Assembly: GCF_000258515.1 (NCBI RefSeq)
Contig: NZ_AJLF01000001.1
Coordinates: forward strand, 1 to 64,000
Direction of reading: 5' to 3'
Length of the DNA: 64,000 nucleotides
Source: Thermococcus zilligii AN1
Lineage (GTDB): Archaea > Methanobacteriota_B > Thermococci > Thermococcales > Thermococcaceae
Position 1 is the stretch's first letter. Each line of letters opens with the position of its first letter. The notes beneath the pieces were generated by a model. The model made no database searches. It had not been told where the DNA came from and saw only the letters and a program-made list of their open reading frames with translations. Below are positions 1-64,000 of the stretch, piece after piece. The position numbers and the translations under genes are program-made.

Positions 1-321
1 GCTTCCTCCGTATGTTTTTTGCCATTTTATGTTTCCTTCTTTGTCAAGCCTGAGAACCCAAACGTCCTCCTCACCAGCGCCGAAGCTGTAGGTATAGCCT
101 GCTACAATGATGTCACCGTTGGGTGCTACTGCAACCGCGTAAGCCACATCAAGGTCTTTTCCTCCGTAGGTTTTGAACCACTTGACGTTCCCGTCCTTGT
201 CCAGCCGAGCAACGAACGCGTCTTCTTCTCTTACCCCGGCGATGATTATGTCGCCGTTTTCCGCAAGGGCCACGGCACCAGCTACACCCCACCCATAAGT
301 CTTCGCCCAGTAGGACATCAT
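1..321 (-). CDS. beta-propeller repeat protein, partial (N-terminal part)
   Basis: The gene runs off the left edge of the window; about 107 residues are visible. They contain about two copies of a roughly 50-residue repeat with the core NGDIIVAG...DVWVLRLD...KWQKTYGG, the same repeat as in the proteins at 1562-4840 and 6088-8925. Each repeat is probably one blade of a propeller. The frame opens at two adjacent ATG codons (321 or 318) behind a good ribosome binding site (GGGGGTGAT). It therefore begins without a signal peptide, as the 6088-8925 protein does. A separate short frame carrying a signal peptide overlaps this start (318-425), so the protein may once have been secreted. It is the last visible gene of the minus-strand operon. 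The function of what lies beyond the window edge is unknown. Confidence 0.75.
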   Translation of the reverse strand, partial: MMSYWAKTYGWGVAGAVALAENGDIIIAGVREEDAFVARLDKDGNVKWFKTYGGKDLDVAYAVAVAPNGDIIVAGYTYSFGAGEEDVWVLRLDKEGNIKWQKTYGGS

Positions 322-425
322 ATCACCCCCACGAAGTAGCTGGAGCCGTCTGCTTTAACACCCGGTGTCGCCACTAAAAGCGAAAAGGCCAGGATTAGAG
401 CCAAGACCGCGGAGAGTTTCTTCAT
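318..425 (-). CDS. orphan signal-peptide ORF, out of frame with the propeller gene
   Basis: This 35-residue frame begins MKKLSAVLALIL and reads as a complete secretory signal peptide, closely similar to the first 26 residues of the kinase at 1562-4840. It has a strong ribosome binding site (GGAGGTGAGAGG). It then meets a TGA at 318-320 that overlaps the ATG of the propeller frame. A one- or two-base change would fuse the two frames. Either this is a recent frameshift that separated a secreted protein from its signal, or recombination joined an A3-type signal to an A5-type propeller out of frame, or the two are made as separate coupled products. I favour damaged or mosaic. Confidence 0.55.
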   Translation of the reverse strand: MKKLSAVLALILAFSLLVATPGVKADGSSYFVGVI

Positions 426-446
426 CCTCTCACCTCCTTTGGAACA

Positions 447-1565
447 TCATTTCCACACCACCACCGTCACGTTGTCCTTCGTGACCGGGAGGGCCTCCTC
501 GATGAGCCTCCTGGCGATTTCCTCCGCATTTTTACCCCGCGAAGCTATCTCGATTATCCTGCCTTCATCCACGTAGTCATGCAGCCCATCAGAGCTGAGC
601 AGCAGAACGTCCCCTTTTTTGAGCCCCCACTCGTAGAGGTCAACACCGAAGTCAATGCCCAGGGCTTTCGTTATGATGTTCCTCATCGGGTGCCTCCGTG
701 CTTCATCCCCAGTTATCTCTCCCCTGTCAAGGAGCTCCTGGACGAGAGAGTGGTCCTTGGTCCTGGCGGCGATTTTGCCGTCCCTTATCAGGTGGGCCCT
801 GCTGTCGCCGGTGTTGGCCACTATGGCCTTTCCGTTCCTCACGAAGGCGGTAACCAGCGTCGTCCCCATGCCCGTCTTCTCACCGACGGCGTTCTCCTTT
901 ATCCTCCCGTGGGCGAGCTCGTGGGCCTTCCTGAGGAGCTCCCTGACCTCTTCATCGCCCATCCCCCTTCTGTACATCCCAAAGACTTCCCTGAGTGTAT
1001 CAACGGCCATTTGCGAGGCAACTTCGCCCGCGTTGTGGCCGCCGAGGCCGTCGGCAACCGCAAGGAGGTAGCCATCGGGGAGCTCCATGACGAGGAGGTT
1101 GTCCTCGTTGTTCTCCCTGTTGCCGACGTGACTTACCCCAAAGGCCCTACCCGCTTTTACCTCCACGGCATTTTCGGTTCCGGTCATGTCTTTACCTCCT
1201 TTTCTCATATAAACGTAAGCGCCTGCGCCTCCCAGTGCGAGAAGCGCAAGGGTTACCAGCAGGTGGGTCTTTGACCATTTTCCCGCGGGCAAGGAAGGGG
1301 AGCAGGGGGTGGTGCAGTTCTTACTCACGTCCATTCCTGTGACAGTGGCGGTCAGGTTCACAGGCGGGGAGTTGATGGTGAGCTTTCCGGGGAGGGATTC
1401 AAGCTCAACCGTGATGCCGGGTGGGAGGTTGGGGCTCATAGGGGTTCCCCCCGTATGAAACCCATTCACGTAAACCCCGGCTCCCCCGGAGGTTGCAACC
1501 TGAAGCTCCCGGGCTTCCACCTGGAGGAGGAAAAGAAAGACCAGAAACAGCGGAGTTTTCTTCAT
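447..1565 (-). CDS. membrane-anchored PP2C-type protein phosphatase
   Basis: This 372-residue protein removes phosphate from Ser/Thr and probably opposes the neighbouring kinases. The N-terminus is a signal peptide (about 1-19). Next come about 80 exported residues with a PEGA-like GVYVNG...GGTP motif, one TM segment (about 98-117), and a cytoplasmic PP2C domain (about 125-372). Metal-site and core motifs are present: NEDN, ADGLGGHNAGE, GMGTTL, NTGDSR, SSDGLHD and DNVTVVV. The start codon overlaps the stop of the kinase gene by four bases (ATGA), so the kinase and phosphatase are translationally coupled, a common arrangement for a writer/eraser pair. The enzyme assignment is secure; its substrates are inferred. 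Confidence 0.9.
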   Translation of the reverse strand: MKKTPLFLVFLFLLQVEARELQVATSGGAGVYVNGFHTGGTPMSPNLPPGITVELESLPGKLTINSPPVNLTATVTGMDVSKNCTTPCSPSLPAGKWSKTHLLVTLALLALGGAGAYVYMRKGGKDMTGTENAVEVKAGRAFGVSHVGNRENNEDNLLVMELPDGYLLAVADGLGGHNAGEVASQMAVDTLREVFGMYRRGMGDEEVRELLRKAHELAHGRIKENAVGEKTGMGTTLVTAFVRNGKAIVANTGDSRAHLIRDGKIAARTKDHSLVQELLDRGEITGDEARRHPMRNIITKALGIDFGVDLYEWGLKKGDVLLLSSDGLHDYVDEGRIIEIASRGKNAEEIARRLIEEALPVTKDNVTVVVWK

Positions 1566-4500
1566 TCTTCAACCTCCCTCTGCACCTTGTGGAGGAGTAC
1601 TTCGAGCTCGTCCAGCGTGCTCTTGCTTATCGGCACGCTCTCGCGCATCATGACTTCGAACTGGCCTATCGCGTTCTCAAGCTCCTCCCTGTGCTCCTTT
1701 GAGAATGCCTTCAAGTCCTCAAGCGTTTTAATTAGCTCGACCTTATCGTTGAGCTGAGCGAGGAGTAAAGCGTTCCTGCTCAGCTGTTCCACCAGCCGTC
1801 TGCGTAGCTTTCTGAGTTCTTTGCTGTCAGTGGTCAGGCTCATGGTTGTTTTTGTCTTCTCGATCTCCTCGGCGAGCCTGGCTTTCTCCTCCTCAAGCTT
1901 CCTGATGAGTTCAAGGTCTTTCAGGAACTCGTCGACGCTCTGATAGCGGTCTTCCTTTCTCTTCGCTAAGAGCTTCTCAAAGATTCCGTCGTACTTCGCC
2001 AGTTTACTGTCGAAGTGGCTTGGAGGAATGGGCTTAACGTCAGGGTTTATTACCTTGGCCACGACCGCGGCCGGGGAAGTCCCCTGATAGGGGAGCTCGC
2101 CGGTTAGGAGTTCGTAGAAGATGAGGCCGAGCTGGTAGATGTCCGTCCTCTGGTCGGTGTGGCCGTAAGTTTCCTCGTCCAGCTGTTCTGGGGCCGCGTA
2201 GAGAAGGGTTAATCCTCTGGTGGTCGTTGCCGTTGTGGAGGCCGCTCCGACCTTAGCCAGCCCCCAGTCGGTGATTTTCGGAGTTAAATCGCTCTTTATC
2301 AGGACGTTCTGGGGCTTCAAATCCCTGTGGAAGATACGCTTGCTGTGGGCGTGTTTCAATCCCTCGGCAATGCCCCTAACGAAGTGCAACGCCTTCTCCT
2401 CGTCAACAGGCTTCGGGTACTTTCCGAGGTCCCTGATGGTTTTCCCGTTGATCTTTACACCGTCCACGAACTCTATCTCGAGGTGTGGTAAAGGCTCGTC
2501 GAAGGCGTTGTAGAGTTTGACGATGTTCGGGTGGTCGAGCAAACTCCACGCCTTAGCCTCCTTGAGGAGGAACTTCCTGGCCTTTTCGTCAAGGTTTGGG
2601 ATTTTGAGGGCGACGATTTTGCCGTCATCTTTTCGTTTCACTTTGAATACTTTTGCGAAGCCGCCCTCGCCGAGGAATTCGAGGGGCTCGTACTTGTCCA
2701 AAAGCTCGGGCGGGAAGCCCGGAAACGCCGGAGGCTTCCCCGCCGGGGCAGGCGCCGGGGGCTTTTCTTTCTTCTCTGGTGCGGTTTTTCCTGCGCTTTC
2801 TGGTGAAGGTTTGGGCTTCCCACTCCCGGTTTTAGCAGCCACACCACCAATAAGGCGGAGAAGTGCACCGATAAGGCGGAAGAGTGCGATGCCGAGGAGT
2901 ATGAAGCCGAGGAGTATGAGGCCAAGGAATATGAGGCCGAGGAGGATGTCAGTTTTAGAGATTCCCCCCTCCGTTGACCTCCCAACGGTTTGGGTTTGTG
3001 AGTTCGTTACCTGGGATGAATTACTCGTGCTTGTGGATAAAGATGAACTTCCAGTAGTTGATGGCGAAGGTGAATTAGTCGTCACCCGGGATGAACTAGT
3101 CGCCTGAATTGGGGTTAGGCTCGCTGTAATGCTCGCCTCCCCTCCAGGAGTTACCGTTACGGTTTTCGTGAAGTCCTGGTAACCCTGCTTGACGATCTTA
3201 ACAGTGTGCTCCCCCGTCGGGAGCTTGTAATTCTCAATTGGCGTATCCCCAACGTAGGAGTCATCGATGAAAACTCTGGCCCCGCTCGGATCAGAATAAA
3301 CCGTCAAATAGCCATAGGGCGGCGTTGTTGATGTTATTAATGTTGCCGAAATCGCCTTGCTCTCCTCCGGACTGAGGGTTATTGTTGTCCTGTACTCCTG
3401 GTAACCATCCTTTATCAGTATTATCGAGTGCGTTCCCGGCGGAACTTGAATCGTTAGGGGCGTTTCCCCCGCATAAGAACCATCGAGGATGACTTTTGCC
3501 CCGGATGGGTTTGACTGAATCGTTAGGGTAGCAGGGGAATATTGGGTCTGAACTACGAGACTGGCCGGGAGCGGGTAAACGTTTGAGTCCTCAACTTGAG
3601 CATTGGAAACGTGGACTTCAGCGTTCGGGGATGTTATGATGGGGTTTGGAACATTCACTTTCGCGTCGGAATTTTTGGAAAAGTCAGGCAGGTTTCCGTC
3701 CGGAGGGAGGCGGAGAACCCAAGCATCCCACCCACCAGCGCCGAAGCTTGCAGTAACGCCTGCCACGATGATGTCACCGTTGGGTGCTACTGCAACCGCG
3801 TGAGCCTCATCATGACCGCTTCCCCCGTATGTTTTCTGCCATTTTATGTTTCCATCAGCGTCAAGCCTGAGAACCCAAACGAAGCTTGAAGTATAGCCTG
3901 CCACGATGATGTCCTCGTTATCTGCCAAAGCAACCGCGCGAGCCCAGCTCCCACCGTATGTTTTTTGCCATTTTATGTTTCCATCCTCGTCAAGCCTGAG
4001 AATCCAAACGTCAGCGTTAGAACCTACCCAATCTGTTAGCCCATAGTAGCCTGCTACGATGATGTCCCCGTTATCTGCCAAAGCAACTGCATAAACCCAA
4101 TCCCCGTGGCTTCCTCCGTATGTTTTTTGCCATTTTACGTTGCCGTTCTCGTCAAGTCTAAGAACCCAAACGTCCCCACCACCAGCACCGAAGCTCCAAG
4201 TATAACCAGCCACTATGATGTCCTCGTTATCTGCCAAAGCAACCGCGCGAGCCCAGCTCCCACCGTATGTTTTTTGCCATTTTATGTTTCCATTGGCATC
4301 AAGCCTGAGAACCCAAAAGTAATGCCCACTAGCGCCGAAGCTTTCAGTATAGCCTGCTACGATGATGTCCCCGTTATCTGCTAAAGCAACCGCGGAAGCC
4401 CTATCAGAACTGATTCCACCGTATGTTTTTTGCCATTTTATGTTTCCATTCTTGTCAAGTCTCAGAACCCAAACGTCCTCATAACCAGCGCCGAAGCTTG

Positions 4501-4840
4501 AAGTATGGCCTGCTACGATGATGTCCCCGTTATCTGCCAAAGCAACCGCGGAAGCCTCGTCATAATCGATTCCACCGTAGGTTTTTGCCCACGCCAGACT
4601 CCCGTCGGGGTTCAGCTTCATGACGAGGACATCCTTCTCACCAGCGCCGAAGCTTGCAGTACTGCCCACTGCAATAATGCCCCCGTCCGGGAGGACTTTA
4701 ACGTCGTTGATAAAATCGTCAGACTGCCCACCATAGCTCTTCGCCCAGTAGTTGGAGGCGCCTGCTGTAACTGCTGGAATCTGAACCGCCAAAAGCGAAA
4801 AGGCCAGGGTTAGGGCCAAAACCGTGGGGAGTTTCTTCAT
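1562..4840 (-). CDS. receptor-like Ser/Thr protein kinase: propeller-PEGA-TM-kinase
   Basis: The protein has 1092 residues, taking the ATG at 4840, which sits just after the AAA ATPase stop and behind GGGGGGT. The order is: signal peptide (1-26), seven propeller repeats of about 50 residues (about 28-385), a linker, two PEGA domains (about 437-500 and 510-572; YLTVYSDPSGARVFID type), a Ser/Thr-rich stalk, a TM segment (about 630-663), a Pro-rich linker, a protein kinase domain (about 717-975) and a helical tail. Kinase motifs are GEGGFAKV, VALK, HRDLKPQN, DWG (in place of DFG) and AAPEQ, so it should be active. The topology puts the sensor outside and the kinase inside. Repeats 4 and 6 begin identically, a sign of recent internal duplication. 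It is probably a sensor for the ESCRT-like operon; the ligand is unknown. Confidence 0.9.
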   Translation of the reverse strand: MKKLPTVLALTLAFSLLAVQIPAVTAGASNYWAKSYGGQSDDFINDVKVLPDGGIIAVGSTASFGAGEKDVLVMKLNPDGSLAWAKTYGGIDYDEASAVALADNGDIIVAGHTSSFGAGYEDVWVLRLDKNGNIKWQKTYGGISSDRASAVALADNGDIIVAGYTESFGASGHYFWVLRLDANGNIKWQKTYGGSWARAVALADNEDIIVAGYTWSFGAGGGDVWVLRLDENGNVKWQKTYGGSHGDWVYAVALADNGDIIVAGYYGLTDWVGSNADVWILRLDEDGNIKWQKTYGGSWARAVALADNEDIIVAGYTSSFVWVLRLDADGNIKWQKTYGGSGHDEAHAVAVAPNGDIIVAGVTASFGAGGWDAWVLRLPPDGNLPDFSKNSDAKVNVPNPIITSPNAEVHVSNAQVEDSNVYPLPASLVVQTQYSPATLTIQSNPSGAKVILDGSYAGETPLTIQVPPGTHSIILIKDGYQEYRTTITLSPEESKAISATLITSTTPPYGYLTVYSDPSGARVFIDDSYVGDTPIENYKLPTGEHTVKIVKQGYQDFTKTVTVTPGGEASITASLTPIQATSSSRVTTNSPSPSTTGSSSLSTSTSNSSQVTNSQTQTVGRSTEGGISKTDILLGLIFLGLILLGFILLGIALFRLIGALLRLIGGVAAKTGSGKPKPSPESAGKTAPEKKEKPPAPAPAGKPPAFPGFPPELLDKYEPLEFLGEGGFAKVFKVKRKDDGKIVALKIPNLDEKARKFLLKEAKAWSLLDHPNIVKLYNAFDEPLPHLEIEFVDGVKINGKTIRDLGKYPKPVDEEKALHFVRGIAEGLKHAHSKRIFHRDLKPQNVLIKSDLTPKITDWGLAKVGAASTTATTTRGLTLLYAAPEQLDEETYGHTDQRTDIYQLGLIFYELLTGELPYQGTSPAAVVAKVINPDVKPIPPSHFDSKLAKYDGIFEKLLAKRKEDRYQSVDEFLKDLELIRKLEEEKARLAEEIEKTKTTMSLTTDSKELRKLRRRLVEQLSRNALLLAQLNDKVELIKTLEDLKAFSKEHREELENAIGQFEVMMRESVPISKSTLDELEVLLHKVQREVEE
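3680..4770 (-). repeat. seven tandem ~150-bp propeller-encoding repeats
   Basis: Seven coding repeats of roughly 125-160 bp lie in the extracellular part of the kinase gene. The block around 3916-3990 is almost base-for-base the same as that around 4227-4300. The final repeat lacks the KWQKTYGG strand, while the protein's N-terminus supplies YWAKSYGG, as expected for a propeller closed by its first strand. Confidence 0.8.
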
Positions 4841-4844
4841 TCTC

Positions 4845-6044
4845 TTACCCCCCGAACTCCTCGGCCCACTTCTCATAGCGTTCTATATCCTTCCTCGTCA
4901 GCTGGGACTTTATTTTCTTGAAGGCCTCCTCAAAATCGCGCATCTCCAGCGGCCTCGTCCTCAGCGAGCGTTTCCCCAGCTCCTCAAAGGGAAGCTCGGC
5001 GAGCTTGTGCAGCTCAGGGTTCTCCTCGCGTACCATGTTCCATATCGCCCCCTGGCAGAGGTTCTTCAGGTCTCTCCCCGAGTATAGGCGCCTAACGCTC
5101 TCCTCCGCTATAGCATCGAGGTCGAGCTTCGAGATGTCCAGCCCCTGCGTGTTTATCCTGATTATCTCTTTTGTAGCCTTCTTGTCAGGCAGGGGGACGT
5201 AAATCCTCCTCGGGAAGCGCGAGAGAACGGCCTCGTCCAGGTCCCAGGGCGTGTTGGTTGCCGCCAGCGTGAGGACGAGCTTGTCGCTCTTCTTGTCCTG
5301 GAAGCCGTCCAGCTCGGTCAAAAGCGTGGCGAGCATTCTCCTACTTGCCTCGCTCTGCTCTTCGGAGCGCTTCGTTGTAAGTGCATCCGCCTCATCTATG
5401 AAGACTATGCTCGGTGACTCTTCCCTCGCCACCTCGTAGAGGGCCGAAATTATCTTCGAGCTCTCGCCGAAGTACTTGCTGAGGACGTTTGAGGCCTTGA
5501 CGTTGAAGAAGGTCGCGTTTAAACTTCCTGCCGCCGCCGAAGCGAGGAGCGTTTTTCCCGTCCCGGGCGGCCCGAAGAGGAGTACTCCCTTCCACGGCTG
5601 GATCGACTCGGGCCTCCGGAGGGCCGCTATGACAACCGTTTCCATTAGCAGTTTCTTGACTTCGTCCAGGCCGCCTATGTCGTCCCACTTGACTTTGGAC
5701 TTGGCGATGAGGTTGTTCCTGACGTAGGCCCTGAACTTCTCCTCCTCGCTCTCCTCTTCCTTCCCGTTCTCCGGTCTCGAAGAGCCTTCCTTCATTGGCT
5801 TGTTCCTGGTCTTCTGGAAGCGTCCGCTTTCTATGTCCTTTGCTAACGCCTCCCACTTCTTGGCCTTATCCAGGTAGCTCTCGCGGTTGAACTCGTCGTA
5901 GTTCGAGAGCTGTTTTAGAATCCTCGCGCATTCGAGAGCCTTCTTCTTTGCAACCTCCATGTCGCCTCTCTTGACTGCTTCCTCGTATTCCTTCTTCGCC
6001 TTCTTAAATGCACTCATCAACGGCCCGGAAAGGTCAACCGGCAT
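4845..6044 (-). CDS. Vps4/CdvC-like AAA ATPase with N-terminal MIT-like domain
   Basis: The protein has 399 residues. Residues about 5-80 form a Lys/Glu-rich set of helices spaced like an MIT domain (AFKKAKKEYEEAVKRGD...), followed by a charged linker. A single AAA domain (about 118-330) carries WDDIGGL, GPPGTGKT (Walker A, about 158), IVFIDEADAL (Walker B, about 213), SEASRR, AATNTPWDLD and RFPRRIYVPLPD. The C-terminus ends in a helix with YEKWAEEFGG. This is the layout and motif set of Vps4/CdvC, which disassembles ESCRT-III polymers, and differs from Cdc48 (two AAA domains) and the proteasomal ATPases. The two ESCRT-III-like genes lie upstream in the same operon. The presumed role is ATP-driven remodelling of those filaments. 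Confidence 0.85.
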   Translation of the reverse strand: MPVDLSGPLMSAFKKAKKEYEEAVKRGDMEVAKKKALECARILKQLSNYDEFNRESYLDKAKKWEALAKDIESGRFQKTRNKPMKEGSSRPENGKEEESEEEKFRAYVRNNLIAKSKVKWDDIGGLDEVKKLLMETVVIAALRRPESIQPWKGVLLFGPPGTGKTLLASAAAGSLNATFFNVKASNVLSKYFGESSKIISALYEVAREESPSIVFIDEADALTTKRSEEQSEASRRMLATLLTELDGFQDKKSDKLVLTLAATNTPWDLDEAVLSRFPRRIYVPLPDKKATKEIIRINTQGLDISKLDLDAIAEESVRRLYSGRDLKNLCQGAIWNMVREENPELHKLAELPFEELGKRSLRTRPLEMRDFEEAFKKIKSQLTRKDIERYEKWAEEFGG

Positions 6045-6087
6045 TTTCCCCGCCCCTTCCGTTCGGGATACACAAATTTGATTTTCC

Positions 6088-8925
6088 TCACTTGATAAGT
6101 TTTCTACTTATCACGACAACAAAGAAGGCCATCATGAAGGCGCCGATGATGGCTTCGGCCGCGGCCGCGAGCCTGTATGCCCCCGAGGGCACTATGTCCC
6201 CGTAGCTGCCGGTGGTGAAGGTAATCACGCTGAAGTAAAGGGCCTCCATCAGGGAGCCGGCCGTTCCTCCGGCCAGAAAGACCAGCGCGAAGACGAGTAT
6301 AATGGCTACGGTTGTGGTCAGAACCCTTGAGGCGCTCTCTCCATAGTTAGAGGTCAGCCGGTAGAGGAGGTTGGCAAAGTAGCGGAGGTTCCCTTCGAGG
6401 GCTATGAGCCAGCGCTTTCCGCTCCTCCCCGTTAGGGGCACGAACTCAGCGAGCTCGGCCGGTTTGGGATGGCGGTGGGCTATCCTCTGGAGCTTCCCCC
6501 TAACGCGCCACTCGCCTACGGCGTACCACGACGAGCGGTCGTAGAGGCCCTTCTCGCGGAACAGAAGCTTTAGTGAGAGGTAAACGGAGAGGGCCTCCCT
6601 GTAAGCTTCCACTGCCCCCTCAAAGTCTCCCTCCTTTGAGAGCCTGTCGCCCTCCTTCTCCTCGGCGATGATTACATCTATGCGAGTAGACTCAAGCCCT
6701 CTGACCCCGGAGAGGTCAGCCCCGTAAAGCTTTGCCCCCCTCAGGTCGGCGCCCATGAGGTAGGCTCCGTTCAGGTTGGCCCCGTAAAGCTCCGCCCCCC
6801 GGAGGTCTGCCCTCGCAAGGTTCGCGTTTTCAAGGTTCGCCAGCGAGAGGTTTGCCCCGATCAGGGACGCTCCGCTGAGGTCTGCATTCCTCAGGTCGGC
6901 GTGAGTGAAGTTGGCTCTCTTAGCTTTGGCCCCGCTTAGGTTCGCCTCGTAGAGCAAGGCCCAGTCCAGGTTTGCCTCTGACAGGTTGGCGTCGCTTAGA
7001 TCTGCCCTGACCAGGTTGGCCCCCCTTAGGTCTGCGCTTTCGAGGCTGGCCTCGCTCAGGTAGGCCTCCTCAAGGTCTTCGCCTTCCAGCTTGGCTCCCC
7101 GGAAGTTCTTTCCGCCCTCGGGCAGGTGAAATATGCAGAGGCCGTTCTCAACGGCCTCGTGGGGGCATTCCTTGATGGATTTTTGATACTCGTAGGCGCA
7201 CCTCATGGCCCCGCCCTTTTCTATCAGTTCTATTTCGGTGTATTTGTGGGCGAGTTGGGGTGGGAATTCGGGCGGGAGCTGGAGTCCTGCGGGGGCGGGC
7301 GTGGGTGTTACTGGAGTGGCAGGCGTTTGGAGAAGTGCAGTCTTCTCGGCGACGACTTTGACGGGGATTATTTTCTCAGCCTCAAGCTCGATGTCATTTA
7401 TCTTCGTATGGATTTTAATTTTGAAGTCGAAACTGCCGGCGTACTTTGGCTTCACTGTCAGAGTCCTGGTTGCTCTCTTCCCCTTCTCCAGCTTCGGGAA
7501 CTCGAGTTTGGCTTCCTCAAGTTCGAGAAAGTCGTTTTCAGAGAAGTCGAGGACTGCCTTAAGCGAGTCTGCGATGTTGTTGGTGAGAGTGAGCTTTAGA
7601 GGAGCCTCAACTCCTTCGGTTAAAGCGGGCAAAGTGACGACAAGAGCCGAGGAAAGCTGACGCTCAAGTCTCTCCTCATCTTCTGAATACTGCGTTTCAA
7701 CGCTTGGTGTGATTGTGTTCACACTGGCGTCTGAGTCCCTCACTTCAACCTCCGCCTCCGAGGAAATCTTACAGTTCGTGTTGTGAACTTTGGCATCGCT
7801 ATTGCTCGCCTGAGCTTTTGAATCATGACAGAAGTCACAGCCAGGCAGGTTTCCGTCCGAAGGAAGGCGAAGAATCCAAACTTCATACTCATCTGCGCCG
7901 AAGCTTTTGGTATAGCCTGCGACAATAATGTCCCCGTTAGGCGCTAAAGCAACCGCGGAAGCCCTATCAGAATCACTCCCTCCGTATGTTTTTTGCCATT
8001 TTATGTTTCCATCCTCGTCAAGCCTGAGAACCCAAACGTCAGCACTACCAGCGCCAAAGCTTTCAGTATAGCCTGCGACGATGATGTCCCCGTTGGGCGC
8101 TACTGCAACCGCGTGAGCCTCATCATTCTCGTTCCCTCCGTATGTTTTTTGCCATTTTATGTTTCCATTGGCGTCAAGCCTGAGAACCCAAACAGCCCGC
8201 CCACCAGTGCCGAAGCTTTTGGTATAGCCAGCGACGATGATGTCCCCGTTAGGCGCCAAAGCAACCGCGCGAGCCTTTTCATGATCGCTCCTACCGTATG
8301 TCTTCTGCCATTTTATGTTTCCATTTTCATCAAGCCTGAGAACCCAAACGTCAGTGTGAGGACCAAACTTGTCTGTTGCCCCATAGTAGCCTGCGACAAT
8401 AATGTCCCCGTTAGGCGCTAAAGCAACCGCACGAGCTCCGTCCTTCCTCATTCCCCCATATGTCTTCTGCCATTTTACGTTTCCATTGGCGTCAAGCCTG
8501 AGAACCCAAACATCCTTCTCACCAGTGCCGAAGCTTTTGGTATAACCTGCGATAATAATGTCACCATTAGGTGTTAAAGCAACTGCGCGAACTCCATCCT
8601 CTTTGCTTCCCCCATATGTCTTCTGCCATTTTATGTTTCCATCCTCGTCAAGCCTGAGAACCCAAACGTCAGCACTACCAGCGCCGAAGCTGTAGGTATA
8701 GCCTGCGACAATAATGTCCCCGTTTGGCGCTACTGCAACCGCACGAGCCTCATCCCACTCGAGTCCTCCGTAGGTTTTGAACCACTTGGCGTTTCCTTCT
8801 CTGTCTAAGCGGGCAACGAAGGCGTCCCCTCCTCTTTCCCCGGCGACGATTATGTCGCCGTTTTCCGCAAGGGCCACGGCATTAGCTACACCCACCCCAT
8901 AAGTCTTCGCCCAGTAGGACACCAC
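6088..8925 (-). CDS. propeller + pentapeptide repeat + two-TM channel-like protein
   Basis: The protein has 945 residues and starts at GTG 8925 behind GGGGGTGGT. It has no signal peptide. Seven propeller repeats fill about 1-360. An Ig-like beta region follows (about 420-520), then a Pro-rich linker and a stretch (LPPEFPPQLA...KYTE.ELI.KGG) shared with the kinase at 8963-10720. The similarity stops in the kinase glycine loop and is replaced by pentapeptide repeats (about 605-742; ADLRGANL type). The end is a two-TM pore module (about 862-942) with TFTTGSYGDI, close to the potassium-channel signature but with SYG in place of GYG. Without an export signal the propeller would be cytoplasmic. A gated ion pore is inferred; conductance is untested. 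Confidence 0.8.
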   Translation of the reverse strand: MVSYWAKTYGVGVANAVALAENGDIIVAGERGGDAFVARLDREGNAKWFKTYGGLEWDEARAVAVAPNGDIIVAGYTYSFGAGSADVWVLRLDEDGNIKWQKTYGGSKEDGVRAVALTPNGDIIIAGYTKSFGTGEKDVWVLRLDANGNVKWQKTYGGMRKDGARAVALAPNGDIIVAGYYGATDKFGPHTDVWVLRLDENGNIKWQKTYGRSDHEKARAVALAPNGDIIVAGYTKSFGTGGRAVWVLRLDANGNIKWQKTYGGNENDEAHAVAVAPNGDIIVAGYTESFGAGSADVWVLRLDEDGNIKWQKTYGGSDSDRASAVALAPNGDIIVAGYTKSFGADEYEVWILRLPSDGNLPGCDFCHDSKAQASNSDAKVHNTNCKISSEAEVEVRDSDASVNTITPSVETQYSEDEERLERQLSSALVVTLPALTEGVEAPLKLTLTNNIADSLKAVLDFSENDFLELEEAKLEFPKLEKGKRATRTLTVKPKYAGSFDFKIKIHTKINDIELEAEKIIPVKVVAEKTALLQTPATPVTPTPAPAGLQLPPEFPPQLAHKYTEIELIEKGGAMRCAYEYQKSIKECPHEAVENGLCIFHLPEGGKNFRGAKLEGEDLEEAYLSEASLESADLRGANLVRADLSDANLSEANLDWALLYEANLSGAKAKRANFTHADLRNADLSGASLIGANLSLANLENANLARADLRGAELYGANLNGAYLMGADLRGAKLYGADLSGVRGLESTRIDVIIAEEKEGDRLSKEGDFEGAVEAYREALSVYLSLKLLFREKGLYDRSSWYAVGEWRVRGKLQRIAHRHPKPAELAEFVPLTGRSGKRWLIALEGNLRYFANLLYRLTSNYGESASRVLTTTVAIILVFALVFLAGGTAGSLMEALYFSVITFTTGSYGDIVPSGAYRLAAAAEAIIGAFMMAFFVVVISRKLIK
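7203..7300 (-). other. probable recombination junction with the neighbouring kinase gene
   Basis: Bases 7215-7300 closely match 10066-10140, which encode the Pro-rich linker and first strand of the kinase domain at 8963-10720. The match ends in the kinase glycine-rich loop: KGGFANVY in the kinase, KGGAMRCAY here. This marks where a kinase domain was exchanged for the pentapeptide/channel module, or the reverse. Confidence 0.65.
7850..8910 (-). repeat. seven tandem ~150-bp propeller-encoding repeats
   Basis: Seven coding repeats are very similar in DNA sequence to those at 3680-4770 and 1-320. They include a variant blade (YYG.TD..G..TDVW) at about 8340-8400, found also at about 4010-4050 in the kinase. 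The shared variant and the high DNA identity point to gene conversion among the three genes. Confidence 0.75.
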
Positions 8926-8962
8926 ACCACCCCCAATCTGCCCGGGATGGGCCTTTTATGAG

Positions 8963-10720
8963 CTACTTGCCCGACCTCAAAACCTCCCCCTCAATCCTGA
9001 GGACCAACGCCCTCACCATCTCCTCGACTTCGGCGCTTATCGGAATCCCTTCCCTGAGGAGGGACTCAACCTGTTCTATGGCGTTGAGCAAGTCGTCGAG
9101 TTGCCCCACCGTGTAGAACTTTAGCTCCTCCAAAGCCGCCAAAAGCTCGGCCTTGTCGTTTAGCTTGGCACTTAGGATGGCTATCTTTACCGTCTTCCTC
9201 ACGCTCTCTGCCTTCAAGCGCTCGAACTCCTCCCGCGAGCGGCTCTTTCTCATTGCCAAACTCGTCTTCCTGAGCTCCTCTTTTTCCCTCTCCAGCTCCT
9301 CGAGGGATTCCAGGGCCGACAAAAACTCATCAACGCTCTGATAACGGTCCTCCTTCCTCTTCGCTAAGAGCTTCTCAAAGATGCTATCGAACTTCTTGAG
9401 GTCGGGCTTAATCCCCGATACCGGTTCGGGCTTTGAGTGAAGGATTTTGCCGACGAGTGCCCCCGGTGAAGTCGCCTTATACGGGAGTTCTCCGGTTAAA
9501 AGCTCGTAGAAGATGAGGCCGAGCTGGTAGATGTCCGTCCTGTGGTCCGGGACGCCAAAGGCCGCCTCGTCAAGCTGTTCTGGGGCCGCATAAAGCGGGG
9601 AGTACCCGTAGTGCTGGCTCAGGGAACTCCTCGCGCTTATCTTTGCCAGCCCCCAGTCGGTGATTTTGGGCGTCAAATCACTTTTCAAGAGAATGTTCAA
9701 CGGCTTGAGGTCGAGGTGGTAAATCCCCTTCGAGTGGGCGTGCTTTAACCCCTCGGCAATGCCTTCGATGAGTTTTAGGGCAGTTTTCTCGTCAACGGGT
9801 TTTGGATACTTGTCGAGGTCTCTGGCGAGCTTCCCGTCAACTTCCGCCCCCTCAACGAACTCCATTTCAAGGTACGGGACGGGGAGAATGTCAGCCCGGT
9901 AAAGCCTTACAATGTTCTTGTGGTTTAAATTATACCACGCCGCAACCTCCTTGATGAAGAGCGAACTCGTCCTCTCGTCTATGTGCGGTATTTTGAGGGC
10001 GACGATTTTGCCGTCATCCCTGCGTTTGGCTTTGTAAACGTTAGCAAAGCCGCCTTTTCCTATCAGTTCCACTTCGGTGTATTTGTAAGCCAGTTGGGGT
10101 GGGAATTCGGGCGGGAGCTGGAGTCCCGCAGGGGCGGGCGCTGAGGTAGGGGGTGTTTGTGGAGTTGATGTCCTCTCGGTGACCTCGATGGGGATTACCT
10201 TCCTGTCCCCAGACTTAACGTCATTTCCAGTTTTGGCAATTTCCATGAGCTCCATCAGCTCCGACGCGGCGTTTCTAAGTTTATTAACTACCTCCTGACC
10301 GAGGGGGATTCTCTGGAGGACTTGGTTTCCTTTCTCCGGCCTGAGGACTATGCTACCCCATTCCAGGTTGATGTTCCAGCGGTGGACCCCGCCTGAGGGG
10401 TTTTTCAGGGAGGCAGAGAAGCCGTTGAACTCCAGGGTCGATGGTGCGAAGTTGACGTTGAGGTTCTCTATTTCGCCGTATTCATTTATGAGGCCCGAGA
10501 TCAACCTCTGAACCTCACCGTCACTCATCAGCTGCAAAACGGCTCTGCCCAGCTTTTCCTCGAATTCCTTATCGGACATGGCCTTGTTCTGAAGGGTTTT
10601 TCCTCCAGGACCGGTTAGCGCTACCGGGAAAGGGAGACCTTCAAAGTAGACGTAAGGAATGTCTCTAAACTGTATCGTTACACTTTTCGGCGGAACGTCC
10701 CACAGTGTTGCATCCTTCAT
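8963..10720 (-). CDS. soluble Ser/Thr protein kinase (non-RD)
   Basis: The protein has 585 residues from ATG 10720, preceded by GGGGGTTAAGGAG; an upstream TTG would add 26 residues and is less likely. There is no signal peptide or TM segment. Residues 1-200 form a domain I do not recognise, followed by a Pro/Thr-rich linker. The kinase domain (about 212-465) has GKGGFANVY, VALK, DWG and AAPEQ. The catalytic loop reads YHLDLKP, so the Arg of HRD is Leu; such non-RD kinases usually do not need activation-loop phosphorylation. A helical tail (about 475-585) resembles that of the receptor kinase. The gene lies 82 bases after the second ESCRT-III-like gene. Targets could include the filament proteins or the AAA ATPase; that is inference. 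Confidence 0.85.
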   Translation of the reverse strand: MKDATLWDVPPKSVTIQFRDIPYVYFEGLPFPVALTGPGGKTLQNKAMSDKEFEEKLGRAVLQLMSDGEVQRLISGLINEYGEIENLNVNFAPSTLEFNGFSASLKNPSGGVHRWNINLEWGSIVLRPEKGNQVLQRIPLGQEVVNKLRNAASELMELMEIAKTGNDVKSGDRKVIPIEVTERTSTPQTPPTSAPAPAGLQLPPEFPPQLAYKYTEVELIGKGGFANVYKAKRRDDGKIVALKIPHIDERTSSLFIKEVAAWYNLNHKNIVRLYRADILPVPYLEMEFVEGAEVDGKLARDLDKYPKPVDEKTALKLIEGIAEGLKHAHSKGIYHLDLKPLNILLKSDLTPKITDWGLAKISARSSLSQHYGYSPLYAAPEQLDEAAFGVPDHRTDIYQLGLIFYELLTGELPYKATSPGALVGKILHSKPEPVSGIKPDLKKFDSIFEKLLAKRKEDRYQSVDEFLSALESLEELEREKEELRKTSLAMRKSRSREEFERLKAESVRKTVKIAILSAKLNDKAELLAALEELKFYTVGQLDDLLNAIEQVESLLREGIPISAEVEEMVRALVLRIEGEVLRSGK

Positions 10721-10801
10721 CTCCTTAACCCCCAAACCTATTATGTTAAGTAAAACCGAAAGTTTTGCTCGACGCGGATAGGCAATGGCGAAGAACAAAA
10801 A

Positions 10802-11413
10802 TCAAAGCTCCTCGGGCCACTCCTTTTTCTCCTCCTTCTCTTCACCGGTTATCTTCTCGGCCGCTGTTTCGGGCTCGAGTTCACCCTCTTTAACCGCGTG
10901 GATGGTCTTCATTATCTCGGCCAGCTCTTCGTCCCCTTCAAAGTCAGCACCAGTGCTCAGCGTCTGGTCGGTTATGCCGAGCATCTGGTCGAGGTTCTCT
11001 TTGAAGTTCTGCGCATCCAGTTGTATGTTCGCCAGGTTCTTTTCAAGCTCCTCCGGCGACATGTTGCGGAGCATCTTCCAGGTCGGTGTGCCCTTCAGAA
11101 TGGCCTCGTTTTCCTTGATTATGGCCAGGTTGTTTATGAGCATGAGCTGTTTGTTGAGCTGCATGTGCGTTGCCTGGAGGTTCTTCTTGCGCTGGTTAAG
11201 GGTCTTTATCTTCGTCGCTATGGTGAGCTCTTCGCTCTTGCTCCTCGCGCTCTTTGCCCTCTCAAAGAGCGCCGCTATCTCGCGGTCTATGCTGGTTATC
11301 TCATTCTCAATCTTCTGGATCTGGACTTCGAGCTTGATTTTGCTCTCGTTGAGCTGGCTTAGCGGTATATCAAGCGGGTTCTTCTTCCCAAAAAAGCGGG
11401 AGAAGAAGGCCAT
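10802..11413 (-). CDS. ESCRT-III/Snf7-like coiled-coil protein, paralogue 2
   Basis: The protein has 203 residues and begins MAFFSRFFGKKN, a short amphipathic basic N-terminus of the kind that binds membranes. A long, charged helical hairpin follows (about 18-110), then a shorter helical region and a strongly acidic C-terminal tail (EEKEEKKEWPEEL). Length, basic-to-acidic polarity and helical pattern fit the ESCRT-III/CdvB fold, and the MIT-AAA partner is in the operon. The start overlaps the previous gene's stop by one base (TAATG). I cannot point to a confident MIT-interacting motif. The main alternative is another membrane-binding coiled-coil family of the PspA/Vipp1 type, which is itself part of the wider superfamily. 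Confidence 0.6.
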   Translation of the reverse strand: MAFFSRFFGKKNPLDIPLSQLNESKIKLEVQIQKIENEITSIDREIAALFERAKSARSKSEELTIATKIKTLNQRKKNLQATHMQLNKQLMLINNLAIIKENEAILKGTPTWKMLRNMSPEELEKNLANIQLDAQNFKENLDQMLGITDQTLSTGADFEGDEELAEIMKTIHAVKEGELEPETAAEKITGEEKEEKKEWPEEL

Positions 11414-12006
11414 TACTCTTCCTCCTCAAGATCTTTGTCGAGTGAGACGACCTTTTCTACTGCCTCCTCCACATCGGCTTCTCCCGCCTCGACCTGGGCC
11501 CATGCCTTCATGAGCTCCCTCTCCGTCTGATCCTCGGTCTCCTCGAACTCAGCGACCTCCATCTCGAAGACCCTGTTGAGGTTGCTTACAATTTCGTCAA
11601 ACTCCTTGCCGTCGAGGTTCACCTTTATGAGGGCCTGCTCAAGCTGCTCCGGCTCGACGTTGGCGAGCTTCTCCCACAGACCTGTCTTCCTCAGCTCCTG
11701 TTCGTACTTCTTGACTATGATGAGGTTCTTGATGAGAGTGTACTGCTTCTGTGCCGTCGTGAAGTCCTTGAGCTTGAGTTTCTGCTCCATGTCGAGGCCC
11801 TTTATCTCCTGCGCGAGCATCTTCTTCTTGAGAATGTCAGCGCCGATGCCCTCCTGGAAGAGCTGCTTTTTCTTCTTCTCAATCTGGTCGATGTCCTTCT
11901 TGAGGCGCTCAAGCCTGTTCCTCAGCCTTATCTCCTCGGCCTGGAGCTCCCTCAGGGAGAGCTTTTCTATAAAGTTCTTCCTTCCAAACATGTCGCGGAT
12001 TCCCAT
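11413..12006 (-). CDS. ESCRT-III/Snf7-like coiled-coil protein, paralogue 1
   Basis: The protein has 197 residues from ATG 12006, with GGAGGTG six bases upstream. It begins MGIRDMFGRKNF, like its paralogue. A Lys/Arg/Glu-rich helical hairpin covers about 15-105, a middle segment (about 115-150) contains LWEKLANVEPEQLEQAL, aligned with the paralogue's TWKMLRNMSPEELEKNL, and the C-terminus is acidic (about 155-197, ending DLEEEE). Two paralogues side by side with opposite-charge ends suggest a copolymer, as for Snf7/Vps24-type pairs. The family assignment rests on architecture and context, not on diagnostic residues. Confidence 0.6.
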   Translation of the reverse strand: MGIRDMFGRKNFIEKLSLRELQAEEIRLRNRLERLKKDIDQIEKKKKQLFQEGIGADILKKKMLAQEIKGLDMEQKLKLKDFTTAQKQYTLIKNLIIVKKYEQELRKTGLWEKLANVEPEQLEQALIKVNLDGKEFDEIVSNLNRVFEMEVAEFEETEDQTERELMKAWAQVEAGEADVEEAVEKVVSLDKDLEEEE

Positions 12007-12051
12007 CTTCCGCACCTCCAGTGAGCGTTATCCGGGCAAACAATGAAAGGT

Positions 12052-13791
12052 TCACATGAAATCTTTCTTTACGAGGACGTAGCCAACACCCTCGATGAAC
12101 CTGGTGGAGTAGCCCTTTTCCTTCGAGAGCTCCTGAAAAGCCCTCTTAACGAGATCCTCGTCGAAGTGTTCAACGGCCTCCTCCAGCCTGACGTAGCCCT
12201 TCTCATTTATCCTCTCCTCGACGAAGTCCTTGATCCTGGCTATCTTCTCCTTGTCGAACTCTAGCCTCAGGAAGGGCTCGAAGGCTTTAGCATACTCGTC
12301 GTGCGGGTTGTAGATCAGCTCGCCGCTTTCGAGGTCGAGCAGGGCGAGCGAAACGTTCTCGGATATGAAGTTCCTGTGAAAGTCCGCTGAGTTCACGTAG
12401 TTCCCTATGCGCTTCTCAAAGCCGGTCGGGGAGGCAACGAGGAGGACTATCCTCCCCTCCTTGGCCTCATCCCTGGCATCAACGAGGAGGGCGTTTATGT
12501 CGGCCAATTCAAGAGGGTCTGTGTCGAAGCCGACTTCAGCGTATCTCTCAGGCCTGCCGTAGAAGAGCGCCCTTACCGTCAGGAACTCCTTCTTTCCGAG
12601 GAGCTTCTTCTCCCTGAGGTAAACCTCGACGAGCCTGTTGTCCGGGATGTTCTTGAGGTCTCTCTCCGGGAGCTTTCTGGCGTAGGCACTCCTGTCGAAG
12701 GTGCCCCTTTCCTCAACCTTCTCCACCTTGAAGCTCCTTCCGAGGAGTTTCACCTCCTCCCCGAACTTGCCCTTCATTCTGCCGATGAAGTTCATCTCGA
12801 GTATCTTCGCCTCGTCCCTCCTGACGAAGCGCGAGCCCTTCTCGACCTTTCCTGCCAGCTCCATGACCTCTCTGATGCGCTTTGACACCTCGTCCTCCTT
12901 CTGCTGGAGTTCAAGCTCCTTCCGCTTGAGTTCCATCTCCTTCTGCTGGAGCTCCATCATCTTTGAATCAAGGGTCGAGCGCATCCTCTCGAGCTCCTCC
13001 CTCAGCTTGGCCTTCTCCTCGTCGTTCTCAAGCTTCTCTTCCAATTCTTTGATCTGTTTTTCGAGTTCTTCTTTTTCCCTTCTGAGTCTCTCAACCTCCT
13101 CGGCCTTTGATGTCCTTATCTCTTCCATGAGGCCCTCATAGCGTTTCCTTATACCCTCTATCTGCTTCTGGTAGAGCTTTTCTATGCTTTCCTCCTCCTT
13201 CTGAACCTCGCTCAGGAAGTCCCTGAGCCAGTCGAAGCGCGACGTGGCCTCAGCCAGGGCATCGTTCACTTTGCCCTTGTAGGAGTCCCACTTGCTTTTG
13301 AGGAAGTGTCTGAGGGAGAGCTTTATCTCCGGATCCGCCAGTGCTTCCTCTATCCACTTGTCAACGCCGTGGTAGTACTCCCGCAGGAGGGCGAGGACGT
13401 TGGTATCGCGGTGCATTACCCTCGTCATAATGTCCTCCTTGGTGTATATCTCGAAGACGTTGTAGCGAAGAACCCTCTCCACGGCCTCTATCTCCTTGTC
13501 GAGGTATCTCCTGCTGGCTGGAAGGTACGTCTCCCCGCTCTTCCAGAAGCTCCACGCGAGTATTGCTAAAGCTCCCTCAAATTTGCTCCTGAAGTGCGTG
13601 TCCAGATCCCTGAGGAATTCGCCGCACTCCCCCTCAAGATAGAGGTCGTAGCTGTCCAGAATCCGGTTCCAGAGCTCCACCCTCTTATCGAAGCTCTCCA
13701 CCTGTATGTCGAGCCCCTGCTTCAGGACCCTTTCCGCCGGTTTCAGGAGCTCCTTAACGCAGTCGGTTTTTCCTTCGTTGAATAGCCCCAT
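12052..13791 (-). CDS. long coiled-coil protein with C-terminal winged-helix-like segment
   Basis: The protein has 579 residues from ATG 13791, placed directly behind the upstream gene's stop with GGTGG as the binding site. The N-terminal 190 residues are helical and rich in aromatic residues. A very long coiled coil follows (about 190-330; heptads such as ELEKQIKELEEKLEN). A globular region (about 340-505) and a C-terminal segment (about 520-579; KGYVRLEEAVEHFDEDLVKRAFQEL...GVGYVLVKK) with the helix-helix-wing look of a winged helix complete it. I do not recognise the family. Its place just upstream of the two ESCRT-III-like genes suggests a scaffold or nucleator, comparable in role to the winged-helix ESCRT-II subunits or CdvA; this is inference. 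Confidence 0.6.
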   Translation of the reverse strand: MGLFNEGKTDCVKELLKPAERVLKQGLDIQVESFDKRVELWNRILDSYDLYLEGECGEFLRDLDTHFRSKFEGALAILAWSFWKSGETYLPASRRYLDKEIEAVERVLRYNVFEIYTKEDIMTRVMHRDTNVLALLREYYHGVDKWIEEALADPEIKLSLRHFLKSKWDSYKGKVNDALAEATSRFDWLRDFLSEVQKEEESIEKLYQKQIEGIRKRYEGLMEEIRTSKAEEVERLRREKEELEKQIKELEEKLENDEEKAKLREELERMRSTLDSKMMELQQKEMELKRKELELQQKEDEVSKRIREVMELAGKVEKGSRFVRRDEAKILEMNFIGRMKGKFGEEVKLLGRSFKVEKVEERGTFDRSAYARKLPERDLKNIPDNRLVEVYLREKKLLGKKEFLTVRALFYGRPERYAEVGFDTDPLELADINALLVDARDEAKEGRIVLLVASPTGFEKRIGNYVNSADFHRNFISENVSLALLDLESGELIYNPHDEYAKAFEPFLRLEFDKEKIARIKDFVEERINEKGYVRLEEAVEHFDEDLVKRAFQELSKEKGYSTRFIEGVGYVLVKKDFM

Positions 13792-13792
13792 C

Positions 13793-14308
13793 TCAACCAC
13801 CCGCAAACAGCTTTAGCTCCTCGTCAATCCTCTCGGCCAGAAAATCAACGGCCTCACCAAAACCCTCAATCTCAAAGACCACTTGCGAGCTGCCATCACC
13901 CCGGGTGATGACCTTTATCGTTGCCCTGCCCTTTCTCGTGTAGACGCTGAAGCTCTTTGCTATCGGGTCAGAGCCCGTGGGGCTGGCGTTAAGCTTCGAC
14001 AGAAGGTACTCGATAAACCGCTCCACGACCTTTTTTTCCTCGGGAAGGGTGTATTCCAGAACCCTCTTCTTGCTCTCAACGGCTTTTTTGAGGGGCCTCG
14101 CCTCGTAGACCTCGATCTTCTCCCCGATATCTCCTTCAAGTCTGGAGAAAAGCTCTTCAAGGAATTCGGTCAGACTATCGGCTTCGATGTAGACCACAGT
14201 CCCCCGGGGCTTCTTGATGACGGCTCTGCTGGACCACTTGTCAAGGAGGTAGTCAATGCGCTTTCTTTCGGCATCGGTCTCATAGCTGACAAAGATTATG
14301 TATCCCAT
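13793..14308 (-). CDS. protein of unknown function, first gene of the ESCRT-like operon
   Basis: The protein has 171 residues from ATG 14308. The TATA box at 14341-14350 would start transcription near 14318, giving a leader of about ten bases. Nothing suggests a signal peptide or TM segment. The sequence has alternating beta and helical stretches (YIIFVSYETDAERKRI at the start; FEIEGFGEAVDFLAERI near the end) and may be a small alpha/beta fold. I do not recognise a family. As the leading gene of the operon it may be a regulator or adaptor. Confidence 0.6.
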   Translation of the reverse strand: MGYIIFVSYETDAERKRIDYLLDKWSSRAVIKKPRGTVVYIEADSLTEFLEELFSRLEGDIGEKIEVYEARPLKKAVESKKRVLEYTLPEEKKVVERFIEYLLSKLNASPTGSDPIAKSFSVYTRKGRATIKVITRGDGSSQVVFEIEGFGEAVDFLAERIDEELKLFAGG

Positions 14309-14340
14309 ATTCACCACTCGCTCTTATTTGGAGCTTTGTC

Positions 14341-14350
14341 CTATATAAAC
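14341..14350 (-). promoter_or_regulatory. TATA box of the ESCRT-like operon
   Basis: On the minus strand this reads GTTTATATAG, about 27 bases upstream of the expected start point near 14318 and 33 bases before the ATG at 14308. No comparably clear promoter is seen before the downstream genes except possibly in the gap at 10721-10801. Confidence 0.65.
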
Positions 14351-14600
14351 TTTTCTCCATTTCGGAGGCTAACTGGCTGTTGTTAGCGTGGATATCCAGG
14401 ACACGGCACTGTCCGGGGAACATTGTTCCTTTTAGTGGCCCCTGTGACATCTCTAAGGGGCTGTGACCTTTGGTGATAAATAGTTTTCGTTTCTGTGCTC
14501 TTTTGCACGTTTATTGCAACCTGTATGAAGCTTGTACCACAGTTGGTAGGCGCGCGATGGGGGGCTATGAAAAGAATCTGAGAAAATGACCAACAGCTAC
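14351..14600. promoter_or_regulatory. gene-free region with three short dyads upstream of the ESCRT-like operon
   Basis: Three inverted repeats lie in a row just upstream of the operon's TATA box: GCTAAC-N8-GTTAGC (14368-14387), GGACA-N6-TGTCC (14399-14414) and GGAACA-T-TGTTCC (14417-14429). They may be operators. A small hairpin-like GTGC-N6-GCAC lies at about 14497-14510. I see no convincing gene in 14351-14600. Confidence 0.4.
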
Positions 14601-14605
14601 CCTTT

Positions 14606-14728
14606 TTAGAGCTTCTCGAACCCTAACCTGATTTTGTGGGTGAGTATCCCTGCCTTCTCGGCGAGCTCCGGCGGTATGTTCATTCTCTCCTCACGGCGGA
14701 GCTTTATCTGTTCCGCGAGCTTCTTCAC
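14606..14728 (-). CDS. possible small ORF or gene remnant (40 aa)
   Basis: A GTG at 14728 opens a 40-residue frame (MKKLAEQIKLRREERMNIPPEL... ending LGFEKL). The same frame stays open upstream to about 14770 without a better start. The composition is plausible for a coding sequence and faintly like the end of an antitoxin-type or DNA-binding protein. It may be a 3' remnant of a lost gene. Weak support. Confidence 0.3.
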   Translation of the reverse strand: MKKLAEQIKLRREERMNIPPELAEKAGILTHKIRLGFEKL

Positions 14729-14778
14729 GCCCTTTCCCCGGCTCTTGGTATAGGCACCATGCCGAGATCCGGCAATTC

Positions 14779-14788
14779 TTTATAAACC
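14779..14788 (+). promoter_or_regulatory. TATA box of the PAPS-reductase-family gene
   Basis: TTTATAAACC lies about 35 bases upstream of the ATG at 14817, and GGTGAG lies just before the start codon. Confidence 0.6.
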
Positions 14789-14816
14789 CCCTACCCTTTC
14801 ACCCTCTGGTGAGAGC

Positions 14817-16712
14817 ATGGGGAAGCCCGTCTTCCTTGGCAAGGCTTACGTCAACTGGTGCGGAGAGTGCAACGTCCCGCTCATCGGGGACTCCTGCGCC
14901 GTCCATGGAAAGGAAGCCCTCTTCAGGCTTGACATAACTCCCCCGGGCGATTTAAGGTTCGCTTTTGAGAAGGACATCGAGTTCATCCGCTCTGTTTTCA
15001 GGGAGCACTACGGCGTTGACCCCGGCGAGCTCTTTGACGGCAAGGTGGTCCTCCTCAACAAAACCCCCGGCGAGGATGATGTCTATGAGATAATCCTTGA
15101 CGGCTACGTCTTCGGCTGGGTGCGCTTTGACCCGCTCGGGCTCAAATGGAAGCCCGGGCTCAAGGTGGAGGGGGCGATTGCCCTCTGGAAGCGCTTTGGA
15201 AAGTCCATGAAAAAGTGGGTAATCATCGACAGGGGCGCGGTTGAACCCATTCTGAACGGCTCCAACCTCCTCGCGGTCGGGGTAATCGAGGCCGAGCCGA
15301 GCATAAGGCGCGGGGATGATGTCGTCCTAATCTCGGAGGAGGGGGACGTCGTTGCCACCGGGATAGCGAAGAAGGACTACACGGGGTTAACCAGCAGGGA
15401 GCGCGGCACGGGAGTGAAGGTCAGACACCAGAAGTCTGTCAACTACCGCGAGGGGAAGAAAGCAACGATGGAGGAAGTTCTCCGTGCTAACAGCATCGAG
15501 CTCGAGAAGAAGGTGGAGGAAGCGAGGCGCTTCATGAGGAAGACCGCGAGCAGGTATTCAGACCTTCCGGTGGCAGTAGCATTCTCCGGCGGAAAGGACA
15601 GCCTGGCCGTCCTCGGGCTGGCTTTGGAGGAGTTCGGGGGAGACTTCACAGTCTTCTTCAACAACACCGGCATAGAATTCCCGGAGACGCTTGAATACGT
15701 GGAAGAGCTGAGGAGGGAGCTCGAGCCAAAGGGGGTGAAGTTCATAGTTGCCGACGCCGGCGACGCCTTCTGGAGGGCGATAAATGTTTTTTCGCCGCCT
15801 GGAAGGGACTACCGCTGGTGCTGTAAGGTCACAAAGCTCGGCCCGATAACGCTCGCCATAAAAGAGAACTATCCCAAAGGCGTCCTCATGTTCGTTGGCC
15901 AGAGGAAGTACGAGAGCATAAACCGTTTTAACCAGCCCAGAGTGTGGAGGAACCCCTGGGTGCCGAACGAGACCGGCGCTTCGCCCATATTCCACTGGCG
16001 CGCGCTGGAGACGTGGCTCTACCTGTTCTCCAGGAAACTGAAGTACAACCCCCTCTACGAGGACCGCCTGGACAGGATAGGCTGCTTCCTCTGTCCCAGC
16101 TCTTCCCTGGCCGAGCTCTACACGCTGAAGGAGGAGAAGCCCGAACTCTGGGGCAGGTGGGAGAGCGAGCTCAGGCGCTGGCAGAAACGCTTCAACATGC
16201 CGGACGAGTGGATCACCTACGGTTTCTGGCGCTGGAAGAAGTTGAGCAGGGGCGAGAAAGCCATTGCGGGAGAACTCGGCGTTGAAATTCCCGGGGAGCG
16301 CTCCTGGGAGCCGGTGAGGGTGGAGATAAGGGAAACCGGGGAAGGCTACGAGCTGGAGTTCAGCACGGTTCTCAACAAAAAGCGCATCCTTGAGGTAGCC
16401 CCAATACTCGGCGAGGTCAAGGTGGAGGAGAGCGTCGTTAAGGCGGGAGAAGTGGAGTTTCTGACGGGAACGAGGAAAGCTAAGGCCCCCAACGTGGAGG
16501 AAGCCTGGAACGCCTACTATCTTGTAAAGAGGGCCTACGAGTGCGTTGGCTGTGGTGTCTGCGTTGGAAAATGCCCGGAGGGAGCTTTGAGCATAGATGA
16601 GAGGAGCAAGAAGATAGTGGTCGACCGGGACAGCTGCGTTCACTGCAGGGAGTGCATGGAGGTCTGCCCGCTGCTGAAGATCAAGAACCCGAGGGAGGGG
16701 AGCCAGCTCTGA
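14817..16712 (+). CDS. PAPS-reductase-family PP-loop protein with zinc finger, PUA and ferredoxin domains
   Basis: The protein has 631 residues. An N-terminal zinc-binding region (about 16-28; CGEC...C) is followed by a PUA-like RNA-binding domain (about 135-205), a PP-loop ATP-pyrophosphatase domain of the phosphoadenylylsulfate reductase family (SGGKDSLAVL near 256, WCCKVTKLGP near 340), a cysteine pair (CFLCPSS, about 422) and a C-terminal 2x[4Fe-4S] ferredoxin domain (CVGCGVCVGKCP near 577, CVHCRECMEVCP near 606). Family members are usually annotated as sulfate-assimilation enzymes, but the PUA and ferredoxin parts fit a redox-dependent thiolation or RNA-modifying role better. The true substrate is not evident. 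Confidence 0.85.
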   Translation: MGKPVFLGKAYVNWCGECNVPLIGDSCAVHGKEALFRLDITPPGDLRFAFEKDIEFIRSVFREHYGVDPGELFDGKVVLLNKTPGEDDVYEIILDGYVFGWVRFDPLGLKWKPGLKVEGAIALWKRFGKSMKKWVIIDRGAVEPILNGSNLLAVGVIEAEPSIRRGDDVVLISEEGDVVATGIAKKDYTGLTSRERGTGVKVRHQKSVNYREGKKATMEEVLRANSIELEKKVEEARRFMRKTASRYSDLPVAVAFSGGKDSLAVLGLALEEFGGDFTVFFNNTGIEFPETLEYVEELRRELEPKGVKFIVADAGDAFWRAINVFSPPGRDYRWCCKVTKLGPITLAIKENYPKGVLMFVGQRKYESINRFNQPRVWRNPWVPNETGASPIFHWRALETWLYLFSRKLKYNPLYEDRLDRIGCFLCPSSSLAELYTLKEEKPELWGRWESELRRWQKRFNMPDEWITYGFWRWKKLSRGEKAIAGELGVEIPGERSWEPVRVEIRETGEGYELEFSTVLNKKRILEVAPILGEVKVEESVVKAGEVEFLTGTRKAKAPNVEEAWNAYYLVKRAYECVGCGVCVGKCPEGALSIDERSKKIVVDRDSCVHCRECMEVCPLLKIKNPREGSQL

Positions 16713-16790
16713 TCTGGGATTTGGCAGCAGGCTAACTCCGGCATGGGCACCTTTATAAACTCCTTTGCTTTTCTCCCACCGGTGAGGAAA

Positions 16791-17402
16791 ATGGAGGAGA
16801 TATCTGTCTGCCCCGAGTGCGGGAGCGAGAACGTTGAGGTGATAAGGGAGAGGGGGAGGGAGCTAACGCTGAGATGTAACGAGTGCAACAACGTCTGGCA
16901 CGTTACGCTTCCCAGGCTGGTTAAGGTTCCCCTCGTGGTCAGCAAGCACGAGGTCAGCTTCAAAACCTTCGCGGAGCTTCCGGAGGGCGAGGAGATCAGC
17001 GTGGGCGACATAGTGGAGACCGAAGAAGACGAGGTTCGGATTACGGGCATAGAACTGGAGGAGAACAGGCGCGTCAACCGGGCCAGGGTGGGGGAGGTCA
17101 AGACCCTCTGGGGCGAGAGTTTAACCTACCCGAAGGTCATCAAGGTGTCCATCTACCTGCCCGGGGGTATGACGCAGTCCTTCCGCGTCATGGTTCCGAG
17201 GGATGAGGAGTTCGCGGTTGGGGAGGTCGTCGAGGTTGGCGGCTACACCTTCAAAATCGAGAAGATCAAGACGGAGGGAAAGATGCTCCAAAACGGAAAG
17301 GCCCGGGCAGAGGAGATAATGGCCCTGATGGGGCACCCCATCACGGGGGCCAAGGCCAGGAGAAGCCTTAAACTTTACCGGGGCTATGAGGAGGAATCCT
17401 GA
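16791..17402 (+). CDS. zinc-ribbon protein with beta-rich C-terminus (HVO_0476-like)
   Basis: The protein has 203 residues from ATG 16791, with GGTGAGG ahead and a TATA box (CTTTATAAAC) at about 16751; an earlier in-frame ATG lies upstream of the likely transcription start. Residues 1-35 hold a zinc ribbon (CPECGSENVEV...CNECNNVWHV). The rest is beta-rich with repeated hairpins (GDIVETEEDEVRITGIELEE; GEVVEVGGYTFKIEKI), which suggests one or two small barrels that could bind nucleic acid. It appears to match the archaeal HVO_0476 zinc-finger family. The precise function is unknown. Confidence 0.75.
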   Translation: MEEISVCPECGSENVEVIRERGRELTLRCNECNNVWHVTLPRLVKVPLVVSKHEVSFKTFAELPEGEEISVGDIVETEEDEVRITGIELEENRRVNRARVGEVKTLWGESLTYPKVIKVSIYLPGGMTQSFRVMVPRDEEFAVGEVVEVGGYTFKIEKIKTEGKMLQNGKARAEEIMALMGHPITGAKARRSLKLYRGYEEES

Positions 17403-17449
17403 GCTGATGAGTGATGAGCTTGGCCGCTCCCGAGCCCGTGGTGATGTCC

Positions 17450-17626
17450 ATGGAGCGTAAAACGGCCTATCGGATGCTCCTTTTTCTCGTCCTTATTTTA
17501 ACGGCCGCTTACACCCTCGGCCTTGCCGGCCTCCTGCCCTTCAGGGTGAGCTACTACATCACTATCTTCATGCTTCTCCTCTTCGTGGTCCTCCGGGCCG
17601 GGGCCAGATTTTCTACAGCTATTTGA
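17450..17626 (+). CDS. small two-TM membrane protein
   Basis: The protein has 58 residues from ATG 17450, with GGTGA at a suitable distance; earlier ATGs at 17411 and 17414 would add a short unsupported extension. It has two hydrophobic helices (about 8-25 and 31-48) separated by LLPFRVSYY. It lies 48 bases downstream of the zinc-ribbon gene and may be co-transcribed. The family is not recognised. Confidence 0.55.
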   Translation: MERKTAYRMLLFLVLILTAAYTLGLAGLLPFRVSYYITIFMLLLFVVLRAGARFSTAI

Positions 17627-17702
17627 TCTGGAGGCGGGGTCTCGTTGAGGGCTCTGAACAAAACTCCGCATCAACTTCCCCCGTTTATCCCAAAATGCTT
17701 AA

Positions 17703-19208
<1,506 letters not shown>

Positions 19209-19226
19209 TTAACAAAAACATGTAAA
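19209..19226. promoter_or_regulatory. purine-type dyad before the formate dehydrogenase gene
   Basis: TTAAC-N8-GTAAA lies directly after the guaB stop and upstream of the TATA-like element (CTTTTTATTTTT, about 19242-19253) of the formate dehydrogenase gene. It is a weaker match than those of purC and purS but has the same spacing. Confidence 0.4.
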
Positions 19227-19281
19227 TTGGCCCCGGAAAAACTTTTTATTTTTGCACTTCTTTTGTCAATCGGGTGATGGC

Positions 19282-21282
19282 GTGAGCGGGCTCAGGAGTG
19301 TTGTGTGCCCCTACTGCGGCTTTGGCTGTAAGTTGCTCGTAGACCCAAAAACCCTGAGAGTAAAACCCCACCACGGCGAGCCGAACAGGGGAAAGCTCTG
19401 CCCGAAAGGCCTCCACGCGGCTGAGGTGGTCACCTCAAAGGACAGGCTCAAGAGGCCCCTTAAGAGGGTCGGCTCCGCGATGGTTCCGATAAGCTGGGGC
19501 AGGGCTATTGAGGAGATAGCGAACAGACTCCTCGAAATCCGCGAGCTCTACGGCCCGGACGCGGTCGCTTTCATAGCTTCCTCAAAGGTCAGCAACGAGG
19601 AGAACTACCTCCTCCAGAAGATAGCCCGCCTATTTGGGACTAACAACATCGACAACTGTGCTCGCTTATGCCACGAGGCTTCTGTTCACGCCCTAAAGCT
19701 GGCCGTTGGGACAGGCGCTCAAACCAACCCCTACGAAGACCTCGAGGGCTTTAACGCGATACTCATCTGGGGCTACAACCCAGCGGAGACTCACCCGGTT
19801 GTCATGGATTATATCCTGAGGGCAAAGCGGAAGGGGGCAAAGTTAATCGTCGTTGACGTCAGGGAGACCAGGACTATGGCTCTTGCCGACTACAAGCTCA
19901 TTATAAGGCCCGGAACCGACATAACCCTCGCCAACGCCATGATGCACGTGGTAATCCGGGAAGAGCTCTACAACGAGGACTTCGTCCGCTCCAGGACGAG
20001 GGGTTTCTCAGAGGTGAAGATGACTGTCAGGAAGTACACACCGGAGTACGCTGAGAGGGTAACCGGAATTCCGGCAGAGACCATAAGGGAAGCCGCGAGG
20101 GCCTTCGCCTTGGCTGGAAGCGGCGCGATAATGTGGGGGATGGGCCTTACACAGCACGTCTCCGGGGTTGAGAACGTCCTGGCCATTATAGACCTCGCCT
20201 TGCTGCTCGGCTACATTGGCGAGCGCGGTGGCCTCTACCCAATGCGAGGCCAGAACAACGTGCAGGGGGCGGCATACATGGGCGCGCTGAGCGAGTTCCT
20301 GCCAGGTTACGTTCCGCTGACAGATCGGCGCTTCAGGAAGCGCGTCGCCTCTATCTGGGGCGTTGAGGATCTTCCGACGGAGAGGGGGCTTTATCTGACG
20401 GAGCTCTGGGATGAGGTGGAGGAGGGCAACCTGAGGGCGCTCTACATCGTCGGCGAGAATCCAGCGGTTAGCGAGGCTGATTTCACACGGGTTAGAGAAG
20501 CCCTCAGAAAGCTCGACCTCCTCGTAGTTCAGGACATCTTCCCGACGAGAACGGCCCGCTACGCCCACTACCTCCTGCCGGCAGCGGCCTTCTGCGAGAA
20601 GAGCGGGAGCTACATGAACAGCGAGAGGAGAATCCAGTGGAGCGAAAAGGCCTGTGAACCCCACGCCGACTCAAAACCCGACTGGGAGGTTCTGACGATG
20701 CTCGGAAGGGCACTTGGCCTGCCAGGTTTCAACTACTCGAGCGTTGAGGAAGTAACGGCGGAATACTTCAGGCTCTTCCCGGAGCTTGAGGAAAGGACTG
20801 TAGAAGAGCTGAAGAACCCGGACGGAATTTTCCTGCCGAGGAAGAGGCTCCACACCTGGGAGTTCGCAACACCCGACGGAAAGGCGAGGCTTATAGCGGT
20901 TGAGCAGATATCGCCCTGGGAGACGCCCGATGAGGAATACCCCTTAGTTCTCACCACGGTGAGGCTGATAAGCCACTACAACACCGGTGAAATGACGCTC
21001 AGGAGCCCCTCACTTGCCAAGCTGGCTGGAGAACCGGAGGCGCTGATAAGCGAAAGGGACGCGGATAAGCTTGGGATCGCCGATGGGGACTGGGTGGAGA
21101 TAGAGACGAGGCGCGGAAGGATAAGGATGCGCGCGAAGGTTGGCGGTGTCCCCCAGGGAGTTGTTGCGGTCCCCTTCCACTTCAAGGCCAACAGGCTCAC
21201 CGGCTCGGCCCTCAACAAGGCGGGAACGCCGGAGTTCAAGTATTCGGCCTGCAGGGTGAGGAAAGTTCCGGAAGGCCGTTGA
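19282..21282 (+). CDS. fdhA: formate dehydrogenase alpha subunit, molybdopterin/tungstopterin type
   Basis: The 666-residue protein starts at GTG 19282, eight bases after GGTGA. It has an N-terminal [4Fe-4S] site (CPYCGFGC...LCPKG), the molybdopterin-binding domains and a C-terminal dinucleotide-binding domain (about 560-666). The catalytic position, Sec in bacterial FdhF, is Cys in CARLCHEASV (about residue 130). It interconverts formate and CO2; in Thermococcales the metal is often tungsten. No FdhB, hydrogenase or formate-transporter gene is beside it. It lies between guaB and purF with a purine-type dyad in front, which suggests that it makes formate for PurT and PurP. Related oxidoreductases cannot be fully excluded. 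Confidence 0.85.
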   Translation: MSGLRSVVCPYCGFGCKLLVDPKTLRVKPHHGEPNRGKLCPKGLHAAEVVTSKDRLKRPLKRVGSAMVPISWGRAIEEIANRLLEIRELYGPDAVAFIASSKVSNEENYLLQKIARLFGTNNIDNCARLCHEASVHALKLAVGTGAQTNPYEDLEGFNAILIWGYNPAETHPVVMDYILRAKRKGAKLIVVDVRETRTMALADYKLIIRPGTDITLANAMMHVVIREELYNEDFVRSRTRGFSEVKMTVRKYTPEYAERVTGIPAETIREAARAFALAGSGAIMWGMGLTQHVSGVENVLAIIDLALLLGYIGERGGLYPMRGQNNVQGAAYMGALSEFLPGYVPLTDRRFRKRVASIWGVEDLPTERGLYLTELWDEVEEGNLRALYIVGENPAVSEADFTRVREALRKLDLLVVQDIFPTRTARYAHYLLPAAAFCEKSGSYMNSERRIQWSEKACEPHADSKPDWEVLTMLGRALGLPGFNYSSVEEVTAEYFRLFPELEERTVEELKNPDGIFLPRKRLHTWEFATPDGKARLIAVEQISPWETPDEEYPLVLTTVRLISHYNTGEMTLRSPSLAKLAGEPEALISERDADKLGIADGDWVEIETRRGRIRMRAKVGGVPQGVVAVPFHFKANRLTGSALNKAGTPEFKYSACRVRKVPEGR

Positions 21283-21301
21283 TTACAGCTCAGGCTTCAC
21301 G

Positions 21302-22645
21302 TTAGAACCTGAACGCCCACTCTGGGTAATCCCCCGTGAGGCAGGCCATGCAGAGCTCTTCCCTGCCAACTGCCCTTTTCAAGCCTTCGACGCTCAGGTA
21401 TGCCAGACTGTCAGCCCCTATCGCTTCCCTGACATTTTCAACGCTCCCAAAGGCCGCTATGAGCTCGTGCCTCGTCGGTATGTCTATCCCCATGTAGCAG
21501 GGGTGCCTTATCGGTGGCGACGCTATCCTCACATGCACCTCCCTTGCCCCGGCCTCCCTGAGCATGGAAACTATCCTCCTCATCGTAGTGCCTCTGACTA
21601 TGGAGTCGTCAACCAAAACCACCCTCTTCCCGCCCACGACTTCCCTCACCGGCGAAAGCTTCAGCCTAACCTTCAGCTCGCGGTTGAACTGGCCCGGCGT
21701 TATGAAAGTTCTCCCTATGTAGCGATTCTTTATCAGCCCCTCGGCGTAGGGAATCCCGCTCTCCATCGAAAAGCCGAGTGCGGCGGCCCTTCCAGAGTCG
21801 GGAACATCTATGACTACTTCTCCGCTGGCGGGGCTTTCTTTTGCGAGTTCCCTGCCCATCCTGACCCTCGCCGAATAGACGTTGACGCCGTCGATGGTAC
21901 TATCCGGCCTGGCGAAATAGATGTATTCAAAAACGCAACCGTGGTGCCTTTCCTCTGCCATGACCCTGCTCTCCACAGATTCCCCGTCCAGCAGAAAGAC
22001 TTCCCCGGGCTTAACGTCCCTTATCCTCTCCCTCTCCTCCACGAAGAGCCCTATGGCCGGGTCCTCGCTCGCGAAGTAGTGGCCGTCTCCCCTCCCGTAG
22101 CTGAGGGGCCTGAAGCCAACGGGATCCCTCGCCACAAGTATCTTCCCGTCGAAGAGAAATGCAACCGAGTAGGCGCCTTTAACCTCGTCAAAAACGGCTT
22201 TCATGGCCTCGAACTCGTCGTTGCTCTCCCTGAGGTGCCAGAGGAAGGAAACCCCGAGGAGCTCGGAATCAATTGAGTGGTGGAATTTAACCCCCCTTTT
22301 CTCGTACTCCCTCCTTAGCGGCAGGAAGTTTGTGAGCGTCCCGTTGTGGGCTACGGCTATTCTCTTTCCACAGCACTCCGTCTCGAGAGGCTGGGTCTCG
22401 GTGGGGGAGCCCGACGTTGAATAGCGGACGTGGGCTATCGCGAGGTTTGATTTGAGCTTGGCTAAAACGGGCCCCCTGAAAACGTCCTGTACGAGGCCTA
22501 ACCCAGAAAGCGTCCTTATCCTGTGCCTCCAGACGCTTATCCCGGCGCTCTCCTGTCCGCGGTGCTGGAGGGCTATGAGGGCGTAGTAGGCTTTCTTTGG
22601 TGCGTCCTCTGAGACCGTCGCAAAGATACCGCACTTCTCCCTCAA
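21302..22645 (-). CDS. purF: amidophosphoribosyltransferase
   Basis: The 447-residue enzyme makes phosphoribosylamine from PRPP and glutamine, the first step of purine synthesis. The N-terminal glutaminase has its catalytic Cys as residue 5 (MREKCGIFA), so the first four residues must be removed, together with RYSTSG and AHNGTL. The C-terminal transferase has the PRPP loop [13 protein letters not shown]. Cysteines near the C-terminus (CYMG, CMACL) may ligate an Fe-S cluster as in the Bacillus enzyme. The start is probably TTG 22645 behind GGTGG. It is divergent from purC. Confidence 0.95.
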
Positions 22646-22659
22646 CGTCCCACCGTCCT

Positions 22660-22677
22660 TTGACGTTTACGTGCTTA
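22660..22677. promoter_or_regulatory. candidate purine-regulon dyad at the purF promoter
   Basis: TTGAC-N8-GCTTA overlaps the minus-strand TATA element (TTTATAAGC) of purF, a position at which a bound protein would block transcription. Confidence 0.5.
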
Positions 22678-22736
22678 TAAATGCCTTTGGCCCTGCACTT
22701 CTTTACAGGTTTCAGTTTAAAAACCTTGCCCAGCGA

Positions 22737-22754
22737 TTGACTTTTAAATGTCAA
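22737..22754. promoter_or_regulatory. candidate purine-regulon dyad at the purC promoter
   Basis: TTGAC-TTTTAAAT-GTCAA is a perfect 5-8-5 dyad. It lies just upstream of the TATA-like CCTTAAAAACC of purC and 92 bases from the purF start. Confidence 0.6.
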
Positions 22755-22801
22755 AAAATCCTTAAAAACCCAAAAAATTTTACATAAAAATGGTGATGCC
22801 C

Positions 22802-23509
22802 GTGCAGGTCTACGAGGGAAAGGCCAAGAGGGTTATCCCTCTCGACGAGGGAAAGGTCGTGATGGAGTTCAAGGACGATGCGACGGCCTTCGATGGGAGT
22901 AAGAGGGCCCAGTTCAGGGGCAAGGGCTGGCTCAACGCCCAGATAAGCGCCCACCTCTTCAGGGTTCTCGAGGAGAAGGGCATAAAGACGCACTTCATCG
23001 GCGTTGCAGGCGATAACAAGCTAATCGTCGAGAGGCTTGACATGTATCCCCTCGAGGTCGTGGTTAGGAACGTCGTTGCCGGAAGCCTGAAGAAGCGCCT
23101 CCCCCTGGAAGAGGGAACCGAGTTGAAGGAGCCAATAGTCGAGCTCTACTACAAGAACGACTCCCTCCACGACCCGATGATAAACTACTACCACGCAAGG
23201 ATCCTCGGCATAGAGGAGCCTGAAATAAAGGAAATGGAGAGGATAGCCCTCAGAGTGAACGAAGTCCTTAAGGAGTACTTCAGGGAGCGCGGGATAATTC
23301 TGGTCGACTTCAAGCTCGAGTTCGGGAAGAACGGCAGGGGCGAGATTGTCCTGGGCGATGAGATAAGCCCGGACACCTGCCGCTTCTGGGACGCGAAAAC
23401 CGGAAAGAGCCTCGACAAAGACGTGTTCCGCTTTGACAAGGGCGACCTCATTGAGGCCTACGAGGAGCTCTACGCAAGGCTCACGGGCGAAACTCCGGGT
23501 CGTGAATGA
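22802..23509 (+). CDS. purC: SAICAR synthase
   Basis: The 235-residue enzyme joins aspartate to CAIR using ATP. The GTG at 22802 follows GGTGATGCCC, the start context seen in several purine genes here; an in-frame ATG at 22790 lies in the binding site. Motifs are VYEGKAKRV, the ATP-binding DDATAFDG, VRNVVAGSL, and the catalytic block LVDFKLEFG...LGDEISPDTCR. Confidence 0.96.
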   Translation: MQVYEGKAKRVIPLDEGKVVMEFKDDATAFDGSKRAQFRGKGWLNAQISAHLFRVLEEKGIKTHFIGVAGDNKLIVERLDMYPLEVVVRNVVAGSLKKRLPLEEGTELKEPIVELYYKNDSLHDPMINYYHARILGIEEPEIKEMERIALRVNEVLKEYFRERGIILVDFKLEFGKNGRGEIVLGDEISPDTCRFWDAKTGKSLDKDVFRFDKGDLIEAYEELYARLTGETPGRE

Positions 23510-23550
23510 TTAAAACCGTTTTAACAGCTTTTCTCGTTTTCCCTTTCTAC
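23510..23550 (+). terminator. palindrome and T-rich tract after purC
   Basis: Immediately after the purC stop is the palindrome TTAAAACCGTTTTAA (23510-23524), followed by T-rich sequence (TTTTCTCGTTTT). This is a plausible termination site. The rest of the gap to 23631 shows nothing else. Confidence 0.45.
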
Positions 23551-23631
23551 GCCCAACCCCATATTCCTCCACGGCGTCCCCTACAAGCTTGGTTAGGTTC
23601 TAAAGGAGGGCCAAAAAAGTAGGGAGGGAGT

Positions 23632-24636
23632 TTAAAGCCTTACCCCGTAGTTCTCCACCCTTATCCCCGGCTCCCTCGTGACGGTTCCAAGCTCAAAGCT
23701 CTCGTAATACCTGTTGAGGACTTCGAGGGCTTCCTCCTTCTCCTCCCGGGGCACTATGGCCATCATGCCAACACCCATGTTGAATACCCTGAACATCTCC
23801 TCCAGGGGGACGCCGCTATCGTGGATGAGCCTGAAGATTCCCCCCATCGGGGGCATCTCCAGCGAGAAGCCGTAGTTTGTGAGACGCCTGAGGTTGAGCA
23901 GCCCGCTGCCGGTTATGTGCGCCAGTCCGTGAACATTGACGCTCTTAAGGAGCTCAAGAACTGGCCTGACGTATATTCTCGTCGGCTCCAAAAGCCACTC
24001 CCAGAGCTTTTTGCCTTCATACTCATAATCAAGGCCGTATTTTGGGATCAAAAGCTTCCTCGCCAGCGTTAGGCCATTGGAATGGATCCCGGAGCTGGAA
24101 ATCCCTATGACTGCATCGCCGGGCCTTATTGCTTCACCGGTTATGACTTTTTTGTCCCCGATAATGCCAATGGCCATCCCCGCCAGGTCAAAGCCGTTTA
24201 TGAGGTCGGGCATAACCGCCGTCTCGCCGCCAACTATCGCTATCCCCGCCTGCCTGGCCCCCTCGTAGAGCCCCCTGGCTATCTCGGAGAAGACTTTCTC
24301 GTCCGGTTCCCTGACGGCTAAATAGTCAACGAGAGCGACCGGCTCCGCCCCGACGCAGAGCAGGTCGTTAACGTTCATTGCTATCATGTCTATACCGATC
24401 GTGTCGAACTTTCCGACAGCTTCCGCAACTAAAACCTTCGTTCCAACGCCGTCTGTCTTCATGGCAAGATAGAAGTCCCCGAAATCCAGAACAGCGGCGT
24501 AGTGGCCGATTTCCTCAACCGGTTCGCCGATTTTGCCTTTCCTGAACTCGAAGGTTGCCTCTGCGAGCGATATTATCCCCCTCAGGGCTATGGTAGTTTT
24601 CTCGTCATCGACTCCGGCCTGGGCGTAGGTCAGCAT
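23632..24636 (-). CDS. purM: AIR synthase (phosphoribosylformylglycinamidine cyclo-ligase)
   Basis: The 334-residue enzyme closes the imidazole ring, converting FGAM to AIR with ATP. The ATG at 24636 follows GGTGGTGCCC. Motifs include [20 protein letters not shown], the [13 protein letters not shown] block, [11 protein letters not shown] and [11 protein letters not shown]. It is divergent from the surface-locus regulator gene at 24803. Confidence 0.96.
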
Positions 24637-24677
24637 GGGCACCACCGCTACACCTTACCTCCGGTTCCTTAAAAGCT

Positions 24678-24737
24678 TTGCCATTTTTGTGCTTAAAAAA
24701 TTTGATTTGACTTAAACTTTTGACATCAAAATGCTAA
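24678..24737. promoter_or_regulatory. two purine-type dyads upstream of purM
   Basis: TTGCC-N8-GCTTA (24678-24695) and TTGAC-N8-GCTAA (24720-24737) lie between purM and the divergent gene at 24803, with a further TTGAC at 24707. Bases 24678-24699 are identical, 22 of 22, to 34509-34530 upstream of purT. Confidence 0.5.
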
Positions 24738-24750
24738 AGGATCGACCCGC

Positions 24751-24780
24751 CGTTCGAGAAACTGGCTAAAGATTATAAGA
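24751..24780 (+). promoter_or_regulatory. extended promoter element, copy 1 of 3
   Basis: The pattern CGTTCGA, a 4-base spacer, CTGGCTAAAG and TTATAAG recurs upstream of 29233 and 31293. It includes the TATA box (24772-24779) and would start transcription close to the ATG at 24803, giving a leaderless or nearly leaderless message. Confidence 0.6.
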
Positions 24781-24802
24781 GCCCAGGTACAAAACCTAAG
24801 CT

Positions 24803-26110
24803 ATGACCATGAGAAGGGTAGGCCTACTAGCCCTCAAGCTTATTATCTTCCTGCTACTGGTGTCCCCTCCGGCTTTGGGCTCTTCCATCCCAAGAATACT
24901 CGTAGTTTGCAGTGACGTAGAGGATGTTATGATGGCCAACTCAATGGACAGCTTTGCGGTTGATATTCTCTACCTGGGGAAGGATTTGCCTGACGACAGA
25001 GCCCTCCTCTCCAACCTTGAGTACCTTGCTCAATACGACGAGATCTGGATACCAGATTTGAACCTTCCGTGGACGTACGGTGGAAAACTCTCTCAAAATG
25101 AAATTGATGCCCTCAAACAGTACGCGGAGATTGGAGGTGTTCTTGTTCTTGGCCTCAACACCTACGTCCAGCACTGGAGTAGAGAGCTTGACGAGATCCT
25201 TGGGGTTAGCCTTCTGAGGATTAAATCCTCCGGAGACGTAGTTTACATTAACTACAGTGGGAAGCTCTACCCCTACAACACGAGCTTTCAGATTGCCGTG
25301 GTCAGGCCTGTGGGGGCAGATGTAATAGCAAGCTACAGCACAGGGGAGCCGGCCATTACCGAGGCACACTACGGTAAGGGTGTGGTGGTGCTGATGACGT
25401 TTAACCCTGTTAAGGCCGTTGTTGAACAGGACGAGAACTATGCCTCAATCTACAAGGACGTAGCAATGAAGGGACTCAACGGCAGGGCCTCAAAGCCCGG
25501 GCTTTCCACCGGAAAGGTAATAGAATTAAAAGTGAAAAGGCTCACCTTAAATCCAATCTTTATAGGCCTCATGGCCTTCGCCCTTCTGTTCCTCATGGCC
25601 TATCTCGGCTATCTCCCATGGGGCCTCACCCTTGCCATAGTGGCACTCACGTTTCCCGTTTCAATGCATACACAGCGAAAACTTCAGAAAAAGCTCACCG
25701 ATGTCCTGGAAGTTTTAGCGGGAGCAACCCTAAGGGAGCTCTCGGAAGAGCTGGGTGTTGAGCCAAAACGCCTGAAGTTTCCAGTAGCCGTGCTGAAGAT
25801 TTCGAGGAAGGCGGAAATTATAGACCTCTCTGAGTTCGGGGAGGGGGACGTTCTCGTAACCCTGAGGGGAAAGGAAATAGAGGGAGTGGCAGCCTGGGCA
25901 GCTGATAGGTATTCCAGGCTGATGGAGAAGGTTACCATGAACCCGGGCATTAGGGTTCTCGACCTGGCGAGGTCCCTTAACATGCCTCCCTACGACGTCC
26001 TCGAAACTTTGAAGCACCTCTCCAAACACGGTGTCGTGGAGCTCAGGAAGATAATGTTCGACTACGAAGTTTACCCGACCAAGGCTTTAGCCAGGTGGTT
26101 CGAGGTATGA
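24803..26110 (+). CDS. membrane-anchored HTH regulator with extracellular amidotransferase-like domain
   Basis: The protein has 435 residues. It has a signal peptide (about 1-26), an extracellular Rossmann-like domain (about 28-225; GGVLVLGLNTYVQHW near 112, GKGVVVLMTFNP near 190), two TM helices (about 250-285) and a cytoplasmic part (about 290-435) with two winged-helix regions (TLRELSEELGVEP; VLDLARSLNMPPYDVLETLKHLSKHGVVEL). This looks like a transmembrane one-component regulator with the sensor outside and DNA binding inside. A second protein of the same plan (27456-28619) and an enzyme with the same extracellular domain (32062-34503) are in the locus. The start may be ATG 24803 or 24809. 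Confidence 0.7.
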   Translation: MTMRRVGLLALKLIIFLLLVSPPALGSSIPRILVVCSDVEDVMMANSMDSFAVDILYLGKDLPDDRALLSNLEYLAQYDEIWIPDLNLPWTYGGKLSQNEIDALKQYAEIGGVLVLGLNTYVQHWSRELDEILGVSLLRIKSSGDVVYINYSGKLYPYNTSFQIAVVRPVGADVIASYSTGEPAITEAHYGKGVVVLMTFNPVKAVVEQDENYASIYKDVAMKGLNGRASKPGLSTGKVIELKVKRLTLNPIFIGLMAFALLFLMAYLGYLPWGLTLAIVALTFPVSMHTQRKLQKKLTDVLEVLAGATLRELSEELGVEPKRLKFPVAVLKISRKAEIIDLSEFGEGDVLVTLRGKEIEGVAAWAADRYSRLMEKVTMNPGIRVLDLARSLNMPPYDVLETLKHLSKHGVVELRKIMFDYEVYPTKALARWFEV

Positions 26111-27462
26111 GAAGAAAGATAGCCTCTTACCTCTCGGCGCTCATAATCTCCATGTATCTGGTCTACTTAGACTACACCATGCTCCAGTATGTTGCCTGGG
26201 AAACCTCGCGACGTCTTTTTCCGGGGATTGAACACTATCCGGTGTATTCTTTTGTCAGGTACCTCTTCTACCTCACGGGTGCCTTCGTGATAACGGCCTA
26301 TGCGACATACTTCATATTCTACATATATTTCCGCAGTTCCGAGGGGGCCACTAAATACCCACGTCTCTATCCTAAGGTTTCCATAGTTGTTCCCGCCTAC
26401 AACGAGGGAATGAACATAGAGCGCCTCCTTGAGAGCATTTATTACCAGGACTACCCCTTCAATCTCGTTGAGGTCATAGTTGTTGACGATGGAAGCCTCG
26501 ACGCGACGGCTGAGATAGCCTCCTCCTGGGGGGCAAAGGTAATTTCCCACGAGACGAACCTCGGAAAGGCAAGATCCCTTGAGGATGGCATAAAAGCGGC
26601 CACTGGAGATGTGATAGTCACGATGGACGCAGACTCGTACTTTGGCACGGGCTCGTCCCTGAGATACATCGTGGAAAGTCTTCACACCAAGCCTAACATC
26701 GGGGTATCAACCGGCGTAATTCGGATCGCTCCCATAAAGGGCAGCCTCCTGGAAAAGTTTCAAGAGATAGAGTTCCTCCATTCCTTTGAGGTTGGCAGGA
26801 GGGTTCAGTCCTACCTCGGGTGGCTCCTCGTTGTTCCCGGGGCCTTTTCGGCTTTCAAGTCCTACTTCCTCAAGAGGCTCCAAACAGTGCCGAAGGATAC
26901 GCTGGCGGAGGACTTTGACCTCGGTATGATAGCTTATAGAGCAGGGCTTGATTCGGTCTTTGAGCCAAATGCCATTATTTACACGTATCCGGAGACCAGC
27001 TGGAGGAGGGCTTACAGGCAGAGGCTCAGGTGGTACTATGGGGGTCTTCAGGTTATGGCCAAGCACAGGGACATGATACTCAACTGGAAATACGGTGAGA
27101 AGGGCTTCTTCCTCTTCGCCCACATTATACTTCTGGAGTACCTGCTTTCCTTCATACATGTGTTTGGCATGGTGTCCTTCCCCACGATGGTTCTTCTGCA
27201 ATACGTTTTCGATATCAGGGTACTCGATTTCACTTTACCTCCTACGGTCATGGCGTTTCTCTTTTTCCTTGTTTTTATCCTCCAGTACCTTCCGGGGGTT
27301 TTAATGAGCTCAATTGCAATGGCGATAGAGCACGGCCTGGCCAAGGCTTTCAGCTATCTCACCCCAATCCTTCTCTACTATACCCTCTACAACCCCCTGC
27401 TCTCGATAATAAAGGTTGATGCCACCTTACGGTACATGCGGGGGGTGGTCCAGGGATGGTGA
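26107..27462 (+). CDS. processive family-2 glycosyltransferase (polysaccharide synthase)
   Basis: The protein has 451 residues from ATG 26107, which overlaps the previous stop (ATGA). Two N-terminal TM helices precede a GT-A catalytic domain with VPAYNEG, VVDDGS, TMDAD, AEDFD and QRLRWYYGG (the QxxRW motif), then further TM helices (about 330-430). The DDG, DxD, ED and QxxRW set is typical of synthases of linear exported polysaccharides such as cellulose, hyaluronan or poly-N-acetylglucosamine. The sugar cannot be told from sequence. It is coupled to regulators on both sides. Confidence 0.88.
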   Translation: MRRKIASYLSALIISMYLVYLDYTMLQYVAWETSRRLFPGIEHYPVYSFVRYLFYLTGAFVITAYATYFIFYIYFRSSEGATKYPRLYPKVSIVVPAYNEGMNIERLLESIYYQDYPFNLVEVIVVDDGSLDATAEIASSWGAKVISHETNLGKARSLEDGIKAATGDVIVTMDADSYFGTGSSLRYIVESLHTKPNIGVSTGVIRIAPIKGSLLEKFQEIEFLHSFEVGRRVQSYLGWLLVVPGAFSAFKSYFLKRLQTVPKDTLAEDFDLGMIAYRAGLDSVFEPNAIIYTYPETSWRRAYRQRLRWYYGGLQVMAKHRDMILNWKYGEKGFFLFAHIILLEYLLSFIHVFGMVSFPTMVLLQYVFDIRVLDFTLPPTVMAFLFFLVFILQYLPGVLMSSIAMAIEHGLAKAFSYLTPILLYYTLYNPLLSIIKVDATLRYMRGVVQGW

Positions 27463-28619
27463 GAAAGTTGCTCGCCATGGCCTTTATCCTTGTCCTCGTC
27501 TTACCTCCTGTAACCGCGACGGCTATCTACCTATACTCAGATCAGGGGGATATGCCCCTCTACGAGGCCATCTCCGAGAAGGAAAAAGTTGCCCCCGGTG
27601 GGGATGGCGATATAGTCCTCGCCCTTGACCTCAACTACGGATTCCTAAACGAAAGCATGAGAGAAAAAGCCTTGGCTCTTTTGACGGAAGCAAAGGCCGG
27701 GAGGACTGTCATAGTTGGGCTTAACACCCTCAGGACGCTGGAAAATGGTAGGCCGGGAATATTAGGAGTTCTCGGTCTGACAATAAACTTCACGAAGACG
27801 GGCTTAGTTAAGATATCGCCAAACGATCACCTGAAGTTTACCCCCTTCACCTACGACTCAGATACATACGGCATAGCCCTCGTGGGTGGAAAGGCCAAAC
27901 CGGTGCTCCTCTCTGGGGATATCCCAGTGGTGAGCGAGCTGAGGGTCGGTAAGGGGAGGCTTGTGATCGTCGCCATAAACCCAAGCGCCCTCTATCTTGA
28001 TACAAAAAACCCAGCAGTTGCGGAGTTCGTGGTGGCCATAATAAGACACTACAAAGGCGGCGTCCCCCTCACGAGTGTGGCAATCGGGGCGTTGGCTTCC
28101 GCGGGGGTGGTTGCCTACGCGCTCAACTCCCACAATCCCCGCATCCAGAGGTTCCGGGAGTTTTTGGTGGGTCTTGTCCTGGCATTGGGTGCCTACATGC
28201 TCCCCGCGAGGGAAATCCTTAAGAACGAGGTGAGGAGGGGCATCTACGAGTACGTAAAAGCAAAGGGATACACAACCGTAAACGACGTCGCATCGATGTT
28301 CTCAATCTCGAGAACCAATGCCAAGTGGCACCTCTCTGTACTCAAGAGGTCCGGTTATGTGGACGAGACGGAAGTTGGCAACACGGTGATCTTCTATCCC
28401 GCAGGAAAAAGAAGAGAGGCAATAAAAGCGTTCCTCCTTGAGAACAGAACGAGAAGGGAAATTCTGAAAATGGTTAAGGAGGGAAAGTCCCTCAGCGAAA
28501 TCTCCAGAGTTCTCGGGCTCAGCAAGTCCACCGTCCACTACAACCTTAGCATACTTGAGAAGCACGGCCTCATAAGGCCAAGGGGGGACGGGAGCTATGA
28601 AGTTGCCGAAGATACCTGA
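27456..28619 (+). CDS. second membrane-anchored HTH regulator
   Basis: The protein has 387 residues and overlaps the synthase gene by seven bases. The order is a signal peptide (about 1-22), an extracellular Rossmann-like domain (about 25-200; VIVGLNTLRTL, GKGRLVIVAINP), two TM helices (about 205-252) and two helix-turn-helix domains: one ArsR-like (about 262-320; VNDVASMFSISRTNAKWHL) and one at about 335-380 (SEISRVLGLSKSTVHYNL). It has the same plan as the protein at 24803-26110. It probably senses something at the cell surface and regulates this locus. Confidence 0.7.
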   Translation: MVRKLLAMAFILVLVLPPVTATAIYLYSDQGDMPLYEAISEKEKVAPGGDGDIVLALDLNYGFLNESMREKALALLTEAKAGRTVIVGLNTLRTLENGRPGILGVLGLTINFTKTGLVKISPNDHLKFTPFTYDSDTYGIALVGGKAKPVLLSGDIPVVSELRVGKGRLVIVAINPSALYLDTKNPAVAEFVVAIIRHYKGGVPLTSVAIGALASAGVVAYALNSHNPRIQRFREFLVGLVLALGAYMLPAREILKNEVRRGIYEYVKAKGYTTVNDVASMFSISRTNAKWHLSVLKRSGYVDETEVGNTVIFYPAGKRREAIKAFLLENRTRREILKMVKEGKSLSEISRVLGLSKSTVHYNLSILEKHGLIRPRGDGSYEVAEDT

Positions 28620-29085
28620 GCTCGCTATATTTGTAGGCTTCCTCATAGTTTCAACCGTTGTTGTCATGGTTCTGGGCGTCAAGTACGGAGGCCCTCTGAT
28701 AAAGGTTGAAGCCGCCAACATACACAGCCTCCTTTCAATGGTTGGAATAGAAAACGCCCTCGTCGGGAACATGATATATCTGCCCGGCGAGAGGATGACC
28801 TTCGAGATAACGTGGGAGTGCAGCGGGATGTTCAGTATACTCCTCTACACCGTGGTCTACTTCGCTATCCCGAAGCTCAGGAGGCGTCTCTGGGAATACC
28901 TCATCGGCGTGTCAGTAATATATCTCCTGAACCTCGGCAGGATTTTTCTGGCCATATACGCATACCACACCTTTGGGGAGGGGGCCTTCTCGCTGCTCCA
29001 TTACACCATAGGGCCGCTCCTCATGTTCACGGTGGTTGTCCTTCTCCTCGCGAGCGCGTTTGTGAAGAGCCTTCGTCCAAATTGA
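28597..29085 (+). CDS. archaeosortase (exosortase-family membrane transpeptidase)
   Basis: The protein has 162 residues with about four or five TM helices. The catalytic triad of the family is visible: Cys in WECSGM (about 70), Arg in NLGRIF (about 112) and His in LLHYTIGP (about 131). Archaeosortases cleave C-terminal sorting signals and are thought to attach the protein to a lipid. It overlaps the preceding gene by 23 bases and closes the first operon. A likely substrate is the secreted protein at 31293-32048, which ends in a PEF-like tail. It is short for the superfamily, though small dedicated forms exist. Confidence 0.82.
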   Translation: MKLPKIPELAIFVGFLIVSTVVVMVLGVKYGGPLIKVEAANIHSLLSMVGIENALVGNMIYLPGERMTFEITWECSGMFSILLYTVVYFAIPKLRRRLWEYLIGVSVIYLLNLGRIFLAIYAYHTFGEGAFSLLHYTIGPLLMFTVVVLLLASAFVKSLRPN

Positions 29086-29138
29086 TTGGGACAGGTGAAA
29101 CGGCACCGCTAAATTTATAAGGTCAACCTAACATAAGT

Positions 29139-29170
29139 CGTTCGAAAATCTGGCTAAAGTTTATTTAAAG
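29139..29170 (+). promoter_or_regulatory. extended promoter element, copy 2 of 3
   Basis: CGTTCGA, a 4-base spacer, CTGGCTAAAG and TTTATTTAAAG; nearly identical to copies at 24751 and 31229. A second TATA-like stretch (AAATTTATAAGG) lies at 29111-29122. Confidence 0.65.
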
Positions 29171-29185
29171 TCGAATACACTAATT

Positions 29186-29227
29186 ATGACCAGGAACAAT
29201 CTCTTAGGAGAGATCGTACGGAGGTGA
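29186..29227 (+). CDS. possible leaderless upstream ORF (13 aa)
   Basis: An ATG at 29186 lies about where transcription from the element at 29139-29170 should start. It opens a 13-codon frame (MTRNNLLGEIVRR) whose TGA is embedded in the ribosome binding site (GGAGGTGA) of the next gene. It could act as a coupling or regulatory leader peptide. Conservation is unknown. Confidence 0.35.
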   Translation: MTRNNLLGEIVRR

Positions 29228-29232
29228 GTGAA

Positions 29233-29547
29233 ATGGAGACAGTTGCAAATTCCTATGGTTGGAATAGCGGGCCGATATTAGCACCAGAAGCGTTCGAGGC
29301 AATATACTCATTGTGGGGAGAGATCGTCGAGGGGTCACAACTGGCTGTGCCGCATCTCGTCGGCAGGGCAAGGATCCTGAACGGGGTGGTCTCCCCGATC
29401 GAGATGGACGTGGTTCTTCACACAGAAGAGAGACCCCTTATTTTCAGAGAGGGGAACGAGATAAGCTTCATCGTCCCAGTTGAGCCAAGGAACGGCCCGG
29501 AAGGGATATACCTTAAGCTTCTACACGCTCTGGGGGAGCAGACATGA
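29233..29547 (+). CDS. protein of unknown function, first gene of the ODP operon
   Basis: The protein has 104 residues from ATG 29233, which follows GGAGGTGAGTGAA. It has no signal peptide or TM segment. Helical (LAPEAFEAIYSLWGEIVEG) and beta (RILNGVVSPIEMDVVLHTE) stretches alternate. I do not recognise the family. It overlaps the next gene by four bases (ATGA), so their products probably work together. Confidence 0.6.
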   Translation: METVANSYGWNSGPILAPEAFEAIYSLWGEIVEGSQLAVPHLVGRARILNGVVSPIEMDVVLHTEERPLIFREGNEISFIVPVEPRNGPEGIYLKLLHALGEQT

Positions 29548-30350
29548 AGAGAAAAAACACCGCTGTGGAGATAGCCGCCCCAAAGGAAGCGGTTGAAGCT
29601 GTTCTCAACGACGCTCCCTCATTCATAACTAACTGGCCTTACGTGGTAAGGGTGAGCATGAAGGACGGCCTGAAGGCAGAGATAGCGATGCCCCGTTTCG
29701 TCTTCAAGTTCAGAGACGTTTATCGCTTTGAACATCATGCCGACTATAACAGCCACATATACGACGGAACAGGCGAGACGGGACAGATCTCCCTCGTGGT
29801 CACGCTGAAGGAGTGGCGGAAGAACACGGGCGCAGTCCTCGAGCTCTCTTACCAGGGGAAGGGAGAGTTTTGGCTCGGGAAGACCCTCCAGGACTTCGTT
29901 GAGAAAATAGGGTCAGTCCTCAGGGAAATGGCCGAGAACCGGCCGGTTCAGGAGCAGATTCGGGTTCCAGCGAATACCAAGGAGAACATGGCGGCAAGTG
30001 TGGACTTCTCGGACCCAATGAGCGTCGCGAGCTTCCTCTCCAAATCAAGAATGGTTCACAGTGGGCTTCACGTCATTAGTGAAAAGGGCCTCTTCGATCT
30101 CATAAGCGGACTCAGGGCCACGATACAGGATAGAATCCTGTACATTTCCGGAATAACCAGCGACGGAAGTAGTTCCTTTAAGGTTCTCCTCGACGGGAGC
30201 AGAATACTGGCGATAGAGCACAGAACTTCAGAAGGCGTGGAGGTCGTGAAGGTAGAGAACGATGAGGGCTCGAGAAAGGCCCTTGAAATAGCTTCCAGAA
30301 TACGGGGAACTTATATGGTGAACGTGTGGGTTCCAATAGGGGGTGTTTGA
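29544..30350 (+). CDS. SRPBCC-like (START/Bet v1 fold) domain protein
   Basis: The protein has 268 residues. Residues 1-135 look like a START/SRPBCC ligand-binding fold (AVEIAAPKEAVEAVLND at the start, long beta strands, and a final helix QDFVEKIGSVLREMAE). After a linker, about 150-268 form a second small alpha/beta domain of unknown family. It is cytoplasmic. The middle position between an unknown protein and a metallo-beta-lactamase-fold protein suggests a sensor or carrier function, but no ligand can be named. Confidence 0.5.
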   Translation: MKRKNTAVEIAAPKEAVEAVLNDAPSFITNWPYVVRVSMKDGLKAEIAMPRFVFKFRDVYRFEHHADYNSHIYDGTGETGQISLVVTLKEWRKNTGAVLELSYQGKGEFWLGKTLQDFVEKIGSVLREMAENRPVQEQIRVPANTKENMAASVDFSDPMSVASFLSKSRMVHSGLHVISEKGLFDLISGLRATIQDRILYISGITSDGSSSFKVLLDGSRILAIEHRTSEGVEVVKVENDEGSRKALEIASRIRGTYMVNVWVPIGGV

Positions 30351-31124
30351 ATGATAAAGAATATGAACAGCTATCCCCTGTACGATGATGGCGAACACAA
30401 GGTTTACTGGCTTGGTATAGAGGAAGCCGAGGACGAGAGGGGGATTCTCACCAACCAGTACCTCGTCGTTGATGGTAGTGAGGCAGCTATAATCGAGCCA
30501 GGGGGCTTTTTTGTCTTCTCCAGGGTTCTTAAAAACGTCTCATCGATAGTGCCGCCGACCCGGATAAAGTACCTCATGTACTCCCACCAGGATCCGGACG
30601 TCATAGCAGGTCTAAATCTCTGGTTCGAGTACGCTCCGCTGGCGAAGTTCGTCATCTCGGAGCTCTGGGTTCGCTTTCTCCCGCACCTTGCAGTTCTTAG
30701 CGCGGGGAGAACGATAGGCATTCCTGACAGGGGCTCGGATTTCAAGCTTGGAAACTCAACGATAAAGGCCGTCCCAAGCCACTACCTCCACAGTCCGGGA
30801 AATTTCTCGTTCTACGACGAGAAGAGTGGGATACTGTTCAGCGGTGACATAGGGGCCGCAGCCTTCCCGAAGGGCGAGTGGTACCTCTTTGTGGAGGACT
30901 TTGATGAGCATGCCAAACACATGGAGGGCTTTCACAAGCGCTACATGAGCTCTACGAAGGCTTTGCGGGCGTGGGTCAGACAGGTGAGGAGGCTGAACCC
31001 GAGGACCATAGCGCCGCAGCACGGGGCTATCTTCAGTGACGAGAACGTTGGAAAGTTCCTTGACTGGCTGGAAGGCCTTGAGGTCGGGATAGACGTTTTT
31101 GAGGGTGAGTTCTACAGGGATTGA
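30351..31124 (+). CDS. metallo-beta-lactamase-fold diiron protein of the ODP/flavodiiron type
   Basis: The protein has 257 residues without the flavodoxin domain of full flavodiiron proteins. The order of metal-ligand motifs is SHQDPDV (about 83), PSHYLHSPGN (about 143), FSGDIGAA (about 163) and PQHGA (about 223). The HQDPD form is typical of the ODP (oxygen-binding diiron) family, which in bacteria includes O2 sensors linked to signalling. It could reduce or sense O2 in this anaerobe. The adjacent SRPBCC-like and unknown proteins share its operon and promoter element. Confidence 0.8.
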   Translation: MIKNMNSYPLYDDGEHKVYWLGIEEAEDERGILTNQYLVVDGSEAAIIEPGGFFVFSRVLKNVSSIVPPTRIKYLMYSHQDPDVIAGLNLWFEYAPLAKFVISELWVRFLPHLAVLSAGRTIGIPDRGSDFKLGNSTIKAVPSHYLHSPGNFSFYDEKSGILFSGDIGAAAFPKGEWYLFVEDFDEHAKHMEGFHKRYMSSTKALRAWVRQVRRLNPRTIAPQHGAIFSDENVGKFLDWLEGLEVGIDVFEGEFYRD

Positions 31125-31228
31125 ATTTCATCCCCTCCTATTAATTTTCCTCTCAGAAGGTTCGACAGATTTGGGGGCAAACTGGACGATTTTGGGGAGA
31201 AATGGTTATAAGTTGCTCGACCTTAAAC

Positions 31229-31260
31229 CGTTCGAAGGTCTGACTAAAGGTTATTTAAAG
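31229..31260 (+). promoter_or_regulatory. extended promoter element, copy 3 of 3
   Basis: CGTTCGA, a 4-base spacer, CTGACTAAAG and GTTATTTAAAG, matching copies at 24751 and 29139. It drives the secreted-protein gene at 31293. Confidence 0.65.
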
Positions 31261-31292
31261 TCAAACATGTATTGATAATTGAGGTGAGGGAT

Positions 31293-32048
31293 ATGGTCGG
31301 TGTTGCGAGAATGAGGGTTGCGGTTCCCCTCATAGCCCTTGCGCTCCTCCTCACGGGGTTAGGCAACGTTAGCAGTGCTGAAATGAGCGGCAAGGTGCTC
31401 CATGTGTGGGACCACAGCCTGGAGAGTTCTTATACTGTATTCCGACAGGTCAACTCCAGTGAGTACCCCCTTAGCGTCCAGTGGGATGCCTACGCCTTCA
31501 ACTACACCCAGGGGACGCAGTATGTGGCTATCATGGCCCTTCTGGATAGAAATGGATACGCCTGGGGATTCTTCTGGAAGAACGGGACTGTGGCTATTTT
31601 TTCAGGCACGAGTGACCCCTCAGGCAGTACCCCGGTTTATACAACAAGCGATGGCTCGTCTTCACACACATACAGGATTGAAGTCGTTTACAACAGACGG
31701 GGAGGAATAAGCGGGTTGAAATACTACATAGACGGCCAACTGGTATATAGCCAATCTAAGAGCACTCCAACGAGCGTAAGCTACATTGGGGCAGGGGGGA
31801 TATTCACTGGGGGAAAACAGTTCGATCTGGTTATAGACAACGTTGTCTACACCTATGCGCAAGGGAACCTCAACAATAGTAATACTGTGCGTGAAGACTT
31901 CGAAGACGGCGAAGACAACTTCTTTACATGGGAGCTTGTTGGCACCAATGACGGCAAAAGTGGGGCAGAGATTGTCGATTCCACCCAGGTCCCCGAGTTC
32001 CCGTTCCTAAAACCCCTCTTTGACTACCTCTCCTCGATAATCGGGTGA
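31293..32048 (+). CDS. secreted beta-sandwich protein with PEF-like C-terminal tail
   Basis: The protein has 251 residues from ATG 31293, behind GAGGTGAGGGAT. It has a signal peptide (about 1-29), then a beta-rich domain (about 32-210) resembling the laminin-G/concanavalin type (GLKYYIDGQLVYS...FDLVIDNVVYTY). The C-terminus reads VPEFPFLKPLFDYLSSIIG. VPEFP recalls the PEF-CTERM signal recognised by archaeosortases, but the hydrophobic part is short and there is no terminal Arg/Lys cluster. It lies 2.2 kb from an archaeosortase gene and shares a promoter element with that operon, so it is a good candidate substrate. Confidence 0.65.
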   Translation: MVGVARMRVAVPLIALALLLTGLGNVSSAEMSGKVLHVWDHSLESSYTVFRQVNSSEYPLSVQWDAYAFNYTQGTQYVAIMALLDRNGYAWGFFWKNGTVAIFSGTSDPSGSTPVYTTSDGSSSHTYRIEVVYNRRGGISGLKYYIDGQLVYSQSKSTPTSVSYIGAGGIFTGGKQFDLVIDNVVYTYAQGNLNNSNTVREDFEDGEDNFFTWELVGTNDGKSGAEIVDSTQVPEFPFLKPLFDYLSSIIG

Positions 32049-32061
32049 AACAGGTGAGGAC

Positions 32062-34503
32062 ATGGTTGAAATCAAAAGGATTAAAATCCGCGAGGCCCTC
32101 TTTATACTCTTTGTTTTCTTCCTGTCCCTCTTCGTGTTGAGGGGGTTCCTCTCCCCGGGCTATCCACCTTCGTGGGGAGGCGACTCCTACGGCCACCTCT
32201 TCAAGATATGGAAGCTCATGAAAGATTACTCCCCATGGATTGAGGACTGGTACGGCGGTTATCCCTTCCTGAGGTTTTATCCACCCCTCTCGTACCTTAT
32301 CGGTGCCCTCCTGGGTAAAATAACATCATCCGCGATAGCAGGCTATAAACTGACCGTTCTACTGGCGATTTTGGTGGGTGCCGTGTCCACCAGGGTTCTC
32401 CTCAAAGAACTCGACTTCTCCGATGCGTCTTCATACTTATCTGGAATCGTCTACGCCTTCTCAGTCTACCACCTGAGGGTTCTCTCGCCGGAGGGAAACT
32501 TCCCGAGGTTCCTGGCCATTAACGTTGCCCCCCTTTTCCTTCTTGCCCTGCTTTACATAACCCGCAGAAACTGGAGATACGCCGTGCTCTCGGGCCTTTT
32601 CTTGGCCGTTGTTGGGCTGGCCCACCATACCCTTTTCGTGAGCTTTGGGTTAATGGTGTCCTTTCTTCTCCCCTACTTCTGGATAACGAGGAGGAACGGC
32701 GTTAAAGATATTGCCCTTGACCTGGCCGTAGCAAGCATCACGGCCCTTTCCATTTCCTCCTTCTGGGTTCTCCCGTTTTTGCTGGAGAAGGGCAACGCCC
32801 ACTTCCTAAAGGAGAACAGCATTGAGTACCTCTTTAAGTTCCAGAGCGTTAGGCTGGAGGATTTACTGTTTCACACGTCTTCCTGGTCCTTCTACCAGGG
32901 GTTGGCCTTCTATATAGGGGTTGCTGGGATTGTAATCCTTTTAGCGAAAAAGGAGAAGCCGCAGAGGCTCCTTGGGGCAGGCCTCCTCGGGGCTTCTCTG
33001 GTGGCCATATTACTTTCCCTTGGCTATTACGGCCCTATGGCTTTCCTCAACAGGCTCCCCCTCCTCGATATGATACCTCCCTACAGGTGGCTCGATAGCC
33101 TTTCACTCGCCGGAGCAATCGGCGTCGGCGCCCTCTTTGAAGTTCTCAGCGGGTTTATCCCTCAAAACACCGGGAATGGCGCAAAAAGAAAGGCAGTTGC
33201 TGGAATTCTCCTCGCGTTTCTCGTTGTCCTCTCCCTTTCGGACATCAGGCTCCAGGTTGACTCATTAAAGGCCGAGAGCTTTCCCGGGGATTACCTGGCC
33301 GTCCTGAGCTATATTAAGAATGACAACTCAACCGGCTGGAGGTTTTATCAGTCAGGTCTCTGGATTACCCAAGGCTCCAGGGTTGCCTACACGCCTGCCC
33401 TCGCGGGAAAGCCCTCTTTAGACGGGTGGTACAGGCAGGGCGATCCCGCTTATCCCCAGCACTCTTATCTGAACTACGCCATGGAAAAAGACCCCGAGTT
33501 TGCCGAGAAAGCCCTGAGGGCATATTCCGTGAAGTACGTCATAACCGACGAGAACTACGGGGGTTATGGCGATATAACAGGGAACCTCAGAGGCTTTGGC
33601 TTTGAGGAAGTATATTCCTCCGGCCCGTTCCACCTCTACCGCTGGAACAACTTCACCTTCCTCCAGCCAAAGACTGGCGTTCTCGTAATAGGGGACTGGT
33701 CGATTGACCTGGGGGTTCCCTACGAACGCGGGAGCTTTGTGGAGGATTACGCCAAAAAGCTCTCCAGCTATTCTCTGGTCATCCTGGACGGCTACAAGTA
33801 CAGGGATGTTGGCGTTTGGTTTGACCTCCAGGAGTACGTTAAGAACGGCGGGGTTTTGGTGATCAACACCTTCAGAAGCCCCGATGCGGAGGCAGAGCGC
33901 TTGGGCGTGAGGTCCCTGATAGTAAAGGTTCAGGGGAGAGCCAACCTCAGTTCAGCAGTATTCAACGCGTCAGAGTTCTCCGAATTCCAGTACGAGGGCC
34001 AGCCCTGGACGGCCACCGCTTACACTGGGGACATAGTGCCCCTCATTAGGCTTGAGAACCTCACGGTTCTTGGCTACAAAGATTACGGCAGGGGGCGCGT
34101 CTATTTCGTCGGCCTGAACCTCCCATACCATGCCGTCTATAGCAACAACGACTACGAGAAATCCATCCTGAGGGGGCTTCTCACTCCATACCTCCAGGCC
34201 CCGGAGCTGAACTACACCATTCTTGAGCTCGGCGATGGAAGAATAAAGCTCAGGTACGGCCTTGAAAGGCCAGCGAAAGTAATTGTGAGCGAGAACTACT
34301 TCCCGCACTGGAAGGCGAAAGTTGACGGAGACATGGTTTCGGTGGAGAGGAACAACGAATTTGGCCTCGTCGAGCTGAACCTTCCAGCAGGGGAGCACGA
34401 GCTTGAGCTGAGCTTTGAAGACCCCTTCTTACCCCTCCGATATTTAAGCTTACTTTCCCTTCTCCTCGTGCTGGGTCTCCTTTTGCTCCCAAAGAGGACT
34501 TGA
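32062..34503 (+). CDS. multi-TM GT-C-like membrane protein with extracellular amidotransferase-like domain
   Basis: The protein has 813 residues. The first TM helix is followed by an exported loop with GGDSYGHLFK, which may be the acidic catalytic site of a GT-C-type glycosyltransferase, and about ten more TM helices reach residue 395. It resembles the membrane proteins annotated as 6-pyruvoyl-tetrahydropterin-synthase-related. The extracellular part (about 400-790) includes a Rossmann-like segment (NGGVLVINTF near 595, GRGRVYFVGLN near 675) like those in the two membrane regulators, and one last TM helix. A role in building or modifying surface polysaccharide or glycoprotein is likely. Confidence 0.7.
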   Translation: MVEIKRIKIREALFILFVFFLSLFVLRGFLSPGYPPSWGGDSYGHLFKIWKLMKDYSPWIEDWYGGYPFLRFYPPLSYLIGALLGKITSSAIAGYKLTVLLAILVGAVSTRVLLKELDFSDASSYLSGIVYAFSVYHLRVLSPEGNFPRFLAINVAPLFLLALLYITRRNWRYAVLSGLFLAVVGLAHHTLFVSFGLMVSFLLPYFWITRRNGVKDIALDLAVASITALSISSFWVLPFLLEKGNAHFLKENSIEYLFKFQSVRLEDLLFHTSSWSFYQGLAFYIGVAGIVILLAKKEKPQRLLGAGLLGASLVAILLSLGYYGPMAFLNRLPLLDMIPPYRWLDSLSLAGAIGVGALFEVLSGFIPQNTGNGAKRKAVAGILLAFLVVLSLSDIRLQVDSLKAESFPGDYLAVLSYIKNDNSTGWRFYQSGLWITQGSRVAYTPALAGKPSLDGWYRQGDPAYPQHSYLNYAMEKDPEFAEKALRAYSVKYVITDENYGGYGDITGNLRGFGFEEVYSSGPFHLYRWNNFTFLQPKTGVLVIGDWSIDLGVPYERGSFVEDYAKKLSSYSLVILDGYKYRDVGVWFDLQEYVKNGGVLVINTFRSPDAEAERLGVRSLIVKVQGRANLSSAVFNASEFSEFQYEGQPWTATAYTGDIVPLIRLENLTVLGYKDYGRGRVYFVGLNLPYHAVYSNNDYEKSILRGLLTPYLQAPELNYTILELGDGRIKLRYGLERPAKVIVSENYFPHWKAKVDGDMVSVERNNEFGLVELNLPAGEHELELSFEDPFLPLRYLSLLSLLLVLGLLLLPKRT

Positions 34504-34508
34504 AATAA

Positions 34509-34568
34509 TTGCCATTTTTGTGCTTAAAAAGGCTTAAATATTCAAAATTTTTAACATTTAAACGTCAA
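34509..34568. promoter_or_regulatory. two purine-type dyads upstream of purT
   Basis: TTGCC-N8-GCTTA (34509-34526) and TTAAC-ATTTAAAC-GTCAA (34551-34568) flank the TATA-like GGCTTAAATA of purT. Confidence 0.55.
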
Positions 34569-34585
34569 TACAGGTGGTGATGCCC

Positions 34586-35875
34586 ATGGTTGGCCTGAGG
34601 GATGAACTCGGAACTGCCACGACTGACTCGGCTCAGAGGATACTCCTACTCGGGAGCGGCGAGCTCGGGAAGGAGATAGCGATTGAGGCTCAAAGACTCG
34701 GCGTCGAGGTGATAGCCGTTGATCGCTACGCCAACGCTCCGGCGATGCAGGTTGCCCACAGGGCTTACGTCGGCGACATGAAGAACGCCGATTTCCTTTT
34801 CTCTGTCGTCGAGAGGGAAAAGCCGGACGCGATAATCCCGGAGATAGAGGCGATAAACCTTGACGCCCTCTTCGAGCTTGAGAAGGACGGCTACTTCGTC
34901 GTCCCGAACGCAAGGGCGACATGGATAGCGATGCACCGCGAGAGGACGAGGGAGACCCTCGTTAAGGAAGCGAAAGTCCCGACCTCGCGCTATGCATATG
35001 CAACGACGCTCGACGAGCTCTACGAGGCCTGCGAGAAGATAGGCTACCCCTGCCACACCAAGGCCATAATGAGCTCCTCCGGGAAGGGCTCCTACTTCGT
35101 TAAAGGCCCGGAGGACATACCCAAGGCCTGGGAGGAGGCAAAGAAGAAGGCAAGGGGGAGCGCCGACAAGATAATCGTGGAAGAGCACATAGACTTCGAC
35201 GTCGAGATAACCGAGCTTGCCGTAAGGCACTACGACGAGAACGGCGATATCGTTACTACCTTCCCGAAGCCCGTCGGCCACTACCAGATTGATGGCGACT
35301 ACCACGCGAGCTGGCAGCCGGCGGAGATAAGCGAGAAGGCCGAGAGGGAAGTTTACCGCACAGCTAAGCGCATCACCGACGTCCTTGGTGGCCTCGGCCT
35401 CTTTGGCGTCGAGATGTTCGTGAAGGGCGACATGGTCTGGGCCAACGAGGTTTCTCCGAGGCCCCACGACACGGGCATGGTCACCCTTGCCTCCCATCCC
35501 ACGGGCTTCTCGGAGTTCGGGCTCCACCTGAGGGCAGTCCTCGGGCTTCCGATTCCCGGGGAGTGGGCTGGCAGCTACAGGCTCTTCCCAATGCTCACAC
35601 CGGCCGCTACCCACGTCATAAAGGCCAACGTTTCAGGCTATTCCCCGCGCTTCCGCGGCCTGGTTAAAGCCCTGAGCGTTCCCAATGCTACCGTCAGACT
35701 CTTCGGGAAGCCCGAAGCCTACCCCGGAAGGAGGCTCGGTATTGCAATAGCCTGGGACAGGGACGTCCAGGTCGCTAAGAGAAAGGCCGAGGAGGTTGCC
35801 CACTCGATAGAGCTCAGGACGAGGAGCTCGGAATGGCAGAATCAAGATTATGAAAAAAGGAAACACACCCTCTGA
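34586..35875 (+). CDS. purT: formate-dependent GAR transformylase
   Basis: The 429-residue ATP-grasp enzyme makes FGAR from GAR, formate and ATP without folate. The ATG at 34586 follows GGTGATGCCC. Motifs include the N-terminal LLGSGELGKE, the ATP-grasp lid MSSSGKGSYFV, the binding segment VEEHIDFDVEIT and the metal site ANEVSPRPHDTG. With PurP it makes the pathway dependent on free formate, which links it to the formate dehydrogenase at 19282. It is convergent with purE with no bases between the stop codons. Confidence 0.96.
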   Translation: MVGLRDELGTATTDSAQRILLLGSGELGKEIAIEAQRLGVEVIAVDRYANAPAMQVAHRAYVGDMKNADFLFSVVEREKPDAIIPEIEAINLDALFELEKDGYFVVPNARATWIAMHRERTRETLVKEAKVPTSRYAYATTLDELYEACEKIGYPCHTKAIMSSSGKGSYFVKGPEDIPKAWEEAKKKARGSADKIIVEEHIDFDVEITELAVRHYDENGDIVTTFPKPVGHYQIDGDYHASWQPAEISEKAEREVYRTAKRITDVLGGLGLFGVEMFVKGDMVWANEVSPRPHDTGMVTLASHPTGFSEFGLHLRAVLGLPIPGEWAGSYRLFPMLTPAATHVIKANVSGYSPRFRGLVKALSVPNATVRLFGKPEAYPGRRLGIAIAWDRDVQVAKRKAEEVAHSIELRTRSSEWQNQDYEKRKHTL

Positions 35876-36310
35876 TTAGCCCCCTCTCATTTTTTCCCTG
35901 TACTCCTCAAGCTTTCTCCTCAGGTTTTCGTCCTTCAGGGCAAGAATTTCTACCGCGAGTAACGCCGCGTTCTTGCCGTTGTCTATGCCGACTGTAGCAA
36001 CGGGAACCCCAGGTGGGAGCTGGGCTATGCTTAGGAGAGCATCAATTCCCCCAAGCTTGGCCGAGACCGGAACGCCAATTACCGGCCTGGTTGTGTGGGA
36101 CGCTATTACTCCTGGCAAAGCCGCGCTTAGGCCGGCTATGGCAATGAAGACGTCGTAGTCCTTCTTAGCCAGTTCTTCAACCTTCTTGGGGTTCCTGTGG
36201 GCTGAGGCGACCTCGACGTCATATTCAACGCCGAACTCATCGAGAACCGAGGCCACAACCTCGGCTATGTGCGAATCGCTCTTGCTGCCCATTACAACGA
36301 GGACCTTCAC
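35876..36310 (-). CDS. purE: N5-CAIR mutase / AIR carboxylase
   Basis: The protein has 144 residues from GTG 36310, which follows GGTGATGGG; ATG codons further upstream lie in or before the binding site. The catalytic motif [11 protein letters not shown] and the conserved [17 protein letters not shown] and [15 protein letters not shown] are present. No purK is seen in the window, so it may use CO2 directly, as proposed for other archaea. Confidence 0.95.
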
Positions 36311-36322
36311 CCCCATCACCAT

Positions 36323-36340
36323 TGACATAAAGAAGTCTAA
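36323..36340. promoter_or_regulatory. candidate purine-regulon dyad before purE
   Basis: TTGAC-N8-GTCTA lies 13 bases from the purE start codon. Confidence 0.5.
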
Positions 36341-36377
36341 AGTTTAAAAATGTTTTGGCGATTTTGACAAATTTTTG

Positions 36378-37133
36378 CTAATAAATCCTCCGGAGGGCTA
36401 GCCCTTCATTCTCCAAAGAGTACTCAAAGGTTATGACCTCGTCCACTCCCGGCGCCTTGAGGACGCAGAGGTACCTCTTCACTCCATTTTCCGTTAGCTC
36501 GCTCCTCGTCCTTATCACGTAGTCCATACGGCGGTAGAGGGAAGAGAACACCCTGTCAGCCTTTCCCGAGAACACCCAGATGTTGGTCCCGGTGGGATAA
36601 TCCCTGTATGCGCTGTGCCTCCTCCGTATTTCGGCCGAGACCTCAAAGTAGCTCAGCGCGTCTTCCTCACCGAAGATGTGGGAATACTCAGAGACGTCCA
36701 TCGCCACGCCCCACAGCTCCCTGCCCTCGAACATTCCCTCCCTCTTCCAGAGCTCCTTGTGGGCGCGGACTGCCTCGGCGTACTTCCTTGACAGGAGTTC
36801 GTAGGAGAGAGAACCGGAAAGGTACCACACTCCCTTTCTCTCGACCCTCGGCCCGTAGAAGCTGCCGAAGGTGTCTATTATTGCTAGATTAAGCGAGTCA
36901 AGGTATCTGTCCACATCTATGCCCCTCTTCCTCATAATTTGGAGCATCAACGGGAGGGGTTGGCTTATGTTGAAGAGCCCTATTAGGCTGTCCTTTTTGA
37001 GCTTGCATTTAAGGAACTCAAAAACAAGCTCCCTGCCCAGCGACCGCGGGTCTTCCTCGTGCAGGAGAATGTGAGAGCCCTCCTTTATCCCGCCGAGGGC
37101 CCTGTCCAGCTCCCTCAAGCCGAGCTCAATCAT
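36378..37133 (-). CDS. DUF257-like / degenerate KaiC-like protein, paralogue 2
   Basis: The protein has 251 residues from ATG 37133, which overlaps the upstream gene by eight bases. It has a RecA/KaiC-like order (LGLRELDRALGGIKEGSHILLHEED, later IDTFGSFYG), but the loop where Walker A should be has no GKT, so it probably does not hydrolyse ATP. It resembles the Thermococcales DUF257 family. Its neighbour is a diverged copy. Their insertion between purE and purD suggests a possible link to purine supply, but function is unknown. Confidence 0.55.
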   Translation of the reverse strand: MIELGLRELDRALGGIKEGSHILLHEEDPRSLGRELVFEFLKCKLKKDSLIGLFNISQPLPLMLQIMRKRGIDVDRYLDSLNLAIIDTFGSFYGPRVERKGVWYLSGSLSYELLSRKYAEAVRAHKELWKREGMFEGRELWGVAMDVSEYSHIFGEEDALSYFEVSAEIRRRHSAYRDYPTGTNIWVFSGKADRVFSSLYRRMDYVIRTRSELTENGVKRYLCVLKAPGVDEVITFEYSLENEGLALRRIY

Positions 37134-37791
37134 CTCCATCACCCTCGAATGGGTTAAAAACAGCGTTCTTGAGGCCTTTCGTGATGTATGCCTTTCTCTT
37201 TGCCCCTTCCCTCACGACCTCCACGACGACGTCCGAGAAGGCGTATATGAAGCCCTCTATGTCGGGACAGTCGGTTTTTTCATAAACCATGACGGCCCTG
37301 ATGTCCCTTATCAGCTCATTGGCCTCTCCCTTAATGCACCAAACCTGCTGGTAAGTCCTCCGGGGGTTTTTGAGAAGTTTACAGGCCCCGGAGCTGAGGT
37401 AAGTAAAAACCCATATTCTGTCCGTTGGGAGCTTTTTGAGGGAATCCCGCACGAGCTCGCGGTATTTGGCCGCAAAGACCCCGTCATCGAGGTATCCCTT
37501 GAGCTGGTATACATAAGGGGTGTTCCTCTCTATGCCCTTAAAGCTCCCAAAGGCGTCAAATATCATAAACCTCTCGCCCAGAACCTCTCCGAGCTTTATG
37601 CCCTCCCGTTCAAGCGCGGACTTGAACACCAGGAAAGGCTCATAGAGGACAACATAAACGTACTCCCCCCTTCTCACGAGCTCCTTGAGAAGCCTTATCC
37701 CGAAGATATCACCGTTGGAATCGGGGCCATCGGATATGATGGCAAGGGTACCATTTTCGGGGACCGCATTTAGGAGCTCTGAAATCACCAT
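37126..37791 (-). CDS. DUF257-like / degenerate KaiC-like protein, paralogue 1
   Basis: The protein has 221 residues from ATG 37791, behind GGGGGTGGC. It shares with the next gene the order of an opening strand (GTLAIISDGPD), a helix, and IFDAFGSFKG followed by a helical stretch (YLDDGVFAAKYRELVRDSL). No Walker A motif is present. The purine dyad at 37836-37853 sits between this gene and divergent purD and could serve both. Function unknown. Confidence 0.55.
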   Translation of the reverse strand: MVISELLNAVPENGTLAIISDGPDSNGDIFGIRLLKELVRRGEYVYVVLYEPFLVFKSALEREGIKLGEVLGERFMIFDAFGSFKGIERNTPYVYQLKGYLDDGVFAAKYRELVRDSLKKLPTDRIWVFTYLSSGACKLLKNPRRTYQQVWCIKGEANELIRDIRAVMVYEKTDCPDIEGFIYAFSDVVVEVVREGAKRKAYITKGLKNAVFNPFEGDGDD

Positions 37792-37835
37792 GCCACCCCC
37801 TGTGGTAAATGGCACAACTTGTATTAAACAGTTTT

Positions 37836-37853
37836 TTGCCATCTAAATGTAAA
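37836..37853. promoter_or_regulatory. candidate purine-regulon dyad before purD
   Basis: TTGCC-N8-GTAAA lies upstream of the TATA-like GCTTAAAAG element of purD and 45 bases from the divergent gene's start. Confidence 0.45.
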
Positions 37854-37900
37854 AACAAAGCTTAAAAGATGAGTTTTTTAACAAATAAATGGTGAAGCCC

Positions 37901-39217
37901 ATGAGAATCCTGCTCGTCGGTGGCGGGGGCAGAGAAAACGCGATAGGGGAAGCACTCGTGAAGAGCGGGGCCGAGCTCTACGTGGTCTCAAAACATAAAA
38001 ACCCCGGCCTCGCAAAGCTCGCGAAGGGTTACGGCCTGGCTAACGAGACTGAAGTGGAGAAGGTTCTCGCCTACGCCGAGGAGTTCGGCGTTGAGATGGC
38101 CTTCATAGGCCCGGAAGCACCGCTCGAGAGGGGCATCGTTGATATCTTTGAGGAGAACGGCATTCCCGCGGTTGGCCCGGGCAGGGAAGCGGCTAAACTC
38201 GAAACGGACAAGGCCTTCGCCAGGGCCTTCATGGAGAGGCACAAAATCCAGGGAAGGAAGGCATTCAGAGTCTTTGACGACGTTTCTGAGATGCGGTCGT
38301 GGATAGATGAATTTGGGGGGCCGGTCGTCGTTAAGCCCATCGGCCTCACCGGGGGAAAAGGCGTCAGGGTCGTCGGCCACCAGCTGAGGGACAACGACGA
38401 GGCTAAAGCTTACGCGGAGGAGCTGATAAGGCGCGACGGAAAGGTTCTGGTGGAGGAGAGAACAGATGGCGTTGAGTTCACGTTCCAGGTCTTCTGCGAC
38501 GGGAGGCACATCCTTCCAATGCCGCTCGCGCAGGATTACCCGCATGCCTACGAGAACGATGAGGGGCCTATAACCGGGGGCATGGGTAGCTACTCCTGCC
38601 CCAATCATTTGCTCCCCTTTGTTACAAAGGAGGACTACGAGAGGGCCTTTGAAACGCTCAGGGCAACAATCGAGGCAATGAGAAAGGAGGGAACGCCCTA
38701 CAGGGGCATCCTCTACGGCCAGTTCATGCTGAGCAGAGAGGGGCCAGTCCTCATAGAGTACAACGCCCGCTTTGGCGATCCCGAGGCGATAAACGTCCTC
38801 CCGCTCCTTAAAACCCCGCTGACGGAGATAGCGGAAGGAATAGTAGACGGAAACCTGAGGAAAGCGGAGTTCGAGGAGAAGGCAACGGTCGTGAAGTATC
38901 TTGTGCCAAAGGGCTACCCCGTGAACCCGATAAAGGGCGTCAAGGTCGAGGTCAATGAGAAAGCCGCAGAAGAGAACGGTGCGAGGCTCTACTACGCTTC
39001 CATAGACGAGGACTTCACGCTCCTCGGTTCAAGGGCGATAGCGGTCGCTGGAATAGCGGAGACCCTCGAAGAGGCCGGGAGAATCGTAGAAAGCGCGGTT
39101 CCCCACATCAGGGGCGAGCTCTTCTACCGGAGGGACGTCGGAACGAGGGAGAGCGTCGAGAAGAGGGTTCGCCTCATGAGGGAGCTTGGCAAGGAGTTCG
39201 AGCCGAATTCCTGCTGA
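37901..39217 (+). CDS. purD: GAR synthetase (phosphoribosylamine-glycine ligase)
   Basis: The 438-residue ATP-grasp enzyme joins glycine to phosphoribosylamine. The ATG at 37901 follows GGTGAAGCCC. Motifs include LLVGGGGREN, GPEAPLERG, the ATP-grasp VVKPIGLTGGKGV, GGMGSYSCPN and LIEYNARFGDPE. It is followed ten bases later by purP in the same operon. Confidence 0.96.
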   Translation: MRILLVGGGGRENAIGEALVKSGAELYVVSKHKNPGLAKLAKGYGLANETEVEKVLAYAEEFGVEMAFIGPEAPLERGIVDIFEENGIPAVGPGREAAKLETDKAFARAFMERHKIQGRKAFRVFDDVSEMRSWIDEFGGPVVVKPIGLTGGKGVRVVGHQLRDNDEAKAYAEELIRRDGKVLVEERTDGVEFTFQVFCDGRHILPMPLAQDYPHAYENDEGPITGGMGSYSCPNHLLPFVTKEDYERAFETLRATIEAMRKEGTPYRGILYGQFMLSREGPVLIEYNARFGDPEAINVLPLLKTPLTEIAEGIVDGNLRKAEFEEKATVVKYLVPKGYPVNPIKGVKVEVNEKAAEENGARLYYASIDEDFTLLGSRAIAVAGIAETLEEAGRIVESAVPHIRGELFYRRDVGTRESVEKRVRLMRELGKEFEPNSC

Positions 39218-39227
39218 GGTGGTCGTA

Positions 39228-40370
39228 ATGATAGGCCGCGACGAGATTTTGGGGATCCTTGAGAAATACGACCCTGAGAGGATAACGGTCGGCGTAATCG
39301 GGAGCCACTCGGCCCTCGATATAGCGGATGGCGCTAAGGAGGAGGGCCTTTCCGTCCTTGTTGTGGCCCAGCGCGGGAGGCACAGGACTTACGCAGAATA
39401 CTTTAAGCTCAGGAAGACGAGGGACGGCCTCACCAAGGGCTTCGTAGATGAGGTTATTGTCCTCGACAAGTTCGCCCAGGTCATCGACGTCCAGGATGAG
39501 CTCATCAGGAGGAACGTTATCTTCGTCCCAAACCGCTCCTTCGTGGTCTACACAGGCATTGAAAGGGTTGAGAACGACTTCCGCGTTCCCCTCTTCGGGA
39601 ACAGGAGCTTGCTCCGGAGCGAAGATAGGAGCGAGGAGAAGAGCTACTACTGGCTCCTTGAGAAAGCTAAGCTCCCCTATCCGGAGGAAGTAAAGCCGGA
39701 GGAGATAGACGACGTCGGCCTGGTTATAGTAAAGCTCCCGCACGCCAAGAAAAGGCTTGAACGCGGCTTTTTCACGGCGGCATCATACAAGGAGTTCCGC
39801 GAGAAGGCCGGGAAGCTCATCAGGCTCGGCGTCATCACAGAGGAGGACTTAGCTAAAGCGAGAATAGAGCGCTACATAATCGGCCCTGTCTTCAACTTCG
39901 ACTTCTTCTACTCGCCGATTGACGGGGAGATTGAGCTTTTGGGAATCGACTGGCGCTTTGAGACGAGCCTTGATGGGCATGTAAGGCTTCCGGCGAGCCA
40001 GCAGCTGACACTACCCGAATGGCAGTTCGAGCCGGAGTACACCGTTTGCGGTCATGCCTCTTCCACGCTCAGGGAATCCCTGCTTGAGAAGGTCTTCGAG
40101 ATGGCCGAGAAATACGTGAAGGCAACGCAGGAGTACTATCCGCCAGGAATAATCGGGCCCTTCACACTCCAGACGGCCGTGGACAAGGACCTCAACTTCT
40201 ACATCTACGATGTGGCTCCAAGAACAGGCGGTGGAACGAACATCCACATGGCCATGGGCCACCCCTACGGGAACTCCCTCTGGAGGAAGCCCATGGGCAC
40301 CGGTAGAAGAATCGCTCTCGAGATAAAGCGCGCGATTGAGCTGGATGAGCTCGAGAAGGTGGTTACGTGA
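39228..40370 (+). CDS. purP: FAICAR synthetase, formate-dependent
   Basis: The protein has 380 residues from ATG 39228, with GAGGTGG ahead. PurP replaces the transformylase half of PurH in many archaea, making FAICAR from AICAR, formate and ATP. Visible features are the opening GVIGSHSALDIADGAKEEG, an ATP-grasp core and the late metal-binding block (DVAPRTGGGTNIHM). A second, shorter paralogue is encoded at 47314. This longer copy, next to purD, is the better candidate for the main activity. Confidence 0.92.
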   Translation: MIGRDEILGILEKYDPERITVGVIGSHSALDIADGAKEEGLSVLVVAQRGRHRTYAEYFKLRKTRDGLTKGFVDEVIVLDKFAQVIDVQDELIRRNVIFVPNRSFVVYTGIERVENDFRVPLFGNRSLLRSEDRSEEKSYYWLLEKAKLPYPEEVKPEEIDDVGLVIVKLPHAKKRLERGFFTAASYKEFREKAGKLIRLGVITEEDLAKARIERYIIGPVFNFDFFYSPIDGEIELLGIDWRFETSLDGHVRLPASQQLTLPEWQFEPEYTVCGHASSTLRESLLEKVFEMAEKYVKATQEYYPPGIIGPFTLQTAVDKDLNFYIYDVAPRTGGGTNIHMAMGHPYGNSLWRKPMGTGRRIALEIKRAIELDELEKVVT

Positions 40371-40435
40371 ACTGTTTCCTTTGTTCAGTTACAGGTGCCG
40401 GGGATCCCTCCGCTTTTTCGAATTTTGCTCCCGAT

Positions 40436-40481
40436 TGATTGGGCAACACTTGTTGGGCTTCAGCTCGGGGGCACCCAATCA
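40436..40481. repeat. inverted repeat between purP and the MFS gene
   Basis: Arms TGATTGGG (40436-40443) and CCCAATCA (40474-40481) are separated by 30 bases. No T-tract follows. The 271-base gap 40371-40641 contains otherwise only the likely TATA of the transporter gene (TTTTTAAGCC, about 40583-40592). Confidence 0.35.
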
Positions 40482-40641
40482 GAAATCCCTCCCTTCAACC
40501 TGCAAGATGTTTTGGAGTCCCGAATGGGGGTCAATTAAATTCCGGTTTTTCCTGGAAAAGGCCATATCCCATTCGAGGAACGTTTTTAAGCCTCCACCGG
40601 AGCTACATCTTGCTCCCATAGCCCTGTCCGGGGGTGGTAAT

Positions 40642-41844
40642 TTGAGCGACAACAGGTGGAAGTTCGTCATCATGGATATGCTGCTCGTCGCGGCCGGCTT
40701 CGGGACGATGCACATGCTTGAAAAGTTCAAGGACGCAGTCATCAACCACTACGGCATAACCGAGGCGGCTTTGAACTACCAGCAGACGGCCTACGTCGTC
40801 GGCCTTTTCATAGCCTTCCTCCTCGGGGGAACCAGCCTCTTTAAGGGCTCCTTTAAGAGGAGCGTGGCTTTAATAGTCAGCTTCGCGGCGATACCCCAGT
40901 TCCTGATACCCTTCATGCCGAACTGGTGGGGAGTCGTTGCGCTACGCTTCTTCCAGGGATTCATAGTTGCCTTAGTAGCGGTCTTCAGCAACCAGATCGC
41001 AAGGCTCTTCGTTGCGGAGAGGCCCTTCGCCAAGGGGATAGTCCTCTCGGGAATCTTCTGGGGCGGAATCTACGGCATAAGGCTCGCCAAGTGGGCCGGT
41101 GGAAATGAAGCGAGCTGGTCCTCAGTCAAAGAGGCCTTCCTTATCTCCGCTGTCCTCATGTACGTGATGCTTGCCCTCTGGTGGCTGTTCGTTGAGGACT
41201 TCGAGATACCAAAGGAGAAGCACTCTGCAAAGGGGGCCAGCGTCTGGAGGATGCCCTTCACCTGGGTCTTTGGCTTCACCTTCTTCCCGGCGCTGTGGTT
41301 GGTCTTCACCCTCGGCTCGTTCACCCTTCACCACGTGAGCTTCTCCGAGGCCCAGAAGGCCAACCTCGTCATGGCCCTTGAAGTTTCAATGGGGCTCTGG
41401 TCCATCATCATGGGCTACCTTGGCTATCGCCTCTCACTCAAAAACACCTCCAACCGCGGCCTCTTCAGGGCCATCGTCAGCGTCATGACCCTCTCATATA
41501 TCGTGACATTCATAGGGCTCTTCATCGTCTGGAAAGCGACGAGCGCGAACGACTACACCCTTGCCCTCCTCGGCTTTGCCATAGCTGGCATCGTCCAGGG
41601 GACTGGCCCGGCCTTCTGGACGACCGCTCCGGCGGCCTACCCGAAGGAAATCTACCCCGAGGCCAGCTTTGCCCTCGGTTTGATCTCCAACTCTGCCAAC
41701 GCAGTCGCCCCGAACGTCATGTTCGTCCTGGTGAAGAGCGTTGGGGTGGGGATGGCAATATACCTCGGCATGAGCCTTCTCGGAATACTGCTCCTCCTGG
41801 CTTCCTCCAGGATGAGGCTCCCCGTTGAGGAAGCCGGGGCTTAA
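40642..41844 (+). CDS. MFS-type membrane transporter
   Basis: The protein has 400 residues and about 12 TM helices. The start is probably TTG 40642, behind GGGGTGGTAAT; an in-frame ATG at 40672 is the alternative. The longer open frame upstream crosses the promoter and purP. MFS-like features include the segment between helices 2 and 3 (GTSLFKGSFKRSVALIVSF) and a charged central loop (EDFEIPKEKHSAKG). The substrate is not evident. Its place among purine genes suggests a nucleobase or nucleoside, but no purine-type dyad is visible in front of it. Confidence 0.75.
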   Translation: MSDNRWKFVIMDMLLVAAGFGTMHMLEKFKDAVINHYGITEAALNYQQTAYVVGLFIAFLLGGTSLFKGSFKRSVALIVSFAAIPQFLIPFMPNWWGVVALRFFQGFIVALVAVFSNQIARLFVAERPFAKGIVLSGIFWGGIYGIRLAKWAGGNEASWSSVKEAFLISAVLMYVMLALWWLFVEDFEIPKEKHSAKGASVWRMPFTWVFGFTFFPALWLVFTLGSFTLHHVSFSEAQKANLVMALEVSMGLWSIIMGYLGYRLSLKNTSNRGLFRAIVSVMTLSYIVTFIGLFIVWKATSANDYTLALLGFAIAGIVQGTGPAFWTTAPAAYPKEIYPEASFALGLISNSANAVAPNVMFVLVKSVGVGMAIYLGMSLLGILLLLASSRMRLPVEEAGA

Positions 41845-41907
41845 GTTCTTCACTCTTTTTTCATTTCAATCCCCTGCACCCTACACCCGGATGTCCGGCG
41901 GTTTTCT

Positions 41908-41925
41908 TTGACATTTAAAAGTCAA
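41908..41925. promoter_or_regulatory. candidate purine-regulon dyad before purS
   Basis: TTGAC-ATTTAAAA-GTCAA is a perfect 5-8-5 dyad immediately upstream of the BRE/TATA stretch ACCTTAAAAACCC. Confidence 0.6.
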
Positions 41926-41977
41926 AATAAACCTTAAAAACCCACAATTTTTACATTTTTCTGACAAGGTGGTGCCG

Positions 41978-42220
41978 ATGAAGTGGAGGGTCAATGTTAC
42001 CGTTCGCCTCAAGGAGGGCCTGAACGACCCCGAGGGAAGGGTCATTGGAAAAGCACTGAGAAACCTCGGCTACGCGGTTGAGAACCTCAGAGTCCCCAAG
42101 TACTTCGAGTTCGAGCTTGAGAGCGAGAGCCCGGAGGAAGAGGTCGAGGAGATGTGCAGGCGCCTTCTGGCAAATCCGCTCATCCACAGCTGGGAGTACA
42201 GAATAGAGCCGGTGAGCTGA
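41978..42220 (+). CDS. purS: FGAM synthase subunit PurS
   Basis: The 80-residue protein starts at ATG 41978 after GGTGGTGCCG. It has the PurS pattern [21 protein letters not shown]...[11 protein letters not shown]. It helps pass ammonia between PurQ and PurL. It is followed directly by purQ. Confidence 0.95.
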
Positions 42221-42221
42221 G

Positions 42222-42893
42222 ATGGTGAGGTTCGCCGTCCTCGTTTTCCCCGGGACCAACTGCGACTTTGAAACGGAGAAAGCTATAAGGAAGGCCGGCG
42301 CCGAGGCGGAGCGCGTCTGGTACAGGAACAGTCTGAAAGACTTCGACGGCGTAGTCCTTCCCGGCGGATTCAGCTACGCGGACTATCTCCGCGCTGGGGC
42401 AATAGCGGCCAGGCAGGAGATAATGGAGGAAGTAAAGGAGTTCGCCAATGAGGGAAGGCCCGTCCTCGGGATATGCAACGGCTTTCAAATCTTAACCGAG
42501 GCCGGCCTTTTGCCCGGTGCCTTAAGGCCAAACAGAATCCCGCGCTTCCTCTGCAGGTGGGTTCACCTCAGGGTTGCCGATAACGGGACGCCCTTCACTT
42601 CCCTCTACGAGCCCGGGGAAGTCATAAGGATGCCGATTGCCCATGGAGAGGGCAACTACTACGTTGATGACCCGTCAAGGGTCAGGATAGTCTTCCAGTA
42701 CAGCGATGGGGAGGGCAATATAACGGAAGAGGCGAACCCGAACGGCTCTGTTCTTAACATAGCGGCCGTGGCAAACGAGAGGGGGAACGTCCTCGGAACC
42801 ATGCCCCACCCGGAAAGGGCAAGCGACCGCTTCCTTGGCAGTGAGGACGGTCTGAGGCTCTTCAGGGGCATGGTCGAGTGGGCGAGGAAGTGA
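42222..42893 (+). CDS. purQ: FGAM synthase glutaminase subunit PurQ
   Basis: The 223-residue class I glutamine amidotransferase has [23 protein letters not shown], the nucleophile in LGICNGFQ, and the His/Glu pair near PHPERASD. It works with PurS and with PurL (45173). The ATG sits one base after the purS stop. Confidence 0.96.
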
Positions 42894-42929
42894 TTTCTCT
42901 ATTTTTTGCATAACTGCAGGAAGACCTCC

Positions 42930-43130
42930 TCAACTATCACTCAGACCACCTTGACAACGCATGTTTTCCTTTTCTTTCACGGTGGAAGGGAGTTTATCGG
43001 GGGGAAAGTAGAGCCCGCTGACGAGTTGGGCGGTGAGGTTGAAGAACCAGTTTAATGGGTCCTGGGTGGCCTTGGTCGCTATTCTGAACCCTGCTGAGAA
43101 AAGGTCGAGTGCAAAAATTAAAGATAGAAT
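42930..43130 (-). pseudogene. C-terminal fragment of an ABC-2-type permease
   Basis: The minus-strand frame between stops at 43131 and 42930 reads GFRIATKATQDPLNW then LVSGLYFPPDKLP, the signature of the last third of an ABC-2 permease. The flanks are in stops and there is no start codon. It points away from the intact ABC transporter that begins 36 bases to the right, so it is a remnant of a different permease. The rest of the gap 42894-43165 holds nothing else visible. Confidence 0.6.
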
Positions 43131-43165
43131 TCACTGCAAAATCCAAATAGCATAAGGTGGAAACG

Positions 43166-43906
43166 ATGTCAATCGTTAGCGTCTCCAATCTTGAAAAATC
43201 CTATGGAGGCCTGCGGGCCCTCAAGGGAATAAGCTTTCAGATCGAAGAAGGAGAAATCTTCGGTTTAATCGGGCCGAATGGGGCCGGCAAGAGTACTACC
43301 CTGAAGATCCTCGCGACCCTGATACCACCGGACAGGGGAAAGGCCGAAGTTATGGGGCACGATGTTGTTAAGGAACCCGAAAAGGTCAGGAAGCTGATAA
43401 GCTATCTCCCGGAAGAGGCCGGAGCGTACAAAAACCTAACCGGAAGGGAATACCTCCGCTTTATGGCCGGCCTGTACTCCCAGGCGACTGGGAAGGACGC
43501 CGATGAGATGCTTGAACTCGGAATCGGGATAGCGAACCTTGGAGTAAGGCTGGACGACAAGGTCTCAACTTACTCAAAGGGCATGACGAGAAAGCTTCTC
43601 CTGGCGAGGGCTTTGATGGTCGTCCCGAAGCTGGTGATCCTCGATGAGCCCACGAGCGGTCTGGACGTCGTGAACGCCCACGAAATCCGGGAGCTAATAA
43701 AGGGGTTCTCACGCGAGAGGGGTGTCTCAGTCCTCGTTTCGGGCCACAACATGCTCGAGGTCGAGTTCCTCTGCGACAGGGTCGCGATAATCAACAGGGG
43801 GACTATAGTCGAGATGGGAAGGCCCGAGGAGCTGAAGGAGAAGTACAGCTCTAAGAACCTTGAGGAGGTCTTTGTGAAAACTTCGAGGAGGGGTTTCTAT
43901 GGGTGA
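43166..43906 (+). CDS. ABC transporter ATP-binding protein
   Basis: The protein has 246 residues from ATG 43166, with GGTGG ahead. It has Walker A GPNGAGKST, Q-loop region SYLPEEAG, signature YSKGMTRKLLLARAL, Walker B LVILDEPTSGLD and the H-loop SGHNM. The C-terminal tail is that of the NatA/CcmA-type exporters. It is coupled to the permease gene. Confidence 0.93.
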   Translation: MSIVSVSNLEKSYGGLRALKGISFQIEEGEIFGLIGPNGAGKSTTLKILATLIPPDRGKAEVMGHDVVKEPEKVRKLISYLPEEAGAYKNLTGREYLRFMAGLYSQATGKDADEMLELGIGIANLGVRLDDKVSTYSKGMTRKLLLARALMVVPKLVILDEPTSGLDVVNAHEIRELIKGFSRERGVSVLVSGHNMLEVEFLCDRVAIINRGTIVEMGRPEELKEKYSSKNLEEVFVKTSRRGFYG

Positions 43907-45059
43907 GCTCTGGATCATGTTCCGGAAGGAGCTTATGGATATCCTTAGGGACAGGAGGCTCTTAACGGCTATATTACTCCCCCTCATCCTTATACCGGCT
44001 CTCTCGGGGGCCGTTGGTTCATCGGGTCATTCCACCAAAGTGGCCGTCAGGGTCATTGACAACGATAAAGGAGAATATTCCAGGGCCCTCGTGGAATTCC
44101 TCCGGGAGAGCGGGGTTGAAATAAACGAAAGCTCCCGGATAACACTCGTGATTCCCGCGGGCTTCTCCGAGGCCATCGCAAACATTACATCCCCACGACT
44201 GTTGATTCGGGTTAGCCTTTCAAACCCCCTCGACTTCAAGACGGTTAGGTCAACCGGGACCCTGAGGGCTCTCATACTGAGCTTTGGGAGCGGGGTTCTG
44301 CCGGCCCTTAAGCAGGAGTTTATGATAGAAGTTGGTGGGGGCGTTCTGAACGTTGAGCCATCAAGGTACATCTCATCGCTCCTAAAGAGCTCACTTGCAG
44401 TGCCTTTTGTTCTCTTTGTGATAGCCATCTATGCCTCCCAGGCGGTAGCCGCATCGGTGGCCATGGAGAGGGAAAACAAGACCCTTGAGACCCTCCTCAC
44501 GCTACCAGTCTCGAGGAGGTCGGTAATACTCGCCAAGGTGTTCAGCTCGATAGCATTCAGCCTGCTCGTGCTCGCCTCCCTTGTCCTCTCGTTCGCAGTT
44601 TTTGCCAGGTTCTCACCCGGCTCCGGTGGTGGGGGTAGCGTCTCCTTGGGCCTGGTGCCTCTGCTCGCCCTATCGGCCGGGACGTTCCTCCTCTTCCTCC
44701 TGATGCTCCTGACGAGCCTTTTAGTTTCGCTCTTCACGCTCGACGTGAGGAGTGCGTTGAGCATAGCGGGCCTCGTTGAGGTTGTTTACCTCATCTCGGT
44801 GATGGTTCTCCTCAGCGGTGTTGAGCCATCCGGAGCATGGGAAATTCTCGTAAAGGCGGATCCGGGCTACGCACCTGTTCAGGCCTTCCTGAGCGCGATG
44901 GTTGGCGACTACGCTATAGCCCTCGGGGCACTGCTTTATCTGCTCCTCTGGAATGTGGCGGTGCTCAAGCTTGCCGTCTGGGTCTTCAACAGCGGCATTT
45001 TAATGACCAAGAGGATCGACGCCGGAAGCCTCCGGTGGCTGGTGAGGATAAAGGTGTGA
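43899..45059 (+). CDS. ABC-2-type permease (NatB-like)
   Basis: The 386-residue protein overlaps the ATPase gene by eight bases. One TM helix near the N-terminus is followed by an exported domain (about 40-165) and five TM helices (about 170-365), the layout of NatB-type permeases. The motif MERENKTLETLLTLPVSRR is conserved in the family. The substrate is unknown; the purine setting may be coincidental. Confidence 0.88.
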   Translation: MGELWIMFRKELMDILRDRRLLTAILLPLILIPALSGAVGSSGHSTKVAVRVIDNDKGEYSRALVEFLRESGVEINESSRITLVIPAGFSEAIANITSPRLLIRVSLSNPLDFKTVRSTGTLRALILSFGSGVLPALKQEFMIEVGGGVLNVEPSRYISSLLKSSLAVPFVLFVIAIYASQAVAASVAMERENKTLETLLTLPVSRRSVILAKVFSSIAFSLLVLASLVLSFAVFARFSPGSGGGGSVSLGLVPLLALSAGTFLLFLLMLLTSLLVSLFTLDVRSALSIAGLVEVVYLISVMVLLSGVEPSGAWEILVKADPGYAPVQAFLSAMVGDYAIALGALLYLLLWNVAVLKLAVWVFNSGILMTKRIDAGSLRWLVRIKV

Positions 45060-45095
45060 AGGACATACCGGCGATGCTCTTTGGGATTTAAGTTT

Positions 45096-45155
45096 TTAAC
45101 ATTTTTCAGTCAAAACAAACCTTAAAAACAGGTCTTTTTTACATTAATACGTCAA
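45096..45155. promoter_or_regulatory. two purine-type dyads flanking the purL TATA region
   Basis: TTAAC-N8-GTCAA (45096-45113) and TTTAC-ATTAATAC-GTCAA (45138-45155) lie on either side of ACCTTAAAAACAG. The flanking arrangement suits cooperative repression. Confidence 0.6.
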
Positions 45156-45172
45156 TAACTGGAGGGTTCACG

Positions 45173-48309
<3,137 letters not shown>

Positions 48310-48342
48310 ACTTGCCAAAACTCACGAGGATAAGTTTATATG

Positions 48343-48360
48343 TTGACTTCCAAATGCCCG
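48343..48360. promoter_or_regulatory. half purine-type site at the guaA promoter
   Basis: TTGAC-N8-GCCCG keeps the left arm only. It overlaps the end of the TATA region (AAGTTTATATG, 48333-48342 and onward). Confidence 0.3.
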
Positions 48361-48376
48361 CAAAAAGGTGGTGCCC

Positions 48377-49300
48377 ATGTGGGAGAGGTTCATCGGGGAG
48401 AAGGTCGAGGAGATAAGGGAAACCGTCGGGGACGGGAAGGCTATAATAGCGCTCAGCGGTGGGGTTGACAGCTCAACTGCCGCGGTTCTTGCCCACAGAG
48501 CAATAGGCGATAGGCTCCACGCGGTCTTCGTCAACACGGGCTTTATGCGAAAGGGGGAACCTGAGTTCGTCGTCAGGACGTTCCGCGACGAGCTCGGGCT
48601 CAACCTGCACTACATCAACGCCAGCGAGCGCTTTTTCAGGGAGCTCAAGGGAGTAACAGACCCGGAGGAGAAGAGGAAGATAATCGGCAGGGTCTTCATC
48701 GAGGTCTTCGAGGAGGTCGCGAGGGGGATAGATGCCCAGTTCCTCATCCAGGGGACCATCGCCCCGGACTGGATAGAGAGCCAGGGCAGGATAAAGAGCC
48801 ACCACAACGTCGGCGGCCTTCCCGAGAGGCTCAACCTGAAGCTGATAGAGCCACTGAGGGAGCTCTACAAAGACGAAGTGAGGGAGCTCGCCAGGGAGCT
48901 CGGCCTTCCAGAGAAGATATACAACAGGATGCCCTTTCCGGGGCCCGGGCTGGCCGTTAGAGTCCTCGGGGAGGTAACACCGGAGAAGGTTGCGATCGTG
49001 AGGGAAGCGAACGCGATAGTGGAAGAGGAAATCCAGAGGGCCGGCCTTAAGCCCTGGCAGGCCTTCGCGGTTCTCCTCGGCGTCAAAACCGTCGGAGTCC
49101 AGGGGGACATAAGGGCCTACAAGGAAACAGTGGCCATTCGCGTCGTTGAGAGCCTCGATGGCATGACAGCAAACGCGATGAACGTCCCCTTCGAGGTTCT
49201 CCAGAGGATAGCCTTCAGGATAACGAGCGAGATTCCAGAGGTAGGGAGGGTGCTCTACGACATCACCAACAAGCCCCCCGCGACGATAGAGTTCGAGTGA
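48377..49300 (+). CDS. guaAB: GMP synthase ATP-pyrophosphatase subunit
   Basis: The protein has 307 residues from ATG 48377, after GGTGGTGCCC. It activates XMP with ATP for amination, using ammonia from the separate glutaminase subunit (49722). PP-loop [46 protein letters not shown] and the C-terminal KPPATIEFE are typical. In archaea GMP synthase is split into two genes; here they are separated by a toxin-antitoxin remnant. Confidence 0.96.
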
Positions 49301-49342
49301 GAACCTCTATTATCTTTGAGTCGAGCCTAAAACGGTGGGATC

Positions 49343-49513
49343 ATGGGGGAGATAATTGAAGTGGTCTACGAAAACGGCGTGCTGAAGCCCCCAAAGCCCC
49401 TGAAACTGGAGGTGGGGCAGAAGTTCATGGTGATGAGGAAGGAGATCACCAAGGAGCGCTTCGAGGAAGACCCAACCGATTACCCATTGCGCCTCAGGGA
49501 GGAGGAGACATGA
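49343..49513 (+). CDS. AF2212-like (DUF104) antitoxin
   Basis: The 56-residue protein is too small to stand out but has a clear family pattern: MGEIIEVVYENGVLKPPKP...LEVGQKFMV. Such short beta-rich proteins are VapB-type antitoxins paired with PIN toxins. A GGTGG precedes the ATG, and the stop overlaps the PIN gene (ATGA). Confidence 0.8.
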   Translation: MGEIIEVVYENGVLKPPKPLKLEVGQKFMVMRKEITKERFEEDPTDYPLRLREEET

Positions 49514-49725
49514 GGGCTGTCATAGACACTTTGAAGGGGGTGGCGTTTCAAACCCACCACAAGGCGTCAGATATCTATTTCATCGCAACAGCCATTCATT
49601 TAGACGCCGTCCTAATAACCCGCGACAGAAAAATGGCCGACCTGGCAAAGTCCCTCGGTTTAAAGGCGTTCTACCTGGCTGAGGAATCCGACGAGTTTTT
49701 CAAATCCCTGGGGGTGAGTTCATGA
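49510..49725 (+). pseudogene. internally deleted PIN-domain (VapC) toxin
   Basis: The 71-residue frame begins MRAVIDT, the first strand of a PIN domain with its catalytic Asp, then jumps straight to the C-terminal half (ASDIYFIATAIHLDAVLITRD, with the later acidic residues). A normal VapC has about 130-140 residues, so 60-70 central residues, including the second acidic position, seem to have been lost in frame. The toxin is probably inactive. The frame is kept open, and its stop overlaps the guaA glutaminase start (ATGA), which may be why it persists. Confidence 0.75.
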
Positions 49726-50291
49726 TAGTGATTATGGACAACGGAGGGCAGTACGTCCACAGGATTTGGAGGACGCTCCGCTATTTGGGGGTGGAGGCTA
49801 AGATAGTCCCAAACACGACGCCGCTTGAGGAAATAAAGGCGATGAGGCCAAAGGGCATAATCTTCTCCGGCGGGCCGGACATAGACAGGACCGGCAACTG
49901 TGGGGCAGTTCTGGAGCACTACGACGAGTTTAACGTGCCAGTCCTTGGCATATGCCTCGGCCACCAGCTGATAGCGAGACACTTCGGCGGGAAAGTCGGC
50001 AGGGGCGATAAAGCTGAATACAGTTTAGTTGAGATTGAAATCCTTGAGGAGGACGACATTTTCAAGGGCCTGCCGGAGAGGCTTAAGGTCTGGGAGAGCC
50101 ACATGGACGAGGTCAAAGAACTCCCGCCGGGCTTTAAGCTGCTCGCCAGGAGCGAGACCTGCCCGGTTGAGGCTATGAAGCACGAGAGCCTCCCGATCTA
50201 CGGCGTGCAGTTCCACCCCGAGGTGGCCCACACGGAGATGGGTGTCGAGGTCTACCGCAACTTTGCGAAACTTTGTGGGGAGCTCGGCTAA
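49722..50291 (+). CDS. guaAA: GMP synthase glutaminase subunit
   Basis: The 189-residue class I glutamine amidotransferase supplies ammonia for GMP synthesis. Catalytic Cys in LGICLGHQL; His and Glu in [11 protein letters not shown]; opening [13 protein letters not shown]. It is translated by ATGA coupling from the damaged PIN gene, so the toxin-antitoxin pair is embedded in the guaA operon. Confidence 0.96.
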
Positions 50292-50384
50292 TCCTCTTTT
50301 CTATTTCTGCCGAGGTTTGGCCATCACACCCGACCCCAGCAAAAAACTTTTAAAGGTTCTTTTATTACTTTCTTTGGTGATACT

Positions 50385-50660
50385 TTGGGGCACACGGTTT
50401 ATTATAAAACGGACATCCCAAAGTGGAGGGAATTCAGGTCGTTCCTTCAGCGAATCTGCCGGGGCCTGGGCTACGATGTCGAGTTCCAGGGGGAGGTGGC
50501 CTTCGTCTTCCCCCACTGCAGTGCGGTGGAACCGTTGAAAATACCGAGAAAAGGCGAAAGCTTTGTCAAGACGAACCTGATAGAACCGCACCACTCGGTT
50601 TATCTCCTCATCCTCTACTCGATTTCTTCCTTTGGTTCCGTCTCCGTCTGGGAGGACTGA
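50385..50660 (+). CDS. small conserved-looking protein of unknown function
   Basis: The protein has 91 residues from TTG 50385, with GGTGA four bases upstream and a TATA-like CTTTTAAAGG at about 50347. It opens MGHTVYYKTDIPKWREF and has mixed alpha/beta character. I do not recognise the family. Its last 46 bases overlap the 3' end of the opposite-strand gene at 50615-51379. Confidence 0.55.
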   Translation: MGHTVYYKTDIPKWREFRSFLQRICRGLGYDVEFQGEVAFVFPHCSAVEPLKIPRKGESFVKTNLIEPHHSVYLLILYSISSFGSVSVWED

Positions 50661-51379
50661 GCCATGTCCTCTAAATACACCTCGAGGATTCTGACGGGCT
50701 TTGCGCTTCTAAATGCCCTATCCTCGATGAGAATTTTGACGACGCGCCCGGGTTTGGCCTCCTCTACTTCGGGGAGCCAGTAGTAGCCCGGCTTAATGTT
50801 GGCCGCTATGTCATCGTGCACGAAAACCCTAACTAAGCCGTTTTTGACCTCCTCGATGACGCCGTAGGTGTAGTCCCTGCCGTATTTCCTTTTGAAGTGC
50901 CACCGGAAGATTAGAACCGTGACCAGAACCACAATCAGGTACGCGTAGTAATAATAGACCCCGGGCTTCAGCTCCCTGAGGATCAGGTACCCCTCAAAGG
51001 AGAGGAAAGCCAGGGTGGATATCCCGTAATAGAAAAAGCGGTATGCCCCGGGGTTGATTATGAAGTCCCAGTTCTTCCTTATGATGTACCTCATGTAAAG
51101 GAACCCCAAGATGAACAGGAAGAAAAGGTACGCGTGGCCCTTCAATGAAACTGCTGTGAGCAGTGAGAGGAAGAGATAGGCCAGGAGGACGAGCTGGAGT
51201 TTGAGGCTGATGAACTCGTGCACGGTGAGGTCTTTTTTTGTCAGCTTCCTCAGGAATCTGAACTCAGGTGGCCTCTCTGCTTTCTCCGGAAACGCCATGT
51301 CCTTTACTGCACTGCCCATCCCTGAAACGAGCGCTTCCGTGGCCTCCCCGAGGGAGTAGAGCACCTCATCGAGCGCCAT
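50615..51379 (-). CDS. multi-TM membrane protein, last gene of the cetZ operon
   Basis: The protein has 254 residues. A soluble N-terminus (about 1-55) precedes four TM helices (about 57-165), followed by a small beta-rich domain (about 172-235; TYGVIEEVKNGLVRVFVHDDI) that may be an OB/TRAM-type barrel, and an acidic tail. It may be the archaeal DUF2101 family, though I am unsure. It closes the minus-strand operon of pilin-like genes and could anchor or assemble their products. Confidence 0.6.
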   Translation of the reverse strand: MALDEVLYSLGEATEALVSGMGSAVKDMAFPEKAERPPEFRFLRKLTKKDLTVHEFISLKLQLVLLAYLFLSLLTAVSLKGHAYLFFLFILGFLYMRYIIRKNWDFIINPGAYRFFYYGISTLAFLSFEGYLILRELKPGVYYYYAYLIVVLVTVLIFRWHFKRKYGRDYTYGVIEEVKNGLVRVFVHDDIAANIKPGYYWLPEVEEAKPGRVVKILIEDRAFRSAKPVRILEVYLEDMAQSSQTETEPKEEIE

Positions 51380-51388
51380 GATTTCACC

Positions 51389-52780
51389 TCAGCTGCATCT
51401 GTATCCATAGAGTAAATCACAGGCGCCTATAGTCCCGAGGACTTCCCTTGCTGTTCCAAGATCGATAAAGAACGGGACATTACTGAGGTCTCCGGTCGAT
51501 AAACCCCCCTGGGATATACCCCAGACGCGGTAGCCTTCCACCTTTGGCCCTCTTTTGAAGTAATAGGTAAGGAAGTAGTAATCAGCGCTACTCACGTTAG
51601 TACTCGCTAACCCCAGGGTTTTCATGAGGTTGAGAAGCTTTCCGTCGTAGACGGCGTGGGGGATCATGAAGCTGACAAGGCCTATTGGGTAGTACTTGTT
51701 CCCATACTTGTACTTCATTTCATCCTGAATGCTGTGGGCGAGGTTTACGTAGCTGTTATGGTTTCCGTTGCTACCCTCAAGCCTCTCAAAGAACGACCAG
51801 CCACTTTCAGTTGCGATGTACCTCTGGTCGAGGAGGCAGTCAAGGAAGAGCTGGAGGTCATAGGCCCTTCCGGTCTTGGTTCCAGAGAAGACGAGCAGAC
51901 CTCTATCGCCGTCGGCCCGAATGAAGCTCTCTGTGGTAGCGGGAACTCCTCCGATCGTGAAGTTCGTGAGGTAGTTCCCATTCTGATCCCAGACATAGGT
52001 CTCGTTGTATCCGAGGTCAGAAGGAGATGCAGGAATTCTTCTGAGGTTTCCCACAATATACTCCTTGGATGAAACTCCGGAGCCGTTGGCATATGAAATC
52101 GGTAGCTGGCCCAGTTGGGGATAGCTCATTGGACAGGCCTTGATAGAGCGCTGATATCTTCCCCCCGTAAAGGCTGAAAACATCGGGTCCTCAAGGCCGC
52201 GGAGGTCAACGGTTGAGTATATGTAGCCCCCGCCTGAAGGAATTGGGCCGCTGTAAACGACTTTGCCCGATAAGTCCTTAACCGTCACCTGGGGGATCCT
52301 CGCCTTGATAACGAGGGTAAACGCGTCGAGTGGCGCAACGGTGATGTCCGCTTTTGAGATGTCTCCAGACAAATTGTAACCCTGCTTCAGTAGCAGGGAG
52401 CCGAGGTTGGAGAACCAAACTCTGAGGGTTTGGTCCTGCATAATTCTGCCCGGGTCGTAGTTGCTTATTGACCTGGAACTACCGTTGAGCATCAAATCGG
52501 CTATCGTTTTGTTGGCTTTGTAGCTTGGATTTATGAAGTTGCCGGTCGTTGCGACATAATCAACGGCCGCAACTACAGCCCTCTTCCCTGAAATCTCAAG
52601 GGCTTTCTGGAATTCTGAGTTGAGGAAAGAAACGACATCATATGTCCTCTCTATCTGCGACCTCTCGCTCTGGGCCGTTATTATCTGGGACGATACGTCC
52701 TCGTAGGTCGCGAGGAGGAGAAGGAGCGGGATGAGAAGGATTATTGCCGCAGAGTTCAGGAAAAAGCCCCTCCTCTTCAT
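51389..52780 (-). CDS. exported protein with single N-terminal TM helix (pilin-like)
   Basis: The protein has 463 residues from ATG 52780, overlapping the previous stop by one base (TAATG). N-terminus: MKRRGFFLNSAAIILLIPLLLLL. The rest should lie outside the membrane, with many Asn/Ser/Tyr and a few Cys near the C-terminus (CDLLYGYRC, possibly a disulfide). It has no clear class III cleavage motif but fits with the preceding genes. Function is unknown; a minor component of a surface structure is likely. Confidence 0.6.
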   Translation of the reverse strand: MKRRGFFLNSAAIILLIPLLLLLATYEDVSSQIITAQSERSQIERTYDVVSFLNSEFQKALEISGKRAVVAAVDYVATTGNFINPSYKANKTIADLMLNGSSRSISNYDPGRIMQDQTLRVWFSNLGSLLLKQGYNLSGDISKADITVAPLDAFTLVIKARIPQVTVKDLSGKVVYSGPIPSGGGYIYSTVDLRGLEDPMFSAFTGGRYQRSIKACPMSYPQLGQLPISYANGSGVSSKEYIVGNLRRIPASPSDLGYNETYVWDQNGNYLTNFTIGGVPATTESFIRADGDRGLLVFSGTKTGRAYDLQLFLDCLLDQRYIATESGWSFFERLEGSNGNHNSYVNLAHSIQDEMKYKYGNKYYPIGLVSFMIPHAVYDGKLLNLMKTLGLASTNVSSADYYFLTYYFKRGPKVEGYRVWGISQGGLSTGDLSNVPFFIDLGTAREVLGTIGACDLLYGYRCS

Positions 52781-54828
52781 TATCCCTCCCTCCACACCCT
52801 TAATGTTATCTGGATGGGCTGGAACAGGCCGGGTATGTTGCCCATCGAGGCGAAGTCTATGTTCACCTCATTTGGGAGCTTTACGAGGATGGGACTGCTC
52901 CGGGTGCCATCGCCACCGAGGTTGTTGAAGAGCCTTACTATTGCGTCATCAACGGCGTAGGTTCTTCTCCCGGATAGGAGTTCATCGGTGGTAACCCTGC
53001 AGTAGGGTTCATTCCCGGCAAGGATGTAAGCCTGTTGTGGCGTGGTTACTGAACTGTCCTGCCAGTAGTAGGTTATGTTGTATCCCTTGCACCCGGGACG
53101 CATGAACCTTGGGAAGACATCGCCGTAGCCAGCGTAGGCCTGGAGGAAATAGTAAACAATTCCACGGGTTTCGCCATCTCTAACGTAAGAGTTTCCGTTC
53201 TCCATGCTTATGGTAAATCTGTTCTCCTGCCCCGGAACCATCATCCAGTCGTAGAGTCTGGTGTAGGCAACGCGGATAGCGTACCTACCGAGGGGCCCCC
53301 TGTAGAACTCTCTTCCGTTCTCGGATAAAACCTGCCGAGTAGTGGAATCCGCGAAAGTGTATCCAACCCACCAGTCGGCGTACCATGGCTGAACCCGGGG
53401 GGGAAGGCTATACCTAACCTGCAGTCCATTACCAGCATATCCAACTCTGCTATCCCCGTAGGGGAAATACACCGAGAGAGGAATCGAATAGGGAGTAATG
53501 GAAACGGGGGTTGTATAGGTTATGCGGACGTACGAGTCCGGATACCCGTACAATCTCCTTTCACGGGAATTAGAGATACTTCCATCGTAAGACCACGTCC
53601 CTCCAGAGTAAGATGCATCAAAGCCAACCACGAAATCAAAGACCATCTTACTTAAATCAGAGTACGAAACGCCGAGGTTGCTGAGGGCGCCTTTTATCTC
53701 CTGGTCGGTAAAAGTGACTACTGCATCCCCATTGGGGTTGGCGGGTTTGGTCAGCAGAAGGGTCAAAGTGCCTCCCAGACCGTAGTAAAGCCTAACGGCG
53801 CCAACGTTACGGACCCTAAACTTCATCTCAATGCTACTTATGTTCCCCGGGACAAATAACTCAAAGAGGTACATGAAGCCTGTTCTCTTTGAGGTGACAT
53901 CATAAACCTCGAACAGACCCGGGTCCTCAACCAGGGGGCTGTCGGTTTTATATTTAACGTACATGGTAGTGCCGCTGCCGGAACCTATTTCATTCCCCGT
54001 AGCATCTGAATAAACGAGGGTTATGTTGTTTTGACCTGGCCTAAGGTAGTTTGCGAGGTTGTTCAGGTTTATCTGCCCGTTCTGGCTACTACTAACACTC
54101 ACACCGTTTATATTCAGGGTTACTATTCCCGTTGGCGTGTATCGAGCAACGAACTTTCCATCGGCTGTAAGTATCTGAGCATCCTGAGGAAAGTTTATAA
54201 TCCTCGTGATTGTTAGGGTATTTGATGAGGCTCCAGAAGCTAAAACCCTCATCCAGCCGTAGAGCCTCTCCTGGGTCGTTGTGGCTTTCGTCAAATAAGC
54301 CCTCGCCATGTATCCCCTCGGCGTCTGGTTGTAGGCGTAGCCGCTCATAATCAGTGTCGCCGGGGAAACATCAGGCGCCTTCGAGTAGTTAGAACCAACC
54401 TTCCTCAGGTAGGGGCTCGTGTAGTTGTTTATGAGGAGCTCGTAGTTGTACCCCTTCAAACTCTGATTAAGGACGTAGCCGAGGATCACTTCCGCCTTGT
54501 GGCGGAGGTTCCCGGAGGGATACAGGGGTTCGGTGGCCCAGTAGGTTGCGACTATATCCAGTGGGGTCATTTCCGGGCTCACGAGTTCTCCATCGAGGGT
54601 TCCATCCTTCAGCCACTCATTTATCTTTTCCTGAGGAACCAGCTGGTTCAGCGAGACCGTTCTGAGGGTCTCAAGGGTGTCTGAGGCCACGTGCTGGGAC
54701 TGGGAGCGCATATAGGTTGAATAAACCTGGGAGGTACTCTCGGTTATTGCTACCATGCTGGTTATGAACAGGGTTACCAGGACAAGCGAAAGCATGGCAT
54801 CGAGCGTGAAGACGAACCCCCTCCTCAT
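52780..54828 (-). CDS. large exported protein with pilin-like N-terminus
   Basis: The protein has 682 residues and overlaps the previous gene by four bases (ATGA). N-terminus: RRGFVFTLDAMLSLVLV, like the next protein's LSLDAMVSLVIV, then a large Ser/Thr/Tyr-rich extracellular region with several beta-domains. The size is far beyond a major pilin, which suggests a tip or adhesin protein. No family recognised. Confidence 0.6.
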   Translation of the reverse strand: MRRGFVFTLDAMLSLVLVTLFITSMVAITESTSQVYSTYMRSQSQHVASDTLETLRTVSLNQLVPQEKINEWLKDGTLDGELVSPEMTPLDIVATYWATEPLYPSGNLRHKAEVILGYVLNQSLKGYNYELLINNYTSPYLRKVGSNYSKAPDVSPATLIMSGYAYNQTPRGYMARAYLTKATTTQERLYGWMRVLASGASSNTLTITRIINFPQDAQILTADGKFVARYTPTGIVTLNINGVSVSSSQNGQINLNNLANYLRPGQNNITLVYSDATGNEIGSGSGTTMYVKYKTDSPLVEDPGLFEVYDVTSKRTGFMYLFELFVPGNISSIEMKFRVRNVGAVRLYYGLGGTLTLLLTKPANPNGDAVVTFTDQEIKGALSNLGVSYSDLSKMVFDFVVGFDASYSGGTWSYDGSISNSRERRLYGYPDSYVRITYTTPVSITPYSIPLSVYFPYGDSRVGYAGNGLQVRYSLPPRVQPWYADWWVGYTFADSTTRQVLSENGREFYRGPLGRYAIRVAYTRLYDWMMVPGQENRFTISMENGNSYVRDGETRGIVYYFLQAYAGYGDVFPRFMRPGCKGYNITYYWQDSSVTTPQQAYILAGNEPYCRVTTDELLSGRRTYAVDDAIVRLFNNLGGDGTRSSPILVKLPNEVNIDFASMGNIPGLFQPIQITLRVWREG

Positions 54829-56285
54829 GAGTCATCCCACACCGTTAGTTTTACAAGGGCCGGCTCGGCCTTCGGCTTGAGACTCCACTCTATGCTCGGC
54901 ACGATATTGATGGAAACACCACTCCTCGCCCACCCGTTGAGGGAATAGAACCAGAGACCTAACACCATGCCACTCCCCTCGCCGAATATGTCCTTGAGAG
55001 GTATTGAAATAGAGGAAGCCGTTCCCGAGTAATACTTGAGAACAACGCCCGAGGTCCTGTTCTCCACCAGAACCCCCCTGAGAATGCCCCCCGTCTTATC
55101 CCTGTATACCATCAGCCCGAGGAGACGTGAACCGGATAATGCAACGAACGTGGCGTTTCCAGGGGTATTGGAGGTAGCGCTGACCGAGAGGTATGCCCCC
55201 GGGGGTAGTGGACTGGTGAGCAGGCCGTAAACCATTGGGTCCGTTGCTGACGGCCCTGCAGACAAGTTATACTCGAGGCGAGCTATCGTTATCCTTCTCT
55301 CAGCGGGCTCTACCCAGGGTGACCTGTCCATGGAGGCGAGGACACTGTTCCTATCCTGGGTGGGGGTTCCGTTGATGACGGCGAACCAGTAGATGGGCGT
55401 CTTCTTTTCCATGAGGCTCGTGTAGAGGGTGTATGTGGAGGAGATCTTGGGAGTGGTGTTGTCGTAGGCGGAAACCGTGACGACGACGTTTCCATTTCCG
55501 GTAAAGTTGAATGTGAAGGGGCAACTGCCCCCTCCATAGTTCAGCTTGAAGTTGCTGGCATCTGGGCCAGTTATGTAGAGCTCAACGACTGTTCCAGATG
55601 GGATGTTGTAAACCTCATTGTACTGCCCCCTCTTGGCAGTAAGTGTCGCATTAACGGAGAGCACAAACTTCAGCTTGTCCCCATCTTTCAAATCCAGAGT
55701 GTTTCCCTTTACGAGTGAACAAATGCTATTGTTGATGTAGGTTCTGCCATCCCGGGTTAGCTCTATGTAGCTGACAGTGATGGGATTGTTCCCTCCTCCG
55801 CTTGAGATTTCAAAATTAATTCCTGGCGGAGTGCCCCGGGGATTGGAAAAGGTCATGTTTTGCATGTAAACCCTCGGAAACCTTCCCCCGATGCTCACCT
55901 GGAAGGATGAAATGTAAAACTCGAGGAGGAAGTCTTTGCCCGTGCCCATGTTATTCAGGGCGCCTGAGACGTTTCCGTTGTTAAAATTCAGGGCCAGGGC
56001 CTTAACCCGCTTGTAGTCCACACCGGTCAAAGAGGAGTCGCTGCGAAGTCCGACGATTTTAACGGAACCTGGGTTCTGGTACCAGTTGGCGGGCTCGCCG
56101 GGGGTCTTTATCATGATATCCAGCATGTTGTCCGCTATGTTAGCCCTCTCGTACCAGCCGAGCATTGAGGTTATTTCCTCCTTTAGGGCGGATGAGGTGT
56201 TGAGTACTGCGGTGAAGACGAATATGACGATCACAAGGGAAACCATGGCGTCAAGGGAGAGAAGCTGGGCACGTCTCGCGCTCAT
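54825..56285 (-). CDS. exported protein with pilin-like N-terminus
   Basis: The protein has 486 residues. N-terminus: MSARRAQLLSLDAMVSLVIVIFVF, a short basic stretch then a hydrophobic helix with an acidic residue, resembling the class III signal (Q at +1, acidic at about +6). The exported part is beta-rich and Asn/Gly/Ser-rich. It overlaps both neighbours by four bases. Unknown family; probably a large minor pilin-like subunit. Confidence 0.6.
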   Translation of the reverse strand: MSARRAQLLSLDAMVSLVIVIFVFTAVLNTSSALKEEITSMLGWYERANIADNMLDIMIKTPGEPANWYQNPGSVKIVGLRSDSSLTGVDYKRVKALALNFNNGNVSGALNNMGTGKDFLLEFYISSFQVSIGGRFPRVYMQNMTFSNPRGTPPGINFEISSGGGNNPITVSYIELTRDGRTYINNSICSLVKGNTLDLKDGDKLKFVLSVNATLTAKRGQYNEVYNIPSGTVVELYITGPDASNFKLNYGGGSCPFTFNFTGNGNVVVTVSAYDNTTPKISSTYTLYTSLMEKKTPIYWFAVINGTPTQDRNSVLASMDRSPWVEPAERRITIARLEYNLSAGPSATDPMVYGLLTSPLPPGAYLSVSATSNTPGNATFVALSGSRLLGLMVYRDKTGGILRGVLVENRTSGVVLKYYSGTASSISIPLKDIFGEGSGMVLGLWFYSLNGWARSGVSINIVPSIEWSLKPKAEPALVKLTVWDDS

Positions 56286-56761
56286 TCTTTTCTCACCTCG
56301 AGGTCTATTATAACTCTCCTCCCGCGATAATACAGTTCTCCATACCTTTCACTGAACCCGCCCCTCGACTTCAGCTCCCTTTTTATGAAGTCAGATATAG
56401 CGTTTTTGAGCAGGTCTTGACCCAGGTTTTTGTGGTATCCCACGGACACTTTAATGGACACTGAGCCCTCATCTTCCTGCGTTATCCCGACGCCCCTCAC
56501 TATGCATCCAATCGATGAGTAGTTGGCCGAGACTATCACAGCGTTTAACTGCCCGTATTTCTCATCCTCTAAGACCACCCCGGTGTTTAAATACGCGCAC
56601 GCGCTCTCTGCTTGACTTCTAACGTGGAGTATAAGCTCCGAGCTGCTGTTTGTCTCAAGGTACGGCCCCACAACTAACGCCGCCCCCAGGAGGATTACTC
56701 CCGTCAGGAACAGCACCTCAAGGGCGGTCTGAGCTCTCGCTTTACTTCTTAACCGTAACAC
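56282..56761 (-). CDS. class III signal peptide (pilin-like) protein
   Basis: The 159-residue protein starts at GTG 56761, 20 bases inside the previous gene, behind GGGGGGCGGAG. The signal RAQTALEVLFLTGVILL matches the archaeal prepilin form Q-x-x-x-E before a hydrophobic helix, so it should be cut by a PibD/FlaK-type peptidase. Two Cys (ESACAY, SIGCIV) may form a disulfide. Confidence 0.75.
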   Translation of the reverse strand: MLRLRSKARAQTALEVLFLTGVILLGAALVVGPYLETNSSSELILHVRSQAESACAYLNTGVVLEDEKYGQLNAVIVSANYSSIGCIVRGVGITQEDEGSVSIKVSVGYHKNLGQDLLKNAISDFIKRELKSRGGFSERYGELYYRGRRVIIDLEVRKE

Positions 56762-57176
56762 ATCTCCGCCCCCCAGCGCTGACTGCAGTCACGTTAAAGC
56801 TCTCGCCTCCGGCCGTTAGCTCAACCTCCGAGTCGCATAGTGGGACCGGCACGTTCTGTCCGACAACGAAAGTTTTTCCACCGAGTTTGGCCGTGATTAG
56901 TATCGTGGAATTGCTGGAATAGAGTTTTACTGTTATTTCGTCGCCGTTTGAAAGCTGGATCGGGGAGCTCTTGATTGCTGTGAAGTTTGCTCCCACGGAA
57001 TATGATTTAACCGCCGTGTCCCTCAGGTCAACGGCAAAGACCTTCAACTTTGCCGTGGTGTCGAGTACCCCCGCGCTCTCTATCTCACCGGAGGCCACCG
57101 AGACAATCCCCGCAACTGTCACGGTTATGAGCATTACTGCTATGAGGAGATCAAAGGTGACCTGGGCCCTCTTCAT
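56742..57176 (-). CDS. class III signal peptide-like (pilin-like) protein
   Basis: The protein has 144 residues from ATG 57176, two bases after the previous stop and behind GGTGGGTGAAG; the open frame extends further upstream without support. N-terminus: MKRAQVTFDLLIAVMLITV, with Asp in place of the usual Glu at +5. The exported part is small and beta-rich with two Cys (VPLCDSE, RRCVTV). Confidence 0.75.
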   Translation of the reverse strand: MKRAQVTFDLLIAVMLITVTVAGIVSVASGEIESAGVLDTTAKLKVFAVDLRDTAVKSYSVGANFTAIKSSPIQLSNGDEITVKLYSSNSTILITAKLGGKTFVVGQNVPVPLCDSEVELTAGGESFNVTAVSAGGRRCVTVKK

Positions 57177-57178
57177 CT

Positions 57179-57787
57179 TCACCCACCGGGTTTTATGTTT
57201 ATCCTGATCTCTTCGGTTGTTGAGTTGAATTTCCACCCCTCGGGTGCATCGGGGTTCCATTCAACCACTATCCTGAGGGTTGGGGGCAGGTCGCTCGGGT
57301 TTATCTCCAGGCCGTATGCCGTTTTGGAGTCCACTTTAACGCTTCCTTTGGGTGACCAGATTGAGCTACTGGAGGACAGTATCTTTTTATACATGGATTC
57401 GCTCCAGAAGGCGTTCTTATCCGGCCCCGCGAGAACCACGGTGGATCCTGTTCCGGTAATAGTTATGAGCGGGCCGTTTTCGTAGGTTATGAACACTTTA
57501 GGGCTTTTTACTCCGGTCGCCTTCTCCAGCATCTGCGGATCTCTGAGGTAGTTTACGCGGACGTAACCGGTGGCCTTGGCCCCCGGCCCCTGGGCATAGA
57601 CCTGGTTTATCGTGTTCGAGATTGCATTTGCGAGGCTCTTCTCCTCCAGTGCCACCTGTATCCTCAGGTTTTCAACCGATGTTGAGCCCTCTTTGAACGT
57701 TACATTGTTGATTGAATAAGCTAAGAGGAGCACCATTATCGCGAACACAAAGAGGAATTCCAGTGAGACCTGTCCCTTTCTACCCAT
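57179..57787 (-). CDS. class III signal peptide (pilin-like) protein
   Basis: The protein has 202 residues. Its N-terminus MGRKGQVSLEFLFVFAIMVLL is the clearest prepilin signal in the operon: basic, KG before Q, then QxSxEF and a hydrophobic helix. It is the best candidate for a main subunit. It lies 35 bases after the membrane-protein gene at 57823. Confidence 0.85.
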   Translation of the reverse strand: MGRKGQVSLEFLFVFAIMVLLLAYSINNVTFKEGSTSVENLRIQVALEEKSLANAISNTINQVYAQGPGAKATGYVRVNYLRDPQMLEKATGVKSPKVFITYENGPLITITGTGSTVVLAGPDKNAFWSESMYKKILSSSSSIWSPKGSVKVDSKTAYGLEINPSDLPPTLRIVVEWNPDAPEGWKFNSTTEEIRINIKPGG

Positions 57788-57822
57788 CTCTCCCCCTCAT
57801 AATGTTTTGAGGCCAGGTGTAT

Positions 57823-58443
57823 TTAACCCTTGCCATGGGATATATCGACAACCGCAACTGTCTCCGGCCCCTTCTTTACCGTTTTAACTTCAAAATAGTC
57901 GTCGTTGAAGACCTTGAAGCTGAACTTCTCCGGGTCAAGGGAATGTCTCGTCAGGAGGGCCCTCATCTCGTCTATGAAGAACTGTGCGAGCTGGTGGTAT
58001 ATGAGATCCCTTTTCTCCCTTGCCCTGTCATGGACCCACACCACCAGGGGCAGCGGGGTCAAGCCCAGCAACGCCATGGGCCACCAGAGGGACAGGCCGG
58101 TGAGGATTAACGATAAGGACGTGGCTCCTATTAATGCGTAAAGGAAATACTCGGTCTTTTTTACATTTTTGAGCTCCTTAACCTTTGCCTCCCATATGTC
58201 CAGGAGCGCCGGGTTGTAGAAGTCGAATGCGGTGTGCCTTTTTCCTTTCTTTATCCTCTCCCTTATGAGTTCGTCCCAGTCGTCTTTGTAGTAGACCTTA
58301 AAGCCCTTTTTCATGGCCCTTTCGGCGTCTATGGAGGATATTATTCTCCTGATGTCCTCGGCGCTCTCCTCTGCTATGTGGGAATAAACTCCCTTCGCGT
58401 CCAGCTCTAAGGCAACTTCCACGGAGTCCCTTATTTCATCCAT
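57823..58443 (-). CDS. membrane protein with two TM helices, coupled to cetZ
   Basis: The protein has 206 residues from ATG 58443, which overlaps the cetZ stop, with GGAGAG ahead. A cytoplasmic N-terminus (about 1-95) with charged helices precedes two TM helices (about 100-140). A cytoplasmic C-terminus follows (DEMRALLTRHSLDPEKFSFKVFND...). I do not recognise the family. Translational coupling suggests it may link CetZ to the membrane or to the pilin-like proteins. Confidence 0.6.
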   Translation of the reverse strand: MDEIRDSVEVALELDAKGVYSHIAEESAEDIRRIISSIDAERAMKKGFKVYYKDDWDELIRERIKKGKRHTAFDFYNPALLDIWEAKVKELKNVKKTEYFLYALIGATSLSLILTGLSLWWPMALLGLTPLPLVVWVHDRAREKRDLIYHQLAQFFIDEMRALLTRHSLDPEKFSFKVFNDDYFEVKTVKKGPETVAVVDISHGKG

Positions 58444-59536
58444 CGAGCTCTCCCTCCGCAGGGTAAATGTCATCGAAGTCCGGGAGTCCGGTCAGGAGGG
58501 TCTTTTTCTTTTCTTCTGCTTCGGCTTTTGCTTTCATGAAGGACTCAGCGTACCTCTTTGCCGTGGCTATTATGTCCTCTATGCTTTTGCTCTCGTAAAT
58601 CCCGCTCAGGAGGGTCACAACCTCAACATCCCTCTCCCGGGGATCCGGGTAAAAGCCCCTGAAAATCTGCTTGCCTTTTATTCTCCCGGTCAGCTCGTCC
58701 AGGGCCTCGAATATCTCCCTCGCCTTCAGCACTTCAGGGGGCCCGTGAATTGCCACGAGGCCGTAGAGGGCGGACTCAACGTTGACCTCGAGGTAGAGCC
58801 CCTCGCTTTCGAAAGACCTTGCTATAAGCCTCGAGAGGCTTTTCACCTGATCGGCCCGGGATTTGGCATAGCCAACCGTGGCAAAGCTTCCAAAGGCCTT
58901 TAGGACGAACTTAAGATCGCTCGCATCCAGCGTCTGCTCACCCGGGACGTCTATGAGCGCCAGAAGCGATGCTATCCTCTCGGCTATTGTGTAGTTTATC
59001 TTCTCGTAAGCTTGACTTATGTCCAGGTCTCCTTCCTTGAGCTTGTTGTTGTCTATGGCGATTATTGAGTCGGCGACTTTTGAAAGCTTATCTACGGTTA
59101 TCGCCGCGTTTATCGTCGGTCTTATTCCCTCTTCCTTCAGGGGCAGTGCCCCTATCGCAACCACCAGCGAGTCCGGGTATTCTTCTTTCAGTGCTTCGGC
59201 AAGGACGGGCGTCCCCCCGGCCCCGGTCCCGCCGCCAAAGCCGAAAGTGAGGAAGAATATATCAACGTCCTCATAACCCACGATCGAGGAAATCTTCTTC
59301 ATAACCATGGGCAGATCGCGCTTCATGGCCTCTCTCCCAAGAACGGGGTTGGCGTTTACCCCCTTCCCCCCGGTTAGGCTCTCCCCTATCAGTATTCTTC
59401 TCTCAGGCGGGATGTGCTTTAGGTACTCCAAATCGCCCCTTGAAGTGTTTATGGCCAGGCTCTCAAAGTCCACGAGGGAGAAGATGTCCGCTATTTTAGT
59501 CCCGCACTGTCCGACCCCTATTATCAAAGCTCTCAC
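58436..59536 (-). CDS. cetZ: CetZ-type tubulin/FtsZ-superfamily GTPase
   Basis: The protein has 366 residues from GTG 59536, after GGGTGATGTGAC. Features: GVGQCGTKIAD (T1), GFGGGTGAGG tubulin signature (T4), NTSRGDLEYL, GVNANPVLG, and DASDL in the T7 region. The pattern follows CetZ rather than cell-division FtsZ. In haloarchaea CetZ proteins control cell shape and motility. A TATA-like CTTTATG lies about 70 bases upstream. It leads an operon of pilin-like genes, so it may organise a surface structure or the site where it assembles. Confidence 0.85.
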   Translation of the reverse strand: MRALIIGVGQCGTKIADIFSLVDFESLAINTSRGDLEYLKHIPPERRILIGESLTGGKGVNANPVLGREAMKRDLPMVMKKISSIVGYEDVDIFFLTFGFGGGTGAGGTPVLAEALKEEYPDSLVVAIGALPLKEEGIRPTINAAITVDKLSKVADSIIAIDNNKLKEGDLDISQAYEKINYTIAERIASLLALIDVPGEQTLDASDLKFVLKAFGSFATVGYAKSRADQVKSLSRLIARSFESEGLYLEVNVESALYGLVAIHGPPEVLKAREIFEALDELTGRIKGKQIFRGFYPDPRERDVEVVTLLSGIYESKSIEDIIATAKRYAESFMKAKAEAEEKKKTLLTGLPDFDDIYPAEGELDG

Positions 59537-59670
59537 GTCACATCACCCAGCTCAACGGTTGAAAGCTCCCGTGGCCTTGACCGTAATAACTCCGCGGGAA
59601 TACATAAAGTTTTCTGGACGTCGCCTCACCATTTAAATGAAAAAGAAGAGGAAGGGTTGCCTGAGCGGAA

Positions 59671-60672
59671 TCAGCCTTTTATGAACCTCCCGTTCAGGCC
59701 CCTGCCCTGGGAATCAACGTCGTCGCGCATTATGAGAACGACCCTGCTCGGCTCGTATTCGTCCTCGATGTGGTATCCGGGGAGGTGCTTCACAAGCTCC
59801 TCCGCGAAGGCCCTGATCTCCTCGTGCTTTGGCATGTTGTTGATGGTGAGCCTGTTCCTTGAGAAGCCGACGAACATGTAGGCCTTTGCCTCGACGAACA
59901 TCGGGTTAGCGAGCTTTATCAGCTCGGCGTATCCTTCCGGGTTGTGCATGTTCTCGCCTTTAACAAGGGTCAGCCTTATTACCGTCCTTGTCTGAGCGTC
60001 TTTCATAAGCCGCAGGGTATCCTTTATCCTCTCCCAGCCGTCGGGTATCATCGGGACGTTCACCCTGTTGTAGGTCTCAATGTCAGGCGCAGTAAGCGAG
60101 ACGTAGAGCTGGGTGGGGAGCCTGTCCTCCCTTATCATCTCCTCGAGCCTTTCGGGGACGGTTCCGTTCGTGACTATGAATGTGGTAAAGCCCCTCTTGT
60201 GGAACTCCTCAACGAGGTCACCCATGTAGGGATAGAGCATCGGCTCGCCCGAGAGGCTTATGGCGGCATGCCTTGGGTTCCAGGCCTCCTCAAACTTCTC
60301 CTTCGGAACCTCAGGGTTGCCCTTGTAGCCAACTAAAAGCTTCCTCTGGGCCTTTATGCTCTCCTCGACGATGAATGCTGGATCGTCCCATGGCTGGGGA
60401 AGCTCCGTTCCCAGGAAGCCCTCCATCGGGCGCCAGCAGAATATGCAGTTGTGGGTGCACCATGCCGTGACGGGCGTCATCTGGAGGCAGCGGTGGCTCG
60501 CTATGCCATAGAACTTCTGCTTGTAGCAGAACCTCCCGCCGGTGAGGCTCTCCTTGAGCCAGTGGCAGAGCTTCACCGAACTGTGCCTACCGACGAGCTC
60601 GTAGTGCTGTTTCCTGAAGAGGAGAGCGATTTCCTCAGGCATGTTTGGGTTTGAGTTCACCACTATCGCCAT
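59671..60672 (-). CDS. taw1: 4-demethylwyosine synthase
   Basis: The 333-residue radical SAM enzyme makes the tricyclic base of wyosine at position 37 of tRNA-Phe from 1-methylguanosine and pyruvate. The ATG at 60672 follows AGGTGATGCTA. The SAM cluster motif is CTHNCIFC (about 71-78). Other conserved segments are WRPMEGF, SLSGEPMLYPY and VEAKAYMFVG, and the extra Cys residues near the N-terminus (CHWLKES, RFCYKQ, RCLQM) fit the second Fe-S cluster of Taw1/TYW1. It has its own promoter. Confidence 0.93.
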   Translation of the reverse strand: MAIVVNSNPNMPEEIALLFRKQHYELVGRHSSVKLCHWLKESLTGGRFCYKQKFYGIASHRCLQMTPVTAWCTHNCIFCWRPMEGFLGTELPQPWDDPAFIVEESIKAQRKLLVGYKGNPEVPKEKFEEAWNPRHAAISLSGEPMLYPYMGDLVEEFHKRGFTTFIVTNGTVPERLEEMIREDRLPTQLYVSLTAPDIETYNRVNVPMIPDGWERIKDTLRLMKDAQTRTVIRLTLVKGENMHNPEGYAELIKLANPMFVEAKAYMFVGFSRNRLTINNMPKHEEIRAFAEELVKHLPGYHIEDEYEPSRVVLIMRDDVDSQGRGLNGRFIKG

Positions 60673-60794
60673 TAGCATCACCTAACTCCAATCTTTGTTG
60701 GGTCTTCGCCGGGTGCTTTAAAAACCTGATTGGCCAACCCTGTCCCAGGAAAACTTTATAAGGCCAGCAATTTTATTTACATGTGGTGAGAAAA

Positions 60795-61463
60795 ATGCTC
60801 GAAGGCTACTATATCGTCGAGAACACCGGGATTGTCCCCGCCGTGAGGAGGTTCAAGTTTAAAGACCTGAAGGCCTGGGGCTACGACCTTCACCTTGGGA
60901 CTATCGACGGCAGGGAGGCCTACTTTGTCTCAAACACCGGGACAAGGGAGGAGGGCGAAACCTATAGGCAGGACGGTAAGGAATACCATATCAGCGAGAC
61001 CCAGAGGGAAATACCAAAGGACGCCAGACTTTTAGCGAGGATAGTTATAGAAAAGGGCCAGCCCTATCTGGAGTTCTGGCTCGACACGGAAGAAGGGAAC
61101 TTCCCGCTGGCGAAGGAAGACCCGAGACTGATCCTCCACCGCTTCTGGACTGAGAAGAAGTTCAACCAGCTGGAGAAGCACGTTGGGAGCGTTGGCCTTA
61201 CCACGGACTTCTTCAAGGACAGGGTTTTCGTGAAGAGCCTGCCCCTGACCTACGAGGAATATCCACCGAAGGTCAGAAAGGTTCTGAGGGAGGTAAGGGA
61301 CATACACCGCGACATGACCGGCTTTGGAAGGTTCGTCTTCCAGTACTTCGGCGAGGAGGACAAGGCACACCACTACCGCCTCTGGTGGCTCCTGCCGACG
61401 ATACACCTCTTCGACGTCGAGGTCTCAAACGAGGTAGACAAAGTCCTGGCCATGCTCGACTGA
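60795..61463 (+). CDS. protein of unknown function
   Basis: The protein has 222 residues from ATG 60795, with GGTGAG and a TATA box (ACTTTATAAGG, about 60752). It is soluble. It opens MLEGYYIVENTGIVPAVRRFKF and contains RFWTEKKFNQLEKHVG and a His/Trp-rich end (HHYRLWWLLPTIHLF). I do not recognise the family. It is divergent from taw1. Confidence 0.65.
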   Translation: MLEGYYIVENTGIVPAVRRFKFKDLKAWGYDLHLGTIDGREAYFVSNTGTREEGETYRQDGKEYHISETQREIPKDARLLARIVIEKGQPYLEFWLDTEEGNFPLAKEDPRLILHRFWTEKKFNQLEKHVGSVGLTTDFFKDRVFVKSLPLTYEEYPPKVRKVLREVRDIHRDMTGFGRFVFQYFGEEDKAHHYRLWWLLPTIHLFDVEVSNEVDKVLAMLD

Positions 61464-61582
61464 AAAAATAGCGGAGGGGCCAAAGACCCGGCTCCTGTGT
61501 TTTGACACCTTATTTTTCCCGGCATTTGGATAGAAACGCTTGGCTGAACCCGGCCTTTTTGCCTTTGAACTCAAGATAAAAA

Positions 61583-62176
61583 TCAAAGGGCCTTCCTCAA
61601 AAAGTACTCGTGGACCCTCGTGTCCTCTGTCAGCTCTGGGTGGAACTCGAGGCCGATCAGGTTGTCCTGCTCAACGCCAACAACCCTGTCCCCGAGCCAG
61701 GCTATCGGCTTCACCCTGTTGCTCAAAAGCTCAACTATCCTCGGGGCGCGGATGAATACACCTATGAAAGGCTCGTCGCTGAAGGCAAGCTTTATAGGCG
61801 CTTCAAAGCTGTCCACCTGCCTGCCGTAGGCGTTTCTGTTCACCTTAACGTCGAGTAGCTCAAGGAACCTCTGCTCCGGCGTTGCCCCTACAACTTCCTT
61901 CGAGAGCATTATCAGCCCGGCACAGGTTCCCATTATTGGCAATCCTTCCTCACCGAGCTTTTTGACCGGCTCAAAGAGGCCGGTCTTGAGCATAAGCCTT
62001 GAAATCGTCGTGCTCTCTCCGCCCGGGATTATTATCGCGGAGATCCCCTCGAGTTGCTCCGGCCTTCTGAGCCAGAAGACCTCGCCGGAAACGCCGAGGT
62101 TTTTGAGGGCTTTTTTGGCCGCATCGACGTGCTCGCTCACGTCCCCCTGGAGGCCGAGGACTCCCACCCTGACCAT
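61583..62176 (-). CDS. pdxT: pyridoxal 5'-phosphate synthase glutaminase subunit
   Basis: The 197-residue class I glutamine amidotransferase supplies ammonia to PdxS. Motifs: VGVLGLQGDVSEH, IPGGESTTISRL, catalytic Cys in MGTCAGLIML, and the His/Glu of LEFHPELTEDTR. The ATG at 62176 follows GGGGTGG. It is 27 bases after pdxS. Confidence 0.95.
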   Translation of the reverse strand: MVRVGVLGLQGDVSEHVDAAKKALKNLGVSGEVFWLRRPEQLEGISAIIIPGGESTTISRLMLKTGLFEPVKKLGEEGLPIMGTCAGLIMLSKEVVGATPEQRFLELLDVKVNRNAYGRQVDSFEAPIKLAFSDEPFIGVFIRAPRIVELLSNRVKPIAWLGDRVVGVEQDNLIGLEFHPELTEDTRVHEYFLRKAL

Positions 62177-62203
62177 TTTGACCACCCCAAAAAGAAAAAA
62201 GGC

Positions 62204-63211
62204 TCAGACGCCCCTCTCCTCGAGGCGAACCTCGAGCTGTTCTATCTCCTGGCCGTGCATGGGCTCTCCGATCTCCTTGCTTATCTCGACCAGTACATCG
62301 GGCTCGTCCCAGTGGTTTACGGCCTCAACTATTGCCCTCGCCATCTTGGGCGGGTTGGAGCTCTTGAAGATTCCGGAGCCGACGAACACCCCGTCCATGC
62401 CCATCTGCATCATCAGGGCAGCGTCTGCGGGGGTGGCAACTCCTCCAGCCGCGAAGTTGACGACTGGAAGCCTTCCGAGCTTTTTGATCTCTAAAAGGAT
62501 CCTGTAGAGGCCCTCGACGATCTCGCGGTAGGTGTAGTGGCCGTAGACCGGCTCGTTCTCAAGAACCTGCTTCGGGAGGCCGCTTATCTCCCTGACCTCC
62601 AGGGCGAGCCTGAGGTAGGGCTCAGCAAACTTCTCTGCAACGCCGTAGACCTGCTCGTCGGTCATGCGCTGGATTAAGGCTATGTTGTCCTGGAGAAGGC
62701 GGACGTGCCTGACCGCTTCTATGATGTTTCCTGTTCCCGCTTCACCCTTCGTCCTCATCATTGCCGCGCCTTCCCATATCCTCCTGACGGCCTCGCCGAG
62801 GTTCCTGTTGCCGCAGACGAACGGAACCTTGAACTCGCGCTTGTCGATGTGGAAGTACGGGTCAGAGGGTGTGAGAACCTCGCTCTCGTCTATCATGTCA
62901 ACGCCCAGGGCCTCGAGTATCCTCGCCTCTGCGACGTGGCCTATCCTGACCTTGGCCATCACGGGAATCGTCACGGCGTCCATTATCTCCTGGATCTTCT
63001 CTATCGGAGCCATCCTCGCGACTCCGCCGGCCTTCCTGATATCAGCTGGAACGCGGTGGAGGGCCATAACGGCCACTGCACCAGCTTCCTCAGCGATTCT
63101 CGCCTGCTCGGCGTTGGTGACGTCCATTATGACACCGCCCTTCACCATCCTGGCGAAGCCTCTCTTCAGTCTCTCCGTGCCCTTAACCTCGATAACGTCG
63201 AGCTTTCCCAT
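62204..63211 (-). CDS. pdxS: pyridoxal 5'-phosphate synthase subunit PdxS
   Basis: The 335-residue TIM-barrel enzyme builds PLP from ribose 5-phosphate, glyceraldehyde 3-phosphate and ammonia. The ATG at 63211 follows GGGGTGATCGAT. Conserved: [45 protein letters not shown], and [20 protein letters not shown]. About 40 residues longer than the common bacterial form, with an insertion around [20 protein letters not shown], as often seen in archaea. TATA-like GGCTTATATC lies about 40 bases upstream. Confidence 0.96.
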
Positions 63212-63336
63212 ATCGATCACCCCATCCACTTGTGGTTCGAAGGGGAAGATATAAGCCTTTCCACTTTGGATGTTTTCCCCACAGTTTTCCCGACAGGTTT
63301 ATTAACCATTTCGACAGATATCTTAACGGTGGTACT

Positions 63337-64000
63337 GTGAGGCCGAAGGTGGCGGTTCTTTTTAAGATGAAGAGCAGGCCCGTTGAGGAGCTCAAGAAGT
63401 ATGCAGACGTTGAGTTCATCCTGTACCCGGGCGTTGAAGAGCTCAGGGAGCGCATAGGGGAGTTCGACGGCGTCATAATCTCGCCCCTGAACCCCTTCCC
63501 GAGGGAAGTCATTGAGATGGCCGGGAGGCTTAAGGTGATAAGCTGCCACTCGGCTGGCTACGACCACGTTGATGTGAAAGCGGCGACCGAGCGCGGGATC
63601 TACGTTACAAAAGTCTCCGGGGTTCTGAGCGAGGCAGTCGCTGAGTTTGCCGTCGGCCTGACCATCGCCCTCCTCAGGAAGATAGCCTACACCGACAAGC
63701 TCGTCCGTTCCGGAAAGTGGGAAAGTCAGGCAATGATATGGAGCAGTTTCCAGGACATAGAGACGGTTTACGGCAAGAAGGTGGGAATCCTCGGCATGGG
63801 GGCGATAGGGGAGGCGATAGCGAGGAGGATGAAGGCCTTAGGGACGGAAATCCTGTACTGGTCGCGCTCGAGGAAAGAAGCGGTGGAGCAGGAGGTCGGG
63901 GCAGTTTACAAACCCCTGGAGGACGTCCTGAGGGAGAGCGACATCGTTATCTTGGCGCTTCCCGCGACGCCCGAGACATACCACATCATCAACGGGGAGC
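63337..64000 (+). CDS. D-isomer-specific 2-hydroxyacid dehydrogenase, partial
   Basis: The gene runs off the right edge; 221 residues are visible from GTG 63337, with GGTGG ahead and a TATA-like GGTTTATTAACC at about 63296. Conserved features: substrate-side SCHSAGYDHVDV, the segment SGVLSEAVAEFAVGL, the NAD(P)-binding GILGMGAIGEAIARR and SDIVILALPATPETYH. The catalytic Arg/Glu/His lie partly beyond the edge. Closest in style to archaeal glyoxylate/hydroxypyruvate reductases and phosphoglycerate dehydrogenase; the substrate cannot be set. Confidence 0.85.
   Translation, partial: MRPKVAVLFKMKSRPVEELKKYADVEFILYPGVEELRERIGEFDGVIISPLNPFPREVIEMAGRLKVISCHSAGYDHVDVKAATERGIYVTKVSGVLSEAVAEFAVGLTIALLRKIAYTDKLVRSGKWESQAMIWSSFQDIETVYGKKVGILGMGAIGEAIARRMKALGTEILYWSRSRKEAVEQEVGAVYKPLEDVLRESDIVILALPATPETYHIINGE

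Follow-up and report, generated by a model that had tools for sequence, protein, structure and literature searches.

The closest described relatives of the locus considered here are the Main-clade ESCRT systems of euryarchaea, Thermococcales included, which according to the survey of Makarova (2024; PMC10936438) comprise Vps4, ESCRT-III, arCOG09748, arCOG08177, STK and STP. That survey infers a key role for phosphorylation in Main-clade systems, describes arCOG08177 proteins as inactive Cas2-like plus TBP-fold domains, assigns a winged-helix fold to arCOG09748 proteins and includes a model of the arCOG09748 protein from Palaeococcus pacificus. A 2021 review (PMC10117752) had placed Thermococcales among the organisms without ESCRT-III. 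The preliminary description of the present DNA suspected that genome surveys had already noted the arrangement, and the 2024 survey does describe the system.

The window, by which we mean the whole stretch of 64,000 nucleotides from Thermococcus zilligii AN1 that was analysed, carries the ESCRT operon at positions 447-14317 of the minus strand (Table 1). Nine genes lie head to tail, overlapping or separated by 43 bp at most, and are transcribed in the order 171-residue protein, 584-residue protein, ESCRT-III paralogue B (E3B), paralogue A (E3A), soluble kinase, 945-residue propeller/pentapeptide/channel protein, Vps4, membrane kinase and PP2C. This is a real ESCRT operon of the kind already described, and like Main-clade loci it contains a membrane STK and an STP. 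A TATA-like TTTATATA precedes the first start codon by approximately 35-40 bp, and the likely start of the membrane kinase is near position 4840. All genes named in the preliminary description were found where it placed them, on the minus strand. It drew the operon too short, for this continues downstream through a second membrane kinase and PP2C, and it did not count the kinase, phosphatase and channel genes in the same system. The host does carry CetZ, at 58436-59536 (Tubulin E=2e-30, CetZ_C E=1e-14). An Rfam scan of the window gave no matches. The window starts at base 1 of the contig, whose end falls in a repetitive propeller gene of the ESCRT island; genes beyond this point may therefore be missing from the assembly.

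Table 1. Features of the ESCRT operon and its borders in the window
Feature	Position	Strand	Characteristics or basis
Truncated beta-propeller sensor gene, 5' part	1..321	minus	3' of the PP2C gene; cut by contig end
PP2C-type phosphatase	447..1565	minus	N-terminal extracytoplasmic segment, one TM (102-120)
Membrane Ser/Thr kinase	1562..4876	minus	Signal peptide, beta-propeller (delta-60), two PEGA, TM 648-666, cytosolic kinase
Vps4 AAA ATPase, predicted three-helix MIT-like N-terminus + Vps4_C	4845..6044	minus	Pfam, AF2, Foldseek
945-aa fusion: beta-propeller, Ig-like, kinase-domain stub, pentapeptide-repeat 2-TM ion channel	6088..8925	minus	
Soluble Ser/Thr kinase, 611 aa	8963..10798	minus	Pkinase E=8e-43; no TM segment
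ESCRT-III paralogue A (E3A)	10802..11413	minus	phmmer CHMP3, family Snf7 matches, AF2 model and Foldseek
ESCRT-III paralogue B (E3B)	11413..12006	minus	Homology to E3A
584-aa protein, arCOG09748-like	12052..13806	minus	Helical N-domain, coiled coil, central domain, winged-helix-like C-terminus
171-aa protein, arCOG08177-like, first operon gene	13793..14308	minus	Size, position and order compared with PMC10936438
TATA-box-like TTTATATA	14342..14349	minus	Putative, from reading of the sequence

E3A and E3B are paralogues (E=9e-18, and E=7e-17 between profiles). Across 12 related loci the two are kept at 66-88% identity, E3B alone at 76-88%, a degree of preservation that marks them as real genes. 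In E3A a basic N-terminal helix is followed by an alpha1/alpha2 hairpin, short helices and a C-terminal acidic helix. These are hallmarks of ESCRT-III. The AlphaFold model predicts alpha1 at residues 18-54 and alpha2 at 59-101 (pLDDT approximately 88-97), with the short helices extending as far as residue 189. In a Foldseek comparison of E3A with the PDB, ranks 1-7 and 9 are taken by CdvB2 filaments and CHMP3, CdvB and Asgard ESCRT-IIIB come next, an argument from ranking rather than from E-values, all of which exceed 0.05. The tail forms a conserved acidic amphipathic helix with Asp161, Leu164, Ile167 and Ile171 invariant and, judged by eye, resembles MIM1 without its arginine.

Pfam Snf7 (PF03357) is matched over almost the whole length by five of 20 E3A family members, with E-values in close orthologues from 2.3e-4 to 4.8e-3, scores that fall short of the curated cut-off. 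Neither of the copies in the window matches Snf7 below E=1. A Snf7 search of the whole genome was also negative, although the method is insensitive, a Sulfolobus control genome likewise missing the cut-off. The PDB profile search with E3B returned a single weak match, S. islandicus CdvB at E=0.65, whilst that with E3A alone gave weak coiled-coil noise. Phage sequences searched for ESCRT-III gave no match. The noise and the failure to reach curated Snf7 cut-offs might suggest that the two proteins form a coiled-coil family without relation to ESCRT-III and that the AAA protein next to them is an ordinary one. We regard this as extremely improbable, given that no Pfam family gives the members a lower E-value than Snf7, that human CHMP3 is the sole phmmer match of E3A in the PDB (E=0.008-0.05), that of the 18 PDB folds ranked highest 14 are ESCRT-III chains and that the genes accompany a Vps4_C ATPase in an operon of fixed composition. 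Assignment of the pair to ESCRT-III, as had been proposed for these two neighbours of about 200 residues, is supported by sequence, fold prediction and gene context.

The ATPase has a single AAA domain (E=2e-40) and a Vps4_C domain that scores 36.1 bits against a Pfam cut-off of 21.3. Its N-terminus is predicted to form a three-helix MIT-like bundle (helices 6-26, 29-49 and 54-72; pLDDT approximately 74-90), the first 72 residues corresponding to the size of an MIT domain. Only these helices were used from the AlphaFold model of the full protein, for which the alignment was too shallow in the AAA part (mean pLDDT 48.5). The best Foldseek matches of the model are katanin, Vps4 and spastin, with the AAA part of low confidence, and Pfam MIT (PF04212) did not match the N-termini of ten Vps4 orthologues. 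The earlier reading of a single-AAA ATPase with an MIT-like N-terminus and Vps4 features agrees with these data, and the models of E3A and of the ATPase N-terminus, rather than lacking them, contain the ESCRT-III core and the three-helix bundle respectively.

The first two proteins of the operon agree with arCOG08177 and arCOG09748 in size, architecture and order, and we treat them as probable counterparts. The 171-residue protein, encoded by the first gene in nearly all related loci, has no Pfam or PDB sequence match. The 584-residue protein is conserved as the second gene, and its C-terminus gives only weak HTH_DeoR and Ist1 matches. PDB profile searches with the two families retrieved nothing, or apolipoprotein-type coiled coils only. 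An orthologue of the PP2C in a plasmid-borne locus is annotated as protein phosphatase 2C. In the 945-residue protein a kinase domain breaks off soon after its start, at about residue 573, and the channel follows directly. In eight related loci the channel has a gene of its own, encoding 372-380 residues, and the fusion is absent from the relatives examined; it could be real or could reflect an assembly or sequence error. The selectivity filter reads TTGSYGD in the fusion as opposed to TTVGYGD in the eight relatives, and because of this alteration channel function is doubtful.

E3A is present in 39 of the phylum's 115 genomes, and in 34 of the 84 rated good. A core order of arCOG08177-like, arCOG09748-like, E3B, E3A, kinase(s), Vps4, (kinase) and PP2C is found repeatedly in Thermococcaceae. 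Almost all loci have kinases within the operon, and most of those read to a sufficient distance also have PP2C. Two architectures occur. All 13 loci of the compact one have the same gene order: DUF302, arCOG08177-like, arCOG09748-like, E3B, E3A, STK, Vps4, PP2C, E3C and a CopB-type ATPase. The expanded one, to which the window belongs, is rich in sensors and has several kinases, propeller and PEGA sensor domains and, in many cases, a gene for a pentapeptide K+ channel. In a Vps4 tree the compact and expanded rows are strongly clustered (none of 500 shuffles as low). Two further expanded islands (L075 and L077) encode very large sensors of up to 2149 residues with propeller and PEGA-related repeats. 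A metagenome-assembled genome labelled Archaeoglobus has a locus (L069) nearly like that of a Thermococci one (L071), and mis-binning is probable. In another genome (G060, locus L097) a single 641-residue ORF, either a decayed remnant or a natural fusion, joins arCOG09748-like and E3A sequence, and an operon-type Vps4 was not found in that genome.

E3C, a third ESCRT-III paralogue annotated as hypothetical (for example L033:9441-10007), is found in 30 of the 115 genomes. It matches Snf7 at E=2.9e-4 and the E3A profile at P=2e-4, compared to 0.11-0.85 for 20 shuffled controls. In compact loci it lies between PP2C and CopB, in expanded ones beside a second Vps4, which in several genomes is paired with it, approximately 61% identical to the first and some 8-22 kb away. 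Neither E3C nor a second Vps4 was found in the genome of the window, which may be an assembly gap since the contig ends inside the island.

A complete compact operon with three ESCRT-III genes occupies positions 17914-26443 of a circular plasmid of 49,106 bp in T. peptonophilus (NZ_CP014751.1, L079), amongst arsenite and heavy-metal resistance genes. The fast-evolving 584-residue family is 90-99% identical between genera whose IMPDH is only 83-88% identical. With IMPDH as the single marker, a Mantel test shows no correlation between the identities of the two proteins among compact loci (r=0.18, P=0.15), whereas among expanded loci there is one (r=0.58, P=0.006). These comparisons indicate that the compact form moves between genera by horizontal transfer.

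Does the system divide cells? Related CdvB and CdvC divide Sulfolobales cells (PMC10936438), and CetZ is encoded in the same window, so that a Cdv-like abscission step performed or assisted together with FtsZ/CetZ might be envisaged. However E3A is missing from approximately two-thirds of the phylum's genomes, which makes the system dispensable rather than a general division machine; the compact form spreads by horizontal transfer and is plasmid-borne in one case; and within the locus no CdvA-like protein appears among the Pfam and NCBIfam matches of the operon. A division role is in our view distinctly unlikely.

The preliminary description guessed at extracellular vesicles. Thermococcus cells do bleb vesicles, and those of Sulfolobus require ESCRT-III and Vps4 (PMC10117752). 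We place on the same side that a homologue of ArvA was looked for in Thermococcus and not found. Against vesicle formation are the patchy distribution of E3A, the existence of archaea that form vesicles without ESCRT (noted in PMC10936438) and unpublished work on T. kodakarensis, quoted in PMC10117752 and weak as negative evidence, in which vesicles were unaffected whichever of three Vps4 homologues was disrupted. We judge this explanation unlikely.

The ATPase gene next to E3C encodes a CPH motif and a His/Met-rich N-terminus, which we take to place it in the CopB-type (P1B-3) pump class. It adjoins E3C in all 13 compact loci, across two groups in which the 584-residue protein is only 66-68% identical. 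The CopB family occurs in 42 genomes, mostly unlinked to ESCRT, a distribution that weakens a copper link as a functional claim; the linkage may instead reflect a shared island. The genome of the window is without the CopB of compact loci.

The patchy, partly mobile distribution, the K+-channel gene found in many loci and kinase domains with matches to PADLOC models, MAD6 and PD-T4-6 among them, would also suit a module directed against viruses or mobile elements, its sensor kinases triggering membrane remodelling or channel opening upon infection. Yet the PADLOC matches are generic kinase-domain ones that do not add up to a defence system, the surroundings of compact loci are metal-resistance genes and the flanks examined showed no defence genes. 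Such a module is very unlikely.

Considering the genes, their homologies and predicted folds, the conserved order and the distribution observed, we think it probable that the locus, an expanded form of the Main-clade ESCRT, serves kinase-gated remodelling or repair of the envelope under stress, as an accessory to FtsZ/CetZ division and not a replacement for it. The membrane and soluble Ser/Thr kinases, through propeller, PEGA and Ig sensor domains, would read the state of the envelope and phosphorylate the arCOG09748- and arCOG08177-like adaptors, ESCRT-III or both, with PP2C reversing phosphorylation and so resetting the system. E3A and E3B may co-polymerise on the inner face of the membrane and remodel it, whilst the MIT-like bundle of Vps4 would bind ESCRT-III C-terminal helices so that the polymer is remodelled or stripped, and recycled. 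The putative stress role is drawn by association, from the compact sister form, which in each of its 13 loci has DUF302 and the CopB-type ATPase as neighbours and which occurs on a metal-resistance plasmid; the copper association belongs to that architecture and not to the expanded one of the window.

A broader proposal, which we advance tentatively and as somewhat less than probable, is that Thermococcaceae possess a horizontally mobile, kinase/phosphatase-gated ESCRT cassette with an accessory role in envelope stress. Its compact form, fixed between DUF302 and the CopB-type copper ATPase, would travel with metal-resistance plasmids, and in its expanded form the same core would be coupled to arrays of sensor kinases and a K+ channel. 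If this is true, ESCRT is part of a mobile stress-resistance gene pool and reaches beyond housekeeping. Plasmid carriage and transfer across genera amount to a natural gain and loss experiment, and tractable Thermococcus with and without the locus offer a direct test of non-division ESCRT in archaea. Contrary to the 2021 review (PMC10117752), about one-third of the phylum's sampled genomes have ESCRT-III, nearly always with Vps4 and with kinases and phosphatase in one operon.

The two architectures, the mobile compact form and the metal neighbourhood are details that we have not found described in the literature; ion channels, pentapeptides, metals, plasmids and horizontal transfer do not come up for such loci in the main text of PMC10936438. 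PspA/Vipp1 belongs to the same ESCRT-III superfamily and acts in membrane repair (literature), but has no Vps4 partner and is not among the 50 best fold matches listed for E3A. Some genomes, Pyrococcus-like and certain Thermococcus by presumptive genus name, carry a solo Vps4-like AAA protein with profile E-values of approximately 1e-103 to 1e-114. The operon Vps4 reaches approximately 1e-240, the solo proteins being far more distant, and genomes with only a solo copy lack E3A. Crenarchaeal CdvABC similarly unites ESCRT-III paralogues and Vps4 in one system, and its CdvB2 filaments are the best fold match; the locus in the window differs in a winged-helix protein separate from ESCRT-III, in kinases and phosphatase, and in sporadic presence. 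Closest of all is the Main-clade ESCRT of PMC10936438, which has the same set of Vps4, ESCRT-III, arCOG09748-like and arCOG08177-like proteins, STK and STP, and to which the window adds the propeller-channel fusion and two kinases.
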